A stretch of 64,000 nt of DNA, taken from NCBI RefSeq assembly GCF_013394385.1, contig NZ_AP022834.1, forward strand, positions 868,001 through 932,000, written 5' to 3'. The first letter of the stretch is position 1. Every line of letters begins with the position of its first letter. The position numbers and the translations under genes are program-made. This DNA is from Kocuria sp. TGY1127_2 (lineage in GTDB: Bacteria > Actinomycetota > Actinomycetes > Actinomycetales > Micrococcaceae). Under the pieces are notes generated by a model, which saw nothing but the letters and a program-made list of their open reading frames with translations, made no database searches and was not told the origin of the DNA. Positions 1 to 64,000 of the stretch are shown here, piece by piece.

Positions 1-687
1 GGCGGGCCGCCACGTCCAGGATCGAACTGGAACGTTCATCACGGTTGAGGACCAGGCCTCTTCCTTCAAGTCTCCATGCTTCGGCAGGTTTTCGCGCCAT
101 CGTTCGGAAGGCATGCTGGCGATGGTGCGTTCGGATGAGTCTTGTGAAGCTCTGGTGCCGATGTCGTCGGTGAACCGGTGGGGCGTGGCGCCTGGCAGGG
201 CCAGGAGGTTGGCTTCTCCGCCGTCCGAGGAGCGAATCACCGGCAGACTCCGGGACGGAGCCTCGGTGAGAGCAAAAGTTGATCGCCAGCGTTGTCTCGA
301 TTGACCGACCTCGGGGTCCCACGGATCTTGGGGAAGCAACGTGATCTCCGTGCGCAGCTCGCGGGGAAGCTCGAAAGCCCCCAAATGGAACGCTGCGCCG
401 AAAGCGTCATAGCGGTCCAGGAGGAACGGTTCCAAATGGGTCCGATGCATGTGAGTGGTGGTCGCGAGCAGAAGTGCGACGCGTTCCTCCGCACCGTGGG
501 CCTTGCGCGCGACCGTGACGACGGCTGTTCCGCTAGCAGGACGGTCCTCTATGATCAATCCGCCACGGGAACCGAGTTCCGCAAAAAAGGCGTCGATGCT
601 TCCTGATTCCTCCAACAATTCGAGGCCCGCCCGCGGTTTGAGTCGCTGCGGGATCGGCGGAAGAAACTCTGGTTCGGATGGCATCAT
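1..687 (-). CDS. Fes-like siderophore esterase, N-terminal part only (runs off window)
   Basis: An open minus-strand frame begins at ATG 687-685, continues to the window edge without a stop, and shows 229 codons. AGAAAGGT lies just upstream of the start; a second ATG follows directly. Residues 70-90 (LLLATTTHMHRTH...), the FELPRELRTE stretch at 105-114 and the DPWDP at 121-125 match the N-terminal beta-rich domain of enterochelin esterases (Fes/IroD), which hydrolyse ferric tri-catecholate lactones in the cytoplasm to release iron. The alpha/beta-hydrolase catalytic domain would lie outside the window, so the catalytic residues cannot be checked. It diverges from the phosphopantetheinyl transferase and siderophore operon, which supports the role. 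The family call is by eye; another ferric-siderophore hydrolase is possible. Confidence 0.7.
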   Translation of the reverse strand, partial: MMPSEPEFLPPIPQRLKPRAGLELLEESGSIDAFFAELGSRGGLIIEDRPASGTAVVTVARKAHGAEERVALLLATTTHMHRTHLEPFLLDRYDAFGAAFHLGAFELPRELRTEITLLPQDPWDPEVGQSRQRWRSTFALTEAPSRSLPVIRSSDGGEANLLALPGATPHRFTDDIGTRASQDSSERTIASMPSERWRENLPKHGDLKEEAWSSTVMNVPVRSWTWRPA

Positions 688-822
688 CGGACCTTTCTGA
701 AAAGAACTATGGCGTCCGGAGATTACGATACATTTGCCTGTTTCCGGTACAGGCGGTGTGCCTTGTTGCTGTCGCAGGGCCACGCTGAGTCACTCGCCGC
801 GGTCTTTCGGAAGGAGCGTCGC

Positions 823-1500
823 ATGATGGAGCGCGAATCTACATTTGCCGCCCCGGGGCCTGGTCGGGTGACCCGAATCTGGTGGGCCGAGCACCCAGTA
901 CAGCCGATCGAAGCCGCACTGGGGAATGATCCGGGTCCGTTCGGGCCGAAATTTGTCCAGCGGTTGGCCCGAACCCAAAGCCAGTGGGCCCAGCGGGAGA
1001 TGGTGGCCGCCCGATTGCTCGGTCGTTGGTTGTTGGCCTGCGCGCACAGGGAGCTGCATGGGCCGGGCGCCGCGGGCGCGCGCCCGGCGGATTGGCGCGT
1101 GGAGCAACGCTGTGACCGTCCGGGATGTCTCCGCCGCGAAGCTCACGGCCGTCCGATTGCCATCGTCCAGGAGTGGACCGGGCCGGGGCAGCGGGCACTG
1201 AGCTGGTCGCATCATGAGGGACGCGTTGCCGCGGCCGTCGGTTGCGGGGTGCCGCGTCTCGGCATCGACCTGGTGGTTCCAGACGGCTTATCCGTCCCGT
1301 GCGCCGCTTCCTGGTCACAGTGGGCCAGGGCCGAGGCACTGACGAAGGCTGGGGCTGGGGGCCTCCAGGATTTGCTGGAGAGCGGTACTGTCCCTGATGG
1401 TTTCGACGCGGCGTTCCCGTCCGTCGACCGCGTTGTCGTCGCTCTGGCCTGGAAGCGTGAGGACGCCGTGGAACTGCGCCGTCGTCGTTTGAGCGGGTGA
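823..1500 (+). CDS. Sfp-type 4'-phosphopantetheinyl transferase
   Basis: A 225-residue protein that should transfer phosphopantetheine from CoA to the serine of carrier-protein domains, here the two T domains of the downstream peptide synthetase. Visible motifs are WSH (about residue 127), GIDLV with Asp149, and W167-x3-E171-x3-K175 followed by GAGGL, the usual Sfp order. The start ATG at 823 is chosen because AAGGAG ends 6 bases before it; an upstream in-frame start has no such site. Two oddities: the second acidic residue of the GID-x-E motif is Val (151), and only about 22 residues separate Asp149 from Glu171, shorter than the 44 in Sfp. It is therefore a divergent or contracted member. 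A separate AcpS (50302) presumably serves fatty-acid ACP. Confidence 0.75.
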   Translation: MMERESTFAAPGPGRVTRIWWAEHPVQPIEAALGNDPGPFGPKFVQRLARTQSQWAQREMVAARLLGRWLLACAHRELHGPGAAGARPADWRVEQRCDRPGCLRREAHGRPIAIVQEWTGPGQRALSWSHHEGRVAAAVGCGVPRLGIDLVVPDGLSVPCAASWSQWARAEALTKAGAGGLQDLLESGTVPDGFDAAFPSVDRVVVALAWKREDAVELRRRRLSG

Positions 1501-1569
1501 CCCAAGCCCTCGAACTCGACCGGACCCAGCGATGACTGGTTAGCAAATCTATGGAGCCTTAACTGGACT

Positions 1570-1588
1570 TAAGGTGTGCCTGGCCTTA
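1570..1588 (+). promoter_or_regulatory. IdeR/DtxR-like iron box before siderophore operon
   Basis: The 19-mer TAAGGTGTGCCTGGCCTTA has inverted ends (TAAGG/CCTTA) and agrees with the IdeR/DtxR consensus TTAGGTTAGCCTAACCTAA at 13 of 19 positions. It lies about 60 bp upstream of the first permease gene in the 149-bp gap after the phosphopantetheinyl transferase gene. I expect repression by Fe-loaded IdeR. No clean sigma-70 hexamer pair was found around it. Confidence 0.5.
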
Positions 1589-1648
1589 TCTTCAAGATGA
1601 GACGCGCCTGGCGCGTCGGATCGCCCCTCATGATTCGCTGGAGCCATC

Positions 1649-2728
1649 GTGACCTCTTCCTCCTCGCATGCCGTGCGCACGTCCATGGATTCCGCGGACG
1701 CCTCCTCGGCCGTGGTGAGGGAAGGGCGACTCAGCTCCTTCAGGTCTCGTCTGGGCGTCGTTGTTCTGGGTACGGCCCTGCTGCTGCTCTGCTGCGGAGC
1801 ATCGATCGCCATCGGCTCTCGGAGCATTCCTATAGACCGCGTCTGGCACTTGGTCTGGCACCCGGATGAATCCGACGAGAGCTACATCGTCAGCGGCATG
1901 CGAGTGACTCGAACTTTGATCGGCATCGTGGTGGGTGCCGCGCTCGCGGTTGCAGGCGCGGTCATGCAGGCCGTGACTCGCAACCCGCTAGCGGACCCCG
2001 GACTGCTCGGTGTCAATTCCGGCGCGTCCCTGGCTATCGTTCTGGGGGCCAGCCTGGGCAACCTGACGTCCGTCGTTTCTCAGTTCTTCCTGTCGGCGAT
2101 CGGGGCGTTGGCCGCGGCCGTCGTGGTCTATGTGATTGCCGCGTCCGGAGGCGGAGAAGCTTCTCCTGTCCGGCTGGTCCTCGCGGGGATTGCATTCTCC
2201 GCGGCCTCCGGCGGCATCGTTGGTGCGCTCCTGCTTCTCAGTCCTCGGGTATTCGACACCTTCCGCTACTGGGACGTCGGTGCCCTCACCCGGCAGGATG
2301 TGCCCGTGGTCTGGGTTCTCGTGCCCGTCCTGGCGGGACTTCTCATGGTCTTGCTGAGCGCGAGGGGGCTCTCCGACATGGCCCTCGGCGACGACGTCGC
2401 CGAGGCCTTGGGGACGAACGTCGCTTTGATTCGCGGTATATCACTGGTGGCCCTGACCGTGTTGTGCGCGACTGCGACCGCTGTCGCGGGTCCTATTGGA
2501 TTCGTGGGCCTCGTGGTGCCGTTGTTCGCATCATGGGTCATGGGTCCTCGCCAAGGATGGATCATCCTTCTGTGCCTGGTCGGAGGCCCTAGTCTCCTCT
2601 TGGTCGCGGACGTCCTCGGACGTGTCCTCGCCCGGCCTTCCGAGATAGCGGTCGGTGTGCTGACCGCCTTCGTGGGTTCGCCTGCGCTTTTGTGGATGGT
2701 GGTCAGGCTGAGGGGAGATCGTCGATGA
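1649..2728 (+). CDS. FecCD-family siderophore ABC permease (first subunit)
   Basis: A 359-residue polytopic membrane protein of the BtuC/FecCD family. After a polar N-terminus of about 30 residues it shows the family hallmarks: RVTRTLIGIVVGAALAVAG, a MQAVTRNPLADPGLLGVNSG segment and the late GPIGFVGLVVP segment that precedes the coupling helix. These permeases form the channel for ferric-siderophore or haem import. The start is GTG 1649 with GGAG 5 bases upstream. It is the first gene of the operon and overlaps the next by 4 bp (ATGA), as expected for a heterodimeric permease with the product of 2725-3858. The IdeR-like box upstream points to iron repression. Confidence 0.9.
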   Translation: MTSSSSHAVRTSMDSADASSAVVREGRLSSFRSRLGVVVLGTALLLLCCGASIAIGSRSIPIDRVWHLVWHPDESDESYIVSGMRVTRTLIGIVVGAALAVAGAVMQAVTRNPLADPGLLGVNSGASLAIVLGASLGNLTSVVSQFFLSAIGALAAAVVVYVIAASGGGEASPVRLVLAGIAFSAASGGIVGALLLLSPRVFDTFRYWDVGALTRQDVPVVWVLVPVLAGLLMVLLSARGLSDMALGDDVAEALGTNVALIRGISLVALTVLCATATAVAGPIGFVGLVVPLFASWVMGPRQGWIILLCLVGGPSLLLVADVLGRVLARPSEIAVGVLTAFVGSPALLWMVVRLRGDRR

Positions 2729-3858
2729 TCCTCCGGGCCACGTCCCGCCGCGGTGACTCTCCATATGCCAACGCAGCCGCAGGTTCCGAAAAAGGGCGTT
2801 ATCTCGGCGGGGCTCTGGTTCCGAGTGCGCCCCGCGGTTACTGGTGGTTCCGGGCTGGCACGCGTCTCAGCGTGTTGGTCGAGCGACGCGTACTGATCGT
2901 TGGATGTCTTCTGGCGGTAGTGACCGTGGTTCTGGGGCTTTTTGCGGTCGGTCTGGGCGGTTCCTCGGTCGGATTCGAACAGGTCTTCCGGATTTTCATC
3001 GGCGAGGGAAGAGCTTCGGCCCGCTTCGTTGTATTCGAACTCCGGATTCCGCGCATAGTGCTGGCGATTGTCGTTGGCTCAGCGCTGGGAACCGCAGGTG
3101 CGGTGTTCCAGGTCCTGACTCGTAACCCTCTGGGCAGCCCCGATCTCATCGGATTTACGATGGGAGCTCAGACGGGAATCCTGGTGTCGGTGGTTCTTTT
3201 CGGAGGGACTCTAGTTCCGGTCCCAATCGCCGCCCTGATCGGTGGGTTGGTCGCGGGTACTGCGATCTGGATGTTCTCCTTCCGTGGTGGGTTCGGCGGT
3301 TTGCGGTTGATCCTGGCCGGCATCGCCATCTCCTCGATGCTGGGAAGTCTTAACCGCTGGTTGATCCTGCGGACGGACAGCGATACCGCTTTCGGGGCAA
3401 TAACCTCCGTTATCGGCTCTCTTGCAGGAGCGGGATGGGAACGAATTATCGCCGTCGGGCCCGCAACTCTTCTGATTCAGGCGTTGGTTCTGGCCATGTT
3501 CCGGGAGGTTCAGGTTCTGGACCTGGGGGAGGACCTGGCCGTTTGTCTCGGAACGCGCGTCGATCGTGCGCAGATCCTGCTGGTTCTCCTCGGCACCGCA
3601 CTGGTTGCTTTGGCTACCACGGCTGCCGGCCCGATTTCCTTTGTGGCTCTGGTGGCTCCGCATCTGACTCGGATGCTCTGCCGGACTGCGACGGCATCCC
3701 TGATGGTCTCGGCACTTTTCGGTGCTTTCTTGTTGCTGGCGGCCGACGTCCTGAGCCAGAGCATGCTCGACTCGATGCCGGTTGGCATCGTCACCTCGGC
3801 GGTCGGCGGAATCTACTTCATGGGTCTCCTTCTGACGGAAGCGAGGAAAAGACAATGA
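2725..3858 (+). CDS. FecCD-family siderophore ABC permease (second subunit)
   Basis: A 377-residue BtuC/FecCD-family permease. It has a polar leader of about 60 residues, then multiple membrane helices with the family motifs LRIPRIVLAIVVGSALG, VLTRNPLGSPDLIGF and GPISFVALVAPHLTR. The start is ATG 2725, overlapping the stop of the previous permease (ATGA) with a GGGGAG site about 9 bases upstream. A longer in-frame extension upstream would run back into the preceding gene. It resembles the FepG partner in enterobactin-type importers. The ATPase gene begins in its stop codon (ATGA at 3855), so the three subunits are translationally coupled. Confidence 0.9.
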   Translation: MILRATSRRGDSPYANAAAGSEKGRYLGGALVPSAPRGYWWFRAGTRLSVLVERRVLIVGCLLAVVTVVLGLFAVGLGGSSVGFEQVFRIFIGEGRASARFVVFELRIPRIVLAIVVGSALGTAGAVFQVLTRNPLGSPDLIGFTMGAQTGILVSVVLFGGTLVPVPIAALIGGLVAGTAIWMFSFRGGFGGLRLILAGIAISSMLGSLNRWLILRTDSDTAFGAITSVIGSLAGAGWERIIAVGPATLLIQALVLAMFREVQVLDLGEDLAVCLGTRVDRAQILLVLLGTALVALATTAAGPISFVALVAPHLTRMLCRTATASLMVSALFGAFLLLAADVLSQSMLDSMPVGIVTSAVGGIYFMGLLLTEARKRQ

Positions 3859-4670
3859 ATGCCCGGCTGTGCGCCGAGGGGGTTGCCCTCTCCTACTCAG
3901 ACCGTATGATTTCCGAGGCACTGGACGTTTCGGTTCCCCCGGGGACGTTCACGGTGATCGTCGGGCCCAACGCGTGCGGCAAGTCGACGTTGCTGCGAGC
4001 CCTTGCCAGATTGCACAAACCGGCTGCGGGCACGGTGCGTCTTGACGGCGTCGATATTCATTCGTTGGTGACCAAGGAAGTCGCTCGTCGTGTGGGCCTC
4101 CTGCCGCAATCGGCCACAGCGCCGGAGAAGATGCTGGTCCGGGACCTCGTGGCCCGAGGGCGCTCGCCCCACCAAGGCATTTTCCGCCAGTGGAGCGCGG
4201 CCGATCACGACGCCGTCGAAGAAGCCATGCGACTGACTCGGGTCAAGGATCTGGCCAACAGGCCTGTCGACGAGCTGTCCGGCGGGCAGCGTCAACGGGT
4301 TTGGCTCGCGTTGGTCCTTGCGCAAGGAACAGAGACCGTCCTCCTCGATGAGCCGACGACCTTCCTCGACCTCTCTCACCAGTTCGAGATCCTTGAACTC
4401 TGCCGTCGGCTCAAGATCTCAGAGGGCCGCACGATCGTCGCCGTTCTGCATGATCTCAACCAGGCCGCCCGTTATGCCGACCATCTCATCGCGATGCGCG
4501 ACGGCCGCATCGTCGCCACCGGTGAGGTTGCCGACGTGATGACGGAGAAGACGGTGCACGACATTTTCGGACTCTCCTGCCTCGTCGTCCCAGACCCCGT
4601 AACGGGAACACCCATGGTTGTTCCGAGGGTCGCCGACCGCGAGGACGGAGCATCAATCGCTCGACCCTGA
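3855..4670 (+). CDS. Iron-siderophore ABC transporter ATPase (FepC type)
   Basis: A 271-residue ABC ATPase. Walker A is GPNACGKST (residues 37-45), then a Q-loop (LLPQSA), the LSGGQRQR signature, Walker B VLLDEPTTFLDL and the H-loop VLHDLN. The GPNACGKST variant and the C-terminal DPVTGTPMVVPR tail are typical of FecE/FepC-type siderophore and haem importers. It begins at ATG 3855 inside the stop codon of the permease gene. The longer in-frame extension to 3435 overlaps the permease and is rejected. It energises import through the two upstream permeases and is closely similar in layout to the second ATPase at 22105. Confidence 0.93.
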   Translation: MNARLCAEGVALSYSDRMISEALDVSVPPGTFTVIVGPNACGKSTLLRALARLHKPAAGTVRLDGVDIHSLVTKEVARRVGLLPQSATAPEKMLVRDLVARGRSPHQGIFRQWSAADHDAVEEAMRLTRVKDLANRPVDELSGGQRQRVWLALVLAQGTETVLLDEPTTFLDLSHQFEILELCRRLKISEGRTIVAVLHDLNQAARYADHLIAMRDGRIVATGEVADVMTEKTVHDIFGLSCLVVPDPVTGTPMVVPRVADREDGASIARP

Positions 4671-4721
4671 TCGGACGAGCGCACTCGACACGGCCTGCGG
4701 GCCGTAAGAAAGGGGCTCTAA

Positions 4722-5759
4722 ATGAGAGCAGTTGCAACCAAAATGCTATGGGTCCGAGGGGCACTCGCATTCGCCGTGGCCCTGATGTTGGCCATTGCCC
4801 TGGCGGCGTGTGGGGATTCCGGGTCCTCCAAGGCATCCGCCGATGCTTCCTCGTCCTCTGCAGAGAAATGGCCACGCACCATCACGACCGACGACGGCGA
4901 GCTCAAGATCGACAAGAAGCCCGAGAAGATCGTGTCGACGTCGACGACGCTGACCGGCTCGCTGCTGGCCGTGGGTGCACCCGTGGTGGCATCCGGCGCG
5001 ACCAAGGAAAACGTCCCGGATCTCTCGGACGATCAAGGATTCTTCAACCAGTGGTCCAAGGCGGCCACGGAGAAGAACGTCAAGAAGCTCTGGTCCAATG
5101 ATTCACCGAACATCGAGAAGGTCGCCGACTACGAACCCGACCTGATCGTCGTCGCCAAGAACTCCGGTGACTCCGTCTTCGACAAGGTCGATCAGCTCAA
5201 GAAGATGGGCGCCCCCGTCCTGGTCGTGGACTACTCCGACAAGTCCTGGCAGGACGTGACCACCAAGGTCGCCGAGGCAACGGGGCGGGAGAAGGCCGCA
5301 GAAGACGTCATCAAGGACTTCGACCAGCGCCTCTCGGAGGTCAAGAACAAGATCAAGGTGCCCGAAGAAGAGGTCTCCCCATTCATTGTGTTCGGTGATG
5401 GTTCGGGCGCCGCGGCCCTAACCGACAAGGCTCCTCAGGTCCAGATTCTCGAGAAACTGGGCTTCAAGATCACCACCATCCCGGATGAGGTCAAGGGTGA
5501 TACCTCGATGGGCAAGGACCGCGGAGACATGGTCAATCTGTCCCCGGAGAACGTCCAGAAGGGCCTGCCCGGCAAGGTGTGGCTCGCCGTGGCCGCGGAC
5601 GACAGCAACAAGAAGGTGATCCACGAGGACAAGGCCTTCAACACCTCGCCGGCGGTCAAGGATGGCAAGGTCTACTACACCCCGGGTGAGACGTTCCGCC
5701 TGGATTACTACTCCGCGAAGATGGAGCTCGATTCTCTCGAGAAGGACTTCGCCAAGTAG
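4722..5759 (+). CDS. Siderophore-binding lipoprotein (FepB type)
   Basis: A 345-residue exported substrate-binding protein. The N-terminus has basic residues, a hydrophobic stretch and a lipobox ending LALAAC around residue 30, followed by a Ser/Ala-rich linker. The mature part has the periplasmic-binding-protein fold signatures of the FepB/FecB cluster: KPEKIVSTSTTLTGSLLAVGA, the NIEKVADYEPDLIVVA segment and a long central helix. It would capture the ferric siderophore at the outer face of the membrane for the permease pair encoded just upstream. GAAAGGGG precedes the ATG. It lies 51 bp after the ATPase gene and 108 bp before the peptide synthetase, all on the same strand. Confidence 0.9.
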   Translation: MRAVATKMLWVRGALAFAVALMLAIALAACGDSGSSKASADASSSSAEKWPRTITTDDGELKIDKKPEKIVSTSTTLTGSLLAVGAPVVASGATKENVPDLSDDQGFFNQWSKAATEKNVKKLWSNDSPNIEKVADYEPDLIVVAKNSGDSVFDKVDQLKKMGAPVLVVDYSDKSWQDVTTKVAEATGREKAAEDVIKDFDQRLSEVKNKIKVPEEEVSPFIVFGDGSGAAALTDKAPQVQILEKLGFKITTIPDEVKGDTSMGKDRGDMVNLSPENVQKGLPGKVWLAVAADDSNKKVIHEDKAFNTSPAVKDGKVYYTPGETFRLDYYSAKMELDSLEKDFAK

Positions 5760-5867
5760 CAGCTGTGCGGGCGGGGAGTGTCGGAGTTGGTGCGCTCGGC
5801 ATGGACCCTGCTCCTCGCCCGTAGCTTTCTCTTCCCCTCGACGCCGTATTCTTCGGAAAGGACCACC

Positions 5868-8800
5868 ATGAATCCCGAGGCACCTTCGGCTCATGCTTCT
5901 CTCAATCCAGAACGCAACGATTCAGCGGTTGAAAAGCTGGCTGCGATTCAAGCCAGGCTGAGCAACACATACGCGATGACGCCGGCCCAACAAGGGCTCT
6001 GGATGGCACATCGGTTGTCCAAAGATCCTGCTGATCTCATGGTCTCTGAGGTTACGGAGCTCACCGGGCCGATCGATGTAGCGGCTTGGAAACGGGCCGT
6101 AGCCGGCGTCCTTGCCTCAGTGCCAGCACTCCGAATGCGGATAACTGCAACAACCGAGACTGGGGGAGAAACTTGCGAGGCCGAACCTCCTGGGAATCAT
6201 GCGGTGGACGCGTGCGCAGACGTGCCACGGATCTCTCTTGATGCGTGCCCTCCGGTCCCTGAGATCGTGGACTTGAGCCATGCTCAAGACCCAGCCGAGG
6301 CAGCCCGTGCCTGGATCGAACGGGCTTTGAATGTCGCGCCGGCGTTGCACCGGGGTGTCGTCAGCCATGCATGTCTGTTGGTGACCGGTCCGGAATCAGC
6401 GCAATGGTTCCTCCGCGTACACCACCTGGCCTTGGACGGTTTCGGATTCTCTCTGTTGTCCAAAGCATTGGCCGAAGCCTGCACGGCAGCGACGGCGGAC
6501 CCGGACAGCGTTCCGGACCCAACAACAGTGTTGCCCAGTTGGGATGACCTGGATGGCTTTTGTCACGCCATCGAGGCGCTCTCCGCGTATGAAGGAAGCC
6601 AGGCCCATAGCGAGGATCGCACATTCTGGACCGGCCAGGAGCCAGAAGAGGACGTCGTTCCAGTTGTGCCTCGTGGCTTGAGCGGTCGGTCTGTGCGGAC
6701 CGTAGTTGATGAGCCGAAGGGTGGGTGGCGGATTGATCCTGTCCTATTGCTTGGTGCTTTGGGGCTGACAGTGATGGCGGCTGGAAACAAGGAGGAGACA
6801 CTCATCGGAGTGCACATGATGGGGCGCGGCGATGCCGTGTTGAGAGAAACTCCGTGCACGGCCCAAAATATGCTCCCGGTACGCCTGACCTCCCATCCGG
6901 ACGAGAGCGTCGGGACGTATTTGGACCGAGTCAGTCAGGCCTGGCGAGAAGCCAGTGCGCACCAGCGCTTTCGACAGGAAACCCTACGATTCGATCGTGA
7001 GGTGGGCCCTGGAGGTGCACTGGTCGAAGCAGAGCTGAACATCGTTCCGTTCAATGGAGCAGTGACTTGGGGAGCTGCTTCCGGGCGCGCTCGTCCCGTA
7101 TGGGACGGACCTGTTGAGGGATTGGTCTTGGACGTGCGGGCCGGGGATTCAAGCCGGTCTGAAGCCGTCTTGCAGACTCCCGAAGGATCCGTGGACGACA
7201 CGGGCCTACGCGGAATGGCCGAGGTTTTTGGTGCTCTCTACGAAGCCTTGACCAGAAGTCGGAGGAAAGAGGAACAAGCTCTGCTCCGTGAGCTCCCCAT
7301 CCGTCGCCCTCCGCAGGACGGAGCGGAATCAACGGCTTCTGCACTCAATATCTTGGATCGTCCCGGGCCCTTCGCGCATCATGCCATGGAACGAGTCGAA
7401 GGCCTTCGAATCGTCGATTTGATTCGGCATCTCTCCCAGCCGACGTCAGCATTGAGGGGAACCACGTCCCTCGTCCACTCCGGTTCGGACCCCATCGGTA
7501 CGGGAGGCAGACTCATTGGACCTGATGCAGACCTTGTACGCACAGAGGCCTCAGTCCGTACGCATCAACTTGCAAGGGAATTGCTCGCCTGCGGTATTGT
7601 CCCAGGCGATCGAGTGGCGGTGCTCACTTCCAGAAATACGTGGGGCATTCTTGCGCCGCTTGCCGTCTTGGAGGTCGGTGCGGCATTCGTTCCCATGGAT
7701 GCGGCTTGGCCGGGCGGCCGTATTCGAGCAGTTATTGCTGCCGCCAAGCCCCGGGCCGTGGTGATCGCCGGAGACGCCGACCGTACGGCCGTGGCGGATA
7801 ATCAACCGGTCCCGATGGTCATTGATCTTGACGACCCGAAAACCTGCGCCAGCCTGGAAGGCCGCGATCCTAGCGCAGTGACCGACGCGGAGCGCAGCGG
7901 GGCAGTCTCGGAAGACGCCGTCGCCTATGTTCTGTTCACCTCGGGCTCGACGGGTACGCCGAAAGGGGTCGTCGTCGAACACCGGAATCTCGACCACTTC
8001 ATGCGCACCGTAGGTGGTCTGTACCTGCCGGCATGTCTCCGGGCCAAGGATCGTCATCAGGCAGCCGACAAAGGAGCGAGACGCCAGACAGAACCCATGG
8101 TGTCTGTCCACGAACATTCATTTGCCTTCGACTCAGGGCTGAGCCCAATGTGCACTTGGTTGCTCGGCCACACTCTATTGGTCCCTTCCGAAGAATGTCT
8201 GCGCGAAGCCGCCCTGCATATTGCCGCAATCCGTGAGCACCGGGCAGACATCATGGATATTTCCCCAGCCGTACTCGAGCACCTGCTTGATGCTGGGTTC
8301 GATCCAGGCGGCACAGACCCGGTGACCAGCGTATTCATTGGCGGTGATGCCTGTTCTGGTTCCCTGTGGGACCGTCTCCGCAAGATTGCTGGAACGGGAG
8401 TGCTCACTGCAAATGCTTACGGTCCGACGGAGAACACCGTTGACTCCCTAGTAGCTGCAATCTGCGACCACGACCGGCCCAGCATCGGACACAGTCTTCC
8501 CGGGCAATTTTCGCTCGTCCTGGATGGGTGGGATCGAGAATGTCCTACGGGATTCCCCGGGCAACTTGCCGTAGCCGGTGGGTCAGTGAGCCGCGGATAC
8601 CTGGACCGGCTCGAAGAGACAGACCATGCATTTTTTCACATGGCCGATGGAACGCGCGCCTACCGCACCGGTGACCTTGTACGCCGTGAGCGGGATGGGG
8701 CGTTGTCCTTCCTGGGAAGGGCGGACAACCAGCTTTCCCTCCGGGGAGTCCGCATTGAACCTGAGGAAGTCGAGCGCGCACTCCTCGATCTGCCTGGCGT

Positions 8801-11800
8801 GCGACAGGCGGTTGTCGCAGTACGCGACGCTGGCCATGGTCCGATATTGGTCGGTTACGTGGTCCGCGGCAATCCTCTCCACGAGGGGGAACGTCGGAGG
8901 CTGTTGGCTTCCCTGCGAAACCGTCTTCCCTCTGCAATGGTCCCTACCGCCCTCATACGGCTGGAAGCTTTGCCGTTAACCGAGCGTGGCAAAGTCGACC
9001 GGAAACAGCTGCAGAGTCTTCCATTGAGGCTAGCGGACTACGACGGCCGAGGCCTCGGATGGGCTGACATGGATCCGGTACAACGTCGTGTGGCCAAGGT
9101 CTTCGGAGAACTCCTTGGACGGGATCCGCAGTCTCTGAAGACCGACTCCGACCTATTTGCTCTTGGAGGCCATTCGTTGACTGCCGCGCGCCTCGTGGGC
9201 CGGCTTCGTCAATACGAGGGGGGTCACGGACCCAGATCCACTATGAATGGGCCGGACCTCCGGTCAGTGTTTGCCGCTCCGACGATTGGGGAGATTGCTT
9301 CCTCGCTCCAGACCCATGACAGCGTCAGAATCGGTGAAGATGCAGACCTGGGTGTGAAGCCTCTCGTCGGATCCGGACCAGATGAGGTGGAGCGTCGCGA
9401 AGCCGGCGAATCCCCAAGTTCTACGAATTCGTTGACAGCTGCTCAAAGACGGTTGTGGTTCCTCGAACAGCTCGAGGGTCCATCCGCTTTGTATTCGATC
9501 CCCGTGGTTCTACGGTTTCCTGGTGTGTTTGACCCGGAGGCCCTAGCCCTGGCTCTGGTGGACACGGCGATGCGTTGGCGCAACCTCCATTGCAGTTTCC
9601 CCGCCGACGACGAAGGCCGCCCCACAATTCGCGAATGGAGACGTGAGGAAGTTGAGGCTGCTCTTCGAGTGCGCGAGGCGGCACAGTCGGTGGGGAACCC
9701 GGACTTGGTCGACGCTTTGGATCTCGTGATTGATGTCAGCCGTGAGTTGCCGTTGAGAGCGTGGCGTGTCTGCGCCGACCGGGGTGAGGGGCTGGTCTTG
9801 GTTCTTCACCACATCGCCGCCGACGGCTGGTCCCTGGGCCCGGTCCTCAGCACGCTCGCCGCAGCCTACAGAGTTCACGCCAGCGGGGATGCGTCGGAAT
9901 TTGCCGTCGAAACTGGCCCACTTCTAAAGCCCATCGATTCCTGCACTCCACAGGTGCTGATAGACGAAACCCGCGGTGACCGAGCCGCGTCGGACGCGGA
10001 GCTGGAGGCATGGAAATCGGCATTGTCCGGGATTCCGACCGAAATTGCGCTTCCGTCCGACAGGGAGCGGCCACAGATACGAGACCGCGTCGGCGGCGAG
10101 GTCCGGATGACGCTCGACAGAGCCGTTGGTAAGGCTCTCTACTCGGTGGCTCGTGCCCACCGCCTGACTCCGCACATGATATTCCAGGGGGTACTGGCGG
10201 CACTTCTGACGCGAACAGGCGCCGGAACCGATGTGCCTATTGGCACGATCTCGAGCAACCGGGCTTCTGCGGCCGAAGAGGAACAAGTCGCATTCGTGGC
10301 CAATACCCTCGTGACCCGCACGGACACTTCTGGCAATCCTCGCTTCGAAGAATTGTTCGAGCGTGTTCGAGAAGAGTCCTTGACGATGTTGGAACGCTCG
10401 CGAACGCCATTCGACGAGGTCGTACGCGCTGTGGCTCCAGATCGTAGCCCCTCACGTCATCCGTTGTTCCAGGTCATGCTCGTGAGTCAGAACATTGGCG
10501 ACCATGCGGTCGACTTCGGAACCGACGTGGGCGTCGCCTATCCGCAGACTCTGGGCACGGGAACAGCCAAATTTGATCTGACGTGCGAGATCTCTTATGC
10601 GCCCGGAGACGGGGACAAAATCGAAATTCGATTCGAATACGCTTCGGACATCTTCGATCACCAAACGGTAGAGGACTTGTCGACTTGGTTCGAGAAGCTG
10701 TTGCGTCGAGCCGTCGAACATCCCGAGAGCCGGATCGGTGATGGACCGTTGGTCGAAACCGCATGGCTCACGGCCGAGAACGAAGCCAAGCGGATGCTCG
10801 AATACAGGGCCCTGCATCGGGCAGGGGAATCCGAGTCTCTGACCGAGGCGATTGAACGGAGCTTTGAGGAGTACGCTGACCGCGTCGCGGTGGTGGGTCC
10901 GCCTTCGCCTCTTGACTGCCCGTTCGAAGACCCGACCGGCGAGGACGTAGCGAGTTCCGGTCAGCGTACCGAACTCCGCTACGCAGACTTGGACACCGAG
11001 TCCGCCCGGATCAGGGATTGTCTGATCCTCCGTGGCTTCGGACCTGGTGATCGAGCGGCTTTGTTGGTGGAGCGGTCACCCCGTCAGGTCACGGTAATGC
11101 TCGGGTGCCTGAGAGCGGGGGTCGCTTACATTCCGCTAGACCCGGGGTATCCGATAGGGCGGTTGCGGAGTACCTTGGAGGACAGCGCACCGAAGGCGGT
11201 GTTGTACGCAGCTGGAGACGAGCTGGGAACGGGGGCTTCGCTCTCTCCCGAATTCGTGGATGCGCTCAAGGCTTCTGCACCCGAGGCGACGTTCATAGAA
11301 CTAGGGTCACTGTCCGACGACGCCGATGGTGGAAAAGCCGCTTCGACCAGGCGGTCCGTCGTCGAATCTTGTGTCGCCCAGGACCGTGTTCCTCGCCCGG
11401 AGGATCCTGCGTATATCGTGTTCACCTCAGGCTCGACCGGCCGTCCCAAGGGCGTGGTCGTAAGCCAGGCCAATGTCCTCCGTCTGTTCCGGTCTACTCA
11501 GCACTGGTTCGATTTCTCTTCGGACGATGTCTGGACCCTGTTCCACTCCTTCGCCTTCGACTTCGCCGTCTGGGAGATGTATGGGGCGCTGCTGCACGGA
11601 GGCTCGGTAGTCGTCGTACCTCGGTCGATCAGCCGCAGCCCGGACGACTTCTTGCGTCTGCTTCGAAAGGAACGTGTCACAGTCCTTAACCAGACCCCGT
11701 CGGCCTTTGGGCAGTTGGTTCTGGCCGAGGCCTCCGTGGCGCAAGACGAGGCGCTCGCAGAGGGTCAGGGTGCTCAGACGGATGTCGATCCAGGGGCGGA

Positions 11801-13016
11801 GCTCACAGGACGAACGTCGTGCACGTCCTCATGGGACTTGCACACGATCATCCTGGGCGGTGAGGTGATGGATCCGGCCGTGGTACGTGACTGGCATCAG
11901 CGTCACCAACCGAGCAGTCCGCAGATCGTCAACATGTATGGAATCACCGAGACGACCGTCCACGTGACCTATATGCCCTTGGACTATGACAGCCTGGAGC
12001 CTGAGAATGGCGGAATCAGTTTGGTCGGCGAACCTATCCCGGATCTCTCCGTCTACCTTCTGGACGAGTTCGGCAATCCCGTCCCGGACGGCGTCGTGGG
12101 AGAAATCCATGTCGGAGGGGCGGGGGTGGCGGCTGGATATACTGCTCGGCCTAAGCTGACCGCGGAACGTTTCGTTCCCGATCCCTTCGCTGCTCGATAC
12201 CCATCCATGCTCGAAGAAGCAGGCTTGCTCCCGAGTCAGGCAAGAATGTACCGAAGTGGCGACTTGGCCGTCCGCAGGCGCGATGGCATCTTGGATTTCC
12301 GCGGGCGTTCGGATCGGCAGATTCAACTGCGAGGATTTCGGATTGAGCCCGGGGAGATCGAAGCGGCGGCTAGGTCTTTGCCGGACGTCGTCTGGGCCCA
12401 CGTGCGTGTTGAGGGAATAGGAACAAACGACGAGCGGCTTGTCCTCCACGTTCTTGGCCCCGATCCAGCAACGGCAGATCCGATGGCTCTGCGACGGCGA
12501 ACGGCAGAGTTGTTGCCTCTTCAGATGACTCCGTCCGCCGTCGTCGTGATTTCCGAGGTACCGCTGACTCCCACGGGCAAGCTCGACGAGGCCGCGCTGC
12601 CGGCACCGGCCGAGCGTCGGAGCCAGGGGCGGCCGCCTCTGGGGGCCTCGGAAAGTATCGTGGCCACATGCTTTGCCGAAACCCTCGGCTTGGAGACGGT
12701 TTCGGCTGAAGACTCATTTTTCGATCTTGGGGGACACTCCATGCTTGCAGTGCCCGCCACCGCTGCAATTTGTGAAGCCACCGGGCAGCATCTGCGTGTC
12801 GGAACGCTGATGGCCTACCCAACTCCTGAGCTGCTGGCCCGCGTTCTTGATGTTGGGGAGGGCTCGCAGAGGTCTGATGCGGACCTCCAGGTACTTCTGC
12901 CGTTGGGTCGTGCCCGCCAACTGAGTCCTTCAAGGAATGGGGGGAGTGTTCTGCATCCATCCGGCAGGCGGACTGTCGTGGTGTTACGCAGGCTTGCCCA
13001 AATTCCTTCCGGATGA
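5868..13016 (+). CDS. Dimodular siderophore peptide synthetase C-A-T-C-A-T (DhbF/EntF type), frame lost before TE
   Basis: A 2382-residue synthetase. Domains: C1 about 33-470 (HHLALDG near 184-190), A1 about 512-1045 (FTSGSTGTPKG), T1 with LGGHSL (Ser1103), C2 about 1188-1640 (HHIAADG, 1314-1320), A2 about 1655-2245, T2 with LGGHSM (Ser2291). The start of C1 (MTPAQQGLWMAHRLS) resembles EntF/DhbF, whose first C domain takes dihydroxybenzoyl from an aryl carrier protein. Read against GrsA, the A2 pocket is DFW-N-I-G-M-V-H-K, the standard threonine code. A1 reads DSS-D-F-G-A-V-D-K, unassigned; Asp at position 278 hints at a basic side chain. The start is ATG 5868 after GGAAAGGA; the GTG at 5778 is not favoured. 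After 12944 the frame departs from homology: the thioesterase continues in the +1 frame. Confidence 0.92.
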   Translation: MNPEAPSAHASLNPERNDSAVEKLAAIQARLSNTYAMTPAQQGLWMAHRLSKDPADLMVSEVTELTGPIDVAAWKRAVAGVLASVPALRMRITATTETGGETCEAEPPGNHAVDACADVPRISLDACPPVPEIVDLSHAQDPAEAARAWIERALNVAPALHRGVVSHACLLVTGPESAQWFLRVHHLALDGFGFSLLSKALAEACTAATADPDSVPDPTTVLPSWDDLDGFCHAIEALSAYEGSQAHSEDRTFWTGQEPEEDVVPVVPRGLSGRSVRTVVDEPKGGWRIDPVLLLGALGLTVMAAGNKEETLIGVHMMGRGDAVLRETPCTAQNMLPVRLTSHPDESVGTYLDRVSQAWREASAHQRFRQETLRFDREVGPGGALVEAELNIVPFNGAVTWGAASGRARPVWDGPVEGLVLDVRAGDSSRSEAVLQTPEGSVDDTGLRGMAEVFGALYEALTRSRRKEEQALLRELPIRRPPQDGAESTASALNILDRPGPFAHHAMERVEGLRIVDLIRHLSQPTSALRGTTSLVHSGSDPIGTGGRLIGPDADLVRTEASVRTHQLARELLACGIVPGDRVAVLTSRNTWGILAPLAVLEVGAAFVPMDAAWPGGRIRAVIAAAKPRAVVIAGDADRTAVADNQPVPMVIDLDDPKTCASLEGRDPSAVTDAERSGAVSEDAVAYVLFTSGSTGTPKGVVVEHRNLDHFMRTVGGLYLPACLRAKDRHQAADKGARRQTEPMVSVHEHSFAFDSGLSPMCTWLLGHTLLVPSEECLREAALHIAAIREHRADIMDISPAVLEHLLDAGFDPGGTDPVTSVFIGGDACSGSLWDRLRKIAGTGVLTANAYGPTENTVDSLVAAICDHDRPSIGHSLPGQFSLVLDGWDRECPTGFPGQLAVAGGSVSRGYLDRLEETDHAFFHMADGTRAYRTGDLVRRERDGALSFLGRADNQLSLRGVRIEPEEVERALLDLPGVRQAVVAVRDAGHGPILVGYVVRGNPLHEGERRRLLASLRNRLPSAMVPTALIRLEALPLTERGKVDRKQLQSLPLRLADYDGRGLGWADMDPVQRRVAKVFGELLGRDPQSLKTDSDLFALGGHSLTAARLVGRLRQYEGGHGPRSTMNGPDLRSVFAAPTIGEIASSLQTHDSVRIGEDADLGVKPLVGSGPDEVERREAGESPSSTNSLTAAQRRLWFLEQLEGPSALYSIPVVLRFPGVFDPEALALALVDTAMRWRNLHCSFPADDEGRPTIREWRREEVEAALRVREAAQSVGNPDLVDALDLVIDVSRELPLRAWRVCADRGEGLVLVLHHIAADGWSLGPVLSTLAAAYRVHASGDASEFAVETGPLLKPIDSCTPQVLIDETRGDRAASDAELEAWKSALSGIPTEIALPSDRERPQIRDRVGGEVRMTLDRAVGKALYSVARAHRLTPHMIFQGVLAALLTRTGAGTDVPIGTISSNRASAAEEEQVAFVANTLVTRTDTSGNPRFEELFERVREESLTMLERSRTPFDEVVRAVAPDRSPSRHPLFQVMLVSQNIGDHAVDFGTDVGVAYPQTLGTGTAKFDLTCEISYAPGDGDKIEIRFEYASDIFDHQTVEDLSTWFEKLLRRAVEHPESRIGDGPLVETAWLTAENEAKRMLEYRALHRAGESESLTEAIERSFEEYADRVAVVGPPSPLDCPFEDPTGEDVASSGQRTELRYADLDTESARIRDCLILRGFGPGDRAALLVERSPRQVTVMLGCLRAGVAYIPLDPGYPIGRLRSTLEDSAPKAVLYAAGDELGTGASLSPEFVDALKASAPEATFIELGSLSDDADGGKAASTRRSVVESCVAQDRVPRPEDPAYIVFTSGSTGRPKGVVVSQANVLRLFRSTQHWFDFSSDDVWTLFHSFAFDFAVWEMYGALLHGGSVVVVPRSISRSPDDFLRLLRKERVTVLNQTPSAFGQLVLAEASVAQDEALAEGQGAQTDVDPGAELTGRTSCTSSWDLHTIILGGEVMDPAVVRDWHQRHQPSSPQIVNMYGITETTVHVTYMPLDYDSLEPENGGISLVGEPIPDLSVYLLDEFGNPVPDGVVGEIHVGGAGVAAGYTARPKLTAERFVPDPFAARYPSMLEEAGLLPSQARMYRSGDLAVRRRDGILDFRGRSDRQIQLRGFRIEPGEIEAAARSLPDVVWAHVRVEGIGTNDERLVLHVLGPDPATADPMALRRRTAELLPLQMTPSAVVVISEVPLTPTGKLDEAALPAPAERRSQGRPPLGASESIVATCFAETLGLETVSAEDSFFDLGGHSMLAVPATAAICEATGQHLRVGTLMAYPTPELLARVLDVGEGSQRSDADLQVLLPLGRARQLSPSRNGGSVLHPSGRRTVVVLRRLAQIPSG

Positions 13017-13830
13017 TCTTCCAGTATGGGGGTTGCAAGCGCGTGGAGTTCTTGATCCCGAGGCCCAGCCTCGATCCCTCGCCGAAATGGCCCGGGACTA
13101 CGTCCAAGCCATCCGGAAAATCCAACCTCACGGACCGTACCACCTGGTGGGGTGGTCGTTGGGCGGAATGGTCGCCCATGTCATGGCTGCGCAGCTGCAG
13201 GCGGCCGGTGCCGAGGTCGGGACGGTCAGCTTGCTCGATGCTTATCCTTCGGAGGCAGAGAGCGGAGTAGGAGAGCCTCCGCTCGACGATGCAGTGTCGG
13301 CAGTTCTTGCGATGGCTGGTCTCGATGACTCCGCATTGGCTGGATGCTCCTGGGAAGGCGCGAGCGAACAAACGGCAATCGTCGAACTGGGCAGAATTCT
13401 CGCCGACGGATCTTCTCCCATGGCAGGGCTCCCAGAAAGGACGCTCGCGGCTCTCGTCAGGACATACCGGAACACAGCCAGAATCTTGCGTGAGTACTCG
13501 CACGAAGACTTCCACGGTGATGTGTTGTTCTTCCGGGCGGCTCGAGCCGGGATCGGACCCGACCATGACCCTCGTGAGTGGAATCGGTTCCTTGACGGCC
13601 GTCTGGACGTTCATGACATCGATTGCACTCATCGGGAAATGACCCAGCCCGGTCCTTTGGCGCAGATCGGGCGGACTCTGGCAGGTCACATCGAGAAGCG
13701 TGGATCACATTCATCAGACCGGGATGAACCTGAGCCACTTCCGGGGGAGCGACGTACAGCTGTATCGGAAGAAGCCACGGGGTGCAGGCCCGGAGCGGTC
13801 GGACCGAACCGCGAAAGGCACCGGCAATGA
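12937..13830 (+). CDS. Thioesterase domain of the synthetase, out of frame with it
   Basis: A 297-codon frame encoding a type I thioesterase domain that releases, and in the EntF/DhbF family cyclo-oligomerises, the assembled siderophore. It opens with the domain's first strand (VFCIHPAGGLSW), has the nucleophile elbow GWSLGG (Ser74), an Asp in LLDAY and a late His in CTHREM. The frame has a TGA at 12922-12924, so joining to the synthetase requires losing one base (or a +1 shift) between there and 12944. The run of six Gs at 12939-12944 is the natural site: with five Gs the sequence reads through as SRNGGVFCIHPAGG. The ATG at 12937 has AAGGA only 1 base away, an implausible independent start. 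The last codon overlaps the exporter start (ATGA, 13827). Confidence 0.8.
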   Translation: MGGVFCIHPAGGLSWCYAGLPKFLPDDLPVWGLQARGVLDPEAQPRSLAEMARDYVQAIRKIQPHGPYHLVGWSLGGMVAHVMAAQLQAAGAEVGTVSLLDAYPSEAESGVGEPPLDDAVSAVLAMAGLDDSALAGCSWEGASEQTAIVELGRILADGSSPMAGLPERTLAALVRTYRNTARILREYSHEDFHGDVLFFRAARAGIGPDHDPREWNRFLDGRLDVHDIDCTHREMTQPGPLAQIGRTLAGHIEKRGSHSSDRDEPEPLPGERRTAVSEEATGCRPGAVGPNRERHRQ

Positions 13831-15332
13831 GCCGGAAAAGTCCAACTCAGGACGCTGTGTCCATGGGTCAATCGAATCAAAAGTGCCCTGTCGTTGCGAT
13901 TATCGTCTATCTGTTGGCGATGGCCCTCAACGGATTCGATGGCACCGTGATCAATCCGGCCTTGCCGGATCTTGCCACGGAGCTCAGCGTCCCTGCCCCC
14001 GCGCTGGGCGCAGTCGAATGGTCTTTCCTCATTGCCTCTGCAGTTACTCTGCCTATGGCAGGCTGGGCCGGAGCGACGCTGGGCACGCGCCGAACCTTCG
14101 TATGCTGCCTGGCCGTCTTCGCCACAGGATTGCTGATAGCGATGCTTGCACCAAGCCTCGAAGTCCTGGTCTTAGGCCGTGCAGTTCAGGGTGCTGGCTC
14201 CGGGATTCTCGTACCTGTTGGCCTGGCAATGATGTACCGAGGAGCCACGGGTGAACAGAGACTCCGCATTGCCAGGATCACTCTGGTTCCTCTGACAATT
14301 GCACCAATGCTCGGACCAGTACTTGGGGGAATGATTGTCCAGCACTTGGGGTGGCGCTGGATTTTCGGAGTTATGTTTCCTTTGGCGGTGCTTACCACGT
14401 TGGCTGCGTTGATGCTACTGACGCCGGCCAGACTCGGTTCCGAGCCTGACCAGGAACCTTTGTCGCCCTCGGACAATCAACTGAAATCTGGATCAGGGAA
14501 GCCGAAAGGCAAATTCGATGTTTACGGACTAATCACGGGCTGTCTCTCCTGCGGAGCGTTGGCTATCGGAGGCCCGCTGCTGGTTGCCGGTCTCGACCCG
14601 GGTGGACCTGTCCAAGTCGGGGCTGTTGCTCTGGCGGCTGCACTCACGCTTATCGGCGCACTCGGAGTGTTTGGTGCAGTTCGTCGTACCCGACGGGTCT
14701 GCCGACCGGCCTTTGACCTTGGTCTTTTTCGGTTGCAGACATATCGCACCGGATCTTGGATCGTCTCCTGCGCCTCGGCGGGTCTCGCAGGGTTCCTTGT
14801 CGCACTGCCTCTGGTACTTGGCGGGCGTGGAGTACCGCCGCACGAGATCGGCTTCATGATGTTTCCGGAGACATTGGGCTTGCTCGTGGGCGGTCAGATC
14901 ATGCTCCATCTCAAATCGCGGTTCGGAACGCGACCCGTGGTGCTCGCAGGTTCTGTTGGCGGCGGATTCCTCGCATTAGCGGCGTTGATCTTTTCACCCA
15001 TTGCTGGGGGTTGGGGCACGGCCGTGCTCATGCTTTGCTTCGGGGTGGCCCTGAGCCAAACCGTGCTACTGACCCAGGGTGCGGCATTCTGGGAGATAGA
15101 GGCGCATCGGACCGATGCCGCGACCTCCCTGTTCATGGTGCAGCGTTCATTGTTCAGCGGCTGGGGAGTAGTCGTCGTCACTACTGCCATGGGATGGAGC
15201 TCCGGAACTTATCCGATGGTATCCGGAGCTTTGGCTGGCTGCGCTGTACTTCTTCTTGTTCTGCTCACGATCCCTGCGACCTTGCGCATTCCGTGTGCTG
15301 TATGGGACCGAGCGACGGGTCCTCAGGAGTGA
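13827..15332 (+). CDS. MFS exporter, DHA2/EmrB-QacA type, probable siderophore exporter
   Basis: A 501-residue membrane protein with a start ATG at 13827 that overlaps the thioesterase stop (ATGA) and an AAAGG site about 8 bases upstream. The first helices contain the DHA2 signature LNGFDGTVINPALPDLA and a GAGSGILVPVGLAM motif. A GPVLGGMIVQHLGWRWIFG stretch after helix 5 is typical of EmrB/QacA drug-proton antiporters, usually with 14 helices. A hydrophilic loop of about 40 residues (EPDQEPLSP...) sits in the middle. Being last in the siderophore operon and coupled to the synthetase, it most likely exports the newly made siderophore (the EntS-like role); substrate is inferred from context. 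Confidence 0.88.
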   Translation: MSRKSPTQDAVSMGQSNQKCPVVAIIVYLLAMALNGFDGTVINPALPDLATELSVPAPALGAVEWSFLIASAVTLPMAGWAGATLGTRRTFVCCLAVFATGLLIAMLAPSLEVLVLGRAVQGAGSGILVPVGLAMMYRGATGEQRLRIARITLVPLTIAPMLGPVLGGMIVQHLGWRWIFGVMFPLAVLTTLAALMLLTPARLGSEPDQEPLSPSDNQLKSGSGKPKGKFDVYGLITGCLSCGALAIGGPLLVAGLDPGGPVQVGAVALAAALTLIGALGVFGAVRRTRRVCRPAFDLGLFRLQTYRTGSWIVSCASAGLAGFLVALPLVLGGRGVPPHEIGFMMFPETLGLLVGGQIMLHLKSRFGTRPVVLAGSVGGGFLALAALIFSPIAGGWGTAVLMLCFGVALSQTVLLTQGAAFWEIEAHRTDAATSLFMVQRSLFSGWGVVVVTTAMGWSSGTYPMVSGALAGCAVLLLVLLTIPATLRIPCAVWDRATGPQE

Positions 15333-15432
15333 CATGAATGCAGGGACTTGAGCGAAGAAATCAATCCGAGGACTGCCGATGCGAGGACCTTTTTTCGGGC
15401 CGTTCCCAACGTTTCCCCAAGCCAGCTCAGCG

Positions 15433-15462
15433 ATGACAAGAACCGCGAAAAGACAGTAAACT
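15433..15462 (+). promoter_or_regulatory. Probable sigma-70-type promoter of second iron locus
   Basis: ATGACA (15433-15438) and TAAACT (15457-15462) are separated by 18 bp and lie just upstream of the binding-protein gene at 15501. The iron box at 15462-15480 begins in the -10 hexamer, a classic repressor placement. Confidence 0.5.
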
Positions 15463-15480
15463 GAGGGTAGCCATATCAAG
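15462..15480 (+). promoter_or_regulatory. IdeR/DtxR-like iron box before second iron locus
   Basis: TGAGGGTAGCCATATCAAG matches the IdeR/DtxR consensus at 12 of 19 positions, with the central GGxTAGCC core preserved. It overlaps the -10 element at 15457-15462 and ends 20 bp before the ATG of the binding-protein gene, so iron-loaded IdeR should block initiation. Confidence 0.5.
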
Positions 15481-15500
15481 GGATAAGGGAACGGTTAATA

Positions 15501-16535
15501 ATGAATCACTCGGCGCGTCGGCGTGATCGCACTCCACGGAATCGTTTGAGGCCGGTCATCGCCCTGGTGGTCGCGGTGATTACCATGGTGTGCCTCACCG
15601 GATGCGGCGTCTTCGCCTCAGGCGGGCACTCCGAAAATACTTCCGAGCGCGTGGTCAAGGACATCGATGACGCCGAGGTGCGCGTGCCGGAGAAGCCGAG
15701 TCGCGTTGTCGCGCTGTCCGAGCCCACCCTGGACGCGGCCCTTGCGCTGGGCGTCACCCCGGTGGGCACCGTCTCCGGCCGTGGACAGAATTCCGTCCCG
15801 GGATATCTGGCGGAAAAGGCCAAGGACATTCCTCTGGTCGGCGGCATCGGGGACTTGGACTACGAGAAGATCTCCAGCCTCAAGCCCGACCTGATCATCG
15901 TTGACGGGACCAGCGTGAACAATAGACCGGACGTCTTGGAGATCCTGCGTCAGATAGCTCCGTTGGTCTTCTGCGGTTACGCCGGCGGTCCGTGGGAGCT
16001 GAACTTCGATACCGCTGCCCGCGCGCTGAACCTGGAAACAAAGGGTGAGGAAGTCAAGACTGCTTTCCGGGACAAGATCGAACAGGGCAAGGCTCGCCTC
16101 GCACCGATTTACGGGGACAAGACCTTCTCGATCGTTCGGTGGCAGGGCAGTGGTCCGTCTCTGATTCTCAAAGAACTTCCGGCGGGCCAGGTTTTGGAGG
16201 GGCTCGGCCTGAAGCGGCCGCAATCCCAGGACCGTGAGGGGAGGGGACATTCGGATCCAGTCTCCCTGGAGAACCTCGCGACCATCGACGCGGACTACCT
16301 GTTCTTCGGAACGCTAGGCGGCGCTAGCCAGGCGAATCCGCACTCGGACTCCACTGCCGACCGGGACGGTGCCGTCCAGGCGCTCAAGACGGCCGAGGAG
16401 ACCTCGGGCTTCACCGACCTGTCCGCCTACAAGAACCACCACATCATCACCGTCGATGGATCCCGTTGGACCTCAACCGGCGGCCCGTTGCTGATGAACG
16501 GCATCGTCGACGACATTCTCGCCGAGCTCCCCTGA
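15501..16535 (+). CDS. Iron-compound-binding lipoprotein (FecB/FhuD type)
   Basis: A 344-residue substrate-binding lipoprotein. The N-terminus is arginine-rich, followed by a hydrophobic segment and the lipobox LTGC near residue 35. The mature part shows the cluster A-II binding-protein pattern: KPSRVVALSEPTLDAALALGV, the DLDYEKISSLKPDLIIVD segment and a C-terminal TGGPLLMNGIVDDI. AAGGGATAAGGGA precedes the ATG. It shares little sequence with the lipoprotein at 4722, so it probably has a different ligand. It heads a locus with two Ig-like surface proteins and its own permeases and ATPase, which suggests it takes the ligand from those surface proteins and hands it to the permeases at 19968 and 21026. 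Confidence 0.88.
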   Translation: MNHSARRRDRTPRNRLRPVIALVVAVITMVCLTGCGVFASGGHSENTSERVVKDIDDAEVRVPEKPSRVVALSEPTLDAALALGVTPVGTVSGRGQNSVPGYLAEKAKDIPLVGGIGDLDYEKISSLKPDLIIVDGTSVNNRPDVLEILRQIAPLVFCGYAGGPWELNFDTAARALNLETKGEEVKTAFRDKIEQGKARLAPIYGDKTFSIVRWQGSGPSLILKELPAGQVLEGLGLKRPQSQDREGRGHSDPVSLENLATIDADYLFFGTLGGASQANPHSDSTADRDGAVQALKTAEETSGFTDLSAYKNHHIITVDGSRWTSTGGPLLMNGIVDDILAELP

Positions 16536-16609
16536 GCGACCAAGTCGGCCGGGGTCACTTGAGCGGCTCCGGCACCTTTCCTGCCAGTAATCGAAGAACT
16601 CCATAACCC

Positions 16610-18931
16610 ATGATGAATATCGGATCCTCTCGCACCATCGCCCGCTCTCGCTCGCACACCAGGGTACTCCTCTCGCTCCTGCTCGCTCTGCTCCTGGTCC
16701 TGACCGCATGGCTGGTCCTTCCCGGTGCCGCGGCCGACGACGCATCGAACAGACAGTCCGTTAAGACCAATGAACAAACCGCCGAGGTCTCCGGGCCCCG
16801 GACGGTCGACGTCGAGGGCAAGATCCGCGTTGAAGGCAGAGGTTGGAAGAATTCCGTCGCCGGGGGAGCGCGGATCGCCGTGAAATACGACAAAGGCACC
16901 GTGGCCGTGAACGGCGAGAGCGTCGTCAGCGAATTCGAGGCCGGCCCCGATGGAACCTTCTCCGCAGAGCTGCCTTTCCCCACGAAGGGGAACTCGGACA
17001 AGCCATGGCTCCCTGGTACCAACCACATGATCCACTTCTTGAGCGGAAGCCTCAAAGACGGTGACCTGCCACGCAACGCCGTTCTGAAGGTATCGGTGTC
17101 CGGAAAAGCCGGGTCGCCCGCTTCAGAGCTGCCGTGGGTTTCTGCGACGTCGTCGGCGGATTCCGGCGCGCCGGCAACCATCGACGTCGCGCCCTTCACC
17201 ACCGGGGAAGACTCCACGCTGCACCTGGTCGGCAAGGGATGGAAGACGGCAGACGGAAAGTCCGGCTCCATCGTGTCGATCAAGGTCAACTACCAGGCAC
17301 CATCCGGGCGCATCGACCAATACTCCCGTGGCGACCAGGCCATCAGCGATCATCTGGCCTCTCTCGGGAAATCCAAGGATCCGACCTCTTGGGTTCTTCT
17401 CATCCCGAAGGGTTCGGGCCCCGAGGACCCCGAACACGGCCTGTACACGATCGACCCGACGGGATCCTTCGACATCACCGTCAAAGCTCCCGACGAGTTG
17501 CGCCGGGGCAAGACCGGGCAATACATGACCATCACGGCGCAGTCCGGCCGGAACCTTGACGGGGATGTGCAGCGTCGAGCCGTCACCGCGCCGATCCCGG
17601 TCAATGGAAAGGCGGCCGAGCCCATTCAGGAAATCTCGGACGTCCAATGCACCACGCAGGCGAGCCGGCCCACCGCACGAATAGAGAACAAGACCATCGC
17701 CCGCGGTGAGAAGGTCCATCTGGTCGGCGAGGGATGGTGCAACCCCGGTGGCCAGACGGGGGCCCCTAAGGTCGCGGTGAAACTGGATGACGGCGCGATC
17801 TCCCGACGGGACGAAGAAATTCACTCCAACAAGACCATCTGGGCACTCGTCGATCCTGACCCGTCCACCGGGGTCCTCGACACATGGATCGCCCTGCCGG
17901 ATGGAACGACCTCTACATCGTCACCCGCGTTCTCCGAAGGCGGCCACACCCTGCGCCTTCTTTCGGGCTCCCTCCGCCCTGGCGATCTCTCCATGAGCTT
18001 TGGTGGCCGAGGCGTCCTCGACTTCACGTTAGGCGAGTACCGTCCCAACGATGCACCGCCCGCGCTCGGACTCGATGAACTCTCGGAGGGCTCGCGCCGG
18101 GGCGTCCGGGTGAACCGCGAGGGCACGCGGATCACGGTCGAAGTGCCCGGTGGTCAACCCAGGCAATGGGTCAGGGCCACCCCTTACGCCGAGGCAGCGC
18201 CTCGTAGCCAGTGGGGCAACGGCTGGACCCGCCTGGATTCGAACCGCTCTTTGAGCTACGACCTGCCCGACGACGCGGTGGCGGGCGACTACCGCCTCGT
18301 GGTCCAGAGCGGAGAGAGCGAGGACTTCGGAAGCTTGCTGGGTTGGGATCTGCTCACGATTCCCGAAAGCCACGGAAACTCACAGGCTGGTGCCGGCCCT
18401 GTCAATGACAATCGCGCTCAAGGGTCGACGGTGCCGCGGCAGCCCCGGGAAAACGCGGCAACGGTGTCCGGCAACGAGTCTCGATCGGAGCAGACGAGCG
18501 CTTCCGCCGCGGCCCCCGTGAGCGCTGCGGCCGTACGTGAGATGACGAACCTGGGCCGGGTCCAGGACCAGAACCCGCGCCACGCCCGAGTGCTCCGCGT
18601 GCTCCGAGCCCCTGCTCCGGCCACACACTCCTTGGGGCATCAACCCCAAGGGCCCGCCAAACGTGTTGCGGCCGCGCTCCAGGAATCCCCGAAGGCCTCT
18701 CACCACACGGCAAGCCCCTCGGTCTCCCCGTCTGCTCGGAGCCAGGCGCGGAACTCGCAGGACCGGGAATTTCAGGAGCAGAGCGCGGACGGGCAGGAAG
18801 CAACGTTCATCCATAAGGTTTTCACCTGGAACAACGTGCTGCTCGCACTCGCCGGGGCACTTCTTCTGGCCGTGATTCTGTACTCGACTCGCAAGCCATC
18901 CGATCCTACTTCGGAGACTTCAGAGGAATAA
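16610..18931 (+). CDS. Large exported surface protein with repeated Ig-like domains and C-terminal membrane anchor
   Basis: A 773-residue protein. A signal peptide (hydrophobic run about 18-38, GAAADD cleavage area) leads to four domain-sized units: about 40-165 (GRGWKN, VAVNGES, FLSGSLKDGD), about 187-335 (GKGWKT), about 350-475 (GEGWCNPGG, VAVKLDDG, LLSGSLRPGD) and a degenerate unit about 477-585. A Ser/Ala/Pro/His-rich linker (600-730) follows, then one membrane helix at about 738-757 and a short charged tail. The first and third units match a domain in the beta-propeller protein at 23075. Two cysteines flank the third unit. It has no sortase motif. It lies between the binding lipoprotein and ABC permeases of an iron-regulated locus; a ligand-capture role at the envelope is inferred. 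I do not recognise a named family, and see no NEAT or HtaA signature. Confidence 0.75.
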   Translation: MMNIGSSRTIARSRSHTRVLLSLLLALLLVLTAWLVLPGAAADDASNRQSVKTNEQTAEVSGPRTVDVEGKIRVEGRGWKNSVAGGARIAVKYDKGTVAVNGESVVSEFEAGPDGTFSAELPFPTKGNSDKPWLPGTNHMIHFLSGSLKDGDLPRNAVLKVSVSGKAGSPASELPWVSATSSADSGAPATIDVAPFTTGEDSTLHLVGKGWKTADGKSGSIVSIKVNYQAPSGRIDQYSRGDQAISDHLASLGKSKDPTSWVLLIPKGSGPEDPEHGLYTIDPTGSFDITVKAPDELRRGKTGQYMTITAQSGRNLDGDVQRRAVTAPIPVNGKAAEPIQEISDVQCTTQASRPTARIENKTIARGEKVHLVGEGWCNPGGQTGAPKVAVKLDDGAISRRDEEIHSNKTIWALVDPDPSTGVLDTWIALPDGTTSTSSPAFSEGGHTLRLLSGSLRPGDLSMSFGGRGVLDFTLGEYRPNDAPPALGLDELSEGSRRGVRVNREGTRITVEVPGGQPRQWVRATPYAEAAPRSQWGNGWTRLDSNRSLSYDLPDDAVAGDYRLVVQSGESEDFGSLLGWDLLTIPESHGNSQAGAGPVNDNRAQGSTVPRQPRENAATVSGNESRSEQTSASAAAPVSAAAVREMTNLGRVQDQNPRHARVLRVLRAPAPATHSLGHQPQGPAKRVAAALQESPKASHHTASPSVSPSARSQARNSQDREFQEQSADGQEATFIHKVFTWNNVLLALAGALLLAVILYSTRKPSDPTSETSEE

Positions 18932-18950
18932 GGAAGGAATCGAAACCATC

Positions 18951-19961
18951 ATGATCAGCTCGCACTTCCATCGGTCACTCATGGTCCTGTGGACCGTGGT
19001 TGGCGTTCTCCTGCTGGGGATCACGGCATCCTCTGCGCTTCCGCCGGGCGGCGCGAAGAGTAGCACGCAGGGTACCTCGTCTTCCGTCTCGCCGGGCATG
19101 CTCAAAGCCGGTGACACCATCCACTTCACCCTGACCGGATTCCCAAAGAACGAGCAGGTCTACGTCAAGATCGACAACGGCAATGCATGTCCCGCCGACG
19201 CCGCTCAGGGCGCGTGCGTGGTTCACCAACAGAAATCAGATGGCAGCGGCCGCGTGGACGGCTCGTTCATCCTGCCGAAGGACCTGAAAGATGGCAAGCA
19301 CACCCTCCGTTTCCTGGCCACGGAGCTCCTACCGGGCAAGGGAAGCAAGGGTTTCACCAACATCAGCCCGGAATTCACCACGGCCGGGGTCAACCAGAAC
19401 TCCTCGGGGGGTCACCGCTATAACGTCACGTCGGAAGACATTCTCTCCGGAGGCACGCGGCAGGATGCAGGATCCGGCGATCATGCGGCGAATCACGGGG
19501 GCAATGGCGAAGGATCGTCCGGGAACGGGCAAGGACCGAACCTCAGCCAGCCCGGGGAGCAGACCGGGGGAGCCGGTGAGAACGGCCGGGGCGACGACGC
19601 GATCGAGTATGTCGATGCCGACGGCCACCCGATCTCCAAGGAAGAATACGACCGGCTGATGGCCGGGTCCTCGGGCGCAGGCGACGAGTCCGGCTCGGAG
19701 CATCACGACGGCGCAGAGAACAAGAACGCGGAGAGCGGAAAGAGCGACGACGCCAAGGACAAGTCGAAGCGCACGGCAACGGCGAGCCCGGGTGCCACAG
19801 CCAAGAAAACCGGGGGCCACGCCGAGAACGCTTCGACCGAAACCAAGAAAGATTCCGTTGAATTCCCCTGGGTTGGCACCATCGCTTTCGTTGTCATGGC
19901 CCTGATCGCCGCGACCGTCTGGTATGTCCGACGCCGTCGCGCCACGACTCAGAAATCCTAG
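18951..19961 (+). CDS. Exported surface protein with one Ig-like domain and C-terminal membrane anchor
   Basis: A 336-residue protein with a signal peptide (hydrophobic run about 9-28), then a compact domain about 32-148 (LKAGDTIHFTLTGF..., YVKIDNGNACPAD..., a second Cys in GACVVHQ, then DGKHTLRFLATELLPG). That order of strands and the HTLRFLxxxLLPG ending recall the Ig-like domains of the neighbouring 773-residue protein, more loosely. A long linker rich in Gly, Asp, Glu and Ser follows (150-295), then a membrane helix at about 303-322 and RRRRATTQKS at the cytoplasmic end. AAGGAAGGA lies 9 bases before the ATG and the gap to the preceding gene is only 19 bp, so it is in the same operon. Function is unassigned; a membrane-proximal relay partner is plausible. 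Confidence 0.7.
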   Translation: MISSHFHRSLMVLWTVVGVLLLGITASSALPPGGAKSSTQGTSSSVSPGMLKAGDTIHFTLTGFPKNEQVYVKIDNGNACPADAAQGACVVHQQKSDGSGRVDGSFILPKDLKDGKHTLRFLATELLPGKGSKGFTNISPEFTTAGVNQNSSGGHRYNVTSEDILSGGTRQDAGSGDHAANHGGNGEGSSGNGQGPNLSQPGEQTGGAGENGRGDDAIEYVDADGHPISKEEYDRLMAGSSGAGDESGSEHHDGAENKNAESGKSDDAKDKSKRTATASPGATAKKTGGHAENASTETKKDSVEFPWVGTIAFVVMALIAATVWYVRRRRATTQKS

Positions 19962-19967
19962 GCGGCG

Positions 19968-21029
19968 GTGCGAGGTGATCATCCCTCTCGTGGCACTGCC
20001 ATCGTGGTCGACTCCATGACGGTCTCGGATGGGCGGCGGCATTCGCTGGGTCGAGTCGTCTGGTGCGGACTCTTCGGGGTCTGTGCGGTGGCGTCCGTTC
20101 TTGCCTCGCTGCGCTTCGGATCCAACGGGCTGACCGGTTCCGACGTCGCCGAAGTCTTCCGCGGGGCAGGCTCGGCTACTGCCCGCACCATCGTGATGGA
20201 ACAGCGGATACCCCGTACCCTGCTGGGTCTCCTCTGCGGGGCGGCCCTCGGAGTCGCGGGCTCCCTGATGCAGTCGCTGACGCGCAACCCCCTGGCGGAA
20301 CCTGGGCTGATGGGTGTCAACTCGGGCGCCTCCGTCGCCGTCGTGCTGTCCGTGGTGCTGTTCGGGCCGCTGAACATCCACCTCTACATGCTCGCGGCGC
20401 TCGTGGGAGCGGCCGTAGCCGGCGCCGGGGTCTTTGTCCTAGGCCGTGGGGAAACGGGATCGATTGTTCGCCTTGCGCTCGCGGGTGTTGCTCTCTCCGC
20501 GGCTCTGGCCGCGGTCAACCAGGCGTTGGTCCTATCCAACCGGGACGCCTTCGACGAGTTTCGACTCTGGGTCGCTGGCTCCCTTGAGGGGCGGGACATC
20601 GCGATCGTGGAGTCGGTCGGCCCCATGATTGCGCTCGGGCTGATTCTGGCCGTTGCCGTGGGCCCTTCGATCAATGCCTTGGCCCTTGGGGAGGAATCCG
20701 GCGTCGCACTCGGCGTCCGACTCGTCAGGACGCAGACGATCACCTTGGTCTCCGTGGCCCTGCTGACGGGGGCGGCCACCGCGGCCATGGGCCCGGTGGC
20801 CTTTGTGGGACTGGCCGTCCCATTCGTGGTCCGCCGGGCGGTGGGCAATGACGTCCGATGGGTCAACGCCGGGTCCCTCCTTCTGGGGCCCGCATGGCTG
20901 CTGGCGGCGGACGTCCTGGCCCGTATCGTCATCGCACCGCAAGAGACGCAGGTAGGAATCATCGCGACCCTGGCCGGAGGCCCTTTGTTCATGGCGATGA
21001 TGTCCGGTCGGCGGGTGAGGTCCCTGTGA
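19968..21029 (+). CDS. FecCD-family iron-compound ABC permease (first subunit of second system)
   Basis: A 353-residue BtuC/FecCD-family permease with MEQRIPRTLLGLLCGAALG, MQSLTRNPLAEPGLMGVNSG and GPVAFVGLAVPFVVR as family markers. GTG 19968 is used as the start, 6 bp after the preceding stop. No strong Shine-Dalgarno precedes it, and an ATG at 20016 is an alternative that would still keep all helices, so the N-terminus is uncertain. Its closest relative in the window is the permease at 1649, in the same first position of its set. The next permease begins in its stop codon (GTGA). Confidence 0.88.
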   Translation: MRGDHPSRGTAIVVDSMTVSDGRRHSLGRVVWCGLFGVCAVASVLASLRFGSNGLTGSDVAEVFRGAGSATARTIVMEQRIPRTLLGLLCGAALGVAGSLMQSLTRNPLAEPGLMGVNSGASVAVVLSVVLFGPLNIHLYMLAALVGAAVAGAGVFVLGRGETGSIVRLALAGVALSAALAAVNQALVLSNRDAFDEFRLWVAGSLEGRDIAIVESVGPMIALGLILAVAVGPSINALALGEESGVALGVRLVRTQTITLVSVALLTGAATAAMGPVAFVGLAVPFVVRRAVGNDVRWVNAGSLLLGPAWLLAADVLARIVIAPQETQVGIIATLAGGPLFMAMMSGRRVRSL

Positions 21030-22108
21030 GCGCGACAACGAACCGTCGGGGAATCGGCAAAGGACCGTTCCGAAAGGACCTCTCGGGCCGTTCCGTCCTC
21101 TCGGTGAGGCGGGGCATCAGCGCGGACATCCCGGTTCGCCAGCTGGTCGTGCACCTGATTCTCGTCCTGGTGGTGGTGACGGTCTCGGCCTGGGCCATGA
21201 CACAGGGCGAACGGGACCTCGGCCCCTCGGGCGTGTACCAGGCACTCATGGGCAGGGGAGACCGGCTCGATATCTACTTCGTGAACCAGGTCCGGTTGCC
21301 CAGGGTGGTCGCCGCGATCGGGGTGGGCGCCGCGCTGGGTCTTTCTGGTGCGATCTTCCAGGTTCTTTCCGGCAACGCCCTGGGCAGCCCCGACGTCATC
21401 GGCTTCACCCATGGTGCGGCCACGGGAGCGTTGTTGCAGATCCTCGTGTTCGACGCCGGTCCACTCGGTGTCGCGTCCGGAGCGATCCTGGGCGGATTCG
21501 GCACGGCCCTCGTGGTGTACCTGTTGACCAGGCGCACCGGGCTGCGAGGATACCGACTCGTTCTGATCGGAATTGGCACCGGAGCCACGTTGGGCGCGGT
21601 CAACTCGCTCCTGGTGGTTCGGGCTTCGTTGACGCAGGCGCAGACCGCAGCCTCCTGGCTCGCGGGATCTCTGAACACCATGAATTGGAGCAAAACGCTC
21701 CTGATTGCGGCCGGGCTCCTGATTCTGACCCCGCTCCTGATGAAGGCTTCCAGGCCGATGGCGATGCTCCGGTTCGGGGACCAACTCGCCGTCGGGAGGG
21801 GGATACGGGTCAACGGGTGGCGAGTGACCGGGATGTTCGTGGGAGTGCTCCTGGTCGGTCTGGCCACCTCGATCACCGGCCCGCTGGCCTTCGTGGCACT
21901 GGCGGCCCCGCACATCGGCAGGAGCCTGACCCCCTCGCGCGGCGCAGGGCTGATCACCGCGGCACTCATGGGGGCGGTAACCGTCCTCTGCGCGGATGTG
22001 GCGGGCCAGTATCTCCTGCCCGTTTCGCTCAACGCGGGCGTGGTGACCGGCGCGTTGGGCGGCCTGTATCTGGTGTACCTGATCATCATGGAACGGAGGA
22101 GAGCATGA
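21026..22108 (+). CDS. FecCD-family iron-compound ABC permease (second subunit of second system)
   Basis: A 360-residue BtuC/FecCD-family permease. After a basic leader of about 38 residues come the helices, with RLPRVVAAIGVGAALG, VLSGNALGSPDVIGF and GPLAFVALAAPHIGR as markers. The start is GTG 21026, overlapping the previous stop (GTGA), with GTGAGG upstream. An in-frame extension back to 20858 would lie within the previous gene and is rejected. It corresponds to the permease at 2725. The ATPase gene follows with an ATGA overlap. Confidence 0.9.
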   Translation: MSATTNRRGIGKGPFRKDLSGRSVLSVRRGISADIPVRQLVVHLILVLVVVTVSAWAMTQGERDLGPSGVYQALMGRGDRLDIYFVNQVRLPRVVAAIGVGAALGLSGAIFQVLSGNALGSPDVIGFTHGAATGALLQILVFDAGPLGVASGAILGGFGTALVVYLLTRRTGLRGYRLVLIGIGTGATLGAVNSLLVVRASLTQAQTAASWLAGSLNTMNWSKTLLIAAGLLILTPLLMKASRPMAMLRFGDQLAVGRGIRVNGWRVTGMFVGVLLVGLATSITGPLAFVALAAPHIGRSLTPSRGAGLITAALMGAVTVLCADVAGQYLLPVSLNAGVVTGALGGLYLVYLIIMERRRA

Positions 22109-22914
22109 ACGAAACGACGGCTCGTCGGAGCAGATTGCGCGCCGAAGGGATCACCGTGGGCTACGGGCAGGACGCGGTGCTCCCTGGGATTGACTTCGAG
22201 GTTCCCGACGGCGAGCTAACGGTGATCCTGGGGCCGAACGCCTGTGGAAAGTCCACTCTGCTCAAGACGCTGTCACGGGTGCTGACTCCATCCGCGGGAA
22301 AGATCTTCCTGGACGACGCCGCCATGGACAAGAGCCGTACCAAGGACATTGCCCGGGTGTTGGCGATGCTGCCGCAAACCCCGGAGGCTCCCTCGGGGGT
22401 GAGCGTCGCCGACGTCGTCGCTCGTGGGCGTTACCCGCATCAGTCGCTGTTGCGTGCGTGGACCGATGAGGACGAACGCGCGTGTGTCGACGCGATGACA
22501 GCGGCGAATGTTCTGTCACTCAGAGAACGGTCCTTGGAAGCACTTTCCGGCGGGCAGCGCCAGCGGGTCTGGATCGCGATGACGTTGGCCCAGGACACAC
22601 CCTTGATCTTGCTCGATGAGCCCACCACTTACCTGGACATCACTCACCAGGTCGAGGTGCTCAATCTGACTCGCCGACTCCATGGCACGGGCCGAACGAT
22701 CGTCATGGTTCTCCACGACCTCAACCTCGCCTTTAGGTATGCCACCCGACTCGTCCTGATGCGGGACGGAAGGATCATCTCCCAGGGAAGGCCCCGTGAG
22801 ATCGTCGATGCCGCCCTGATCCGCGACGTGTTCGACCTCGACGCCTTGGTCGTGGAAGACCCCGTGACCGGTGCGCCCCTGGTCGTCCCCGAGGAAAGCA
22901 CATTGCAACGATAA
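22105..22914 (+). CDS. Iron-compound ABC transporter ATPase (second system)
   Basis: A 269-residue ABC ATPase with Walker A GPNACGKST, Q-loop MLPQTP, signature LSGGQRQR, Walker B ILLDEPTTYLDI and H-loop VLHDLN, ending in DPVTGAPLVVPEE. It is strikingly similar to the ATPase at 3855, which suggests the two import systems are paralogous. The start is ATG 22105 in the stop of the permease gene, with a strong GGAGGA site. Two IdeR-like boxes follow immediately after the stop codon and belong to the next gene. Confidence 0.93.
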   Translation: MNETTARRSRLRAEGITVGYGQDAVLPGIDFEVPDGELTVILGPNACGKSTLLKTLSRVLTPSAGKIFLDDAAMDKSRTKDIARVLAMLPQTPEAPSGVSVADVVARGRYPHQSLLRAWTDEDERACVDAMTAANVLSLRERSLEALSGGQRQRVWIAMTLAQDTPLILLDEPTTYLDITHQVEVLNLTRRLHGTGRTIVMVLHDLNLAFRYATRLVLMRDGRIISQGRPREIVDAALIRDVFDLDALVVEDPVTGAPLVVPEESTLQR

Positions 22915-22915
22915 C

Positions 22916-22934
22916 TAAGGTTACCTTAAGCGCG
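22916..22934 (+). promoter_or_regulatory. IdeR/DtxR-like iron box, first of a tandem pair
   Basis: TAAGGTTACCTTAAGCGCG, starting 2 bp after the ATPase stop codon. It holds the near-palindrome TAAGGTTACCTTA and matches the IdeR consensus at 12 of 19 positions. It covers the likely -35 region of the beta-propeller gene. Confidence 0.55.
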
Positions 22935-22949
22935 AGAGTAGGTTAGCTT
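22921..22949 (+). promoter_or_regulatory. Possible promoter of beta-propeller gene, embedded in iron boxes
   Basis: TTACCT (22921-22926) and TAGCTT (22944-22949) with 17-bp spacing. Both hexamers are only moderate matches, but each lies inside one of the two iron boxes. Confidence 0.35.
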
Positions 22950-22956
22950 TAACACG
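22938..22956 (+). promoter_or_regulatory. IdeR/DtxR-like iron box, second of a tandem pair
   Basis: GTAGGTTAGCTTTAACACG contains the uninterrupted core AGGTTAGC of the IdeR/DtxR consensus and matches 12 of 19 positions. It is centred 22 bp from the first box, about two helical turns, so two IdeR dimer pairs could bind the same face of the DNA. It overlaps the likely -10 element of the gene at 23075. Confidence 0.6.
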
Positions 22957-23074
22957 TACCAAGGGTTGTCGTTGTGATAATCCGGTCCGGTTTCTGCGAA
23001 TGCGGCAAACGAACCGATATTCCCGCCGACGGCTCATGGACATCAATCGCATCCAGAAAACTATGAGGATCACT

Positions 23075-25624
23075 ATGTTTTCTTACAACAATTTCCGCCC
23101 TCGAGGATTCAAGGTATGGGCGACTGTCTCTGCGGCAACGGCCCTGACTTTCGCGGGCACGCTCACGGCGGCGCAGGCAGACGGGGTGGGCGCCGCAACG
23201 GCTCCGGCTCACGGTGCAGCCTCGGCAGCGTGCGAGTATCGCAGCTTCGATGTCCGTGCTGAGCAGACCCAAGGCCTGCCGGGACAGTACCAGCTGGCGT
23301 ATTCGAAGAAGAATGACGCTCTCTGGGCCACCGGTACGGCCCTTGGCGGGGCCAACACCACGGCCACTCTTGCCAAGATCGACCCGCAGACCATGAAAAT
23401 CGAGAAGACCGTTGCCCTGGACACCGTGCCGTATATTCCGAGGGGCGGGACTGAGGTTGCTGGTGTTCAGCTCAAGGGGCCCTTCGGGATCGATGTGGAC
23501 GATGTGAACAACACGGTATGGGTGACCAACACCATTGCGAACGAGGTCACCGCTTATGACCAGGCCACCTTGAAGGAGGTCTTTTCGACCTCCAGGCTTT
23601 CGCCCGAGGAGCGCGCGAAGGTTGAATTCACCCATCCACGCGAGGTTCGCATCGCAGACGGTAAAGCCTTCGTTGGCGTTCGGGGTTCGGTGGTGGTCTT
23701 CGATACAAAGACCTACGCATTCCTGCAGAAGATCAACGTGGCCGATGTCGAGGACAGGGCCACGACCGTCATGAATATGTGGGTGGACGAATCTGAAGGG
23801 AAGGCTTACTTCCCGGTCCGTATGAGGGATGAGGTCAAGATCTACGACCTGAAAGACCTCTCGAAGCCGATTCAGGTGGTCAAGCTCCATAAGCATGATC
23901 CCGAGGCCAATCTCTACGCCTCCGACGTCGTGGCGGATCACTCGCTCAATGAAATCTATGTCTCGTCCCAGGGCGACAAAGGGAAGAACTCCGGTGTGGG
24001 TGTCTATGACAAGACCACGGGCGAGTTCAAGAAGTGGATCGATCTTGGTGGAAGGGCGCTGTCTCTGGACGCGGATGAGGACAACGACGTCGTTTACCTC
24101 ACTGATTTCGACGGCAAGTCTCCTGACAGGGGTGTATATGTGATTGACGGCCGCACCCACACCGTCGCCGCTATCGTTCCCAAAAATTCCGTGGACGCTC
24201 CCTTCGGTGTTAACGACGTGATTGTGACCCCCAAAGGTGTGTTCGCCGTCGACAAGGGTGGGGCGTACAAGAACGCGGAAGTGCCCTTCACCATCGATTA
24301 CCGGACCGGAAAGTTCACCACCTCCTCGACGTCCGTTTTGGGCGTGCAGAACAAGGCAACTGAGGGCGCACCCGCTGATTGGCAGCCCGCCGAGCCGACC
24401 CCGATCAACGCGGACACTCTCGTCAAGCTGACCGCAACGTCAACCGGAACCGTCAATGGCCAGAACAAGGGTGCATCAGGCGCCGATGCAAGCGTCAAGA
24501 CCGTCGAGTCCAAGCAAGACGCAGGGGCCAAGGTCACGGGGGCCACCGTGGTCTCCGAGGGGCAGGCCATCAAGGTTTCGGGAACGGGGTGGAAGCACCC
24601 GAATGGAACCGGAGGGTCCACGGTGGCCGTCAAGTACGACAAGGGTACGGTTTCCATCGATGGCAATGCAGTGATCGCAACCGTCGAGGCGGACGCCCAG
24701 GGGAACTGGGAGATGAACCTGCCGTATCCGACCACGGCAAACTCCACCGTCAAGGAAGGCGCCTGGGGTCCCGGAACAACGCACACGCTTTCCTTCCTCT
24801 CAGGCTCCCTCAAAGAGGGCGACGCGAGCCGTGGCGCGAACTTCCAGATCAGCGTCGCACAACCGACGTGTGATACACCCGAAGCCAAGCGCGTGACCCC
24901 GACGACGAAGGTGTTCCAGGGGTACGGCACTCTGGTTGACTCGAAGGTCGGCGAGATGGTGCCTCCTCCGACCGACCCGGTAAAGCAGGACCCGTCGCCA
25001 AGCCCGGCCCCGACCGACCCGGTAAAGCCGGGCCCGTCGCCAAGCCCGGCCCCGACCGACCCGGTAAAGCAGGACCCGACGCCAAGCCCGGCCCCGACCG
25101 ACCCGGTAAAGCAGGACCCGACGCCAAGCCCGACCCCGACCGACCCGGTAAAGCAGGACCCCGGCGTCGGAAATGAAGGCCCGGGCTCGGGGCAGAAGGC
25201 GCCTGGCGCTGATGGGGCAGATAAGGAACCCGGTCAGCTGGGTTCCGGAGCCCCGTCAGGGGAGACCGGAAAGGATGACGGAATGAAGAGCGGAAGAGGG
25301 CCCGCCGCCACTGGTGATCCTGCAGATGCCGGTGACGCTGGCGAGAAGGCTCCGGCAAGCATCGCTGATCACGATGAAGCCGGCGCCGGCGCCAACAGCC
25401 CGACCGGCAACGAATCGGCCTCGGGCTCTCAGGGCCAGACCGCAACAAGCGGGACGGGGGTGAACTCTCAGACCCCGGCCGTCTCGAAGGGTTCCGCACC
25501 CGCCACGCAGTCCGGCCTGGCCAGCACTGGAGCCGGCAAGCTGATGTGGGTTGCCGGCCTGGGCGCGGCGGCCACGGCTGCCGGCACCGCGGTGGTGGCT
25601 CTTCGGCGCAAGAAGGCGCACTGA
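23075..25624 (+). CDS. Sortase-anchored beta-propeller (YncE-like) surface protein with Ig-like domain
   Basis: An 849-residue exported protein. Signal peptide about 1-36 (RPRGFK, hydrophobic core, TAAQA). Residues about 50-440 form a beta-propeller of YncE/SMP-30 type, with repeated blades ending in DxxxNxVWVTN, DESEGKAYFP, DHSLNEIYVSS and DEDNDVVYLTD. An Ig-like domain follows at about 490-600 (GTGWKH, VAVKYDKG, FLSGSLKEGD), shared with the 773-residue protein at 16610. Then come PTDPVKQDP repeats, a Gly/Ala/Ser-rich wall linker, and the signal LASTG, a hydrophobic run and RRKK, as in class E sortase (LAXTG) substrates. The start is ATG 23075 after GAGGA; an ATG at 23063 is also in frame. 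Tandem iron boxes precede it. E. coli YncE is likewise iron-repressed, which supports a link to iron; the ligand is unknown. Confidence 0.82.
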   Translation: MFSYNNFRPRGFKVWATVSAATALTFAGTLTAAQADGVGAATAPAHGAASAACEYRSFDVRAEQTQGLPGQYQLAYSKKNDALWATGTALGGANTTATLAKIDPQTMKIEKTVALDTVPYIPRGGTEVAGVQLKGPFGIDVDDVNNTVWVTNTIANEVTAYDQATLKEVFSTSRLSPEERAKVEFTHPREVRIADGKAFVGVRGSVVVFDTKTYAFLQKINVADVEDRATTVMNMWVDESEGKAYFPVRMRDEVKIYDLKDLSKPIQVVKLHKHDPEANLYASDVVADHSLNEIYVSSQGDKGKNSGVGVYDKTTGEFKKWIDLGGRALSLDADEDNDVVYLTDFDGKSPDRGVYVIDGRTHTVAAIVPKNSVDAPFGVNDVIVTPKGVFAVDKGGAYKNAEVPFTIDYRTGKFTTSSTSVLGVQNKATEGAPADWQPAEPTPINADTLVKLTATSTGTVNGQNKGASGADASVKTVESKQDAGAKVTGATVVSEGQAIKVSGTGWKHPNGTGGSTVAVKYDKGTVSIDGNAVIATVEADAQGNWEMNLPYPTTANSTVKEGAWGPGTTHTLSFLSGSLKEGDASRGANFQISVAQPTCDTPEAKRVTPTTKVFQGYGTLVDSKVGEMVPPPTDPVKQDPSPSPAPTDPVKPGPSPSPAPTDPVKQDPTPSPAPTDPVKQDPTPSPTPTDPVKQDPGVGNEGPGSGQKAPGADGADKEPGQLGSGAPSGETGKDDGMKSGRGPAATGDPADAGDAGEKAPASIADHDEAGAGANSPTGNESASGSQGQTATSGTGVNSQTPAVSKGSAPATQSGLASTGAGKLMWVAGLGAAATAAGTAVVALRRKKAH
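24968..25162 (+). repeat. 42-bp tandem repeat encoding PTDPVKQDPSPSPA
   Basis: Four full 42-bp units and one 27-bp partial unit, in frame in the wall-spanning linker of the beta-propeller protein. Units differ by a few substitutions (KQDP/KPGP, S/T). Such a repeat can change copy number by slippage without breaking the frame. Confidence 0.9.
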
Positions 25625-26092
25625 TCTGGCGACGCGCTGAGTGCACCTCGCGCAGTCCTCTGATGGCGCACAATATCGGGGCCGAGGCGGTTCGCAATGA
25701 CCCGCCACGGCCCCGGTCGTCGTCTCAACCGACGGAGAGGTGATGAACGTCAAGTACCTCCCGTCGTTGTGGCTTATCTGGCCCTGTTCGGGGGAGTTGC
25801 CCTGTGGTAGCCTTGATTACTTGTGTGGGTCGACTCGGCCTGCGCGCAACCACGGATTTTTCGTGCCAGTGCATAATGCCGCTGTCAACGGGTGCATGCG
25901 CCCGCCATCGAAGCGGGACCAGATGTTCCTGGCATGGACAGTCCCAGGCGCAACCGCCAACTTCCATTCCTGATGAAATGGCAGACCGGTGCGTCAATCA
26001 TCCCGAACACAGTGTTCCGCAAGGCCCGCGTCGCGTCAGTCAGAGATCTTCTGGCGGCGTCGTGAGAACCGGCGAGACGACAGGAGTATTCA
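25625..26092. other. 468-bp non-coding gap between iron locus and ribosomal cluster
   Basis: It holds the hairpin at 25678-25714 and, in its right part, the presumed leader and promoter of the rplN operon. TTGCCC at 25797-25802 could be a -35 element, but no convincing -10 lies at the right distance. I see no tRNA or conserved open frame; short frames here lack recognisable content. Confidence 0.5.
25678..25714 (+). terminator. Hairpin after beta-propeller gene
   Basis: GGGGCCG-A-GGCGG pairs with CCGCC-A-CGGCCCC across an 11-base loop, with one A/A mismatch. No long T run follows, so it is a terminator of the type common in GC-rich actinobacteria or an mRNA-stabilising stem. Confidence 0.6.
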
Positions 26093-26464
26093 GTGATTCA
26101 GCAAGAGTCACGGCTCAAGGTCGCCGATAACACGGGAGCCAAGGAAATCCTTGCTATCCGTATTCTCGGTGGATCTGGCCGTCGCTACGCAGGTATTGGC
26201 GACATCATCGTCGCCACCGTCAAGGACGCAATTCCTGGCGGAAACGTCAAGAAGGGTGACGTCGTCAAAGCCGTCATCGTTCGTACCAAGAAGGAGACCC
26301 GTCGTGCTGACGGCTCCTACATCAAGTTCGACGAGAACTCGGCAGTGATCCTCAAGAACACCGACGGCGAGCCCCGCGGTACCCGTATTTTCGGGCCGGT
26401 CGGGCGCGAGCTGCGCGACAAGCGGTTCATGAAGATTATCTCGCTTGCTCCGGAGGTGCTCTAA
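26093..26464 (+). CDS. rplN: 50S ribosomal protein L14
   Basis: A 123-residue protein with the full L14 sequence pattern ([43 protein letters not shown]). It binds 23S rRNA near the L19 bridge to the small subunit. The start is GTG 26093 with ACAGGAG upstream. It is the first gene of the spc set here: rpsQ and the S10 operon, usually just upstream, are not present, their place being taken by the iron locus and a 468-bp gap. It must therefore have its own promoter. Confidence 0.97.
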
Positions 26465-26467
26465 CTC

Positions 26468-26803
26468 ATGGCTAAGATCAAGAGCGGTGACCTGGTGCAG
26501 GTCATTTCTGGTTCCGAAAAGGGCAAGCAGGGCAAGGTCCTGAAGGTATTCCCGGAGACCAATCGCGTCCTCATCGAGGGCGTCAAGGTTGTCACCAAGC
26601 ACACCAAGGCCAATCCCAACACCGGTGAAGGTGGCGGCATTCAGAAGGTCGAGGCCTCGATCCACGTGTCCAACGTCGCGATCGTCGATCCCGAGACCAA
26701 GAAGCCCAGCCGCGTTGGCTACCGCGAAGAGACCGTAGAGCGTGACGGACGTAACCGCACCGTTCGCGTGCGCGTGTCCAAGAGCTCGGGTAAGGACCTC
26801 TAA
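26468..26803 (+). CDS. rplX: 50S ribosomal protein L24
   Basis: A 111-residue L24, an assembly-initiator protein on 23S rRNA. It begins with the KOW motif ([20 protein letters not shown]) and continues with the typical [19 protein letters not shown] segment. It is 3 bp after rplN, and its stop TAA overlaps the ATG of rplE (TAATG), so the three are cotranslated. Confidence 0.97.
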
Positions 26804-27363
26804 TGACCGAAACCAAGATCACCCCCAGCCTCAAGACCAAGTTCAAGGACGAGGTCGTTCCGGCGCTGCAGGAACAGTTCAACTACGGCAACCCCATGCA
26901 GTCGCCGAAGCTCGTCAAGGTCGTTGTCAACATGGGCGTCGGAGAAGCTGCACGCGACTCCAAGCTCATCGATTCGGCCGTGCGCGATCTGACCCTCATC
27001 ACGGGTCAGAAGCCTCAGGTGACCCGCGCCAAGAAGTCGATCGCACAGTTCAAGCTGCGCGAAGGCCAGCCCATCGGCTGCCACACGACTCTTCGCGGAG
27101 ACCGTATGTGGGAATTCCTCGATCGTCTGATTTCCCTGGCTCTTCCCCGAATCCGTGACTTCCGCGGACTCTCGGATCGCCAGTTCGACGGCAACGGTAA
27201 CTACACCTTCGGTTTGACCGAGCAGTCCATGTTCCACGAGATCGATCAGGATGCGATCGACCGTGTGCGCGGCATGGACATCACCGTGGTTACCACAGCC
27301 AAGACCGACGACGAGGGACGCGCGCTGCTCCGCCAGCTCGGTTTCCCGTTCAAGACCAACTAA
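26803..27363 (+). CDS. rplE: 50S ribosomal protein L5
   Basis: A 186-residue L5, which binds 5S rRNA in the central protuberance. Family markers are [33 protein letters not shown] and the C-terminal [20 protein letters not shown]. It starts at ATG 26803 within the rplX stop. The following gap of 71 bp before rpsH is where the S14 gene sits in most bacteria; no S14 frame fits there. Confidence 0.97.
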
Positions 27364-27378
27364 CTGCTACGTTTCAGG

Positions 27379-27405
27379 TCCGCTTCCGGTCTTCCGGAGA
27401 GCGGA
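27379..27405 (+). other. Hairpin in the rplE-rpsH gap
   Basis: TCCGCTTCCGG pairs with CCGGAGAGCGGA with a one-base bulge. It is the only structure in the 71-bp gap. It could be a processing or attenuation stem, or a remnant where the S14 gene was lost. Confidence 0.4.
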
Positions 27406-27434
27406 AACCGTAACGAGGAAGGGCAAGTGCCCAC

Positions 27435-27833
27435 ATGACCATGACAGATCCTGTCGCAGATATGCTTACGCGTCTGCGCAACGCTAATTCGGCACACCAC
27501 GATTCCGTGTCCATGCCGTACTCAAAGCTCAAGGCCCGGATCGCTGACATCCTCAAGGCCGAGGGCTACATCAAGGACTGGCACGAGGAAGAGGCAGAGG
27601 TCGGCAAGACCCTCGCTCTCGACCTCAAATTCGGTCCCAACCGCGAGTCCTCCATCGTTGGAGTTCGTCGTATTTCCAAGCCGGGCCTGCGCGTTTACGC
27701 GAAGTCCACCAACCTGCCTCAGGTGCTTGGTGGCCTCGGCATCGCCATCCTGTCCACGTCTTCGGGGTTGCTTACCGACAAGCAGGCCTCCAAGAAGGGC
27801 GTGGGCGGCGAAGTCCTGGCATACGTCTGGTAG
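27435..27833 (+). CDS. rpsH: 30S ribosomal protein S8
   Basis: A 132-residue S8, a primary 16S rRNA binder in the platform region and in many bacteria the translational repressor of its own operon. It has [20 protein letters not shown] at the N-terminus, the [13 protein letters not shown] segment and the C-terminal [17 protein letters not shown]. An ATG six bases downstream (27441) is an alternative start. Confidence 0.97.
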
Positions 27834-27860
27834 TCGGTCACAAGAGAAAGGAAGAGAAGA

Positions 27861-28397
27861 ATGTCACGTATTGGACGTCTCCCCATCTCGGTGCCGGCTG
27901 GTGTTGAGGTAAAGATCGACGGCTCCCTCGTGAGCGTCAAGGGTCCCAAGGGAGAACTCTCCCAGGAGATCGCTTCGCCGATCACCGTCTCCCTCGATGG
28001 AGATACCCTCACAGTCAACCGTCCCGACGACGAACGCGAGTCTCGTTCGCTGCACGGCCTGAGCCGCACGCTGATCAATAACATGGTCATCGGCGTCTCC
28101 GAGGGTTACAGCAAGAAGCTCGAGATCGTTGGCACCGGTTACCGTGTGCTGGCCAAGGGCTCCGACCTGGAATTCGCGCTGGGCTACAGCCACCCCGTTT
28201 CGGTAAAGGCTCCGGAAGGAATCACTTTCACCGTGGAGGGCAACAACAAGCTCACCGTTTCCGGTATTCACAAGCAGCAGGTCGGCCAGGTGGCCTCCAA
28301 CATTCGAAGCCTCCGCGCGCCCGACCCCTACAAGGGCAAGGGTGTTCGCTACGAGGGCGAGCAGATCCGCCGCAAGGTCGGAAAGGCTGGTAAGTAA
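27861..28397 (+). CDS. rplF: 50S ribosomal protein L6
   Basis: A 178-residue L6, near the factor-binding site of the large subunit. [20 protein letters not shown] at the start, [20 protein letters not shown] in the middle and the C-terminal [16 protein letters not shown] are diagnostic. AGAAAGGAAGAG precedes the ATG. It is followed 2 bp later by rplR. Confidence 0.97.
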
Positions 28398-28399
28398 AC

Positions 28400-28762
28400 A
28401 TGGCTAATAAGACGAAGTTCGCTGCTCGCAAGCGTCGCCACACGCGCGTTCGCAAGCACGTCTCCGGTACCGCCGCGCGTCCCCGTCTCTCGGTATTCCG
28501 TTCGACCAAGCACATGTTCGTGCAGGTCATTGACGATACTCAGGGCAACACGTTGGCCTCGGCATCCACCCTGGAAGCCGAGTTGCGTTCCGCAACCGAT
28601 ATGGACAAGACCGCCAAAGCCAAGCGCGTTGGCGAGCTGGTCGCCGAGCGTGCCAAGGCCGCCGGCGTCGAGTCCGTCGTATTCGATCGTGGCGGCAATA
28701 AGTACCACGGCCGTGTGGCCGCTGTTGCTGAAGGCGCCCGGGAAGGTGGGCTGGCACTGTGA
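28400..28762 (+). CDS. rplR: 50S ribosomal protein L18
   Basis: A 120-residue L18, which binds 5S rRNA. The basic N-terminus ([19 protein letters not shown]), [20 protein letters not shown] and the C-terminal [19 protein letters not shown] match the family over its full length. Its stop overlaps the GTG at 28759 proposed for rpsE. Confidence 0.97.
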
Positions 28763-29469
28763 GCGAGCAGACCGCAAACGAAAAGGAAAATCAGGTGGCA
28801 GAGAACAACGCTGCAACTGAGAACTCCGAGAAAGACAACTCCTCGAAGCGCGACGACCGTCGCGGCGGCAACCGCGGTGAGCGCGGCGGCCGTGGTCGCA
28901 ATGACCGTAACGATCGTGGTGGCCGCGGTGGACGCGGTGGCCGCGATGAGGAAAAGGACAAGTACATCGAGCGCGTTGTCACCATCAACCGCGTCTCGAA
29001 GGTCGTCAAGGGCGGCCGTCGCTTCAGCTTTACCGCACTCGTCGTCGTAGGCGACGGGCAAGGTTTGGTCGGCGTCGGCTACGGCAAGGCCAAGGAAGTT
29101 CCCTCGGCCATTGCCAAGGGCGTTGAAGAAGCCAAGAAGAACTTCTTCCGCGTTCCCCGCGTCGAGGACCGCACCATCCCGCACCGCGTGCAGGGTGAAG
29201 CGGCCGCTGGTGTTGTTATGCTCCGACCCGCTACGGCCGGTACCGGTGTTATCGCCGGTGGCCCGGTGCGTGCGGTGCTCGAGTGTGCTGGCATCCACGA
29301 CGTGCTGTCCAAGTCCCTCGGTTCCACGAACCAGATCAACATCGTGCACGGGACCATTGAGGCCCTGCGTCAGCTGGAAGAGCCCGTTGCCGTTGCAGCC
29401 CGCCGTGGCCTGCCGAACGACGAGGTCATCCCCAGCTACCTCATGCGCGATGAGAAGGCAGGTGCGTAA
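28759..29469 (+). CDS. rpsE: 30S ribosomal protein S5 with long RGG-rich N-terminal extension
   Basis: A 236-residue S5, involved in mRNA entry-channel helicase activity and decoding accuracy. The conserved body begins about residue 70 ([25 protein letters not shown]) and includes [14 protein letters not shown] and the C-terminal [15 protein letters not shown]. Before it lie about 65 residues of acidic, then Arg/Gly-rich sequence ([20 protein letters not shown]). Two starts are possible: GTG 28759, overlapping the rplR stop with GGAAGGTGGG upstream, and GTG 28795 behind AAAAGGAAAA; the RGG tract is present either way. Confidence 0.95.
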
Positions 29470-29678
29470 TGTCCGGTAAGCGTATTCAGCCCAGCGATTC
29501 GAAGCTGGAGATCACGCAAATGAAGTCCTACGTTGGCCAGAAGCAGAACATGCGCGACACTCTGCGCTCACTGGGACTCAAGCGTCCGGGCAACAAGGTT
29601 GTCCGCACCGCCGATCCGGTGACCTGCGGTATGGTCAACACCGTCGCTCACCTCGTGAAGGTTGAGGAGGTCAAGTAA
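29469..29678 (+). CDS. rpmD: 50S ribosomal protein L30
   Basis: A 69-residue L30 of the bacterial short type. [20 protein letters not shown] and [12 protein letters not shown] are the family core, and the C-terminus ends in [12 protein letters not shown]. Its ATG overlaps the last base of the rpsE stop, so it is tightly coupled. Confidence 0.95.
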
Positions 29679-29680
29679 AA

Positions 29681-30151
29681 ATGGCAGATACCAACGAAGA
29701 GCGCCAGGCCATCAAGCTCCACGATCTGCGTCCGGCCAAGGGATCTCACAAAGCCAAGGCCCGCGTGGGCCGCGGTGAAGGGTCCAAGGGCAAGACCGCT
29801 GGTCGTGGTACCAAAGGCACCAAGGCTCGTTACCAGGTCAAGGCAGGTTTCGAAGGCGGGCAGCTTCCGCTGCACATGCGCCTTCCGAAGCTCCGTGGCT
29901 TCAAGAACCCGTTCCGCGTGGAGTACCAGGTCGTAAACCTGGACCGTATCTCGGAGTTGTTCCCCGAGGGCGGCGACATCACCGTCGACTCCCTCGTGGC
30001 CAAGGGTGCGGTTCGCAAGAACCAGCCCGTCAAGGTTCTGGGCCAAGGCGACCTGACCGTCAAGGTCAACGTCACCGTTGACAAGCTCTCCGCATCCGCT
30101 GTGGAGAAAATCGAAGCCGCCGGTGGCACCGCCACCGCAACCGGCAAGTAG
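29681..30151 (+). CDS. rplO: 50S ribosomal protein L15
   Basis: A 156-residue L15, a late-assembly 23S rRNA binder. [21 protein letters not shown] at the N-terminus, [13 protein letters not shown] and [19 protein letters not shown] are diagnostic. It is 2 bp after rpmD and ends the first ribosomal transcription unit: a strong hairpin follows at 30190. Confidence 0.97.
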
Positions 30152-30189
30152 AACTGCGATCGGGCTGATGCTCGAAGGCATTTCATAGG

Positions 30190-30231
30190 GATGAGGTCCT
30201 TCCCCGGAAGTCCGGGGAGGGGCCTCATCTT
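30190..30231 (+). terminator. Terminator after rplO
   Basis: GATGAGG pairs with CCTCATC at the base and TCCCCGG with CCGGGGA at the top, with a small internal loop and an AAGT tetraloop; TTG follows. It separates the ribosomal block from secY. Confidence 0.8.
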
Positions 30232-30289
30232 GTCTGCATCCCGGCGCGTTGTGGCGGAGTGACGGACGTAATCGGGTTCCCGTGACGCA

Positions 30290-30319
30290 TTGCCGTTAGA
30301 CTGACGAGGGACCTATTGG
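30290..30319 (+). promoter_or_regulatory. Possible secY promoter
   Basis: TTGCCG (30290-30295) and TATTGG (30314-30319) with 18-bp spacing, 66 bp upstream of the secY start and downstream of the rplO terminator. The -10 match is poor. Confidence 0.3.
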
Positions 30320-30385
30320 CTCGGCAGCTGTCTGCGGACGGCAATCGCCGGGATTCCAACTGAACAAACTTTTACAGGAGGCCAA

Positions 30386-31696
30386 GTGCTCGGCGCTTTC
30401 GGACGGGCGTTCAAAACCCCCGACCTACGACGCAAGCTGCTGTTCACACTCGCGGTCATTGTGATCTACCGCGCCGGTACTTTCGTGCCAGCGCCGGGTG
30501 TTGACTACGGGAACGTCCAGCAGTGCATCGCCATGGGAGGTACCACCGGTGGTATCTACGACATGGTCAACCTCTTCAGTGGTGGCGCGCTCCTACAATT
30601 GTCGATCTTCGCCTTGGGTGTGATGCCGTACATCACGGCGTCGATCATCGTGCAGCTTCTTCGAGTCGTGATTCCGAGATTCCAGGAATTGCATGAAGAA
30701 GGCGGTCAGGGCCAGCAGAAGCTGACCCAGTACACGCGCTACCTGACCATGGGCCTGGCGCTCCTGAACGCCACGACAATCATCTCGTTGGCTCGCTCGG
30801 GTGCTCTGCTGGGCAACTGCCCGCTCCCGGTTATCCCGGATGATTCGATCCTCATGATCATCGTCATCATTATCACCCTGACCGCGGGCACAGGCATCAT
30901 CATGTGGCTGGGCGAGCAGATCACGGAGAAGGGCGTCGGCAACGGTATGTCCTTGCTGATCTTCACGTCGATCGCCGCTTCCTTCCCGTCCGCACTCGGC
31001 CAGATCTTCAAGACCCAGGGATGGGGCGTTTTCGCCGCGATCCTCGGTATCGGTCTCGTCGTGATCGTCGCGGTGGTGTTCGTCGAACAATCCCAGCGCA
31101 GAATTCCCGTCCAATACGCCAAGCGGATGGTCGGCCGGCGCACGATTGGCGGCACAACCACGTACATCCCGCTGAAGGTCAACATGGCCGGCGTGATCCC
31201 GGTGATCTTCGCGTCGTCCCTGCTGATGTTGCCCGGGCTGATCGGGCAGTTCTCGACTCCCAAGGACGGAACACCTCCTCCTGAGTGGGTCAATTGGATC
31301 AACGGCAACCTGGTCAAGGGCGATCACCCGCTCTACATGATCTTGTACTTCCTGTTGATCGTTGGTTTTGCCTACTTCTATGTTTCGATCACGTTCAACC
31401 CGCAAGAGGTGTCGGACAACATGAAGAAGTACGGCGGATTCATCCCCGGGATCCGTGCCGGGCGTCCGACCGAGCGGTATTTGGGATACGTCCTGAACCG
31501 CATCACCCTCCCGGGATCGCTGTATTTGGGCATCGTGGCGCTGATACCTCTGATCGCACTCGTGATGTTCAATGCGAACCAAAATTTCCCGTTCGGTGGC
31601 ACATCGCTGCTGATCGTGGTCGGCGTCGGCCTGGACACCATCAAGCAAATCGACGCTCAGTTGCAACAACGACACTATGAAGGACTTCTGCGATGA
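30386..31696 (+). CDS. secY: Preprotein translocase subunit SecY
   Basis: A 436-residue ten-helix channel subunit of the Sec translocon. It begins LGAFGRAFKTPDLRRKLLFT, has a plug region (GVDYGNVQQCIA...MVNLFSGG), QLSIFALGVMPYITASIIVQLL and the cytoplasmic loop QRRIPVQYAKRMVGRRTIGG that contacts the ribosome. The start is GTG 30386 with AGGAGG 4 bases before it. It is coupled to adk by an ATGA overlap and exports, among others, the surface proteins and lipoproteins of the iron loci. Confidence 0.97.
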   Translation: MLGAFGRAFKTPDLRRKLLFTLAVIVIYRAGTFVPAPGVDYGNVQQCIAMGGTTGGIYDMVNLFSGGALLQLSIFALGVMPYITASIIVQLLRVVIPRFQELHEEGGQGQQKLTQYTRYLTMGLALLNATTIISLARSGALLGNCPLPVIPDDSILMIIVIIITLTAGTGIIMWLGEQITEKGVGNGMSLLIFTSIAASFPSALGQIFKTQGWGVFAAILGIGLVVIVAVVFVEQSQRRIPVQYAKRMVGRRTIGGTTTYIPLKVNMAGVIPVIFASSLLMLPGLIGQFSTPKDGTPPPEWVNWINGNLVKGDHPLYMILYFLLIVGFAYFYVSITFNPQEVSDNMKKYGGFIPGIRAGRPTERYLGYVLNRITLPGSLYLGIVALIPLIALVMFNANQNFPFGGTSLLIVVGVGLDTIKQIDAQLQQRHYEGLLR

Positions 31697-32256
31697 ACCG
31701 TTTGCTCATCATCGGGCCTCCCGGCGCCGGAAAAGGAACACAGGCCGTCAAGATCTCCGAGGAATTGTCGATCCCGGCGATTTCCACCGGCGATATCTTC
31801 AGGGCCAACATCAAGGAAGAAACTGAACTGGGTCGTGAGGCCAAACAGTATATGGACGCCGGTAACCTGGTTCCCGATTCGGTCACCAATCGCATGGTTC
31901 GGGATCGCTTGGCCCAGGAGGACGCGAGTCACGGCTTTCTGCTGGATGGTTACCCCCGCAACACGGCGCAAGTCGAGGAACTCGATTCGATCCTCAATGA
32001 CCTGGGTCAGAAGATCGACGGTGTCCTGCTGCTGACTGCGGACAACGAGGAGCTCGTTCAGCGTCTCCTCGGACGCGCCAAGGATCAGGGTCGTAGCGAC
32101 GACACGGAAGAGGTGATCCGTCACCGTCTGGAGGTTTACGCCCAGGAAACCGAGCCGATCGTCGGGTTGTACGAGGCACGAGGCATCGTGACTCGCGTGG
32201 ATGGACTCGGAAGCATCGACGAGGTCAGTCAGCGTTTGCTGGCTGCCGTTCGATAA
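31693..32256 (+). CDS. adk: Adenylate kinase, short form
   Basis: A 187-residue kinase converting AMP and ATP into two ADP. The P-loop GPPGAGKGTQ, AMP-site STGDIFRANI and GYPRNTAQVEEL are clear. The lid insertion with zinc ligands found in longer forms is absent (GRAKDQGRSDDTEEVIRHR follows directly), as usual in actinobacteria. It starts in the secY stop. A perfect 12-bp hairpin lies 32 bp after its stop. Confidence 0.96.
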   Translation: MNRLLIIGPPGAGKGTQAVKISEELSIPAISTGDIFRANIKEETELGREAKQYMDAGNLVPDSVTNRMVRDRLAQEDASHGFLLDGYPRNTAQVEELDSILNDLGQKIDGVLLLTADNEELVQRLLGRAKDQGRSDDTEEVIRHRLEVYAQETEPIVGLYEARGIVTRVDGLGSIDEVSQRLLAAVR

Positions 32257-32288
32257 TTCGACTTCCAGTCTCCCAGGAGACCCAACAA

Positions 32289-32320
32289 CGGGCCCCCGAC
32301 ACATTGAAGTCGGGGGCCCG
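32289..32320 (+). terminator. Terminator after adk
   Basis: CGGGCCCCCGAC pairs perfectly with GTCGGGGGCCCG across an 8-base loop, followed by TCTTCC. It separates adk from map, genes that are often cotranscribed. Confidence 0.8.
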
Positions 32321-32384
32321 TCTTCCTACCCGGCGACTGGTCCGGATGAACCAACCAAACAAAACGTGATGAGGAAGTGCCCGG

Positions 32385-33212
32385 ATGTTCGGCCGACGCA
32401 AAATCGAGTACAAGACCAACCAGCAGCTCCGTGCGATGGCGCGTGCCGGCGTCGTGACCTCACGAGCGCTCGACGCCGCCGTCGCAGCGACTGCCCCCGG
32501 CGTCACAACGGCACAATTGGACCAAACTTTCCGCGAAGTGCTCACGGAAAATCACGCGACGTCGAACTTCCTCGGTTACTACGGCTTTCCAGCAACTATC
32601 TGCGCTTCTCCCAATGACATCGTCGTCCACGGCATTCCCAACGATGAACCGTTGCGCGACGGGGACATCATCTCGATCGACGGCGGCGCAATCGTCGACG
32701 GATGGCACGGGGACTCTGCGCGCACCGTATTGGTCGGGACCGCGACCAGGCAGGACCACGAGCTGTCAGAAATGACCCGAGCCGCGATGTGGCACGGCAT
32801 CGCCGCCGCGGCCACAGCTGGGCGAGTGGGGGAGATCGGCACTGCCATCGAGGACTTCATCCGCAAGGAATCGGGCGGGACCTACGGGATTGTCGAGGAC
32901 TACGTGGGCCACGGAATCGGAACCGAAATGCACATGGCCCCCGACGTTCCGAATTACCGCACTCGTGACTCAGGTCCCAGGCTCAAGTCAGGCATGGCCC
33001 TGGCGATCGAACCGATGCTTGTGACAGGATCGACGGAGACCGTGATCTTGGACGACGACTGGACGGTCAAGACTACCGACGGCTCCCATGCGAGCCAATG
33101 GGAACACTCGGTGGCATTTCATCGGGACGGCATCTGGGTTCTGACCGCTGAAGACGGCGGTGCTGAAGAACTGGCCGCCCTGGGGGTCTCAGTGGCCCCG
33201 ATTCCCGACTAA
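32385..33212 (+). CDS. map: Methionine aminopeptidase, type I
   Basis: A 275-residue metallopeptidase that removes the initiator methionine. All five metal ligands are in recognisable contexts: the two Asp in [17 protein letters not shown], His in GHGIGTEMH, Glu in AIEPM and Glu in [24 protein letters not shown] is typical. GAGGAAG lies upstream of the ATG. There is no zinc-finger extension. Confidence 0.96.
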
Positions 33213-33250
33213 GCACCACACACGCCGCACACAGGAAAAGGGGCACTACC

Positions 33251-34426
33251 GTGTCATCCGAGACTTCGACCCCCGTGGAGATCACCTCCCGGCCCGAGCC
33301 CGGCAAAATCTTGCTCAAAGCTCCCCGACGGGCCAAACCGCCGCGCCACATCGCGGATATGGATCTCGCGGGGCGTAAAGAATTTCTCCAAGAACTCGGT
33401 CACCGGCCGTTCCGGGCTTCACAGCTGTCCAAGCACTATTTCGAGCGTTTGGTCACGGACCCCCAGGACATGACGGACCTTCCGGTGGCGTCCCGTGAGC
33501 AGATGGTTGCCGACGCGATGCCGAAGCTGCTGACCACGGTGAACACCTTGGAAGCCGATGGTGGAGACACCCTTAAACTGGTGCACCGTCTTTTCGACGG
33601 TGCTCTGGTGGAATCCGTGATCATGCGGTATTCCAACCGCGTGACCATGTGCATCTCCTCGCAGGCCGGTTGCGGTATGAACTGTCCCTTTTGCGCGACC
33701 GGTCAGGCAGGCCTGACTCGGAACCTTTCCACTGCGGAAATTGTGGAACAAGTGGTAGCGGGCGCGCGCATGGTCAAGACGATGAAGGGGCTGGAAAACG
33801 CCGAGGACGGTCCAGAAGAAACCAAGCCCTTGCGTATCTCGAACATCGTCTTCATGGGCATGGGCGAGGCCCTCGCAAATTACAAGTCCTCGCTGGGCGC
33901 CGTACATCGACTGATCGACCCATCGCCGGAAGGTTTAGGGATCTCGGCTCGAGGGATCACAATGTCGACGGTTGGCTTGGTTCCTGGGATGTACAAGTTC
34001 ACTCAAGAGAACCTGCCGGTTACCTTGGCTCTGTCCCTCCACGCCCCGGACGACGAGCTCAGGGACGAGCTCATCCCGATCAATAACCGGTGGAAGGTCG
34101 ACGAGACCCTCGACGCTGCGTATGACTACTACCGTCAGACCGGACGTCGTGTCTCGATCGAGTACGCGCTCATCCGGGACATCAACGATCAGGGCTGGCG
34201 CGCCGACTTGCTGGGCAAGAAGCTGGCACAGAGGGGCCGGGGCTGGGTCCACGTCAATCCCATCCCGCTCAACCCGACACCCGGCTCCAAGTGGACCGCC
34301 TCGCGCCCCGGCGTCGAGCAGAACTTCGTCGAGCGTCTTAGGGCACACGGCATCCCGACCACGGTCCGGGACACTCGCGGATCCGACATCGACGGGGCGT
34401 GCGGCCAGCTGGCGGCAGCGAGCTAG
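33251..34426 (+). CDS. rlmN: Dual-specificity 23S rRNA/tRNA adenine-C2 methyltransferase RlmN
   Basis: A 391-residue radical-SAM enzyme that methylates C2 of A2503 in 23S rRNA and A37 in tRNAs. The cluster-binding CxxxCxxC is Cys141, Cys145 and Cys148 (CGMNCPFC); [14 protein letters not shown] and the C-terminal [15 protein letters not shown] and [18 protein letters not shown] are diagnostic. The start is GTG 33251 behind AGGAAAAGGGG. It sits between map and infA, inside the run of ribosomal and translation genes, an unusual place for rlmN. Confidence 0.95.
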
Positions 34427-34726
34427 GGGAGTTGATGGCCCTCGCGTCATGGCTGCGAGCCGTCGGGGCGGAACCTATGCACGCTACTGCTACTGCTGCA
34501 CCGGCATCGTGGACTTCTGACCTTCGGTCGGAGTGAAAATATCCCGGCGAGGGAAGTCACAATGGTTCCTGGTCGGTCGCTGGGTTAACATACAGCAAAG
34601 TATGGCGTACACTTGTCTGTTGGTTGTGTCTGCCGTGCGCGCGCACATTTTTGGTGGTGTGATGGCAGAAAGAATCATTCAATTGCCTCTCGCACAGCGC
34701 GTGAGGCACCGACGTTAGCGGAGGAT
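34427..34726. other. Promoter-bearing gap before infA
   Basis: 300 bp between rlmN and infA. It contains the strong promoter at 34585-34613 and leaves a leader of about 105 nt before infA. No gene is visible; an in-frame extension of infA back to 34613 is rejected because infA is full length from 34727. Confidence 0.6.
34585..34613 (+). promoter_or_regulatory. infA promoter
   Basis: TTAACA (34585-34590) and TACACT (34608-34613) with exactly 17 bp between them, the best sigma-70-type promoter in the window, placed to drive infA-rpmJ-rpsM-rpsK-rpoA-rplQ. Confidence 0.7.
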
Positions 34727-34948
34727 ATGGCCAAGAAAGACGGCGTAATCGAGATTGAGGGCTCTGTGGTGGAAGCCCTGCCCAACGCAATGTTCCGCGT
34801 TGAGCTGGACAACGGTCACAAGGTTCTTGCACACATCTCCGGAAAGATGCGTCAGCACTACATTCGAATCCTCCCCGAGGATCGCGTGGTTGTTGAACTC
34901 TCTCCGTACGATCTCTCACGTGGTCGCATCGTCTACCGCTACAAGTAG
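34727..34948 (+). CDS. infA: Translation initiation factor IF-1
   Basis: A 73-residue OB-fold protein that binds the ribosomal A site during initiation. The sequence ([20 protein letters not shown] ... [12 protein letters not shown]) is the standard bacterial IF-1 over its full length. GGAGG lies just before the ATG. It is the first gene of the alpha-operon transcript from the promoter at 34585. Confidence 0.97.
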
Positions 34949-34979
34949 ATCTCATCTCCGCCTCGTGCGGAGGGTGAAG

Positions 34980-35003
34980 GGCACCGCCCAGACGGGTGGT
35001 GCC
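34980..35003 (+). other. Hairpin between infA and rpmJ
   Basis: GGCACC pairs with GGTGCC, with further pairing of GCCC and GGGT inside. It lies in a 130-bp gap. It may attenuate or stabilise the message; there is no T run. Confidence 0.5.
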
Positions 35004-35078
35004 TGTCTGCGTGCATGGGATTCGACTGCGTGTCGGGTCTCGTAACAACTACAAGTTGCAACAACGCAAAGGAATGCG

Positions 35079-35192
35079 ATGAAGGTTCAGCCGAGCGTGA
35101 AGCCCATCTGCGATAGCTGCAAAGTGATCCGCCGTCATGGCGTGGTCATGGTTATCTGCAGTAACCCGCGCCATAAGCAGCGTCAGGGCTAA
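35079..35192 (+). CDS. rpmJ: 50S ribosomal protein L36
   Basis: A 37-residue protein ([20 protein letters not shown] ... PRHKQRQG). The zinc ligands Cys11, Cys14, Cys27 and His32 are all present, so this is the zinc-binding form. AAAGGAA precedes the ATG. It lies between infA and rpsM as in most bacteria. Confidence 0.96.
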
Positions 35193-35344
35193 TAGCCTTC
35201 TGATGCAGCCGGTTACCGCCGGCATCTAATACAAGGCACCGCACCCCATCAGTGGGATACCTCCGGATACAGAGGCCGGAGACCGGGGAAACTCGGGCAG
35301 TGATGCTGTAAACCTCTGGATCAACTACAAGGAGAACCGCCACT

Positions 35345-35713
35345 ATGGCTCGTCTCGCAGGAGTAGATCTTCCCCGCGAAAAGCGCGTGGAAATTGCTCT
35401 CACGTACATCTACGGCGTGGGTAAGACCCGTGCCCTCGAGGCCCTGACCGCCACCGGCATCAGCCCGGACATCCGCGTCAAGGACCTCTCCGACGCCCAG
35501 CTCGTTCAGCTGCGTGACTACATCGAAGGCAACTTGAAGGTTGAGGGCGACCTCCGCCGCGAGGTGGCCGCCGACATCCGCCGCAAGGTTGAAATCGGTA
35601 GCTACCAGGGACTCCGCCACCGCCGCGGCCTTCCCGTACACGGCCAGCGCACCAAGACCAATGCTCGTACCCGTAAGGGTCCGAAGCGCACGGTCGCCGG
35701 TAAGAAGAAGTAA
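35345..35713 (+). CDS. rpsM: 30S ribosomal protein S13
   Basis: A 122-residue S13 of the head, contacting the P-site tRNA and L5. [40 protein letters not shown] and the basic tail [13 protein letters not shown] are characteristic. AAGGAG precedes the ATG after a 152-bp gap with minor stem-loops. Confidence 0.97.
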
Positions 35714-35741
35714 TCACCCTTTCGCGTAGGAGAAGTTTTTA

Positions 35742-36146
35742 ATGCCCCCAAAGACTCGTGCTGCGGCCGCTCGTAAGCCCCGCCGCAAGGATAAAAAGAA
35801 TATTGCCGCCGGTCAGGCGCACATCAAGTCCACATTCAACAACACCATCGTATCGATCACCGATCCCTCGGGTGCCGTGATTTCCTGGTCTTCCGCCGGT
35901 GAAATGGGCTTCAAGGGTTCGCGCAAGTCGACGCCGTACGCCGCGCAGATGGCTGCTGAGTCCGCCGCAAAGCGCGCTCAGGAGCACGGTGTTCGCAAGG
36001 TTGACGTGTTCGTCAAGGGTCCGGGTTCGGGTCGCGAAACCGCTATCCGCTCGCTCCAGGCCACCGGCCTTGAGGTAGGTTCCATCTCTGATGTGACCCC
36101 GAGCGCGCACAACGGTTGCCGTCCCCCGAAGCGCCGCCGCGTCTGA
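35742..36146 (+). CDS. rpsK: 30S ribosomal protein S11
   Basis: A 134-residue S11 of the platform. [40 protein letters not shown] and the C-terminal [18 protein letters not shown] are diagnostic. AGGAGAAG precedes the ATG. No rpsD gene follows, so S4 must be encoded elsewhere. Confidence 0.97.
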
Positions 36147-36205
36147 TCCAGACGTTGCCGTCCGCCAGGCTGGTGTATCCCTTGTTCGGGAGCCGCAAGC
36201 CTGGG

Positions 36206-36229
36206 GTCTCGTGGCTCCGGCCACGAGAC
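36206..36229 (+). other. Strong hairpin between rpsK and rpoA
   Basis: GTCTCGTGGC pairs perfectly with GCCACGAGAC around a TCCG tetraloop. No T run follows. In the 173-bp rpsK-rpoA gap it may be an RNA-processing site or partial terminator that sets RNA polymerase alpha levels. Confidence 0.6.
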
Positions 36230-36319
36230 ATCCGGGTGCCGCAACCGCGGCCCCTTATCCCTTGTTTTCCCCAACCTGTGTTGCGTCATATAGCGGATGC
36301 TCGCTGAAAGGAAACATCA

Positions 36320-37327
36320 GTGCTCATTGCACAGCGCCCTACCCTGAGTGAAGAAGTCGTCGAGGATAACCGCTCGCGCTTCACGATCTCGCCCCTCGAA
36401 CCCGGATTCGGCTACACGCTGGGTAATTCCTTGCGTCGCACGCTTCTGTCCTCCATTCCCGGTGCCGCCGTGACCAGTATCCGTATTGACGGTGTGCTGC
36501 ACGAGTTCTCCACCGTGGACGGCGTGAAAGAAGATGTCACCGAGATCATCCTGAACATCAAGAAGCTTTCGGTTTCGTCCGAGAATGACGAGCCCGTCGT
36601 TGCTTACCTGCGCAAGCAGGGCCCTGGCGAGCTGACCGCTGGCGATATCGAGGTTCCGGCCGGTGTGGAGATCCACAACCCGGAGCTCCGTATCGCAACC
36701 CTCAACGCCAAGGGAAGTTTCAACGCCGAACTGACGATCGAGCGTGGCCGCGGCTACGTTTCTGCCTCGCAGAACAAGGCCGGCGCCGGAGAGTCCGAGA
36801 TCGGCCGTATTCCGGTCGACTCGATCTACTCCCCGGTTCTCAAGGTCACTTTCCGCGTTGCGGCGACTCGTGTTGAGCAGCGTACCGACTTCGACAGCCT
36901 CGTGCTCGATATCGAAACCAAGGAAGCCATCGCTCCGCGCGACGCGGTTGCCTCTGCAGGCAGCACCTTGGTCGAGCTCTTCGGGCTCGCTCGGGAACTG
37001 AACACCGAAGCAGAGGGCATCGAGGTAGGACCTTCTCCGGCCGACGAGTCCATGGCCGCTGATATGGCCCTGCCCATCGAGGACCTCGACATGTCCGTGC
37101 GTTCGTACAACTGCCTCAAGCGTGAGGGAATCCATACTGTGGGTGAACTCGTGACGCGCTCCGAGGCGGATCTGATGGACATTCGGAACTTCGGTGCCAA
37201 GTCGATCGACGAGGTCAAGGACAAGCTGGCTGAGTTGGGGATGTCCCTCAAGGATTCGCCCGCAGGCTTCGATCTGGCGGCTCGCGCGGCCGAGGACGAA
37301 GAGGTCGACGAGGAAGAGTCCTTCTAA
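36320..37327 (+). CDS. rpoA: RNA polymerase alpha subunit
   Basis: A 335-residue alpha subunit. The N-terminal assembly domain has [20 protein letters not shown] and [13 protein letters not shown]; the C-terminal domain, which binds UP elements and regulators, has [20 protein letters not shown] and [14 protein letters not shown]. The start is GTG 36320 after GAAAGGAAA. An acidic tail ([12 protein letters not shown]) ends the protein, as is common in actinobacteria. Confidence 0.97.
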
Positions 37328-37423
37328 TCCCTCGGACGGCGACGAGCCGACCACAGTTCACACCAATCTTTGGTCCTCGCGATGTGAGTTCGCGGGAACC
37401 ATGACCAATGGAGAGAAACTCAT

Positions 37424-38143
37424 ATGCCTACTCCCACAAAGGGGCCGCGCCTCGGCGGTAGCCCCTCACACCAGCGCCTCATTCTGGCCAACATGTCCCA
37501 GCAGCTCTTCGAGCACAAGCGCATCACGACCACCGTGACCAAGGCCAAGCGTCTTCGCCCGGTGGCAGAGCGTTTGATCACTTTCGCCAAGCGTGGGGAT
37601 CTCGCGGCTCGTCGTCGCGTCATGCGCTCGTTGACGGACAAGTCGGTCGTCCACGAGCTGTTCACCACGATCGCTCCGGCCATGGCCGAGCGCCCCGGTG
37701 GATACACCCGCATTACCAAGATCGGCTCGCGTTCAGGGGACAACGCGCCCATGGCTGTGATCGAGCTCGTGATGGAGCCCGTAGCGTCGAAGGCTGTTGT
37801 TGACGAAGCAACCCAGGCGGCCAACGCCGCGGCTTCCGCCAACCAGGCGGATTCCGCCGCGACCACCGAGGCACCGGCCGCTGAGCCGGTAGCCGAGGAA
37901 GCCGCAGCGCCCGAGGCTCCGGCTTCGGACATGCCCGCAGGTTCGCACGCTCCGCTCGAGTCCGGCGAAGCCCCCGAGGGCTTCGAAGTCAAGGGCAACC
38001 GCGATTCCATGAAGTACCATGTTCCCGGTTCGCGCTGGTACTCCAGCACTCGCGCCGAGATCTGGTTCGACACCGCAGAATCCGCTATCGCTGCCGGTTA
38101 CGCACCGGCCGGTGGCGCTGCTGCTCAGAAGGTTTCCGAGTAA
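37424..38143 (+). CDS. rplQ: 50S ribosomal protein L17 with C-terminal extra domain
   Basis: A 239-residue protein. Residues 1-120 are complete L17 ([59 protein letters not shown]). An Ala/Glu-rich linker of about 60 residues follows, then a compact conserved-looking segment at about 184-226 ([39 protein letters not shown]). It resembles the small KGNxxSxxYHxPGxxxY motif module that elsewhere ends secreted or nuclease-like proteins (sunset-type). The extension roughly doubles the size of L17. A terminator follows at 38179. Confidence 0.95.
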
Positions 38144-38178
38144 GGATCCCTTCTGCGCTGCGTTGCGCGATGATTGAG

Positions 38179-38213
38179 GCCCCGTCCACCATTGCGGTGG
38201 GCGGGGCTTTGTT
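38179..38213 (+). terminator. Terminator after rplQ
   Basis: GCCCCGTCCACC pairs with GGTGGGCGGGGC (one G-T pair) across a 5-base loop, followed by TTTGTT. It ends the alpha operon. Confidence 0.85.
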
Positions 38214-38255
38214 CTTGGTATCCCTGTAATTGTCCGGAGAAGCGGAGGACACGTC

Positions 38256-39305
38256 ATGAGTCAGAAGGACATTGTCGTATCGTCGAATCGGCTCAATTCC
38301 CCAGACCCGATGGTTTGTCCGGCCCCCGGGTCGGTCGGAGACGAAAGCGTGGTCGGGGATCTGGGCATGGTCGCGGTTCCGGAAGGCACCAGCGTGCGGG
38401 TTCGCGTGGACCTCTGTTATGACGGTGCGCCATTTTCCGGTTGGGCCAAGCAGCCCGGTCTCGTGACCATCGAGGGGTGCCTCGAAGAAGCAGCGCGCCT
38501 CGTTCTTCGCCAGGACGTCCGCTATACGGTGGCCGGTCGCACCGACGCTGGAGTGCACGCGGACCACCAAGTGGTCCACTTCGATCTTCCGTCGGATGTC
38601 TGGAACCGGTTGAGAGGGCGCGCCCGTAAGGGGAGCGACGCCGCGCCGGATACTCCCGGCGAATCGTTTGTCCGGAAAATGAACGGTGCCCTGGCCCGGC
38701 TCCTGTCCTCGGTTGCGCCTCCCTTGAGGCCCGGCTCCCGCGGTGCCGCTACGGGCTCGATCGTGATTCGATCAGCCGCACTGGTTCCGGCGGGTTTTGA
38801 CGCTCGCTTCTCGGCAATGTCACGTTCCTACGTCTACAGGATCGCAGACGGGCTCGAGCGCCAGGGGCCCTTGAACCGGACAACATCGTATTGGACCAGG
38901 TCTGCCTTGGATGTTGACACGTTGAACAGGGCGGGCGAGCGTCTGCTGGGACTGCACGACTTCTTGTCGTTTTGCAAACCTCGTCCGGGTGCGACCACGA
39001 TTCGTGACCTGAAGTCGGTTCGATTCGAGCGCACTGTAGGCGGCCTCATCGAAGCTCGTATCCGTGCAGATGCTTTTTGCCACAACATGGTCCGGTCCAT
39101 CATCGGTTCGTGTGTTTCGGTCGCCGAAGGCAAGAGAGACCTTGCGTGGTTGGATTCCAGAATTGCCGTGCCGGTTCGGGACTCCAGCGTTCGCCTTGCT
39201 CCTCCGGAGGGTCTGGTTCTGGAATCGATCACGTATCCCTCGGATCCCGCCGACTGGGCGACGCGCGCGGAGCAGACCCGAGCCAGGAGGGAGGCGGATC
39301 ACTGA
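38256..39305 (+). CDS. truA: tRNA pseudouridine(38-40) synthase TruA
   Basis: A 349-residue pseudouridine synthase that modifies the tRNA anticodon arm. The catalytic Asp lies in AGRTDAGVHA (about residue 94); LCYDGAPFSGWAKQPG and the C-terminal FCHNMVRSIIG are family markers. GGAGGAC precedes the ATG. About 45 residues before the conserved start (RVRVDLCYDG) are an extension; a later start cannot be excluded. It lies between rplQ and rplM, a common arrangement. Confidence 0.93.
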   Translation: MSQKDIVVSSNRLNSPDPMVCPAPGSVGDESVVGDLGMVAVPEGTSVRVRVDLCYDGAPFSGWAKQPGLVTIEGCLEEAARLVLRQDVRYTVAGRTDAGVHADHQVVHFDLPSDVWNRLRGRARKGSDAAPDTPGESFVRKMNGALARLLSSVAPPLRPGSRGAATGSIVIRSAALVPAGFDARFSAMSRSYVYRIADGLERQGPLNRTTSYWTRSALDVDTLNRAGERLLGLHDFLSFCKPRPGATTIRDLKSVRFERTVGGLIEARIRADAFCHNMVRSIIGSCVSVAEGKRDLAWLDSRIAVPVRDSSVRLAPPEGLVLESITYPSDPADWATRAEQTRARREADH

Positions 39306-39596
39306 GCGGGCCGGCCATCGGAGGCCGGTGTGGGGGATATCGCGGAGGACTTTCTCTTACCTGTGGATTAAGCCAGAATACTCCGGTATAGTTACTAGCT
39401 GTTGTGCGTGTCCCACCTCGGTTCATGCGCCCGGTTCATTCGCCCAGTTGCAGGGCACAGGGATGACCTTGGCGGCGAGACTTCGGGACGGAACGGATGT
39501 TGTCTGGCCCTCACCCAGACCCCTTCGAGCGCACCTGATCTGGCGTGACACCCAACTAGCGCCAATGAAGTAATTCCGACACGAAGGCAAATTAAC
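39306..39596. other. Leader and promoter region of rplM-rpsI
   Basis: A 291-bp gap with a probable promoter at 39364-39392 and a leader of about 200 nt before rplM. Such long leaders can carry ribosomal-protein autoregulation, but I recognise no named RNA motif here. Confidence 0.4.
39364..39392 (+). promoter_or_regulatory. Probable rplM promoter
   Basis: TGGATT (39364-39369) and TATAGT (39387-39392) with 17 bp between them, in the truA-rplM gap. The -10 is nearly consensus and the -35 is moderate. Confidence 0.5.
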
Positions 39597-40040
39597 GTGC
39601 GTACGTACACTCCGAAGCCCGGCGACATCGATCGCCAGTGGCATGTCATCGACGCCACCGACGTTGTCCTGGGTCGCCTTGCCAGCCAGTCCGCAACACT
39701 GCTGCGCGGCAAGCACAAGCCGACCTTTGCTCCTAACGTGGACACCGGTGACTTCGTCATCATCATCAACGCTGAGAAGGTTGCTCTGACCGGCGCCAAG
39801 CTCGAGAAGAAGCGTGCATTCCGCCACACCGGTTACCCGGGTGGCCTGCGGTCCGTTTCCTACACCGAGTTGTTGGCGAAGAACCCGACCAAGGCTGTCG
39901 AGAAGGCTGTCAAGGGCATGCTGCCCAAGAACAAGCTCGCGGCCGAGCAAATCAAGAAGCTCAAGGTTTATGCGGGTGCTGAGCACCCCCATGCTGCTCA
40001 GCAGCCCAAGACCTACGAGTTCGGCCAGATCGCCCAGTAA
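39597..40040 (+). CDS. rplM: 50S ribosomal protein L13
   Basis: A 147-residue L13, an early-assembly large-subunit protein. [50 protein letters not shown] and the C-terminal [16 protein letters not shown] are diagnostic. The start is GTG 39597. It is followed 33 bp later by rpsI, the usual pair. Confidence 0.97.
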
Positions 40041-40073
40041 TCGGGCCTACGAAGACAACTACAAGGAGAAATC

Positions 40074-40577
40074 GTGGCTCAGAATACTGAAGACCAGATT
40101 AATACCGAGGGCGAGGAAGTCACCAGCTACACCTCCGAGTCCACCGAGCCAGTCGCCGAAGCCACTGTGACCGAGCGTCCGGCTCTCACCGTTTCCGGGG
40201 CTGCAGTTGGCCGCCGCAAGCAGGCTATCGCCCGCGTCCGCGTGATCCCGGGTTCGGGACAGTGGACCGTCAACGGTCGTCCGCTCGAGGTCTACTTCCC
40301 GAATAAGCTGCACCAGCAGGAAGTCAACGATCCGTTCAAGCTCCTCGAGCTCGAAGGTGCATACGACGTCATCGCCCGCGTTCACGGTGGTGGCCCGTCC
40401 GGCCAGGCCGGGGCAATGCGTCTCGGCGTGGCCCGTGCGCTGAACGAGATTGATCTCGAGAACAATCGTGCGGCCCTCAAGAAGGCTGGTTTCTTGACTC
40501 GTGACGCCCGCGTCATCGAGCGCAAGAAGGCCGGTCTCAAGAAGGCCCGCAAGGCTTCGCAGTTCTCCAAGCGCTAA
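40074..40577 (+). CDS. rpsI: 30S ribosomal protein S9 with N-terminal extension
   Basis: A 167-residue S9, whose C-terminal KR tail reaches the P-site tRNA. The conserved body starts about residue 39 ([20 protein letters not shown]) and includes [21 protein letters not shown] and [12 protein letters not shown]. The first 38 residues form an acidic Thr/Glu-rich extension typical of actinobacteria. ACAAGGAG precedes GTG 40074. A terminator lies 20 bp after the stop. Confidence 0.97.
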
Positions 40578-40596
40578 ACCGCTCCGAAACTGCTCG

Positions 40597-40636
40597 AAAA
40601 CCCCTCATCGTCCGTTCGGGACGGTGAGGGGTTTTT
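40597..40636 (+). terminator. Rho-independent terminator after rpsI
   Basis: AAAACCCCTCA...GTCC pairs with GGGAC...TGAGGGGTTTT, a long stem with a T5 run, the most classical terminator in the window. Confidence 0.92.
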
Positions 40637-40716
40637 GCGTTTTCGATGCGCCCCGGTTGTCCGCGAGCAGCGCATAAAATAGAGGTTGTCCGCACTGGGG
40701 AAAGGAAAGATGTTCA

Positions 40717-41829
40717 ATGACGCACACCCAACGCAAGAACACCTCCGAGCCGTCCGGAGAACAAAGCGCAAGCCGGAAAAGCTCGGGACAAGCATCGGCA
40801 AAAAGCCGCCAAGCGGCCGAACAGATCACCGTCCGGGGGACCAAGGCCCGTGGGGCCGGCAAGGAAGCGACGCCTGCCGTGACCGAAGCGCTCAAAAAAC
40901 AGGAACGCCGGGTCTCCGTGACTGAGGACTATGCCGCAGAATTGGACGAGATTGCCTCGCTCCAGCACCGGTTGCACCAGGAACATTCGACCTCGGAAGT
41001 CTGGAAGATCGGGTATCCCTACGATGAGAAGCTCAAGCGCAAAGAATATGACAAGACCAAACGCGCACTGCAGATCGAACTCCTCAAGCTGCAATTGTGG
41101 GTCAAGGAGACAGGTCAGAAGATCCTGCTCATTTTCGAAGGGCGTGACGCCGCGGGCAAAGGCGGTTCGATCAAACGGTTCACCGAGCATTTGAATCCAC
41201 GGGGGTCCCGGGTCGTGGCCTTGGAGAAACCGACCGAGATCGAACAAACCCAATGGTACTTCCAGCGTTACATCCAGCATCTTCCTTCGGGCGGCGAAAT
41301 CGTGATGATGGACCGCTCCTGGTACAACCGTGCCGGTGTCGAGAGGGTCATGGGCTACTGCACGCCGCACCAGTATTACGAATTCATGCGCCAGACTCCG
41401 GAACTCGAGCGGATGCTCGTCAACTCCGGGATCAAGTTGATCAAGTTCTGGTTCTCGGTCACCCGAGCCGAGCAGGTCGCACGGTTCGAGGCGCGACGCA
41501 CGGACCCGGTACGGCAGTGGAAGCTCTCTCCCACTGATCTCGCTTCCCTCGACAAATGGGACGACTACACAGAGGCGAAGGAAGCGATGTTCTTCTACAC
41601 GAATACGGGTGATGCTCCTTGGACCATCGTGAAGTCCAACGACAAGAAGAGGGCCCGCTTGGAAGCCATGCGGTACGTCCTGTCCCAGTTCGAGTACCCG
41701 AATAAGGATCACAGCGTCGTCGGCCAGCCCGATCCGCTGATTGTGGGGCCGGCTTCCGACGTCTTCGAGGCCGAGGAACAGAACAACCGAGATGGGTTTC
41801 CGGTGGTCAAGTCGGAGGACGCCGACTGA
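40717..41829 (+). CDS. Polyphosphate kinase 2 family protein
   Basis: A 370-residue PPK2-family enzyme that moves phosphate between polyphosphate and nucleoside diphosphates. The body has the P-loop-like FEGRDAAGKGGSIKRF, the lid motif DRSWYNRAGVERVMGYC and EARRTDPVRQWKLSP, as in single-domain PPK2 that phosphorylates ADP or GDP. About 75 N-terminal residues are polar and low-complexity (Ser/Lys/Gln-rich), probably disordered. GGAAAG precedes the ATG. It is inserted between the rplM-rpsI unit and glmM; no other polyphosphate gene is nearby. Confidence 0.88.
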   Translation: MTHTQRKNTSEPSGEQSASRKSSGQASAKSRQAAEQITVRGTKARGAGKEATPAVTEALKKQERRVSVTEDYAAELDEIASLQHRLHQEHSTSEVWKIGYPYDEKLKRKEYDKTKRALQIELLKLQLWVKETGQKILLIFEGRDAAGKGGSIKRFTEHLNPRGSRVVALEKPTEIEQTQWYFQRYIQHLPSGGEIVMMDRSWYNRAGVERVMGYCTPHQYYEFMRQTPELERMLVNSGIKLIKFWFSVTRAEQVARFEARRTDPVRQWKLSPTDLASLDKWDDYTEAKEAMFFYTNTGDAPWTIVKSNDKKRARLEAMRYVLSQFEYPNKDHSVVGQPDPLIVGPASDVFEAEEQNNRDGFPVVKSEDAD

Positions 41830-41849
41830 CATGCGTAGAATGATTTTCG

Positions 41850-43208
41850 ATGTCTAGATTATTTGGAACCGACGGTGTTCGAGCTCGTGCCAACAGTGAA
41901 CAGATGAGTGCACGCTCCTCTTTGGAATTGGCGCAGGCGGCCGCTGTCGTACTCGGATTCGATCAGGTTCCCGGAAGTGAACGCCCCAAAGCAGTCATAG
42001 CGCATGATTCCCGCGTCAGCGGTGAATTCATCGGGGCTGCGATCATGGCTGGGTTGGCTTCTTCGGGAGTGGACGTATACGACGCCGGGATGCTGCCGAC
42101 TCCGGCCGCAGCGTATTTGGTAGCGGATCTGGACGCGGATTTTGGCGTGATGATTTCTGCCTCTCACAATCCTTTCTACGACAACGGAATCAAGTTCCTT
42201 GCCCGTGGCGGGAAGAAGCTTCCGGACGCCGTGGAGGACAAGATCGAGGCATTGTTCAAATCGCAGGATTTCCGTTTCCCCGACGGTGGGCAGGTAGGCA
42301 AGATCTCCCGGTTCTCCGACGCCGAGGACCGATACGTCACCCACCTGCTGTCCACCTTGCCCGGTCGACTATCCCTGGACGGGCTGAGCATTGTCCTCGA
42401 TTGCGCCAACGGTGCTGCCTCTGGATGTTCACCGGACGCCTTCCGCATTGCGGGGGCGAAGGTCCATGTGGTGGCCGCCGAACCTAACGGTACAAACATT
42501 AATGACGGCGTGGGCTCAACCCATCTTGAAGGTCTCCAAGCCAAGGTCAAGGAGCTGGGCGCCGATCTGGGGATCGCCCACGACGGCGACGCGGACCGCT
42601 GCCTCGCCGTCGACGAACGCGGCGAGATCGTGGACGGTGACACCATCATGTCGGTTTTGGCGCTTGCACGACGCGACGCCGGAAAACTCAAAGACAACAC
42701 CCTGGTCGCTACCGTTATGACCAACCTCGGGATGGAGCAGTACCTCGCGTCCGAAGGCGTGACGATGCTTCGCACCAAGGTGGGGGACCGATACGTCCTC
42801 GAGGCGATGAACCAGTACGGTTACAATTTGGGCGGCGAGCAGTCCGGACACGTGATCATGAGCGATTACGCGACGACCGGAGACGGTATCCTGACCGGTC
42901 TGCATCTGGCCGCCGAGGTGAGCCGGACCGGCCTGACCCTGTCCACCTTGTCACACCGGTTCGAGCGTGCTCCGCAGACGATGATCAACGTTCCCAACGT
43001 GGACAAGGCCGCCGCAGATTCGAATGATGCCGTGCAGCGTGCAGTCGCCTCGGTAGAGAGGGAACTCGGCAAGGACGGCCGCGTGTTGCTCAGACCCTCC
43101 GGCACCGAACCCCTGGTTCGGGTGATGGTCGAAGGCCCCGACCAGGAATCGGTCGATCACCATGCGAGCCGTTTGGCCGACGTCGTGGCGAAAGAGCTGG
43201 CCCTGTAG
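41850..43208 (+). CDS. glmM: Phosphoglucosamine mutase
   Basis: A 452-residue enzyme converting glucosamine-6-phosphate to glucosamine-1-phosphate for UDP-GlcNAc and peptidoglycan. The phosphoserine loop [10 protein letters not shown] has Ser105; the metal loop DGDADRC, the sugar loop GGEQSGH and the phosphate-binding [15 protein letters not shown] are intact. The start is ATG 41850, 20 bp after the PPK2 gene. GlmS, which makes its substrate, is encoded at 48330. A perfect 26-bp stem follows. Confidence 0.96.
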
Positions 43209-43228
43209 CCGCTGACGCTCCAATACAT

Positions 43229-43284
43229 CTCCACGAGCAGGAAGGCCCCGCACCGAATGGTGCGGGGCCTTCCTGCTCGTGGAG
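43229..43284. terminator. Bidirectional terminator between glmM and mscL
   Basis: A perfect 26-bp inverted repeat (CTCCACGAGCAGG... and its complement) around a GAAT loop, lying between the converging glmM and mscL genes and within 21 bp of both stops. Its symmetry suits termination from both sides. Confidence 0.85.
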
Positions 43285-43301
43285 GAACGAGCCGTACGGT
43301 G

Positions 43302-43727
43302 TCAGTTCTTGTTGGCTTCGGGATCCATGTACGAGGATGCGCCCGTGACGTTCTTGTTGGAAATCAGGGCGTCACGGATCTCGGTGAGCAACGCGACCTC
43401 AGGCTCGGTGTCGTCTTCTTCTTCCAAACCGAGCCTGCGGGCACGGCGAGCGTTCATGGTGTTGATCGGCATGACGATGCAGAAGTAGAGGGCCGCGGCG
43501 ATGAGCAGGAAGTTGACGACGGCGGTCAAGAACACGCCGACCTTGACCTGGCCGAAGACCAGGAAATCATCGAAGTTGGGGGAGCCGACCAGCATTGAGA
43601 TGGCCGGCATAATAACTGACTCGACGAGAGCGTTGATGACGGTGCTGAATGCACTACCGATGATGACACCGACCGCAAGGTCGATGACATTGCCTTGCAT
43701 GATAAATTCTTTGAATCCTTTAATCAT
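43302..43727 (-). CDS. mscL: Large-conductance mechanosensitive channel MscL
   Basis: A 141-residue two-helix channel that opens under membrane tension during osmotic downshock. MIKGFKEFIMQGNVIDLAVG, the pore-lining VGVIIGSAFSTVINALV, and the C-terminal helix EVALLTEIRDAL are diagnostic. It is converging with glmM and lies 125 bp downstream of coaA on the same strand. Confidence 0.95.
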   Translation of the reverse strand: MIKGFKEFIMQGNVIDLAVGVIIGSAFSTVINALVESVIMPAISMLVGSPNFDDFLVFGQVKVGVFLTAVVNFLLIAAALYFCIVMPINTMNARRARRLGLEEEDDTEPEVALLTEIRDALISNKNVTGASSYMDPEANKN

Positions 43728-43852
43728 GCGGACATACTATCCAAAGAATCACCCATAGGGGGCGAATTTTGCGTAGCTTTGCAATTGCGGTGTTAGAAAA
43801 CCCCGGGTGAGTTCTGCCACTCATATTCCGTACCTATGGGTACGAAATGTCT

Positions 43853-44809
43853 TCAGTTCTTCCGAAGGAGTACCCGTCGAGTCGAATGGTCAGCGTCTTT
43901 GGAAAGGATGAGTTTGGCTCGTCCTCGGGTTGGTCTGACGTTGTGCAGCAGATTCGGCTCGTTGATGCGCCGCCAGATGTCCAAAGCCGTGCTCTTCGCT
44001 TCCTCGTCCGAGAGATTCGCGTATTTGCGGAAATACGACTCGGGATCGGCGAACGCAGAACTTCGAAGTTTGAGGAAACGGTCGACGTACCATTGCTCGA
44101 TATCGCTGGTGCGTGCATCCACATAAATTGAAAAATCGAAGAAATCGCTCAATGCCAATGCGGCTTTGTCGTCGGGGCGCAACTGTGCCGGGGCCAGAAC
44201 GTTTAGCCCCTCGACAATGAGAACGTCCGGGCGAGTAACCACCGTCTCATCGTTTTCGAGGATGTCGTAGGTCAAATGCGAATATTTGGGGGCGGTGACA
44301 ACGGGTGCGCCTGACTTGATCTCCGAAACGAAGCGGAGAATAGCTCGCCGGTCGTAGGATTCGGGGAACCCTTTGCGCTGCATCAGGCCTCTGGCTTCGA
44401 GCTCCGCATTGGGGTACAAGAATCCGTCCGTAGTGACCAGCTGAACGTTGGGGGTGGTTGGCCAACGGCTCATCAGGGCTCGCAACAAACGGGCGGTCGT
44501 GGACTTGCCAGCGGCCACGGAACCGGCCACGCCGATCACGAAGGGCGTGCGCTGATGATCCTCGTGAAGGAACTGGTTCGTCTTTTGGTTCAGGTCCCCG
44601 ACCGAATTGGCATACAGGTTGAGCAATCTCGAGAGGGGAAGGTAAACCTGGCGGACTTCCTCGACATCGAGGGTCTCGCCGAGTCCACGGAGTCTTTCGA
44701 TTTCTTCTGATGAGAGTGGCACATCGATTTCGTCCGATAGGCGCGACCAGGTTTCCCGGTCGAGCGACACGAACGGAGAAGTGCGTGATAATGCCGTCGC
44801 TTGGCTCAT
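43853..44809 (-). CDS. coaA: Pantothenate kinase, type I
   Basis: A 318-residue kinase, the first committed step of CoA synthesis. P-loop GVAGSVAAGKSTTARLL, then VTTDGFLYPN, RKGFPESYDRRAILRF and VLIVEGLNVL are the type I (bacterial PanK) signature. CoA is also the phosphopantetheine donor for the two transferases encoded in this window. It diverges from mtlA across a 244-bp gap. Confidence 0.96.
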   Translation of the reverse strand: MSQATALSRTSPFVSLDRETWSRLSDEIDVPLSSEEIERLRGLGETLDVEEVRQVYLPLSRLLNLYANSVGDLNQKTNQFLHEDHQRTPFVIGVAGSVAAGKSTTARLLRALMSRWPTTPNVQLVTTDGFLYPNAELEARGLMQRKGFPESYDRRAILRFVSEIKSGAPVVTAPKYSHLTYDILENDETVVTRPDVLIVEGLNVLAPAQLRPDDKAALALSDFFDFSIYVDARTSDIEQWYVDRFLKLRSSAFADPESYFRKYANLSDEEAKSTALDIWRRINEPNLLHNVRPTRGRAKLILSKDADHSTRRVLLRKN

Positions 44810-45053
44810 TGAAAAAAGTCTACGGCTGCTTGCCGACTATTCCGAATCCATTTCAGCAGGACCCCTCTGGGGTGAGAGTATCTTCGGCTCGGGCGAACCG
44901 GATAGGATACAGCCAAGCCGGGCCCGCGGATGTCTTCGTCGGTCACCGGTTTTGTCGTTTTCACTTTCTCGGCCACGTGGCCCCGGATCCTCGTTTGGTC
45001 CTGGGTTCTGATCCCGGTTCGGAGAACGTGATCCCCCTGAACCTGGAGTCATC
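44810..45053. other. Divergent regulatory gap coaA/mtlA with a 12-bp palindrome
   Basis: A 244-bp intergenic region. GGCCACGTGGCC at 44971-44982 is a perfect palindrome about 70 bp before the mtlA start and is a candidate operator for mannitol control. No clear promoter hexamer pair and no coding frame were recognised. Confidence 0.35.
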
Positions 45054-47075
45054 GTGTCTACCACATCTACCGCTTCCAGCGAGAAGAAGAAGGTCGGCGC
45101 GCGCGTGCGCGTGCAGAAATTCGGAACTTTCCTCTCCTCCATGATCATGCCGAACATCGGCGCATTCATTGCCTGGGGTCTGCTCACGGCTCTGTTCCTC
45201 TGGTCGGAAGACCCACAAGGAGGTCAGGGGCCGTTCGCCAATGAATACATCAATGCCGCACTGGGTCCCATGGTCACCTATCTGCTGCCCATCCTCATCG
45301 CGTACACGGGCGGCAAGCTGATTCACGACGTCCGAGGCGGCGTCGTCGGCGCAGTGGCTACCATGGGCGTCATCCTGGCTACCTCGAGCCCAGTCTTCAT
45401 CGGGGACAGCCCCGGCTCCCCGATGTTCCTGGGAGCCATGATCATGGGCCCCTTGTCAGCATGGATCGTCAAGAAGTTCGACCAGTTCATGGAGGGCCGG
45501 ATCAAACCCGGGTTCGAGATGTTGGTCAACAACTTCTCCTCGGGCATCATCGGCGCGGGCCTCTCGATCGCTTCGATGTTCTGGTTGGCCCCGATCATGC
45601 ACCTGCTGATGAATGTTGCGGGTGTAGCAGTTCAGTGGCTCATCGACATGCGTCTGCTGCCTCTCGCATCGATCTTGATCGAGCCGGCCAAGGTCCTGTT
45701 CCTGAACAATGCGATCAACCACGGAATCCTGACTCCTCTCGGCACGGATCAGGCGCTGCAGCAGGGCAAATCGATCCTGTTTCTCCTGGAATCAAACCCA
45801 GGTCCCGGCCTGGGGGTTCTCCTCGCGTACATCATCTTCGGTCGCGGGAGCGCGCGTGCGTCGGCCCCCGCAGCCGCTCTGATTCACGCGCTCGGCGGCA
45901 TTCACGAGATTTACTTCCCTTACGTTCTGATGAAGCCGCAGCTGTTGATCGCGACCATCTTCGGCGGAATGTCAGGGGTCTTCGTGGAACTCCTGTTCAA
46001 CGCGGGCCTGCGCTCACCAGCGGCCCCGGGCTCGTTGATCTTCCTCTACGTCAATGCGCCGCCGAACGCGATGCTGGGCGTGACCTTCGGGTGGGTCACA
46101 GCAACGATCGTTTCTCTGGTGATCGCCTCGGTGATTCTCAAGGCCTCGAAACAGGGCGAAGATGACCTGGCCAAGGCCACATCCGACATGGAGCGCATGA
46201 AGGGCAAGAAGTCCTCTGTGGCCGGTACTCTCGCGGGAGACCAGAGCAAGAACACGACGATCCGATCGATCGTTTTCGCCTGCGACGCCGGTATGGGCTC
46301 ATCCGCCATGGGCGCTTCCGTGCTGCGCAACAAGATCAAGGACGCCGGATACGGCAACGACATCACCGTGGTCAACAAAGCGATCAATTCCCTGCAGGAT
46401 GAGTTCGACCTCCTGGTCAGCCACGAGGATCTGGCCGATCGCGCGGCGGCTCCGACCCCGTCGGCTGCACACGTCACCGTGGACAATTTCATGAGTTCGC
46501 CGAGATACGACGAAATCGTCGAGCTGATCCGGGAACAGCGAGAAGGCGGGCCGAACGAAGAACCGGCCGCGGATTCAGCAGGGTCAACGGCAGCCGGGGT
46601 GACGTCGACGCCCACCGACGCGCCCAGTCAGGACGGAAGCGACCAGGAAATCCTGGGCGTTTCCTCGATCGTTCTGGGCGGTGCGGCCACGAGTCGAGAC
46701 ACGGCGATCGACGAGGCGGGCAATCTGCTCGTGGATACGGGCAAAGTCGATGCCTCGTACATTGACTCGATGCACGCGCGCGAAGGCTCGGTTTCGACGT
46801 TCATGGGCAACGGTCTCGCTATTCCCCACGGTACCAACGAAGCGAAATCGGCGATTCACTCCTCGGCCATGTCCTTTGTTCGTTACGACGACGGAGTCGA
46901 CTGGAACGGCAAACAGGCACGGTTTGTCATCGGCATCGCAGGTGCCGGTGGCCAGCACCTGAATTTGTTGCAGAAAATTGCAAAGATCTTCTCGAACAAA
47001 GAATCGGTGGCCCAGCTCGAGGCCGCCCAGACACCTGAGGAGATCCTTGAGATCTTCGGAAAGGTCAACGCATGA
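45054..47075 (+). CDS. mtlA: Mannitol-specific PTS enzyme IICBA
   Basis: A 673-residue fused transporter that imports mannitol and phosphorylates it to mannitol-1-phosphate. The IIC membrane domain spans about 20-375 (GKLIHDVRGGVVGAV, GGIHEIYFPYVLMKP), IIB about 400-495 with Cys410 in FACDAGMGSS, and IIA about 535-673 with His592 in IPHGTNEAKS. A Pro/Ser/Ala linker joins IIB and IIA. All three units in one chain match the E. coli MtlA layout. The start is GTG 45054 with CTGGAG upstream. It is coupled to mtlD. EI and HPr are not in the window. Confidence 0.95.
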   Translation: MSTTSTASSEKKKVGARVRVQKFGTFLSSMIMPNIGAFIAWGLLTALFLWSEDPQGGQGPFANEYINAALGPMVTYLLPILIAYTGGKLIHDVRGGVVGAVATMGVILATSSPVFIGDSPGSPMFLGAMIMGPLSAWIVKKFDQFMEGRIKPGFEMLVNNFSSGIIGAGLSIASMFWLAPIMHLLMNVAGVAVQWLIDMRLLPLASILIEPAKVLFLNNAINHGILTPLGTDQALQQGKSILFLLESNPGPGLGVLLAYIIFGRGSARASAPAAALIHALGGIHEIYFPYVLMKPQLLIATIFGGMSGVFVELLFNAGLRSPAAPGSLIFLYVNAPPNAMLGVTFGWVTATIVSLVIASVILKASKQGEDDLAKATSDMERMKGKKSSVAGTLAGDQSKNTTIRSIVFACDAGMGSSAMGASVLRNKIKDAGYGNDITVVNKAINSLQDEFDLLVSHEDLADRAAAPTPSAAHVTVDNFMSSPRYDEIVELIREQREGGPNEEPAADSAGSTAAGVTSTPTDAPSQDGSDQEILGVSSIVLGGAATSRDTAIDEAGNLLVDTGKVDASYIDSMHAREGSVSTFMGNGLAIPHGTNEAKSAIHSSAMSFVRYDDGVDWNGKQARFVIGIAGAGGQHLNLLQKIAKIFSNKESVAQLEAAQTPEEILEIFGKVNA

Positions 47076-48214
47076 AAGCCTTGCATTTCGGCGCCGGAAA
47101 CATCGGGCGCGGATTCGTCGGCGTCCTGCTCCACGAGGCCGGCTACGAATTGGTCTTCGCGGATGTAGCCCAACCGCTGATCGATTCACTCAACGCCCAG
47201 CAGTCTTACACCGTTCACGAGGTCGGCAACGAACCCCGCGATATTGAGGTGACCAATTTTTCCGGAGTCAACTCTGCTGATGACCCGGACGCATTGATCG
47301 AGCACATCCGCACCGCGGATATCGTCACGACGGCAGTCGGCCCCACGGTCCTCAAGATCATCGCCCCCGCCATCGCCAAAGGCCTCCGGGCACGCGCCGA
47401 ATCGGGCGAGGGCAAGGTAGCCGTGATGGCATGCGAGAACGCGATCAACGCGACCGACGGTCTCGCCGAGGCGATTCGAGAGGTCTATCCGCAGGCGGAC
47501 GACGTCGCTATTTTCGCAAATACCGCGGTCGACCGTATCGTGCCGAATCAAGCACCCGGTCAAGGACTCGATGTCACCGTGGAGACTTATCACGAATGGG
47601 CCGTGAACTCGGTTCCGTTCGATGGACGGACCCCAGACATTCCGGGAGTCACCTGGGTGGAGGACCTGGCCCCGTACATCACGCGCAAGCTCTTCACTGT
47701 CAACACGGGGCACGCCGCGACCGCCTACTTTGGCTATGGAGCGGGAATCTCCAAGATCTCTGACGCTCTGGAGGATACTGACGTGCGTGCCAAAGTCGAG
47801 TCCGTGTTGGCGGAGACCAAGCTGTTGCTCGTCGAGAAGTTCGGATTCGCGCCCGAGGTGCAACAGTCCTATGTGGACAAGATCCTGACACGGTTCACGA
47901 ATCCGCACCTGCCGGACACGGTTGAGAGAGTCGGTCGCGCGCCGCTGCGCAAAATCTCTCGAAACGAGCGCTTCGTCGGACCGGCCGCGGAGCTTGCCGA
48001 AAACGGTCATTCCGCTGAGGCACTGGTCTCGGCGATCGGCGCGGCCCTTGCATTCGACGTTCCCGAGGACCCTGAATCCGTTGAACTGCGTCGCCGGTTG
48101 GCCGACGCGCGCGGTAACCGTTCGGCCACGGATTCGTTGGTTGCCGAACTGACCGGCATCGAACCGTCTCACCCGCTGTTCACGGCGCTGTCCGAGGCTT
48201 TCTCGCAGGCGTGA
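47072..48214 (+). CDS. mtlD: Mannitol-1-phosphate 5-dehydrogenase
   Basis: A 380-residue NAD-dependent enzyme turning mannitol-1-phosphate into fructose-6-phosphate. The nucleotide-binding FGAGNIGRGFVGVLL is at the N-terminus; NTAVDRIVPNQ and the TVETYHEWAV segment are family features, and LFTVNTGHAATAYFGY holds the substrate-binding region. Its ATG lies in the mtlA stop (ATGA). Fructose-6-phosphate is also a substrate of GlmS, the next gene. No mtlR-type regulator is present. Confidence 0.95.
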   Translation: MKALHFGAGNIGRGFVGVLLHEAGYELVFADVAQPLIDSLNAQQSYTVHEVGNEPRDIEVTNFSGVNSADDPDALIEHIRTADIVTTAVGPTVLKIIAPAIAKGLRARAESGEGKVAVMACENAINATDGLAEAIREVYPQADDVAIFANTAVDRIVPNQAPGQGLDVTVETYHEWAVNSVPFDGRTPDIPGVTWVEDLAPYITRKLFTVNTGHAATAYFGYGAGISKISDALEDTDVRAKVESVLAETKLLLVEKFGFAPEVQQSYVDKILTRFTNPHLPDTVERVGRAPLRKISRNERFVGPAAELAENGHSAEALVSAIGAALAFDVPEDPESVELRRRLADARGNRSATDSLVAELTGIEPSHPLFTALSEAFSQA

Positions 48215-48236
48215 CCGGGGGCAGCGAATAGCGCAC

Positions 48237-48271
48237 CGCGGCCCCGTTCCTGCATCAGGACCGGGGCCGCG
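48237..48271 (+). terminator. Terminator after mtlD
   Basis: CGCGGCCCCG pairs with CGGGGCCGCG, extended inside by TCCTG/CAGGA, followed by TTCC. It separates mtlAD from glmS. Confidence 0.75.
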
Positions 48272-48329
48272 TTCCACATCACGGGTAGGAAGGAAGAAAG
48301 CACGCCTTGGCTTGGGATAAGCTGAGCAC

Positions 48330-50204
48330 ATGTGTGGAATCGTTGGATATGTAGGCGAGCCCGGCTCGGCCGAACGTCAGTACTATGCGCTCGACGTTGT
48401 TCTCGAGGGGCTTCGCCGGCTTGAGTACCGCGGATACGACTCAGCCGGTGTGGCCGTCGTCTCGGGAAATCGGGTCGACTACCGCAAGAAGGCGGGCAAA
48501 GTCGCCGCCCTGGACGCGGAGCTGGAATCCAATCCGCTCCCTGAAGCCATGCTCGGTATCGGGCATACCCGCTGGGCAACCCACGGTGGGCCCACGGACG
48601 CGAACGCGCATCCGCATGTCGTCGACCACGGTCGTTTGGCCGTAGTCCACAACGGCATCATCGAAAACTTCTCCGAGCTCCGTTCGGAGCTGGTCGGCAA
48701 GGGCTATGACTTCGTGTCGGAAACGGACACGGAGGTCGCCGCCACCCTTCTGGCCGATTACTACAACAATGATGCCGAAGGCGATCTCACGACGGCTATG
48801 CGCATGACTTGCCGTCGGCTCGACGGGGCGTTCACCCTGTTGGCCGTCCACCAGGACCACGAAGACCGGATCGTCGCCGCTCGGCGCAATTCCCCGCTGG
48901 TTATCGGCCTGGGCAAGAACGAGAATTTCTTGGGCTCGGATGTATCGGGTTTCATCGATTACACCAAGCAGGCCGTGGAAATGGGCAACGACCAGATCGT
49001 GACCGTCACCGCCGCCAGCTACGAGATCACCGACTTCGACGGCAACCCGGCAGAAGGCAAGCCTTTTGAGGTCAAATGGGATGCCACGCAGGCTGAGAAG
49101 GGCGGTTTCTCGTCCTTCATGGCCAAGGAAATTCACGATCAGCCCGCCGCTGTTCGCGACACCCTGCTGGGTCGCTTGGACGAAAAGGGCCGCTTGACCC
49201 TTGATGAACTCCATATCGACGAGGCTGTGCTCCGGTCCGTGGACAAGATCGTCGTGATCGCTTGCGGAACCGCGGCATACGCTGGTCATGTTGCACGGTA
49301 CGCGATCGAACACTGGTGCCGTATCCCTACCGAGGTCGAACTCGCTCATGAGTTCCGATACCGGGATCCGATCGTCAACGAGAAGACTCTTGTCGTTGCA
49401 CTCTCGCAGTCGGGCGAGACGATGGACACGCTCATGGCCATTCGTCACGCACGCGAGCAGGGAGCCAAGGTCATCGCTATTTGCAACACCAACGGATCTT
49501 CCATTCCTCGTGAATCGGATGCCTCGCTGTACACCCACGCAGGTCCGGAGATCGCGGTCGCTTCGACCAAGGCCTTCCTTGCGCAGATCACCGCGGCTTA
49601 CCTCTTGGGCCTTTATCTTGCCCAATTGCGCGGCAACATGTACTCGGATGAGGTCGTGGAGATCCTCGACGAATTGCAGAATATGCCCGAGAAGGTCCAA
49701 CAGGTTATCGACGGCGAAAAGCAGGTCCAAGACCTGGGCATCCAGATGAAGGATGCCTCATCTGTCCTCTTCCTGGGACGACACGTCGGATTCCCCGTCG
49801 CACTCGAGGGCGCGCTTAAACTCAAGGAAATCGCGTACATCCATGCCGAAGGATTCGCCGCGGGAGAGTTGAAGCACGGCCCGATCGCCCTGATCGAGGA
49901 AGGGCAACCGGTCTTTGTCATCGTTCCCTCTCCTCGGGGACGCGATTCCCTGCATGCCAAGGTGGTCTCCAATATCCAGGAGATCCGCGCCCGCGGTGCC
50001 ATCACCATCGTGATCGCTGAAGAAGGCGACGAAGATGTCAAGCAATATGCCAACCACATCATCTACGTACCCCAGGCGCCCAGCCTGATGCAGCCTCTGC
50101 TGGCCACTGTGCCGTTGCAGATTTTCGCCAGCTCACTTGCCGGAGCCAAGGGCTACGACGTCGATCAGCCGCGTAACCTCGCAAAGTCGGTGACGGTCGA
50201 GTAA
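48330..50204 (+). CDS. glmS: Glucosamine-6-phosphate synthase (isomerizing)
   Basis: A 624-residue amidotransferase making glucosamine-6-phosphate from fructose-6-phosphate and glutamine. The N-terminal glutaminase starts MCGIVGYVGE (Cys2 nucleophile) and has GHTRWATHGGPTDANAHPH. Two SIS domains follow, with ACGTAAYAGHVARY and SQSGETMDTL, and the protein ends in DQPRNLAKSVTVE, the usual product-channel tail. It feeds GlmM (41850). An acpS-nnr pair follows on the same strand. Confidence 0.97.
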   Translation: MCGIVGYVGEPGSAERQYYALDVVLEGLRRLEYRGYDSAGVAVVSGNRVDYRKKAGKVAALDAELESNPLPEAMLGIGHTRWATHGGPTDANAHPHVVDHGRLAVVHNGIIENFSELRSELVGKGYDFVSETDTEVAATLLADYYNNDAEGDLTTAMRMTCRRLDGAFTLLAVHQDHEDRIVAARRNSPLVIGLGKNENFLGSDVSGFIDYTKQAVEMGNDQIVTVTAASYEITDFDGNPAEGKPFEVKWDATQAEKGGFSSFMAKEIHDQPAAVRDTLLGRLDEKGRLTLDELHIDEAVLRSVDKIVVIACGTAAYAGHVARYAIEHWCRIPTEVELAHEFRYRDPIVNEKTLVVALSQSGETMDTLMAIRHAREQGAKVIAICNTNGSSIPRESDASLYTHAGPEIAVASTKAFLAQITAAYLLGLYLAQLRGNMYSDEVVEILDELQNMPEKVQQVIDGEKQVQDLGIQMKDASSVLFLGRHVGFPVALEGALKLKEIAYIHAEGFAAGELKHGPIALIEEGQPVFVIVPSPRGRDSLHAKVVSNIQEIRARGAITIVIAEEGDEDVKQYANHIIYVPQAPSLMQPLLATVPLQIFASSLAGAKGYDVDQPRNLAKSVTVE

Positions 50205-50301
50205 TGACCTCGCGAAGGCGCCCGCTGCACCCGTGTGGCGGGCGTTTCGTGTATCTTCGGGCATCCGGGCTTATCCGGACCGCGGGAAAAGGAGCTTGGC
50301 G

Positions 50302-50706
50302 TTGATCATGGGAACCGGAGTGGACGTCGTTGATATCGATCGATTCGCCCAGATACTCGGGCGTACTCCTCGATTGCGTGAAAGACTTTTCACGGAAGAA
50401 GAACGGGAGCTCCCAGCGCGCTCGCTGGCCGGGCGTTTTGCCGTCCGGGAAGCGGTGGCCAAGGCGCTGCACGCACCCCCAGGAATGATCTGGAGACATT
50501 GCTGGATCGAGAAGAACCGGTATGGTGCGCCCCGGCTCGTGGTAACCGGGACCATCCAGGAAACCGCGGAGCGGCTCGGCATCAACCGCTGGCACGTGAG
50601 TATCACCCATGACGGCGGGGTGGCCATGGCCAGCGTGATTGCGGAACGCTTGAGCGGGGAAGAACTTACCGTAGCGCAGCGACTCGAGGAGATCACATGG
50701 GGCTGA
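50302..50706 (+). CDS. acpS: Holo-[acyl-carrier-protein] synthase
   Basis: A 134-residue enzyme that installs phosphopantetheine on acyl carrier protein of fatty-acid synthesis. MGTGVDVVDIDRFAQIL with the metal Asp, FTEEEREL, and RFAVREAVAKAL are the AcpS signature; SITHDGGVAMASVIAE is the C-terminal motif. TTG 50302 is taken as the start: GGAG lies 7 bases upstream and the protein then begins LIMGTGVD, like other AcpS; ATG 50308 is the alternative. It overlaps nnr by 10 bp. This is the primary-metabolism counterpart of the transferase at 823. Confidence 0.92.
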   Translation: MIMGTGVDVVDIDRFAQILGRTPRLRERLFTEEERELPARSLAGRFAVREAVAKALHAPPGMIWRHCWIEKNRYGAPRLVVTGTIQETAERLGINRWHVSITHDGGVAMASVIAERLSGEELTVAQRLEEITWG

Positions 50707-52346
50707 AAACATACACGGCACGTCAAATCCAAGAGACCGAGAAGCCGCACGTAGACGCCGGGGTACCGCTCATGGAACGCGCGTCCCACGGTCTGGGGGA
50801 GACCGCGGCCCGACTACTGGCCGAGCGCACCGGGACGGTCTTCGGAAAGCACGGACTTTTGCTCGTCGGCAAGGGCAATAATGGCGGGGACGCGCTCTTC
50901 GCCGGAGCTTTTCTGCGGTCGGAAGGCATGAAAGTCACGGCACTTCTCACCGAGGGCGATTGTCATGAACAAGGACGCATCGCCTTTGAAGACGCCGGCG
51001 GGAACATCATCAGTCTTTCCAGCATGCCCTCGGCCGACGCCGTCGGAGTCGCTCTCGAGGAGCTGAAGTATGCGGACCTGATCGTCGACGGAATCCTGGG
51101 AACAGGCGGCCGAGGCGGTCTTCGGGGCCTGGCTCAGGAGGTTGTACGGGGCATCACTGCGGAGTTGACCAGAACTAAAGGGGGAACGGAAGCGGGCCCG
51201 CGGAAGCGGCCTTTGGTCATCGCATGCGATGCCCCCTCGGGACTGGACGCCACGACAGGGCAAGTCTTCGGCCCGGTTCTTCCCGCGGATATCACCATTA
51301 CTTTCATCGGAGCCAAGACCGGGCTGGTGGCCACACCCTCCCGAAGCCTGGTCGGAAAGATCGTGGTGCTGGATTTGGGGATCAGCGACAGCCTCCCTGA
51401 ATCTACGGTTCAGGTCCTGCAGAACAGCGATTTCCCGGCCGCTTGGCCCTTGCCACGCGAAGGCGATCAAAAATACTCTCGGGGCGTCCTGGGTACTGTC
51501 GTTGGGAGCGATGAATTCCCCGGCGCCGGACTCATGTGCCTCCGGGCGGCGATCAATGCGGGGACCGGCATGGTCCGTTATACCGGCGGTGAGTTCCTGG
51601 CCGGCACCGTTGCCGTCTCGTGTCCTGAAGCCGTAAGAACTGAATCGGTCGGGGCGCATCGCGTTCAGGCCTGGGCGATTGGCTCGGGAGCAACCGGCTC
51701 GGACCGAGAGCATGACATCCGTGATGCCATCGATTCCGGCTTGCCGTTGGTTGCCGACGCCGCCGCAATCGATATCCTCGCGAGGGACGCGGCCGATGGC
51801 GTTCGCGCGTCGCCGCACGTTCTTATGACCCCTCACGCAGGGGAGCTGGCCCAGGCTCTGGAATGGTTCTCGCGTCTGAGGACCCGAGGGTCTTCCGAGC
51901 TCGCGGAAGCGGCTGAACAGTCGGGATGGCCTCGCGAGGACTTCCCGGAGGATGGTTTTCCATCGCGAGATCACATCGAGGCATCGCCGCTCGTCTGGGC
52001 CCGGACCGCGCAGAAGGTTCTCGGAGGAACGATCTTGCTCAAAGGCGCCACCACGGTCGTCGCCGGGCCCAGTACGGTGTGGGTGCATTCGGGAAATAGC
52101 AACTGGCTCTCGACGGCAGGATCGGGGGACACCTTGACGGGAATCCTGGGGGCGGGAATCTCAGCTTTGGCCGCACGCGTGGAAAACGGGGACGCTGATT
52201 CTGGCGACGTCGATTCTTGGGGACGCGTAGCCGCCGCGGGGCTGCTGGTGCAGCGGGCCATGAGCACCCTGTACCCGGGGCCCGTGCCGCCGACGGTTGC
52301 GGCTGCCAGGATTCCAGAGGCCCTGGGCCGGTTGGCCGGTCAGTAG
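50697..52346 (+). CDS. nnr: Bifunctional NAD(P)H-hydrate epimerase / ADP-dependent dehydratase
   Basis: A 549-residue repair enzyme for damaged NAD(P)H hydrates. The N-terminal YjeF epimerase domain (about 1-235) has LLVGKGNNGGDALFAGAFLR and DAPSGLDATTGQV. The C-terminal kinase-like dehydratase (about 255-545) has GSDEFPGAGLMCLRAAINAG, LMTPHAGELAQAL, VLLKG-like ILLKGATTVVAGP and the GSGDTLTGILGAG nucleotide-site loop. An insertion of about 35 residues precedes the last part. Its end overlaps the converging glycosyltransferase by 7 bp. Confidence 0.94.
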   Translation: MGLKTYTARQIQETEKPHVDAGVPLMERASHGLGETAARLLAERTGTVFGKHGLLLVGKGNNGGDALFAGAFLRSEGMKVTALLTEGDCHEQGRIAFEDAGGNIISLSSMPSADAVGVALEELKYADLIVDGILGTGGRGGLRGLAQEVVRGITAELTRTKGGTEAGPRKRPLVIACDAPSGLDATTGQVFGPVLPADITITFIGAKTGLVATPSRSLVGKIVVLDLGISDSLPESTVQVLQNSDFPAAWPLPREGDQKYSRGVLGTVVGSDEFPGAGLMCLRAAINAGTGMVRYTGGEFLAGTVAVSCPEAVRTESVGAHRVQAWAIGSGATGSDREHDIRDAIDSGLPLVADAAAIDILARDAADGVRASPHVLMTPHAGELAQALEWFSRLRTRGSSELAEAAEQSGWPREDFPEDGFPSRDHIEASPLVWARTAQKVLGGTILLKGATTVVAGPSTVWVHSGNSNWLSTAGSGDTLTGILGAGISALAARVENGDADSGDVDSWGRVAAAGLLVQRAMSTLYPGPVPPTVAAARIPEALGRLAGQ

Positions 52347-53827
52347 GCGCCGTCTTTCCCCACGACGGCCCGGGCCGTTTTACAGAGGACGATCAGGTCC
52401 CCGATGACCGACCAGTTCTCGACGTAATATAGGTCCAAACGCGTCGATTCCTCCCAGGACAGGTTCGAGCGCCCTGATACTTGCCAGAGACCGGTGATGC
52501 CCGGTTTGACCAGGAGTCGTCGATGAACGTCTTCCTCATATCTCTGGACTTCATCGTCCAGCGGTGGCCGGGGGCCGACCAGGGACATGTCGCCGATCAG
52601 CACGTTCCACAATTGCGGGAGTTCGTCCAACGAATACCGGCGCATGAACCTGCCCATGCGAGTTACTCGAGGGTCGTTGACCATCTTGAAGAGGACGCCC
52701 TGACCTTGGTTCTGCTCCAAGAGCTGCGCCTTGAGCTCTTCAGCGTTAGGGACCATGGACCGAAATTTGAACATTGAGAAGGTCCGACCCCGGTGGCCGA
52801 CGCGTTTCTGAGAGAAGAGGATGGGGCCGTGCGGCGAATCGATTTTGACCATCACTGCCAAGCACATCAGTAACGGTGAGAGGACCAAGAGCCCCGCAGC
52901 GCTTCCCAGGATGTCCAAGGCCCTCTTGGTGAATGCTGCTGGACCACCCATTCTCGGCGCCGATACGTGAATCAGGGGCAGACCATTGAGGGGCTGGGTG
53001 TGAAAACGTGGTCCCGCAATATCGGTCAGTGCGGGAGCCATCATCAAACCGACGCGTTCCTCCGCGAGCAGCCAGCCCAGCTTGCGCATATTTCGGGGCC
53101 ATATGAGATGGCCGGTGGACATGGCCACCACGTCAATGGCATGTTCTCGCACAACCTCCATGATCTTAACCGGGTTGGGACTGTATCCGAGAATTGGGAC
53201 GTTGCCGTGGGATGCCAATTTCTCGGCATCCGGAAGGCCCGCGAAATAAACGCCTGCTGGAACGTATCCGTAATTTCTTGCTCGCTCCATGGTGCCAACC
53301 AGATGAGCCGTGGACTCGGCGTCACCGATGATGAGAACTCGAATTAACGCACCGCCGTCGTGACGCCGACGGACTATCCAGCGACGAAACATCAGACGTA
53401 GAACGAGAAGAAGAACAATGCCCAGGGGCGCAGCAATCAGCACGTACCCCCGAGCCAACTGAGCCTTACACGCATAGGCGAGGATGGCAATTCCCGCGAA
53501 TACCCACAACGAGGATGAGATGACTTTCCGGTATTCGTCATTGCCCGCGCCGAGAATGCGTGAATCCCTGGCCCCGCCCAGCCACATCGCTATCCACCAG
53601 GTCGTGCCCAACAGGAACGAGATGATTCCGTACGCGATGGAATCGTTGCCCCTGAACGGAAGTAGTTCGGAGCCGTCCCGACCGAATCGTAGAAATTGAG
53701 CCGAGAGCACGGCGATCGCTATCGCAGCGGCGTCTGTCAGGGACAATGCCTTCACGGCCTTGTTGTTCCACGACATTCTTTGGACGGTCGTCTTTTTGGG
53801 CGCGCTCAAGCCCGGATACGTAGTCAT
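52340..53827 (-). CDS. Undecaprenyl-phosphate sugar phosphotransferase (WbaP/WcaJ type)
   Basis: A 495-residue membrane enzyme that starts exopolysaccharide or wall glycopolymer synthesis by moving a sugar-1-phosphate onto undecaprenyl phosphate. About four to five helices fill residues 25-170, then a nucleotide-fold-like soluble region (RVLIIGDAESTAHLVG, 190-320), a further helix (about 310-335) and the catalytic domain with [45 protein letters not shown] and KPGITGLWQVSGRS. The full conserved C-terminus is present. No other polysaccharide genes are adjacent, so this looks like a lone initiating transferase within an inserted minus-strand block. Confidence 0.92.
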   Translation of the reverse strand: MTTYPGLSAPKKTTVQRMSWNNKAVKALSLTDAAAIAIAVLSAQFLRFGRDGSELLPFRGNDSIAYGIISFLLGTTWWIAMWLGGARDSRILGAGNDEYRKVISSSLWVFAGIAILAYACKAQLARGYVLIAAPLGIVLLLVLRLMFRRWIVRRRHDGGALIRVLIIGDAESTAHLVGTMERARNYGYVPAGVYFAGLPDAEKLASHGNVPILGYSPNPVKIMEVVREHAIDVVAMSTGHLIWPRNMRKLGWLLAEERVGLMMAPALTDIAGPRFHTQPLNGLPLIHVSAPRMGGPAAFTKRALDILGSAAGLLVLSPLLMCLAVMVKIDSPHGPILFSQKRVGHRGRTFSMFKFRSMVPNAEELKAQLLEQNQGQGVLFKMVNDPRVTRMGRFMRRYSLDELPQLWNVLIGDMSLVGPRPPLDDEVQRYEEDVHRRLLVKPGITGLWQVSGRSNLSWEESTRLDLYYVENWSVIGDLIVLCKTARAVVGKDGAY

Positions 53828-53939
53828 AGCCAGCGGGTCCCCCTACCGCAACAAGCCAATAACAGTTAATCCGCCGAGAATGCCAAGGGCAGACGGAATA
53901 TTACTGCAGAGTACGGAACAATACTACCGAATTACGGCG

Positions 53940-54707
53940 TCAATTGCTTGTCCCTGCAAGTATGTAGTCGATTACTGCCGAGTAGTAACCCGGTAAGACG
54001 TTGTCGTCCATCGGAACGCAGACTTCCAGTTCTTCTTGCGCTTCCGAGACGAAGAGGCCAGGATCGTTGCAATCCGCTATGCCAATGGTCGGGATACCTG
54101 CGGAGGCCGCGGCGCCGGCCCACCCATGGTCGGCGACCACGAAATCCGGTCGTCCTCCTCCGTCTTGGAGCTGTTCGAGTACCAGTCGCATCGGCTCGGG
54201 GTAATGGGTATGTGCCAGAGAACCGTATTGCTGGAACATCACAACGTCATTGATCTGACGAAGGTCTCCTCCCTTGAAGGGGATGCCCTCGCGAATTTCG
54301 ATCACATTCGCTCCATCGGACCGGGCAGCGGCGGCCATGTGCTGATAAATCGGGAAGAGCCCAGCGGGGTGGCCGGTCGCGAACAGGATGGAGTCGCCTG
54401 CCTTGACCGCTTCCCAGAATCGGCGACGATAGCGGTTCAAAGCGTTCAGGCAGAGCTCGGTTCCGATGGTGTCTTGGCCTTCGACATGGTCACGATCGGA
54501 ATTGATACCGCATCGCCTGACCATGAGATCGAAGACCTGGTCCCAGGTCCAGGTTCGTTTGGGCTCGACGTCGAATTCGAGATGCTCGTTGCCTTCCAGG
54601 AATCCCGTGATGTGTGCGAGGTTTATCTCCCGCGCCGTCGCGACTTCGCCGGTGATATGCGTTCTTTCCAAGTGTTCTGCCAAGGCGCTGAGGTCCTGGG
54701 TGGGCAT
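53940..54707 (-). CDS. Phosphatase-like protein next to mshA; candidate for the mycothiol phosphatase step
   Basis: A 255-residue soluble protein without membrane helix or signal. The N-terminal part is helical (ITGEVATAREINLAHITGFL); the middle has LFATGHPAGLFPIYQHMA, and later come DFVVADHGWAGAAASAGIPT and IADCNDPGLFVSEAQ, rich in potential metal or phosphate ligands (His, Asp, Asn). I recall this family being labelled a phosphatase in actinobacteria, often near mshA; that is from memory. It lies 32 bp downstream of mshA on the same strand with AAGGAG before its ATG, so it is cotranscribed. MshA makes a phosphorylated intermediate that must be dephosphorylated (step MshA2), so this gene is a natural candidate. 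No HAD motif is seen. Confidence 0.6.
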   Translation of the reverse strand: MPTQDLSALAEHLERTHITGEVATAREINLAHITGFLEGNEHLEFDVEPKRTWTWDQVFDLMVRRCGINSDRDHVEGQDTIGTELCLNALNRYRRRFWEAVKAGDSILFATGHPAGLFPIYQHMAAAARSDGANVIEIREGIPFKGGDLRQINDVVMFQQYGSLAHTHYPEPMRLVLEQLQDGGGRPDFVVADHGWAGAAASAGIPTIGIADCNDPGLFVSEAQEELEVCVPMDDNVLPGYYSAVIDYILAGTSN

Positions 54708-54739
54708 GTTTCTCCTTCGTCGAGCGGGTAGTCCGAGAT

Positions 54740-56032
54740 TTACAGGATGGCTTGCGCGGCGGTCGGGCGGACAAGTTCGGAATACAGATTTCCCGTCTTC
54801 CTGGCTGCTTCATCCCACGTCAAAGTGCGAGCATGGCGCAGGCCGGCCGTGGCGAGCTGTTCCTGGAGAGCGGGGGAGCCGGCCACGCGGACGATCTGGC
54901 GTGCCCACGCACGCGGAGTTCTGCTACCCACGAGAATCCCGGATTCCCCGCCGTTCAGCGCGACTCGCAATCCGCTCACGTCGGAAGCGAGAACCGGGGC
55001 GCCACAGGCCTGGGCTTCCAGGGCCACGAGGCCGAAAGTCTCGGAGGAGGACGGGCAGGCTACCGCATCGCATCGGCGGAAAGCCTCGGCTAGCTCTTCG
55101 CGGCCGCTCGCAGGTATGAAATTGGACCGCTCGAGAATGCCCCGGTCCCGAGCAAGTTTCCGAAGGGAAGCTATGTACTCCTCGGATGCGGTGCCGCGGA
55201 TTTCCAGACGTATGGAAGGCACATCTTTGACAGCGAGAGCGACGGCCTCGATGAGTATCTCCGGTCCCTTGAGGGGCTGCGGGCGGCCGGCGAAGAGAAC
55301 CGTGAATTCGGGGTTGCGTGGCTCCGAGCGATTTTCGGGAACGTCCGAAGGCTTGAAGACATCGGTGTCCACCCCCGGCGGAATAATGTGAAGAGAATCA
55401 GCAGCGGCGTTGTAGAGACTCAGCATCTGCTCGGCCTCGTGGCGGGTGTTGACGACGACGGCGTCCGAGAGGCCGATGAGACGGCGCTCGGCGGCCGCCC
55501 GCGAGGCCGGCTCCTTCTGTTCTCCGTCGCCGGAGTGCGCATTTTTGACCAGAGCGGTCGTGTGGAGCGTGAGGACGAAGGGGGCGCGGACCCCTAACGC
55601 TTCTCGGTAGGCCAAAGCGGCTTCGCCGGACAACCAGTAGTGAGCGTGAACGACGTCAGGCGACAGGGAACGATTCTGGGCGTAACGCGCACAGGCCTTA
55701 CCGAAAAGCTGTGTCAAATCCGCGAGCTCTTCCTTGGAAGCCGCGCGCGCCTCCGGAAGATAAATCGTGTGGACCACGTACCCGGGAACAACCTGCGTGG
55801 ACGCCGCGGACGCTACGGAAGGATCGGAATCGTGATTATTCGGAACCTGCGACGGCTCAGTGGCCAAGGTGAAAGCCTCAACGTCAAATCCTTGCGCGAC
55901 GAGTGCCCGTGACAGATACGCGATGTAGACGTTCATGCCGCCCGCATGTCCGTCTCCTGGCTGGGCCAAAGGAGAAGTGTGCATGCTGAAGAGGTGTACC
56001 GATTCCTGTTCGCTCGCGTCTGAAGTCCACAC
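54740..56032 (-). CDS. mshA: D-inositol-3-phosphate glycosyltransferase MshA
   Basis: A 430-residue GT-B glycosyltransferase of family 4. It joins UDP-GlcNAc to inositol-3-phosphate, the first step of mycothiol synthesis. SMHTSPLAQPGDGHAGGMNV near the N-terminus is the MshA hallmark; IPPGVDTDVFKP, FAGRPQPLKGPEIL and the E-x7-E motif region PSSSETFGLVALEAQACGAP follow. The start is GTG 56032; an ATG at residue 17 (SMHTS) would be a shorter alternative but would cut into the first strand. It diverges from alr. The gene is good evidence for an actinobacterial host. Confidence 0.93.
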   Translation of the reverse strand: MWTSDASEQESVHLFSMHTSPLAQPGDGHAGGMNVYIAYLSRALVAQGFDVEAFTLATEPSQVPNNHDSDPSVASAASTQVVPGYVVHTIYLPEARAASKEELADLTQLFGKACARYAQNRSLSPDVVHAHYWLSGEAALAYREALGVRAPFVLTLHTTALVKNAHSGDGEQKEPASRAAAERRLIGLSDAVVVNTRHEAEQMLSLYNAAADSLHIIPPGVDTDVFKPSDVPENRSEPRNPEFTVLFAGRPQPLKGPEILIEAVALAVKDVPSIRLEIRGTASEEYIASLRKLARDRGILERSNFIPASGREELAEAFRRCDAVACPSSSETFGLVALEAQACGAPVLASDVSGLRVALNGGESGILVGSRTPRAWARQIVRVAGSPALQEQLATAGLRHARTLTWDEAARKTGNLYSELVRPTAAQAIL

Positions 56033-56139
56033 GGGCTCAACAATACGTCACACCGGCACACGCCGCCGATGACGCAGTTGGTGCCGCTGTCGGAAGAACC
56101 TCGAAGTGAGCATCGTCGAGAAGGTGAGAGAATAACCGC

Positions 56140-57411
56140 ATGCAAACCGCAGAAGAATCCAGCGGTCCGGACGAGTCCGCATCGCACACGAACTCCAAGT
56201 CCTGCGACCGACCCGCACCCGGGGGAAGCCAAGCACCGCCAGAACGAGCCGCTTTGATCGATTTGACGGCCATCGCGGCCAATGTCGAGCGCATCAAGGA
56301 AATCGCGGCGCCTGCGAAACTGATCGCGATTGTCAAAGCCGATGCCTACGGCCACGGAGCGATTCCCGTGGCGCGGACCGCCCTTGAAGCCGGTGCCGAT
56401 GCTCTTGGCCTGGTTCACGTCCGCGAAGCCCTCGACCTGCGGGCGGAGGGCATTGACGGTCGCATGCTGGCCTGGCTCCACACGCACGTGACCGATTTCG
56501 ACGCGGCGCTCGAAAACGACATCGAGCTCGGCGTCTCCGGGTGGGACCTCGAAGCCGCTGGCGACGCCGCCTCGCGCACCGGAATCCCAGCGAAAATCCA
56601 CCTCAAGATCGATACTGGACTCGGAAGAAACGGTTGCACAGTCGATGACTGGCCCGAGCTGGTGGGCCGCGCCTCAGAACTCGAGTCCGAGGGACTTATC
56701 CGTGTCGTCGGAATCTTTTCGCATTTGGCCGTCGCGGACGAGCCGGAACGGCCAGAGACGGATGGCCAATTGGATCGGTTCGACGAGGCCGTGCGCATAG
56801 CTCGCGACGCCGGGTTGAACCCCGAGTTGACGCACGTCGCCAATAGCCCGGGCACACTGACCGCTGAGCGCTATTCCACCGGGGACCGGAACAGGATGAC
56901 GGCCGATGCCGTTCGAGTGGGGATTGCGCTCTATGGGTTGTCTCCGATCCCGGATACACCTCCGGAAGCCTGGGGGCTGAGGCCTGCCATGACGTTGCAG
57001 ACTTTCATCAGCTCGGTCAAGGAGGTCCCTGCTGGGCAGGGAGTTTCCTACGGATTGCGGTACAACACGACCGAGCCGACGACGCTCGCCCTGATCCCCG
57101 TTGGATATGCGGACGGGATACCTCGCATCGCGACCGGTGGCCCCGTGCGCATCTACCCGACGGGGGCCGAACCCAGAACCTTCCCGGAAGTCGGGCGCAT
57201 TGCAATGGATCAGATGGTCGTGGATCTCGGACGGCCGGGACTGTCGGATCCGGACTTAGGATACTTGCACGCCCCGGTCGTGCTGTTCGGATCAGGGGAG
57301 AACCCGTCGGTCGACGCGTGGGCTACTGCGGCCGGAACCATCAACTACGAGATCGTGACGAGGATCTCGCCGCGAGTTGATCGAATCTATCTGCGGGAGG
57401 ACAACGCGTGA
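56140..57411 (+). CDS. alr: Alanine racemase
   Basis: A 423-residue PLP enzyme making D-alanine for peptidoglycan. The PLP lysine is Lys66 in IVKADAYGHG; GLGRNGC, GIFSHLAVAD and the second active-site Tyr in GQGVSYGLRY are in place. The first 36 residues (Glu/Ser/Pro-rich) are an extension before the usual start (RAALIDLTAIAANVE). The stop overlaps the GTG of tsaE, starting an operon with the threonylcarbamoyl-adenosine genes. Confidence 0.95.
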   Translation: MQTAEESSGPDESASHTNSKSCDRPAPGGSQAPPERAALIDLTAIAANVERIKEIAAPAKLIAIVKADAYGHGAIPVARTALEAGADALGLVHVREALDLRAEGIDGRMLAWLHTHVTDFDAALENDIELGVSGWDLEAAGDAASRTGIPAKIHLKIDTGLGRNGCTVDDWPELVGRASELESEGLIRVVGIFSHLAVADEPERPETDGQLDRFDEAVRIARDAGLNPELTHVANSPGTLTAERYSTGDRNRMTADAVRVGIALYGLSPIPDTPPEAWGLRPAMTLQTFISSVKEVPAGQGVSYGLRYNTTEPTTLALIPVGYADGIPRIATGGPVRIYPTGAEPRTFPEVGRIAMDQMVVDLGRPGLSDPDLGYLHAPVVLFGSGENPSVDAWATAAGTINYEIVTRISPRVDRIYLREDNA

Positions 57412-58004
57412 GCTTTCCCAGCGACCCGGTGTCGTCGACCGGCCCCAATTCCCAAAGCCACGAAGTCGAACTGGTACTCCACGGACCCCAGGCAACGGCC
57501 CGTGTGGCCCACGCGCTCGCGGGAAACCTTCGCTCCGGAGACCTTGTGGTTCTGACCGGTGAGCTGGGGGCCGGGAAGACGACGTTCACACGCGCACTCG
57601 GATACGGGCTGGGCGTGCGGGGCAATGTCATCTCGCCGACCTTCGTGCTGTCTCGGATTCATCCGAACGACCCGGAAGGTGCCCGTCCCGGTGGCCCAGA
57701 CCTCGTTCACGTGGACGCCTACAGGCTGTCGAGCCCGGAAGAAGTCGACGATCTGGACCTCGAATACACGATGGACCGCTCGGTAACCGTCGTCGAATGG
57801 GGCCGAGACCTCGTGGAGCACTTGAGCGATTCACGGGTCGACATCACCTTGGAAAGGTCACTCGGCGATGACGCCCCCATGATCGAAGGTGAGGAAGAAG
57901 ACCTCGACCCGCGGCGGGCCAAGATCACTTTCACCGGTCAGCGTTGGGGAGCGGCGGAAGTGGATCAATTGGCCCGCAAGTTCCGGGGTGCGGCTGAGGA
58001 GTAA
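57408..58004 (+). CDS. tsaE: tRNA threonylcarbamoyladenosine ATPase TsaE
   Basis: A 198-residue P-loop ATPase needed for t6A37 tRNA modification with TsaB and TsaD. Walker A is GELGAGKTTFTRAL; VISPTFVLSRI, HVDAYRL and the VVEWGRDL segment are diagnostic. The start is GTG 57408 in the alr stop (GTGA). About 50 extra C-terminal residues, acidic then basic, extend past the family's core. It works with the products of 58029 and 59314. Confidence 0.93.
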   Translation: MSFPSDPVSSTGPNSQSHEVELVLHGPQATARVAHALAGNLRSGDLVVLTGELGAGKTTFTRALGYGLGVRGNVISPTFVLSRIHPNDPEGARPGGPDLVHVDAYRLSSPEEVDDLDLEYTMDRSVTVVEWGRDLVEHLSDSRVDITLERSLGDDAPMIEGEEEDLDPRRAKITFTGQRWGAAEVDQLARKFRGAAEE

Positions 58005-58028
58005 GGGGCGAGCATTAGACTGTATGGC

Positions 58029-58760
58029 GTGCTCATACTTGGTTGCGATACATCATCCATAGCCAGCGGCGCCCTCATCGAAGTCGACGACCACGCTGCC
58101 GGCGGCGAGCCGTACGTGGGCCCGCTCGAAACCCTCGGTAGTTTCCGTACCCACGACACCCGGTCGCATGCGGAGGCGATGGCTCCCGGTATCCGTCGTC
58201 TCCTGGACACTGCTGGGGTGCGCGGACAAGACCTCGGAATGATCGTGACGGGCCTCGGACCAGGGCCCTTCACTGGGCTTCGCGCAGGAATCACGACCGC
58301 CCGGACCATGGCGTGGGCGTGGGCCGTACCGGTTCGAGGCGCTGTCAGCCTCGACGCGATCGCCGAAGGCTCCTTCCGAGACGCCCGTTCTGCAGGTTTT
58401 CGTGAGTTCCGGGTTGCAACGGATGCTCGCCGGCGCGAAGTCTACAGTGCCGTCTACCGTCTCTCCGACCCTGGTTCCCGGTTCTCCCCAGAACCGGGGT
58501 ACGAAAGAATTTCGGGGCCCACCGTGGGGAACGCCACTGAGCTTGACCCGGATCTGCCTACCGCGGGCAAGGGCGTCGGGTTGTACAACGTCGCCCTGGA
58601 AGCTTTGACAGGTCATGAGGAAGACGAGCCATTGGCCGAATTATTGGTCGCATCCGCGCTGCGATCGGGTTTGAACGCGGCTCTCGAGACGACCTCCCCT
58701 CTGTATCTGCGGGAATCGGATGCCAAAGTGCCCGCCGGTCGAAAGCGAGCCACACGATGA
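58029..58760 (+). CDS. tsaB: tRNA threonylcarbamoyladenosine protein TsaB
   Basis: A 243-residue ASKHA-fold paralogue of TsaD, the scaffold partner in t6A synthesis. [36 protein letters not shown] and [20 protein letters not shown] are family motifs. GTG 58029 starts it, 24 bp after tsaE. It overlaps rimI by 4 bp (ATGA). Confidence 0.93.
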
Positions 58761-59317
58761 GCCAACCCGGCATCGGCCCACGGCCAGCGGTATCCGTTCC
58801 GGAAACAGACCTGGCGATAGATGCGCGCGGACTTCCTGCCGAATACCGTGCCCGGGTTATGACGATCGACGATATCGATGTCGTGCACGCCCTGGAACTG
58901 GCGCTCTTTCCCGAGGACGCCTGGCCAGTGGACATGTTCCTCGCCGAGATCGGACACCCCTCGCGCCGGTATACGGTGGTCGAAAAAGACGGAGTCGTCG
59001 TTGCATATGCCGGCATGATGGCGATCGCGGAGACCGGGGACGTTCAAACCATTGCTGTACTGCCGGATCACGAGGGCCGTGGGATCGGGCGATGGCTCAT
59101 GACCCGGATGCACGATCAGGCGCGTGCCATGCGGGCCGAGACCATGATGTTGGAAGTCCGTGCGGACAACCCCCGGGCACAGAACCTCTATGGATCCATG
59201 GGGTACCACAAGGTTCACAAGCGTCGAGGCTACTATCAGGGCAGCGTCGACGCCGTCATCATGAGTTTGGACTTGACCGGTGCCCGGGACCTAAACAAGA
59301 AGGGACCAACCCATTGA
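58757..59317 (+). CDS. rimI: Ribosomal-protein-alanine N-acetyltransferase RimI
   Basis: A 186-residue GNAT acetyltransferase. An N-terminal leader of about 33 residues precedes the fold; the acetyl-CoA loop is [17 protein letters not shown], and [20 protein letters not shown] followed by RRGYYQG is typical of RimI, which acetylates the N-terminus of S18 and other proteins. It sits between tsaB and tsaD with 4-bp overlaps on both sides, the common bacterial order. Confidence 0.9.
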
Positions 59318-60450
59318 GCAAGACCCCCGCCCGGGCGTCCGAGCCGATCGTGCTGGGCATCGAATCCTCGTGCGATGAGACCGGTATAGGGATCGTTGCA
59401 GGTCATCGGCTATTGACCAACACCGTCTCGTCATCGATGGAAGAGCACGTTCGCTTCGGCGGCGTTATTCCGGAAATCGCATCACGCGCTCATCTTGAGG
59501 CCATGACTCCCGCCCTCGAGGCCGCTCTCCATGAGGCCGGGATCGGACTCGAGGACATCGACGCCATCGCCGTGACCAGCGGACCGGGATTGGCCGGGGC
59601 CCTCATGGTCGGGGTCAGCGCCGCAAAAGCGCTCGCCGTCGCCACGGGTAAGCCGCTCTACGCGATCAACCATCTTGTCGCTCATGTGGGTGTCGGACTT
59701 CTCGAGGACAGCGGAATCGAAGGTCATGGGTTCGACGTCACGGGGCAGCTTCCAGCCGGTCTGGGCGCACTGTTGGTTTCGGGCGGTCACACCGAGATTC
59801 TCAAGGTCACCGATGTCTCCCGAGACGTCACGTTGCTTGGGGCAACTTTGGATGATGCGGCAGGGGAGGCATACGACAAGGTCGCACGAATCCTTGGTCT
59901 CCCGTATCCGGGCGGACCCGCAATTGATCACGCGGCATCTGGGGGAGACCCGAAGGCGTTCGCTTTCCCCCGGGGTCTGACCGCGTCGAAATACATGGGC
60001 ACTCCCGACAAACCTGGTAGCCACCGTTATGATTTTTCGTTTTCCGGTTTGAAAACGGCGGTGGCACGCGTTGTCGAAGGAATAGAAGCCGACGGGCGGA
60101 GGCTTCCTGTCGCCGACATCGCCGCGTCGTTCCAAGAAGCCGTCGCGGACGTCGTCACGGCCAAGGCCATGTTGGCTTGTGGCGAGAATGGGATAGACAC
60201 CCTTTTGCTCGGCGGGGGAGTCGCCGCGAACTCGAGGCTCAGGGAATTGGCTGCCGCGAGATGTACTGCCCATGGCATCCGACTCGTGGTTCCACAACTT
60301 TCACTGTGTACCGACAACGGGGCAATGGTCGCGGCCCTCGGCGCTCGATTGGTTATGGGCGGCGTCGTTCCCAGTGGTCTGGACTTTACGGTCGATCCCT
60401 CAATGCAGGTCACGACCGTCTCTGTTCCCGGGGTTCAGGAACCGTCCTAG
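59314..60450 (+). CDS. tsaD: tRNA N6-adenosine threonylcarbamoyltransferase TsaD
   Basis: A 378-residue enzyme that transfers the threonylcarbamoyl group to A37 of ANN-decoding tRNAs. [15 protein letters not shown] starts the fold; the metal site is INHLVAHVG, and [31 protein letters not shown] and [16 protein letters not shown] are diagnostic. TTG 59314 is taken as the start, overlapping the rimI stop with AAGAAGGG upstream; the frame extending back to 58720 covers rimI and is rejected. Confidence 0.95.
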
Positions 60451-60461
60451 AATTTCATCGA

Positions 60462-61616
60462 TCAGGTTTCGGGATAACCGTAACGGGTGAGGTCGACCGT
60501 GTCGCGCACGACGGCCCGCAACTGTTGCCCGTGCTCTTCATAGACCCGACGTTGACGCAGATAACCGGGACCGCGCTCGAGTATTCGATGCACGCCCGCC
60601 AATTCTTTGGCGCAGCCGAGTTCTCGGGCAATCGGTTCTAACCTCTCGACCAACGCGGCGGTGTGCTCACGGACGGGCGCAACCGTACCGTCTCCGTCCG
60701 TGATGACCTCGGCATCCAACCCGTAGCGCGAGGCCCTCCACTTGTTCTCCTCGGCAAACCATCGAGGCATTGTGCCGATCCGGCCTCCGTCGTCGACTAT
60801 TCGGGAAACCTCTTCGACTATGCATTGGGTCAGCGCGGTGATGGCGCCGATTTCTTCGAGGGTTGCAAGGCCGTCGCAGATGCGCATCTCGACGGTGCCG
60901 TACCGGGCAACGGGACGGATGTCCCAACGATTTTCGGATTCCTCGGCGATCATTCCGGTTGCGATGAGACCATCGATGTACTGCTCGTACTCGGTCCACT
61001 CCTCGAACTGGTACGGGAGACCGCATGTAGGAATCTGTTGGAAAACCATGGCCCGCTGTGAGGCGTATCCGGTGTCCACGCCCGCCCAATAAGGGGAGCT
61101 CGCCGACAGCGCCAAAAGATGCGGATAGTAGTTGACGAGTTGATTCACCGCGGGCAGCGCTTTGCTTCGGGAATCGACACCGACATGAACATGTACTCCG
61201 TAAACCAGCATTTGGCGTCCCCAGTATTGGGTACGGTTCAAAACTTTTTGATACCGGTCCTTCTCCGAGACTGGCTGTTCGGTCCACTTCGCATAAGGAT
61301 GGGTGCCCGCGGAGAACAAATCCACGCCCAACGGGTCGGCCTCCTGCCGCATGACGTCTGCGAGCTCCGAGAGCTGATCAATGGTTTCCGATACGTTTTC
61401 ACATACACCGGTGACGGCCTCGACGGTATTGGCCAGGAACTCCCGAGTGATCTGAGGAGAGAAACCATCAGGCTCTATGTATTGAGGGTGCGAAGATTCG
61501 AGGGCCGCGAGGATCTCTGCGGCGGCCGAGACGAGGTCGCCTGATTCACGGTCGGCGAGAGCGATTTCCCACTCGACGCCGAGGCTCGACTGTTCGGAGC
61601 TTGAAAAGGGGATCAT
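60462..61616 (-). CDS. Glutamate-cysteine ligase-like carboxylate-amine ligase (GCS2/YbdK)
   Basis: A 384-residue protein of the GCS2 family. LGVEWEIALAD at the start holds the first metal-binding Glu, then EFLANTVEAVTGVCEN, YGVHVHVGVDSRSKAL, ARYGTVEMRICDGLATLEEI and the C-terminal WRASRYGLDAEVI are all conserved. These enzymes join carboxylates and amines, with weak glutamate-cysteine ligase activity in E. coli YbdK. GGGAGGAC precedes the ATG. In a mycothiol-making organism its role is unclear; gamma-glutamyl peptide synthesis is possible. It converges with tsaD with 11 bp between the stops. Confidence 0.88.
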   Translation of the reverse strand: MIPFSSSEQSSLGVEWEIALADRESGDLVSAAAEILAALESSHPQYIEPDGFSPQITREFLANTVEAVTGVCENVSETIDQLSELADVMRQEADPLGVDLFSAGTHPYAKWTEQPVSEKDRYQKVLNRTQYWGRQMLVYGVHVHVGVDSRSKALPAVNQLVNYYPHLLALSASSPYWAGVDTGYASQRAMVFQQIPTCGLPYQFEEWTEYEQYIDGLIATGMIAEESENRWDIRPVARYGTVEMRICDGLATLEEIGAITALTQCIVEEVSRIVDDGGRIGTMPRWFAEENKWRASRYGLDAEVITDGDGTVAPVREHTAALVERLEPIARELGCAKELAGVHRILERGPGYLRQRRVYEEHGQQLRAVVRDTVDLTRYGYPET

Positions 61617-61736
61617 GTGCGTCCTCCCGGTTTGGGTCAGTTCATCTTAGCCGGGCGTCAGATGCGGAAACCGAGCATTCGGTCGTCGGCGACACGCGAG
61701 TTCACAAGGAAGTCGTGTCCTGGAGCGTGGAGACGG

Positions 61737-63011
61737 TCAGCGGCTCATTCGGCGGACGACGAACGCGGCGCGTTGCTCAGTTTCCTGGGACTCCCAGCGA
61801 GTCAGGATCAGAGTTGCGTGCCGGCCCGTGGACGTCTTCTTGCCGCGCTTGGTACCAGTCAGCAATTGGCCCCGCAGAGTTTCGGGTACAACGTCGACCC
61901 CTCGCTTCTTGATCGTCAGCCCTGTGACCCCGTGATCTCGGACCCACTTCTTCAACGTCTTGGCCCCCATCGGCAGATCCTCCTCGACGGCCCAACACGT
62001 TGCTCCGGGAATATTGAGCCCCTGCTCGGACGTGAAATAAGCGATCCGCGGGTCCAAAAAATGACCCTCGACGGTGGAGGCCAGCTGATCGATGAGTCCC
62101 GCGCGGATCACGGCTCCGTCAGGCTCATAGAGGTACGCCGCAGGAGGGCCTGTACGAGGTTCGGACAATGACCCGTCGACGTCGTGGCCGAATTCCGACC
62201 CGGAGGAGAAATGCGCGATCACGTGCGGCTCCAAAGGGTCGGAGTCCAGAACCGTGGCCGACCGCCTGACACCAGGGCGAGCCAACCCGTTGAACCAAAG
62301 GATCAGCTCGACAACGTCTCCGCCGCAACTGACCCACTCCGCCTCGGCATGGCCCGGTATGTCGGCGTGCTCCATTCCCGGACCCATCTTGACCCCCATC
62401 GCGATGCCGGTCGACGCCCAGCGTTCGATCTGGGAGAACGGCGGGGCAAAGGCCTCAGGGTCGAAGAGTCGGCTGACGCGACCTTGTTCCGTCTCGCGTC
62501 GGGCAGGATCGAGCCATAGCGCACGGATCGGTTCCCCATCGACCGTGTGCAAGGCCGTGGCGTCGATACTCGTGACGTCTTCGGTGCGCACCTCGGACTT
62601 GGCATGTATCGACAGGTTGTGGCGGGCCACAGACGCGGTGTCAGGATCGATTTCATAGGATAGAACGGACAGACCGGCGCGCAGGAATGCCGCGGAGTCG
62701 GACCCGATTCCGCATCCCAGATCGGCGACCGAATCGATGCCCGCTCGTTGGAACCGGCGTGCGTGCCACTGGGCGACGCTGGTGCGAGTAGCTTGTTCGA
62801 GTCCGGGCCTGGTGAACAGCATTCGTTCGGCTTCCTGGCCGAATTTCAGTCGCGCCTGCGCTCGGAGTTTGGCTTGGGTCAGGAGTGCGGAGGCCCTATC
62901 GGGGGGAAAACCTTGTTTGCGCAGAGCCGTGGAGAGCGCCAATGCGTTCTCTTCCCTGTACTCCAGCGCATCGAGGGCCTTGAGCTCCTCGGAAGTGAAT
63001 AAATGCGTCAC
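61737..63011 (-). CDS. SAM-dependent methyltransferase with THUMP-like C-terminal domain
   Basis: A 424-residue protein. The N-terminal third is helical (LRKQGFPPDRASALLTQAKL, GQEAERMLFTRPGLEQATR). The SAM-binding core begins at VADLGCGIGSDSAAFLRAG, with the acidic strand LSYEIDPDT and LWLDPARRE. The last third is a THUMP-like domain (WAVEEDLPMGAKTLKKWVRD, GLTIKKRGVDVVPETLR). Conserved in actinobacteria; the substrate is not known, though the fold suggests RNA. GTG 63011 is the start. It diverges from the groES promoter. Confidence 0.85.
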   Translation of the reverse strand: MTHLFTSEELKALDALEYREENALALSTALRKQGFPPDRASALLTQAKLRAQARLKFGQEAERMLFTRPGLEQATRTSVAQWHARRFQRAGIDSVADLGCGIGSDSAAFLRAGLSVLSYEIDPDTASVARHNLSIHAKSEVRTEDVTSIDATALHTVDGEPIRALWLDPARRETEQGRVSRLFDPEAFAPPFSQIERWASTGIAMGVKMGPGMEHADIPGHAEAEWVSCGGDVVELILWFNGLARPGVRRSATVLDSDPLEPHVIAHFSSGSEFGHDVDGSLSEPRTGPPAAYLYEPDGAVIRAGLIDQLASTVEGHFLDPRIAYFTSEQGLNIPGATCWAVEEDLPMGAKTLKKWVRDHGVTGLTIKKRGVDVVPETLRGQLLTGTKRGKKTSTGRHATLILTRWESQETEQRAAFVVRRMSR

Positions 63012-63088
63012 GGGACCACCCTACCGGGGGCTTGTGGGCGGCCGACGTGACACTTTCTTCCCGCTGTGGGCGAAACCTGGCACTCGCC

Positions 63089-63118
63089 TTGACCCTCTGC
63101 TAACCCTCCGAATAGAGT
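63089..63118 (+). promoter_or_regulatory. groES-groEL promoter
   Basis: TTGACC (63089-63094) and TAGAGT (63113-63118) with 18-bp spacing, 6 bp upstream of the CIRCE element. Confidence 0.65.
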
Positions 63119-63123
63119 CGTCT

Positions 63124-63150
63124 TTAGCACTCTGGGACTCAGGGTGCTAA
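63124..63150 (+). promoter_or_regulatory. CIRCE operator (HrcA binding site)
   Basis: TTAGCACTC, nine bases, GGGTGCTAA: the consensus inverted repeat with a single mismatch in the right arm (G for A at the second base). It is placed just after the -10 element and 95 bp before groES, so HrcA should repress the chaperonin operon at normal temperature. Confidence 0.95.
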
Positions 63151-63244
63151 ATGGGCCTGGCGCTCAATCGGCACCGCGACGACGGTTGGCACGCCCCTCA
63201 CGGCTCACGCCAAGAATTGATCCATCCAAGGAAGAAGGTCACTC

Positions 63245-63541
63245 ATGTCCGTCTCCATCAAGCCTCTCGAGGACCGTATTGTCGTTCAGCCCGTCGAGGC
63301 TGAGCAGACCACCGCATCCGGCCTGGTCATCCCGGATACCGCCAAGGAAAAGCCCCAGGAGGGCAAGGTCGTGGCCGTTGGCCCCGGCCGCGTTGACGAC
63401 AAGGGCAACCGTGTTCCCGTCGACGTTCAGGAAGGCGACGTCGTCATCTACTCCAAGTACGGCGGAACCGAGGTCAAGTACTCGGGCGAGGAATTCCTCG
63501 TGCTTTCGGCACGTGACGTGCTGGCCGTTGTCGAGAAGTAA
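63245..63541 (+). CDS. groES: Co-chaperonin GroES
   Basis: A 98-residue heptameric lid of the chaperonin. [20 protein letters not shown], the mobile loop [20 protein letters not shown] and [20 protein letters not shown] are the standard sequence over the full length. AAGGAAGAAGG precedes the ATG. It is controlled by the CIRCE element at 63124. Confidence 0.98.
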
Positions 63542-63591
63542 CAACTCGACAATCCCGCACTTTTTCTAGACCTGTGTAAGGAGTCATGTAG

Positions 63592-64000
<409 letters not shown>

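Follow-up and report, generated by a model that had tools for sequence, protein, structure and literature searches.

What do the exported proteins encoded around a siderophore-type ABC importer contribute to iron uptake, and what ligand would they serve? The question is raised by a gene run in a window of 64,000 nucleotides (Kocuria sp. TGY1127_2, contig NZ_AP022834.1, positions 868,001 to 932,000), the whole stretch of DNA that was analysed. An earlier note had proposed a stepwise hand-over of an iron ligand across the cell wall, with haem, a xenosiderophore and a self-made siderophore as candidate ligands. Our preferred reading, to which we give a probability of about one in two from sequence comparisons, is that the run contains the ferric-tricatecholate (enterobactin-type) importer of Rothia, whose accompanying surface proteins would use a shared domain to pass the ferric siderophore inward.

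All seven genes lie on the + strand, as do all features given below, and their order and coordinates were confirmed as described in the earlier note. The run opens with SBP2 (15501..16535), a siderophore-binding-type lipoprotein (Peripla_BP_2, 1.5e-22) with a hydrophobic stretch at residues 14-42 and the lipobox LTGC. Two exported proteins with a C-terminal membrane anchor follow: S773 (16610..18931; 773 residues, hydrophobic at 15-43 and 737-762) and S336 (18951..19961; 336 residues, hydrophobic at 6-31 and 302-327). Next come FecCD permease 1 (19968..21029; PF01032, 2e-78), FecCD permease 2 (21026..22108; PF01032, 1.4e-68, start taken from orthologues) and an ABC ATPase (22105..22914; PF00005, start placed by the ABC domain). 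The spacings from SBP2 to FecCD permease 1 are 74, 19 and 6 bp, two overlaps follow after the start of the latter, and about 150 bp separate the ATPase from PROP (23063..25624; 874-residue ORF, 849 residues counted from the ATG at 23075), a YncE-type propeller protein with a LASTG signal. The Peripla_BP_2 lipoprotein, the two FecCD permeases and the single ATPase stand in one run and all score above gathering thresholds, and the reading of the locus as an iron-uptake operon with siderophore-type importer genes is upheld. SirABC, Hts, Fhu, SstABCD and YfiY, siderophore importers of Gram-positive bacteria, have the same SBP2 plus FecCD architecture. The best PDB match of SBP2 was YfiY (3tny, 7.4e-32), SirA and enterochelin-uptake binding proteins being matched as well, and by this likeness SBP2 is a putative ferric-siderophore binder. 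The top NCBIfam models of the ATPase were FecE and the enterobactin ATPase, each under its cut-off.

Profile comparison with hhalign identified a homologous Ig-like domain of about 110 residues, present in three copies in S773, one in S336 and one in PROP, with column-shuffled controls at 7.5% or less. Copy A of S773 (residues 50-168; 16757..17113) aligned at 99.9% to the PROP domain (residues 500-628 of the 874-residue ORF; 24497..24883), and copy C (residues 346-478; 17645..18043) at 99.6% to A and 99.7% to PROP. Copy B (residues 172-336; 17123..17617), the longer and most divergent one, aligned at 95.7-97.1% to A, C and PROP and at no more than 20% to S336. A further S773 domain, D (residues 480-592), was FN3-like in a weak model. 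The S336 copy is N-terminal (residues 30-150). A domain HMM built without S336 recovered S336 in two relatives, G030 (5e-4) and G019 (3e-4 and 7e-4), and missed the S336 of the window itself. The earlier description of two-component Ig-like surface proteins is too narrow, since PROP carries the domain too. The lysine of a VKxD motif and the histidine of a GxHxL motif recur across the copies, possibly for structural reasons. Structure prediction gave models of low confidence (pLDDT 43.5 and 55.4).

Neocarzinostatin-type apoproteins are secreted chromophore carriers, and their resemblance to the shared domain was sub-threshold or at noise level. PF00960 (neocarzinostatin) matched 7 of 24 domain copies at E <=1, with 0.0023 as the lowest value; in the window, the PROP copy reached 15.5 bits for a cut-off of 25, and S336 and copies A and C of S773 were without match in this search.

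In PROP, the propeller occupies about residues 80-480 of the 874-residue ORF and a proline-rich spacer follows the shared domain. The propeller is homologous to E. coli YncE (3vgz, 2.4e-20 by PDB profile, best stretch at profile positions 68-270), with which PROP would also share iron regulation. Because its single-protein score was 48 bits, far under the NCBIfam equivalog cut-off of 400, PROP is a distant YncE relative and not an equivalog. PROP joins its propeller to the shared domain and has a wall anchor, whereas E. coli YncE is periplasmic and occurs also in supernatants, according to passages of PMC5120174. The sortase-substrate features of PROP, namely the LASTG motif (25517..25531; LAVTG model NF058582, sub-threshold), a hydrophobic stretch and an RRKK tail, are present with profile scores below cut-off. 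With the C-terminal helices of S773 and S336 and the lipobox of SBP2, they bear out the graded anchoring that had been claimed, and the shared domain is thus found at several depths: wall-linked in PROP, and membrane-anchored in the long S773 and the short S336, next to the lipoprotein.

To follow the locus among relatives, 18 Rothia genomes were chosen by an S773 match (17) or by a ligase together with the importer (G014), so that the S773 count in this set is circular. FecC, FecD and the ATPase are present in 17 of the 18, the contig of G015 ending there; SBP2 is likewise found in 17, the contig of G007 beginning inside S773. S336, too, is missing only at the contig end of G015. It is kept in 17/17 assessable loci, including that of G014, where S773 is missing, and is the steadiest accessory gene at the locus; samples from outside the genus yielded no convincing relative. 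S336, and usually S773 and PROP as well, thus travel with the importer; the co-conservation of surface and ABC genes is supported by the gene order in the 18 genomes. In several genomes S773 has fewer domain copies, and the stretches fetched from 5 of the 17 assessable genomes show no PROP next to the cluster. The type strain R. koreensis JCM 15915 is among the carriers of the locus.

The gene neighbourhood is informative about the ligand. Fes, EntE and EntF genes lie directly 3' of the ATPase in 13 of the 17 assessable Rothia genomes with the importer. In six relatives EntF is followed by PROP as the final gene, and G001 has its EntF region split among several ORFs. At one such locus, L059, models for enterochelin esterase (NF007758, 2.9e-51), DHB-AMP ligase (TIGR02275, 2.2e-176) and EntF (NF007605, 2.5e-150) matched below their curated cut-offs; at another, L062, isochorismate synthase (TIGR00543) was above cut-off. 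Enterobactin clusters of Rothia described in parts of PMC7190385 and, for Antarctic Rothia, of PMC13347742 likewise have EntE/EntF-type and Fes-type genes with ribosomal flanks, and some Rothia loci of this type also have isochorismate synthase and isochorismatase genes. R. mucilaginosa makes enterobactin according to PMC7190385. In an ATPase tree the SBP2 system of the window and the enterobactin-cluster importers form a 17-leaf clade (support 0.88), outside which the two other importers of the window genome fall. By orthologues, tree and gene order, the importer of the window is the orthologue of the one in Rothia enterobactin-type clusters. Across 35 genomes the cross-tabulation of S773 with DHB-AMP ligase gave 16/1/5/13 (Fisher p 8e-5, relatedness ignored).

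As Fes, EntE and EntF stand behind the importer in 13/17 loci, ferric tricatecholate is most likely the ligand, predicted from gene content to be far likelier than haem, and the choice left open in the earlier note narrows to a ferric catecholate. The window differs from the Rothia enterobactin clusters in that the biosynthesis genes do not adjoin the importer: Fes-EntE-EntF is absent between ATPase and PROP, and the genome has an EntF/EntE/EntC/isochorismatase-like cluster at C1:2.05-2.08 Mb instead. The same separation is seen in G005, G030 and G028, all four genomes having a second EntE/EntF cluster elsewhere with its own permease and ATPase. These four also have the weakest boxes before SBP2 (12-13/19). 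For these reasons together, their ligand could be another catecholate.

The IdeR-like boxes that the earlier note placed at both promoters are weak in the window and better in relatives at the same positions. Before SBP2, a DtxR/IdeR-like box (15462..15480) reaches 13/19 (p 0.053 and 0.057 against shuffles). Before PROP, two box-like sequences, one with TAAGGTTACCTTAA (22916..22934) and a second at 22938..22956, also reach 13/19 (p 0.167 against shuffles). Counting relatives and window together, the boxes before SBP2 score at least 14/19 in 12 of 16 loci (p <=0.01 in 9/16, best 18/19), and those before PROP at least 14/19 in 8 of 12 (p <=0.01 in 6/12, best 17/19).

A haem relay of the Isd or Hta/Hmu type appears highly improbable. 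The relay domain of Isd is NEAT; the Hta/Hmu/Cht haem system of corynebacteria has the HtaA/CR domain, membrane-anchored exported proteins, an iron-type ABC importer and DtxR-type boxes. The Rothia locus shares with the latter its membrane-anchored exported proteins beside an iron-type importer and candidate DtxR-type boxes, the graded anchoring is similar, HtaA proteins occur in 19/35 genomes of the genus, and there are sub-threshold matches of SBP2 to IsdE (18.6 bits, cut-off 298.65) and of 3 out of 15 PROP-type proteins to the haem domain of cytochrome D1, which is a propeller as well (best 5.4e-6). However, no haem-binding domain was found above curated cut-off in the surface proteins. As had been claimed, Pfam scans of these proteins and of aligned orthologues gave no match to NEAT or to HtaA (PF04213), and hhalign gave HtaA at most 1.8% against the shared domains, for a positive control at 100%. 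The HtaA loci of Rothia are separate: the stretches of the present locus contain none of the matches, the single PF04213 match of the window genome lies outside the window, and HtaA is absent from 3 of the 17 S773-bearing genomes. In 13 of the 17 assessable loci the neighbouring genes are of enterobactin type.

Two other readings leave the ABC genes importing a catecholate or place the surface proteins on the siderophore without a relay. S773, S336 and PROP might be iron-regulated adhesins or wall scaffolds, with the domain as a structural Ig-like spacer. We hold this to be rather unlikely and still a live rival, because the domain recurs in other surface proteins of Rothia, LAXTG- and SLH-ended ones encoded away from importers, and could serve as a surface module of general use. 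Against a scaffold speak the position of S336, 6 bp ahead of the first permease, and its retention even where S773 is missing, as well as the recurring lysine and histidine, which may equally be structural. Alternatively, the surface proteins could retain exported siderophore in the wall or act on the trilactone, PROP acting on or sensing the lactone. This is quite unlikely: the YncE-type propeller, whose E. coli relative is reported in parts of PMC5120174 as Fur-regulated and DNA-binding, and the place of PROP behind EntF speak for it, but the operon of the relatives already has a Fes-type esterase. Under the preferred inward transfer, PROP would be the outer capture or processing protein, dispensed with in some species, S773 a middle carrier, and S336 the last accessory ahead of SBP2, the shared domains holding all or part of the ferric siderophore within the wall. 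The fuller version, a Rothia-specific chain leading from PROP via S773 and S336 to the lipoprotein, in which a neocarzinostatin-like ligand-binding Ig domain would carry ferric enterobactin as a siderophore counterpart of Isd, is an analogy that we regard as doubtful.

In the main texts, PMC7190385 contained no match to the words "surface" or "ABC transporter", and PMC13347742 none to "surface protein", "LPXTG" or "transporter". A literature search over titles and abstract openings, thin on subscription papers, retrieved no wall-anchored siderophore relay and no Rothia surface proteins. Haem is a ligand for which stepwise relays through the wall have been described (Isd, Hta), while review passages have siderophores imported in Gram-positive bacteria by lipoprotein, permease and ATPase alone, as for the S. 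aureus systems in the part of PMC7139808 consulted. The same passages of PMC7139808 describe Isd of staphylococci as one domain in sortase-anchored and deeper proteins, followed by a lipoprotein and ABC importer. The Rothia locus resembles this logic of one domain at successive depths, which here would be applied to a siderophore, with binding and hand-over as inferred steps; it differs from Isd in having no NEAT, siderophore neighbours, and two of the three surface proteins held by a C-terminal helix. A genus of common commensals of the mouth and airways may keep or capture enterobactin with dedicated wall proteins, which bears on competition for iron, and the operon offers a handful of proteins, beginning with S336, for testing a siderophore relay directly.

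Seventeen of the 35 genomes compared matched S773, the exported protein in which the shared Ig-like domain occurs three times; together with G014, found through its DHB-AMP ligase, they provided 18 loci, which were mapped by BLAST with approximate gene starts. The group was called Rothia because the two named relatives returned by a protein search with PROP, the propeller surface protein, were Rothia koreensis JCM 15915 and Kocuria sp. 36. Across these loci, selected by S773 or ligase matches in relatives akin to one another, the gene order was SBP2 (the binding lipoprotein)-S773-S336-FecC-FecD-ATPase. SBP2 was lacking in G007, whose contig begins within S773, and everything past S773 in G015, whose contig ends there. 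G014 lacks S773, SBP2 being directly followed by S336. BLAST mapping gave no S773 match in G009; the 816-residue protein at that position carries three shared-domain copies and was counted as a diverged S773. S336, which has one copy and a C-terminal membrane anchor, was present in all 17 assessable loci and is for this reason the first part of interest. PROP directly follows in 10/17 (behind the ATPase in 4, behind EntF in 6), lies on the opposite side of the cluster in 2/17 (G001 and G009) and was not found within the fetched stretches of the other 5.

Genes matching enterochelin esterase, DHB-AMP ligase and EntF-type NRPS, families each named from one locus, directly followed the ATPase in 13/17 assessable genomes by BLAST, counting G010, where this adjacency spans two contigs whose join is not demonstrated. 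EntF is split over several ORF pieces in G001. These biosynthesis genes were absent at the importer site in the window genome (2.997 Mb), G005, G030 and G028, each of which has an EntE/EntF cluster elsewhere; that of the window genome also holds isochorismatase-like and EntC-like genes, the usual intervening unnamed gene and an esterase. The ATPase tree groups the window SBP2 system with enterobactin-cluster importers in a clade of 17 leaves (support 0.88) that excludes those of the same genome's two other siderophore clusters. On the simplest history, the importer site lost its biosynthesis genes, by deletion or by relocation, with the importer and surface genes remaining in place.

The entire iron region lies as an insertion within the ribosomal-protein operon, which it splits between rpsQ and rplN. 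In locus L063 the order is rpsQ (S17; 7912-8184), a single 210-residue ORF, the locus and rplN (L14; 19535-19906). In the window, an rplN-like ORF (26093) and an rplX-like ORF (26468) precede rplE (26803); further upstream are genes for L2 and S3. A 2026 paper (PMC13347742) describes enterobactin-like clusters flanked by ribosomal genes in other Rothia. PROP-type genes also adjoin ribosomal genes without the remaining cluster in G009 (S3 confirmed) and in G008, G019 and G001, where the neighbours were judged from ORF lengths only. In G032, an esterase and DHB-AMP ligase pair (L086:8042-11042), perhaps a remnant of the cluster, occupies a site that looks ribosomal by ORF pattern; EntF, SBP2 and S773 were not found beside it.

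Directly upstream of the SBP2 system is a second siderophore cluster (window 1-15332), comprising from left to right a minus-strand esterase (PF00756), the window's first importer (FecCD/FecCD/ATPase/SBP1), an NRPS of two modules with its thioesterase and an MFS exporter. Its product is probably another DHB-type siderophore, as the cluster's relative in G017 (L087) adjoins EntE-, EntC- and isochorismatase-like genes. The thioesterase (12937-13830) differs in frame from the NRPS ORF (5778-13016) and overlaps it by 80 bp, which reflects either a genuine break in the frame or an error in the sequence. SBP2, S773, S336, FecCD, FecCD, ATPase and PROP follow, tightly packed from SBP2 to the ATPase, PROP having a leader of its own of about 150 bp.

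Iron boxes were scored against the DtxR/IdeR consensus and are candidate sites only. The window's best match is a palindromic sequence (15/19; 1570-1588) some 80 bp upstream of the first FecCD gene; its boxes before SBP2 and PROP are both weak. Before SBP2, at least 14/19 positions agreed in 12/16 loci, yet p 0.01 was reached in only 9/16, and the weakest boxes (12-13/19) belong to the four loci that lack biosynthesis genes beside the importer. Before PROP, the figures were 8/12 and 6/12.

Counting as ligase-positive the genomes with a match above 500 bits (our own threshold, the curated cut-off being reached by none), S773 and the DHB-AMP ligase occurred together in 16 of the 35 genomes of the genus, S773 only in 1, the ligase only in 5 and neither in 13 (Fisher p 8e-5, a statistic that ignores relatedness). 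The sole S773-only genome, G015, is 65% complete and has an isochorismate synthase next door. HtaA was detected in 19/35 genomes, at sites other than this locus, and was not found in 3 of the 17 genomes with S773. In the window genome its single match (G000:C1:775947-776342, 55 bits for a cut-off of 24) lies outside the window. The shared domain might be a structural spacer, and the strongest argument for this is its presence in stand-alone Rothia surface proteins. Two adjacent small LAXTG proteins of G008 (L043:9494-12101) carry one copy each, and no importer relative was found near them. Propeller paralogues or related proteins of G001 and G009 (L036, L037, L038, L039, L042) end in SLH-like repeats and not in a LAXTG signal, PF00395 (SLH) being present in 3/15 members of the PROP-type set. 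Judged from these termini, related ectodomains within the genus have two predicted anchoring modes, SLH-like and LAXTG.

Against such a spacer role we tentatively set a surface chain of shared-domain proteins that may pass ferric enterobactin through the Rothia wall, from PROP to S773, S336 and the lipoprotein. We give this boldest reading a probability of about one in four; its odds are slightly lowered because the HMM support for the S336 shared domain is limited to two genomes. Structure models were poor. In the N-terminal domain of S336, K73, H92, H117 and R120 (window numbering) are invariant in 15/15 aligned sequences and could, as a suggestion only, hold an anionic ferric catecholate. 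Enterobactin is demonstrated in R. mucilaginosa (PMC7190385). In the proposed mechanism, an enterobactin-type siderophore would be made by the cell, exported and loaded with iron; PROP and the S773 copies would catch the ferric siderophore at the wall, and S336, located at the membrane and encoded beside the permease, would deliver it to SBP2. Import would then proceed through SBP2-FecCD-ATPase and iron would be released by a Fes-type esterase, both roles being assigned by family.
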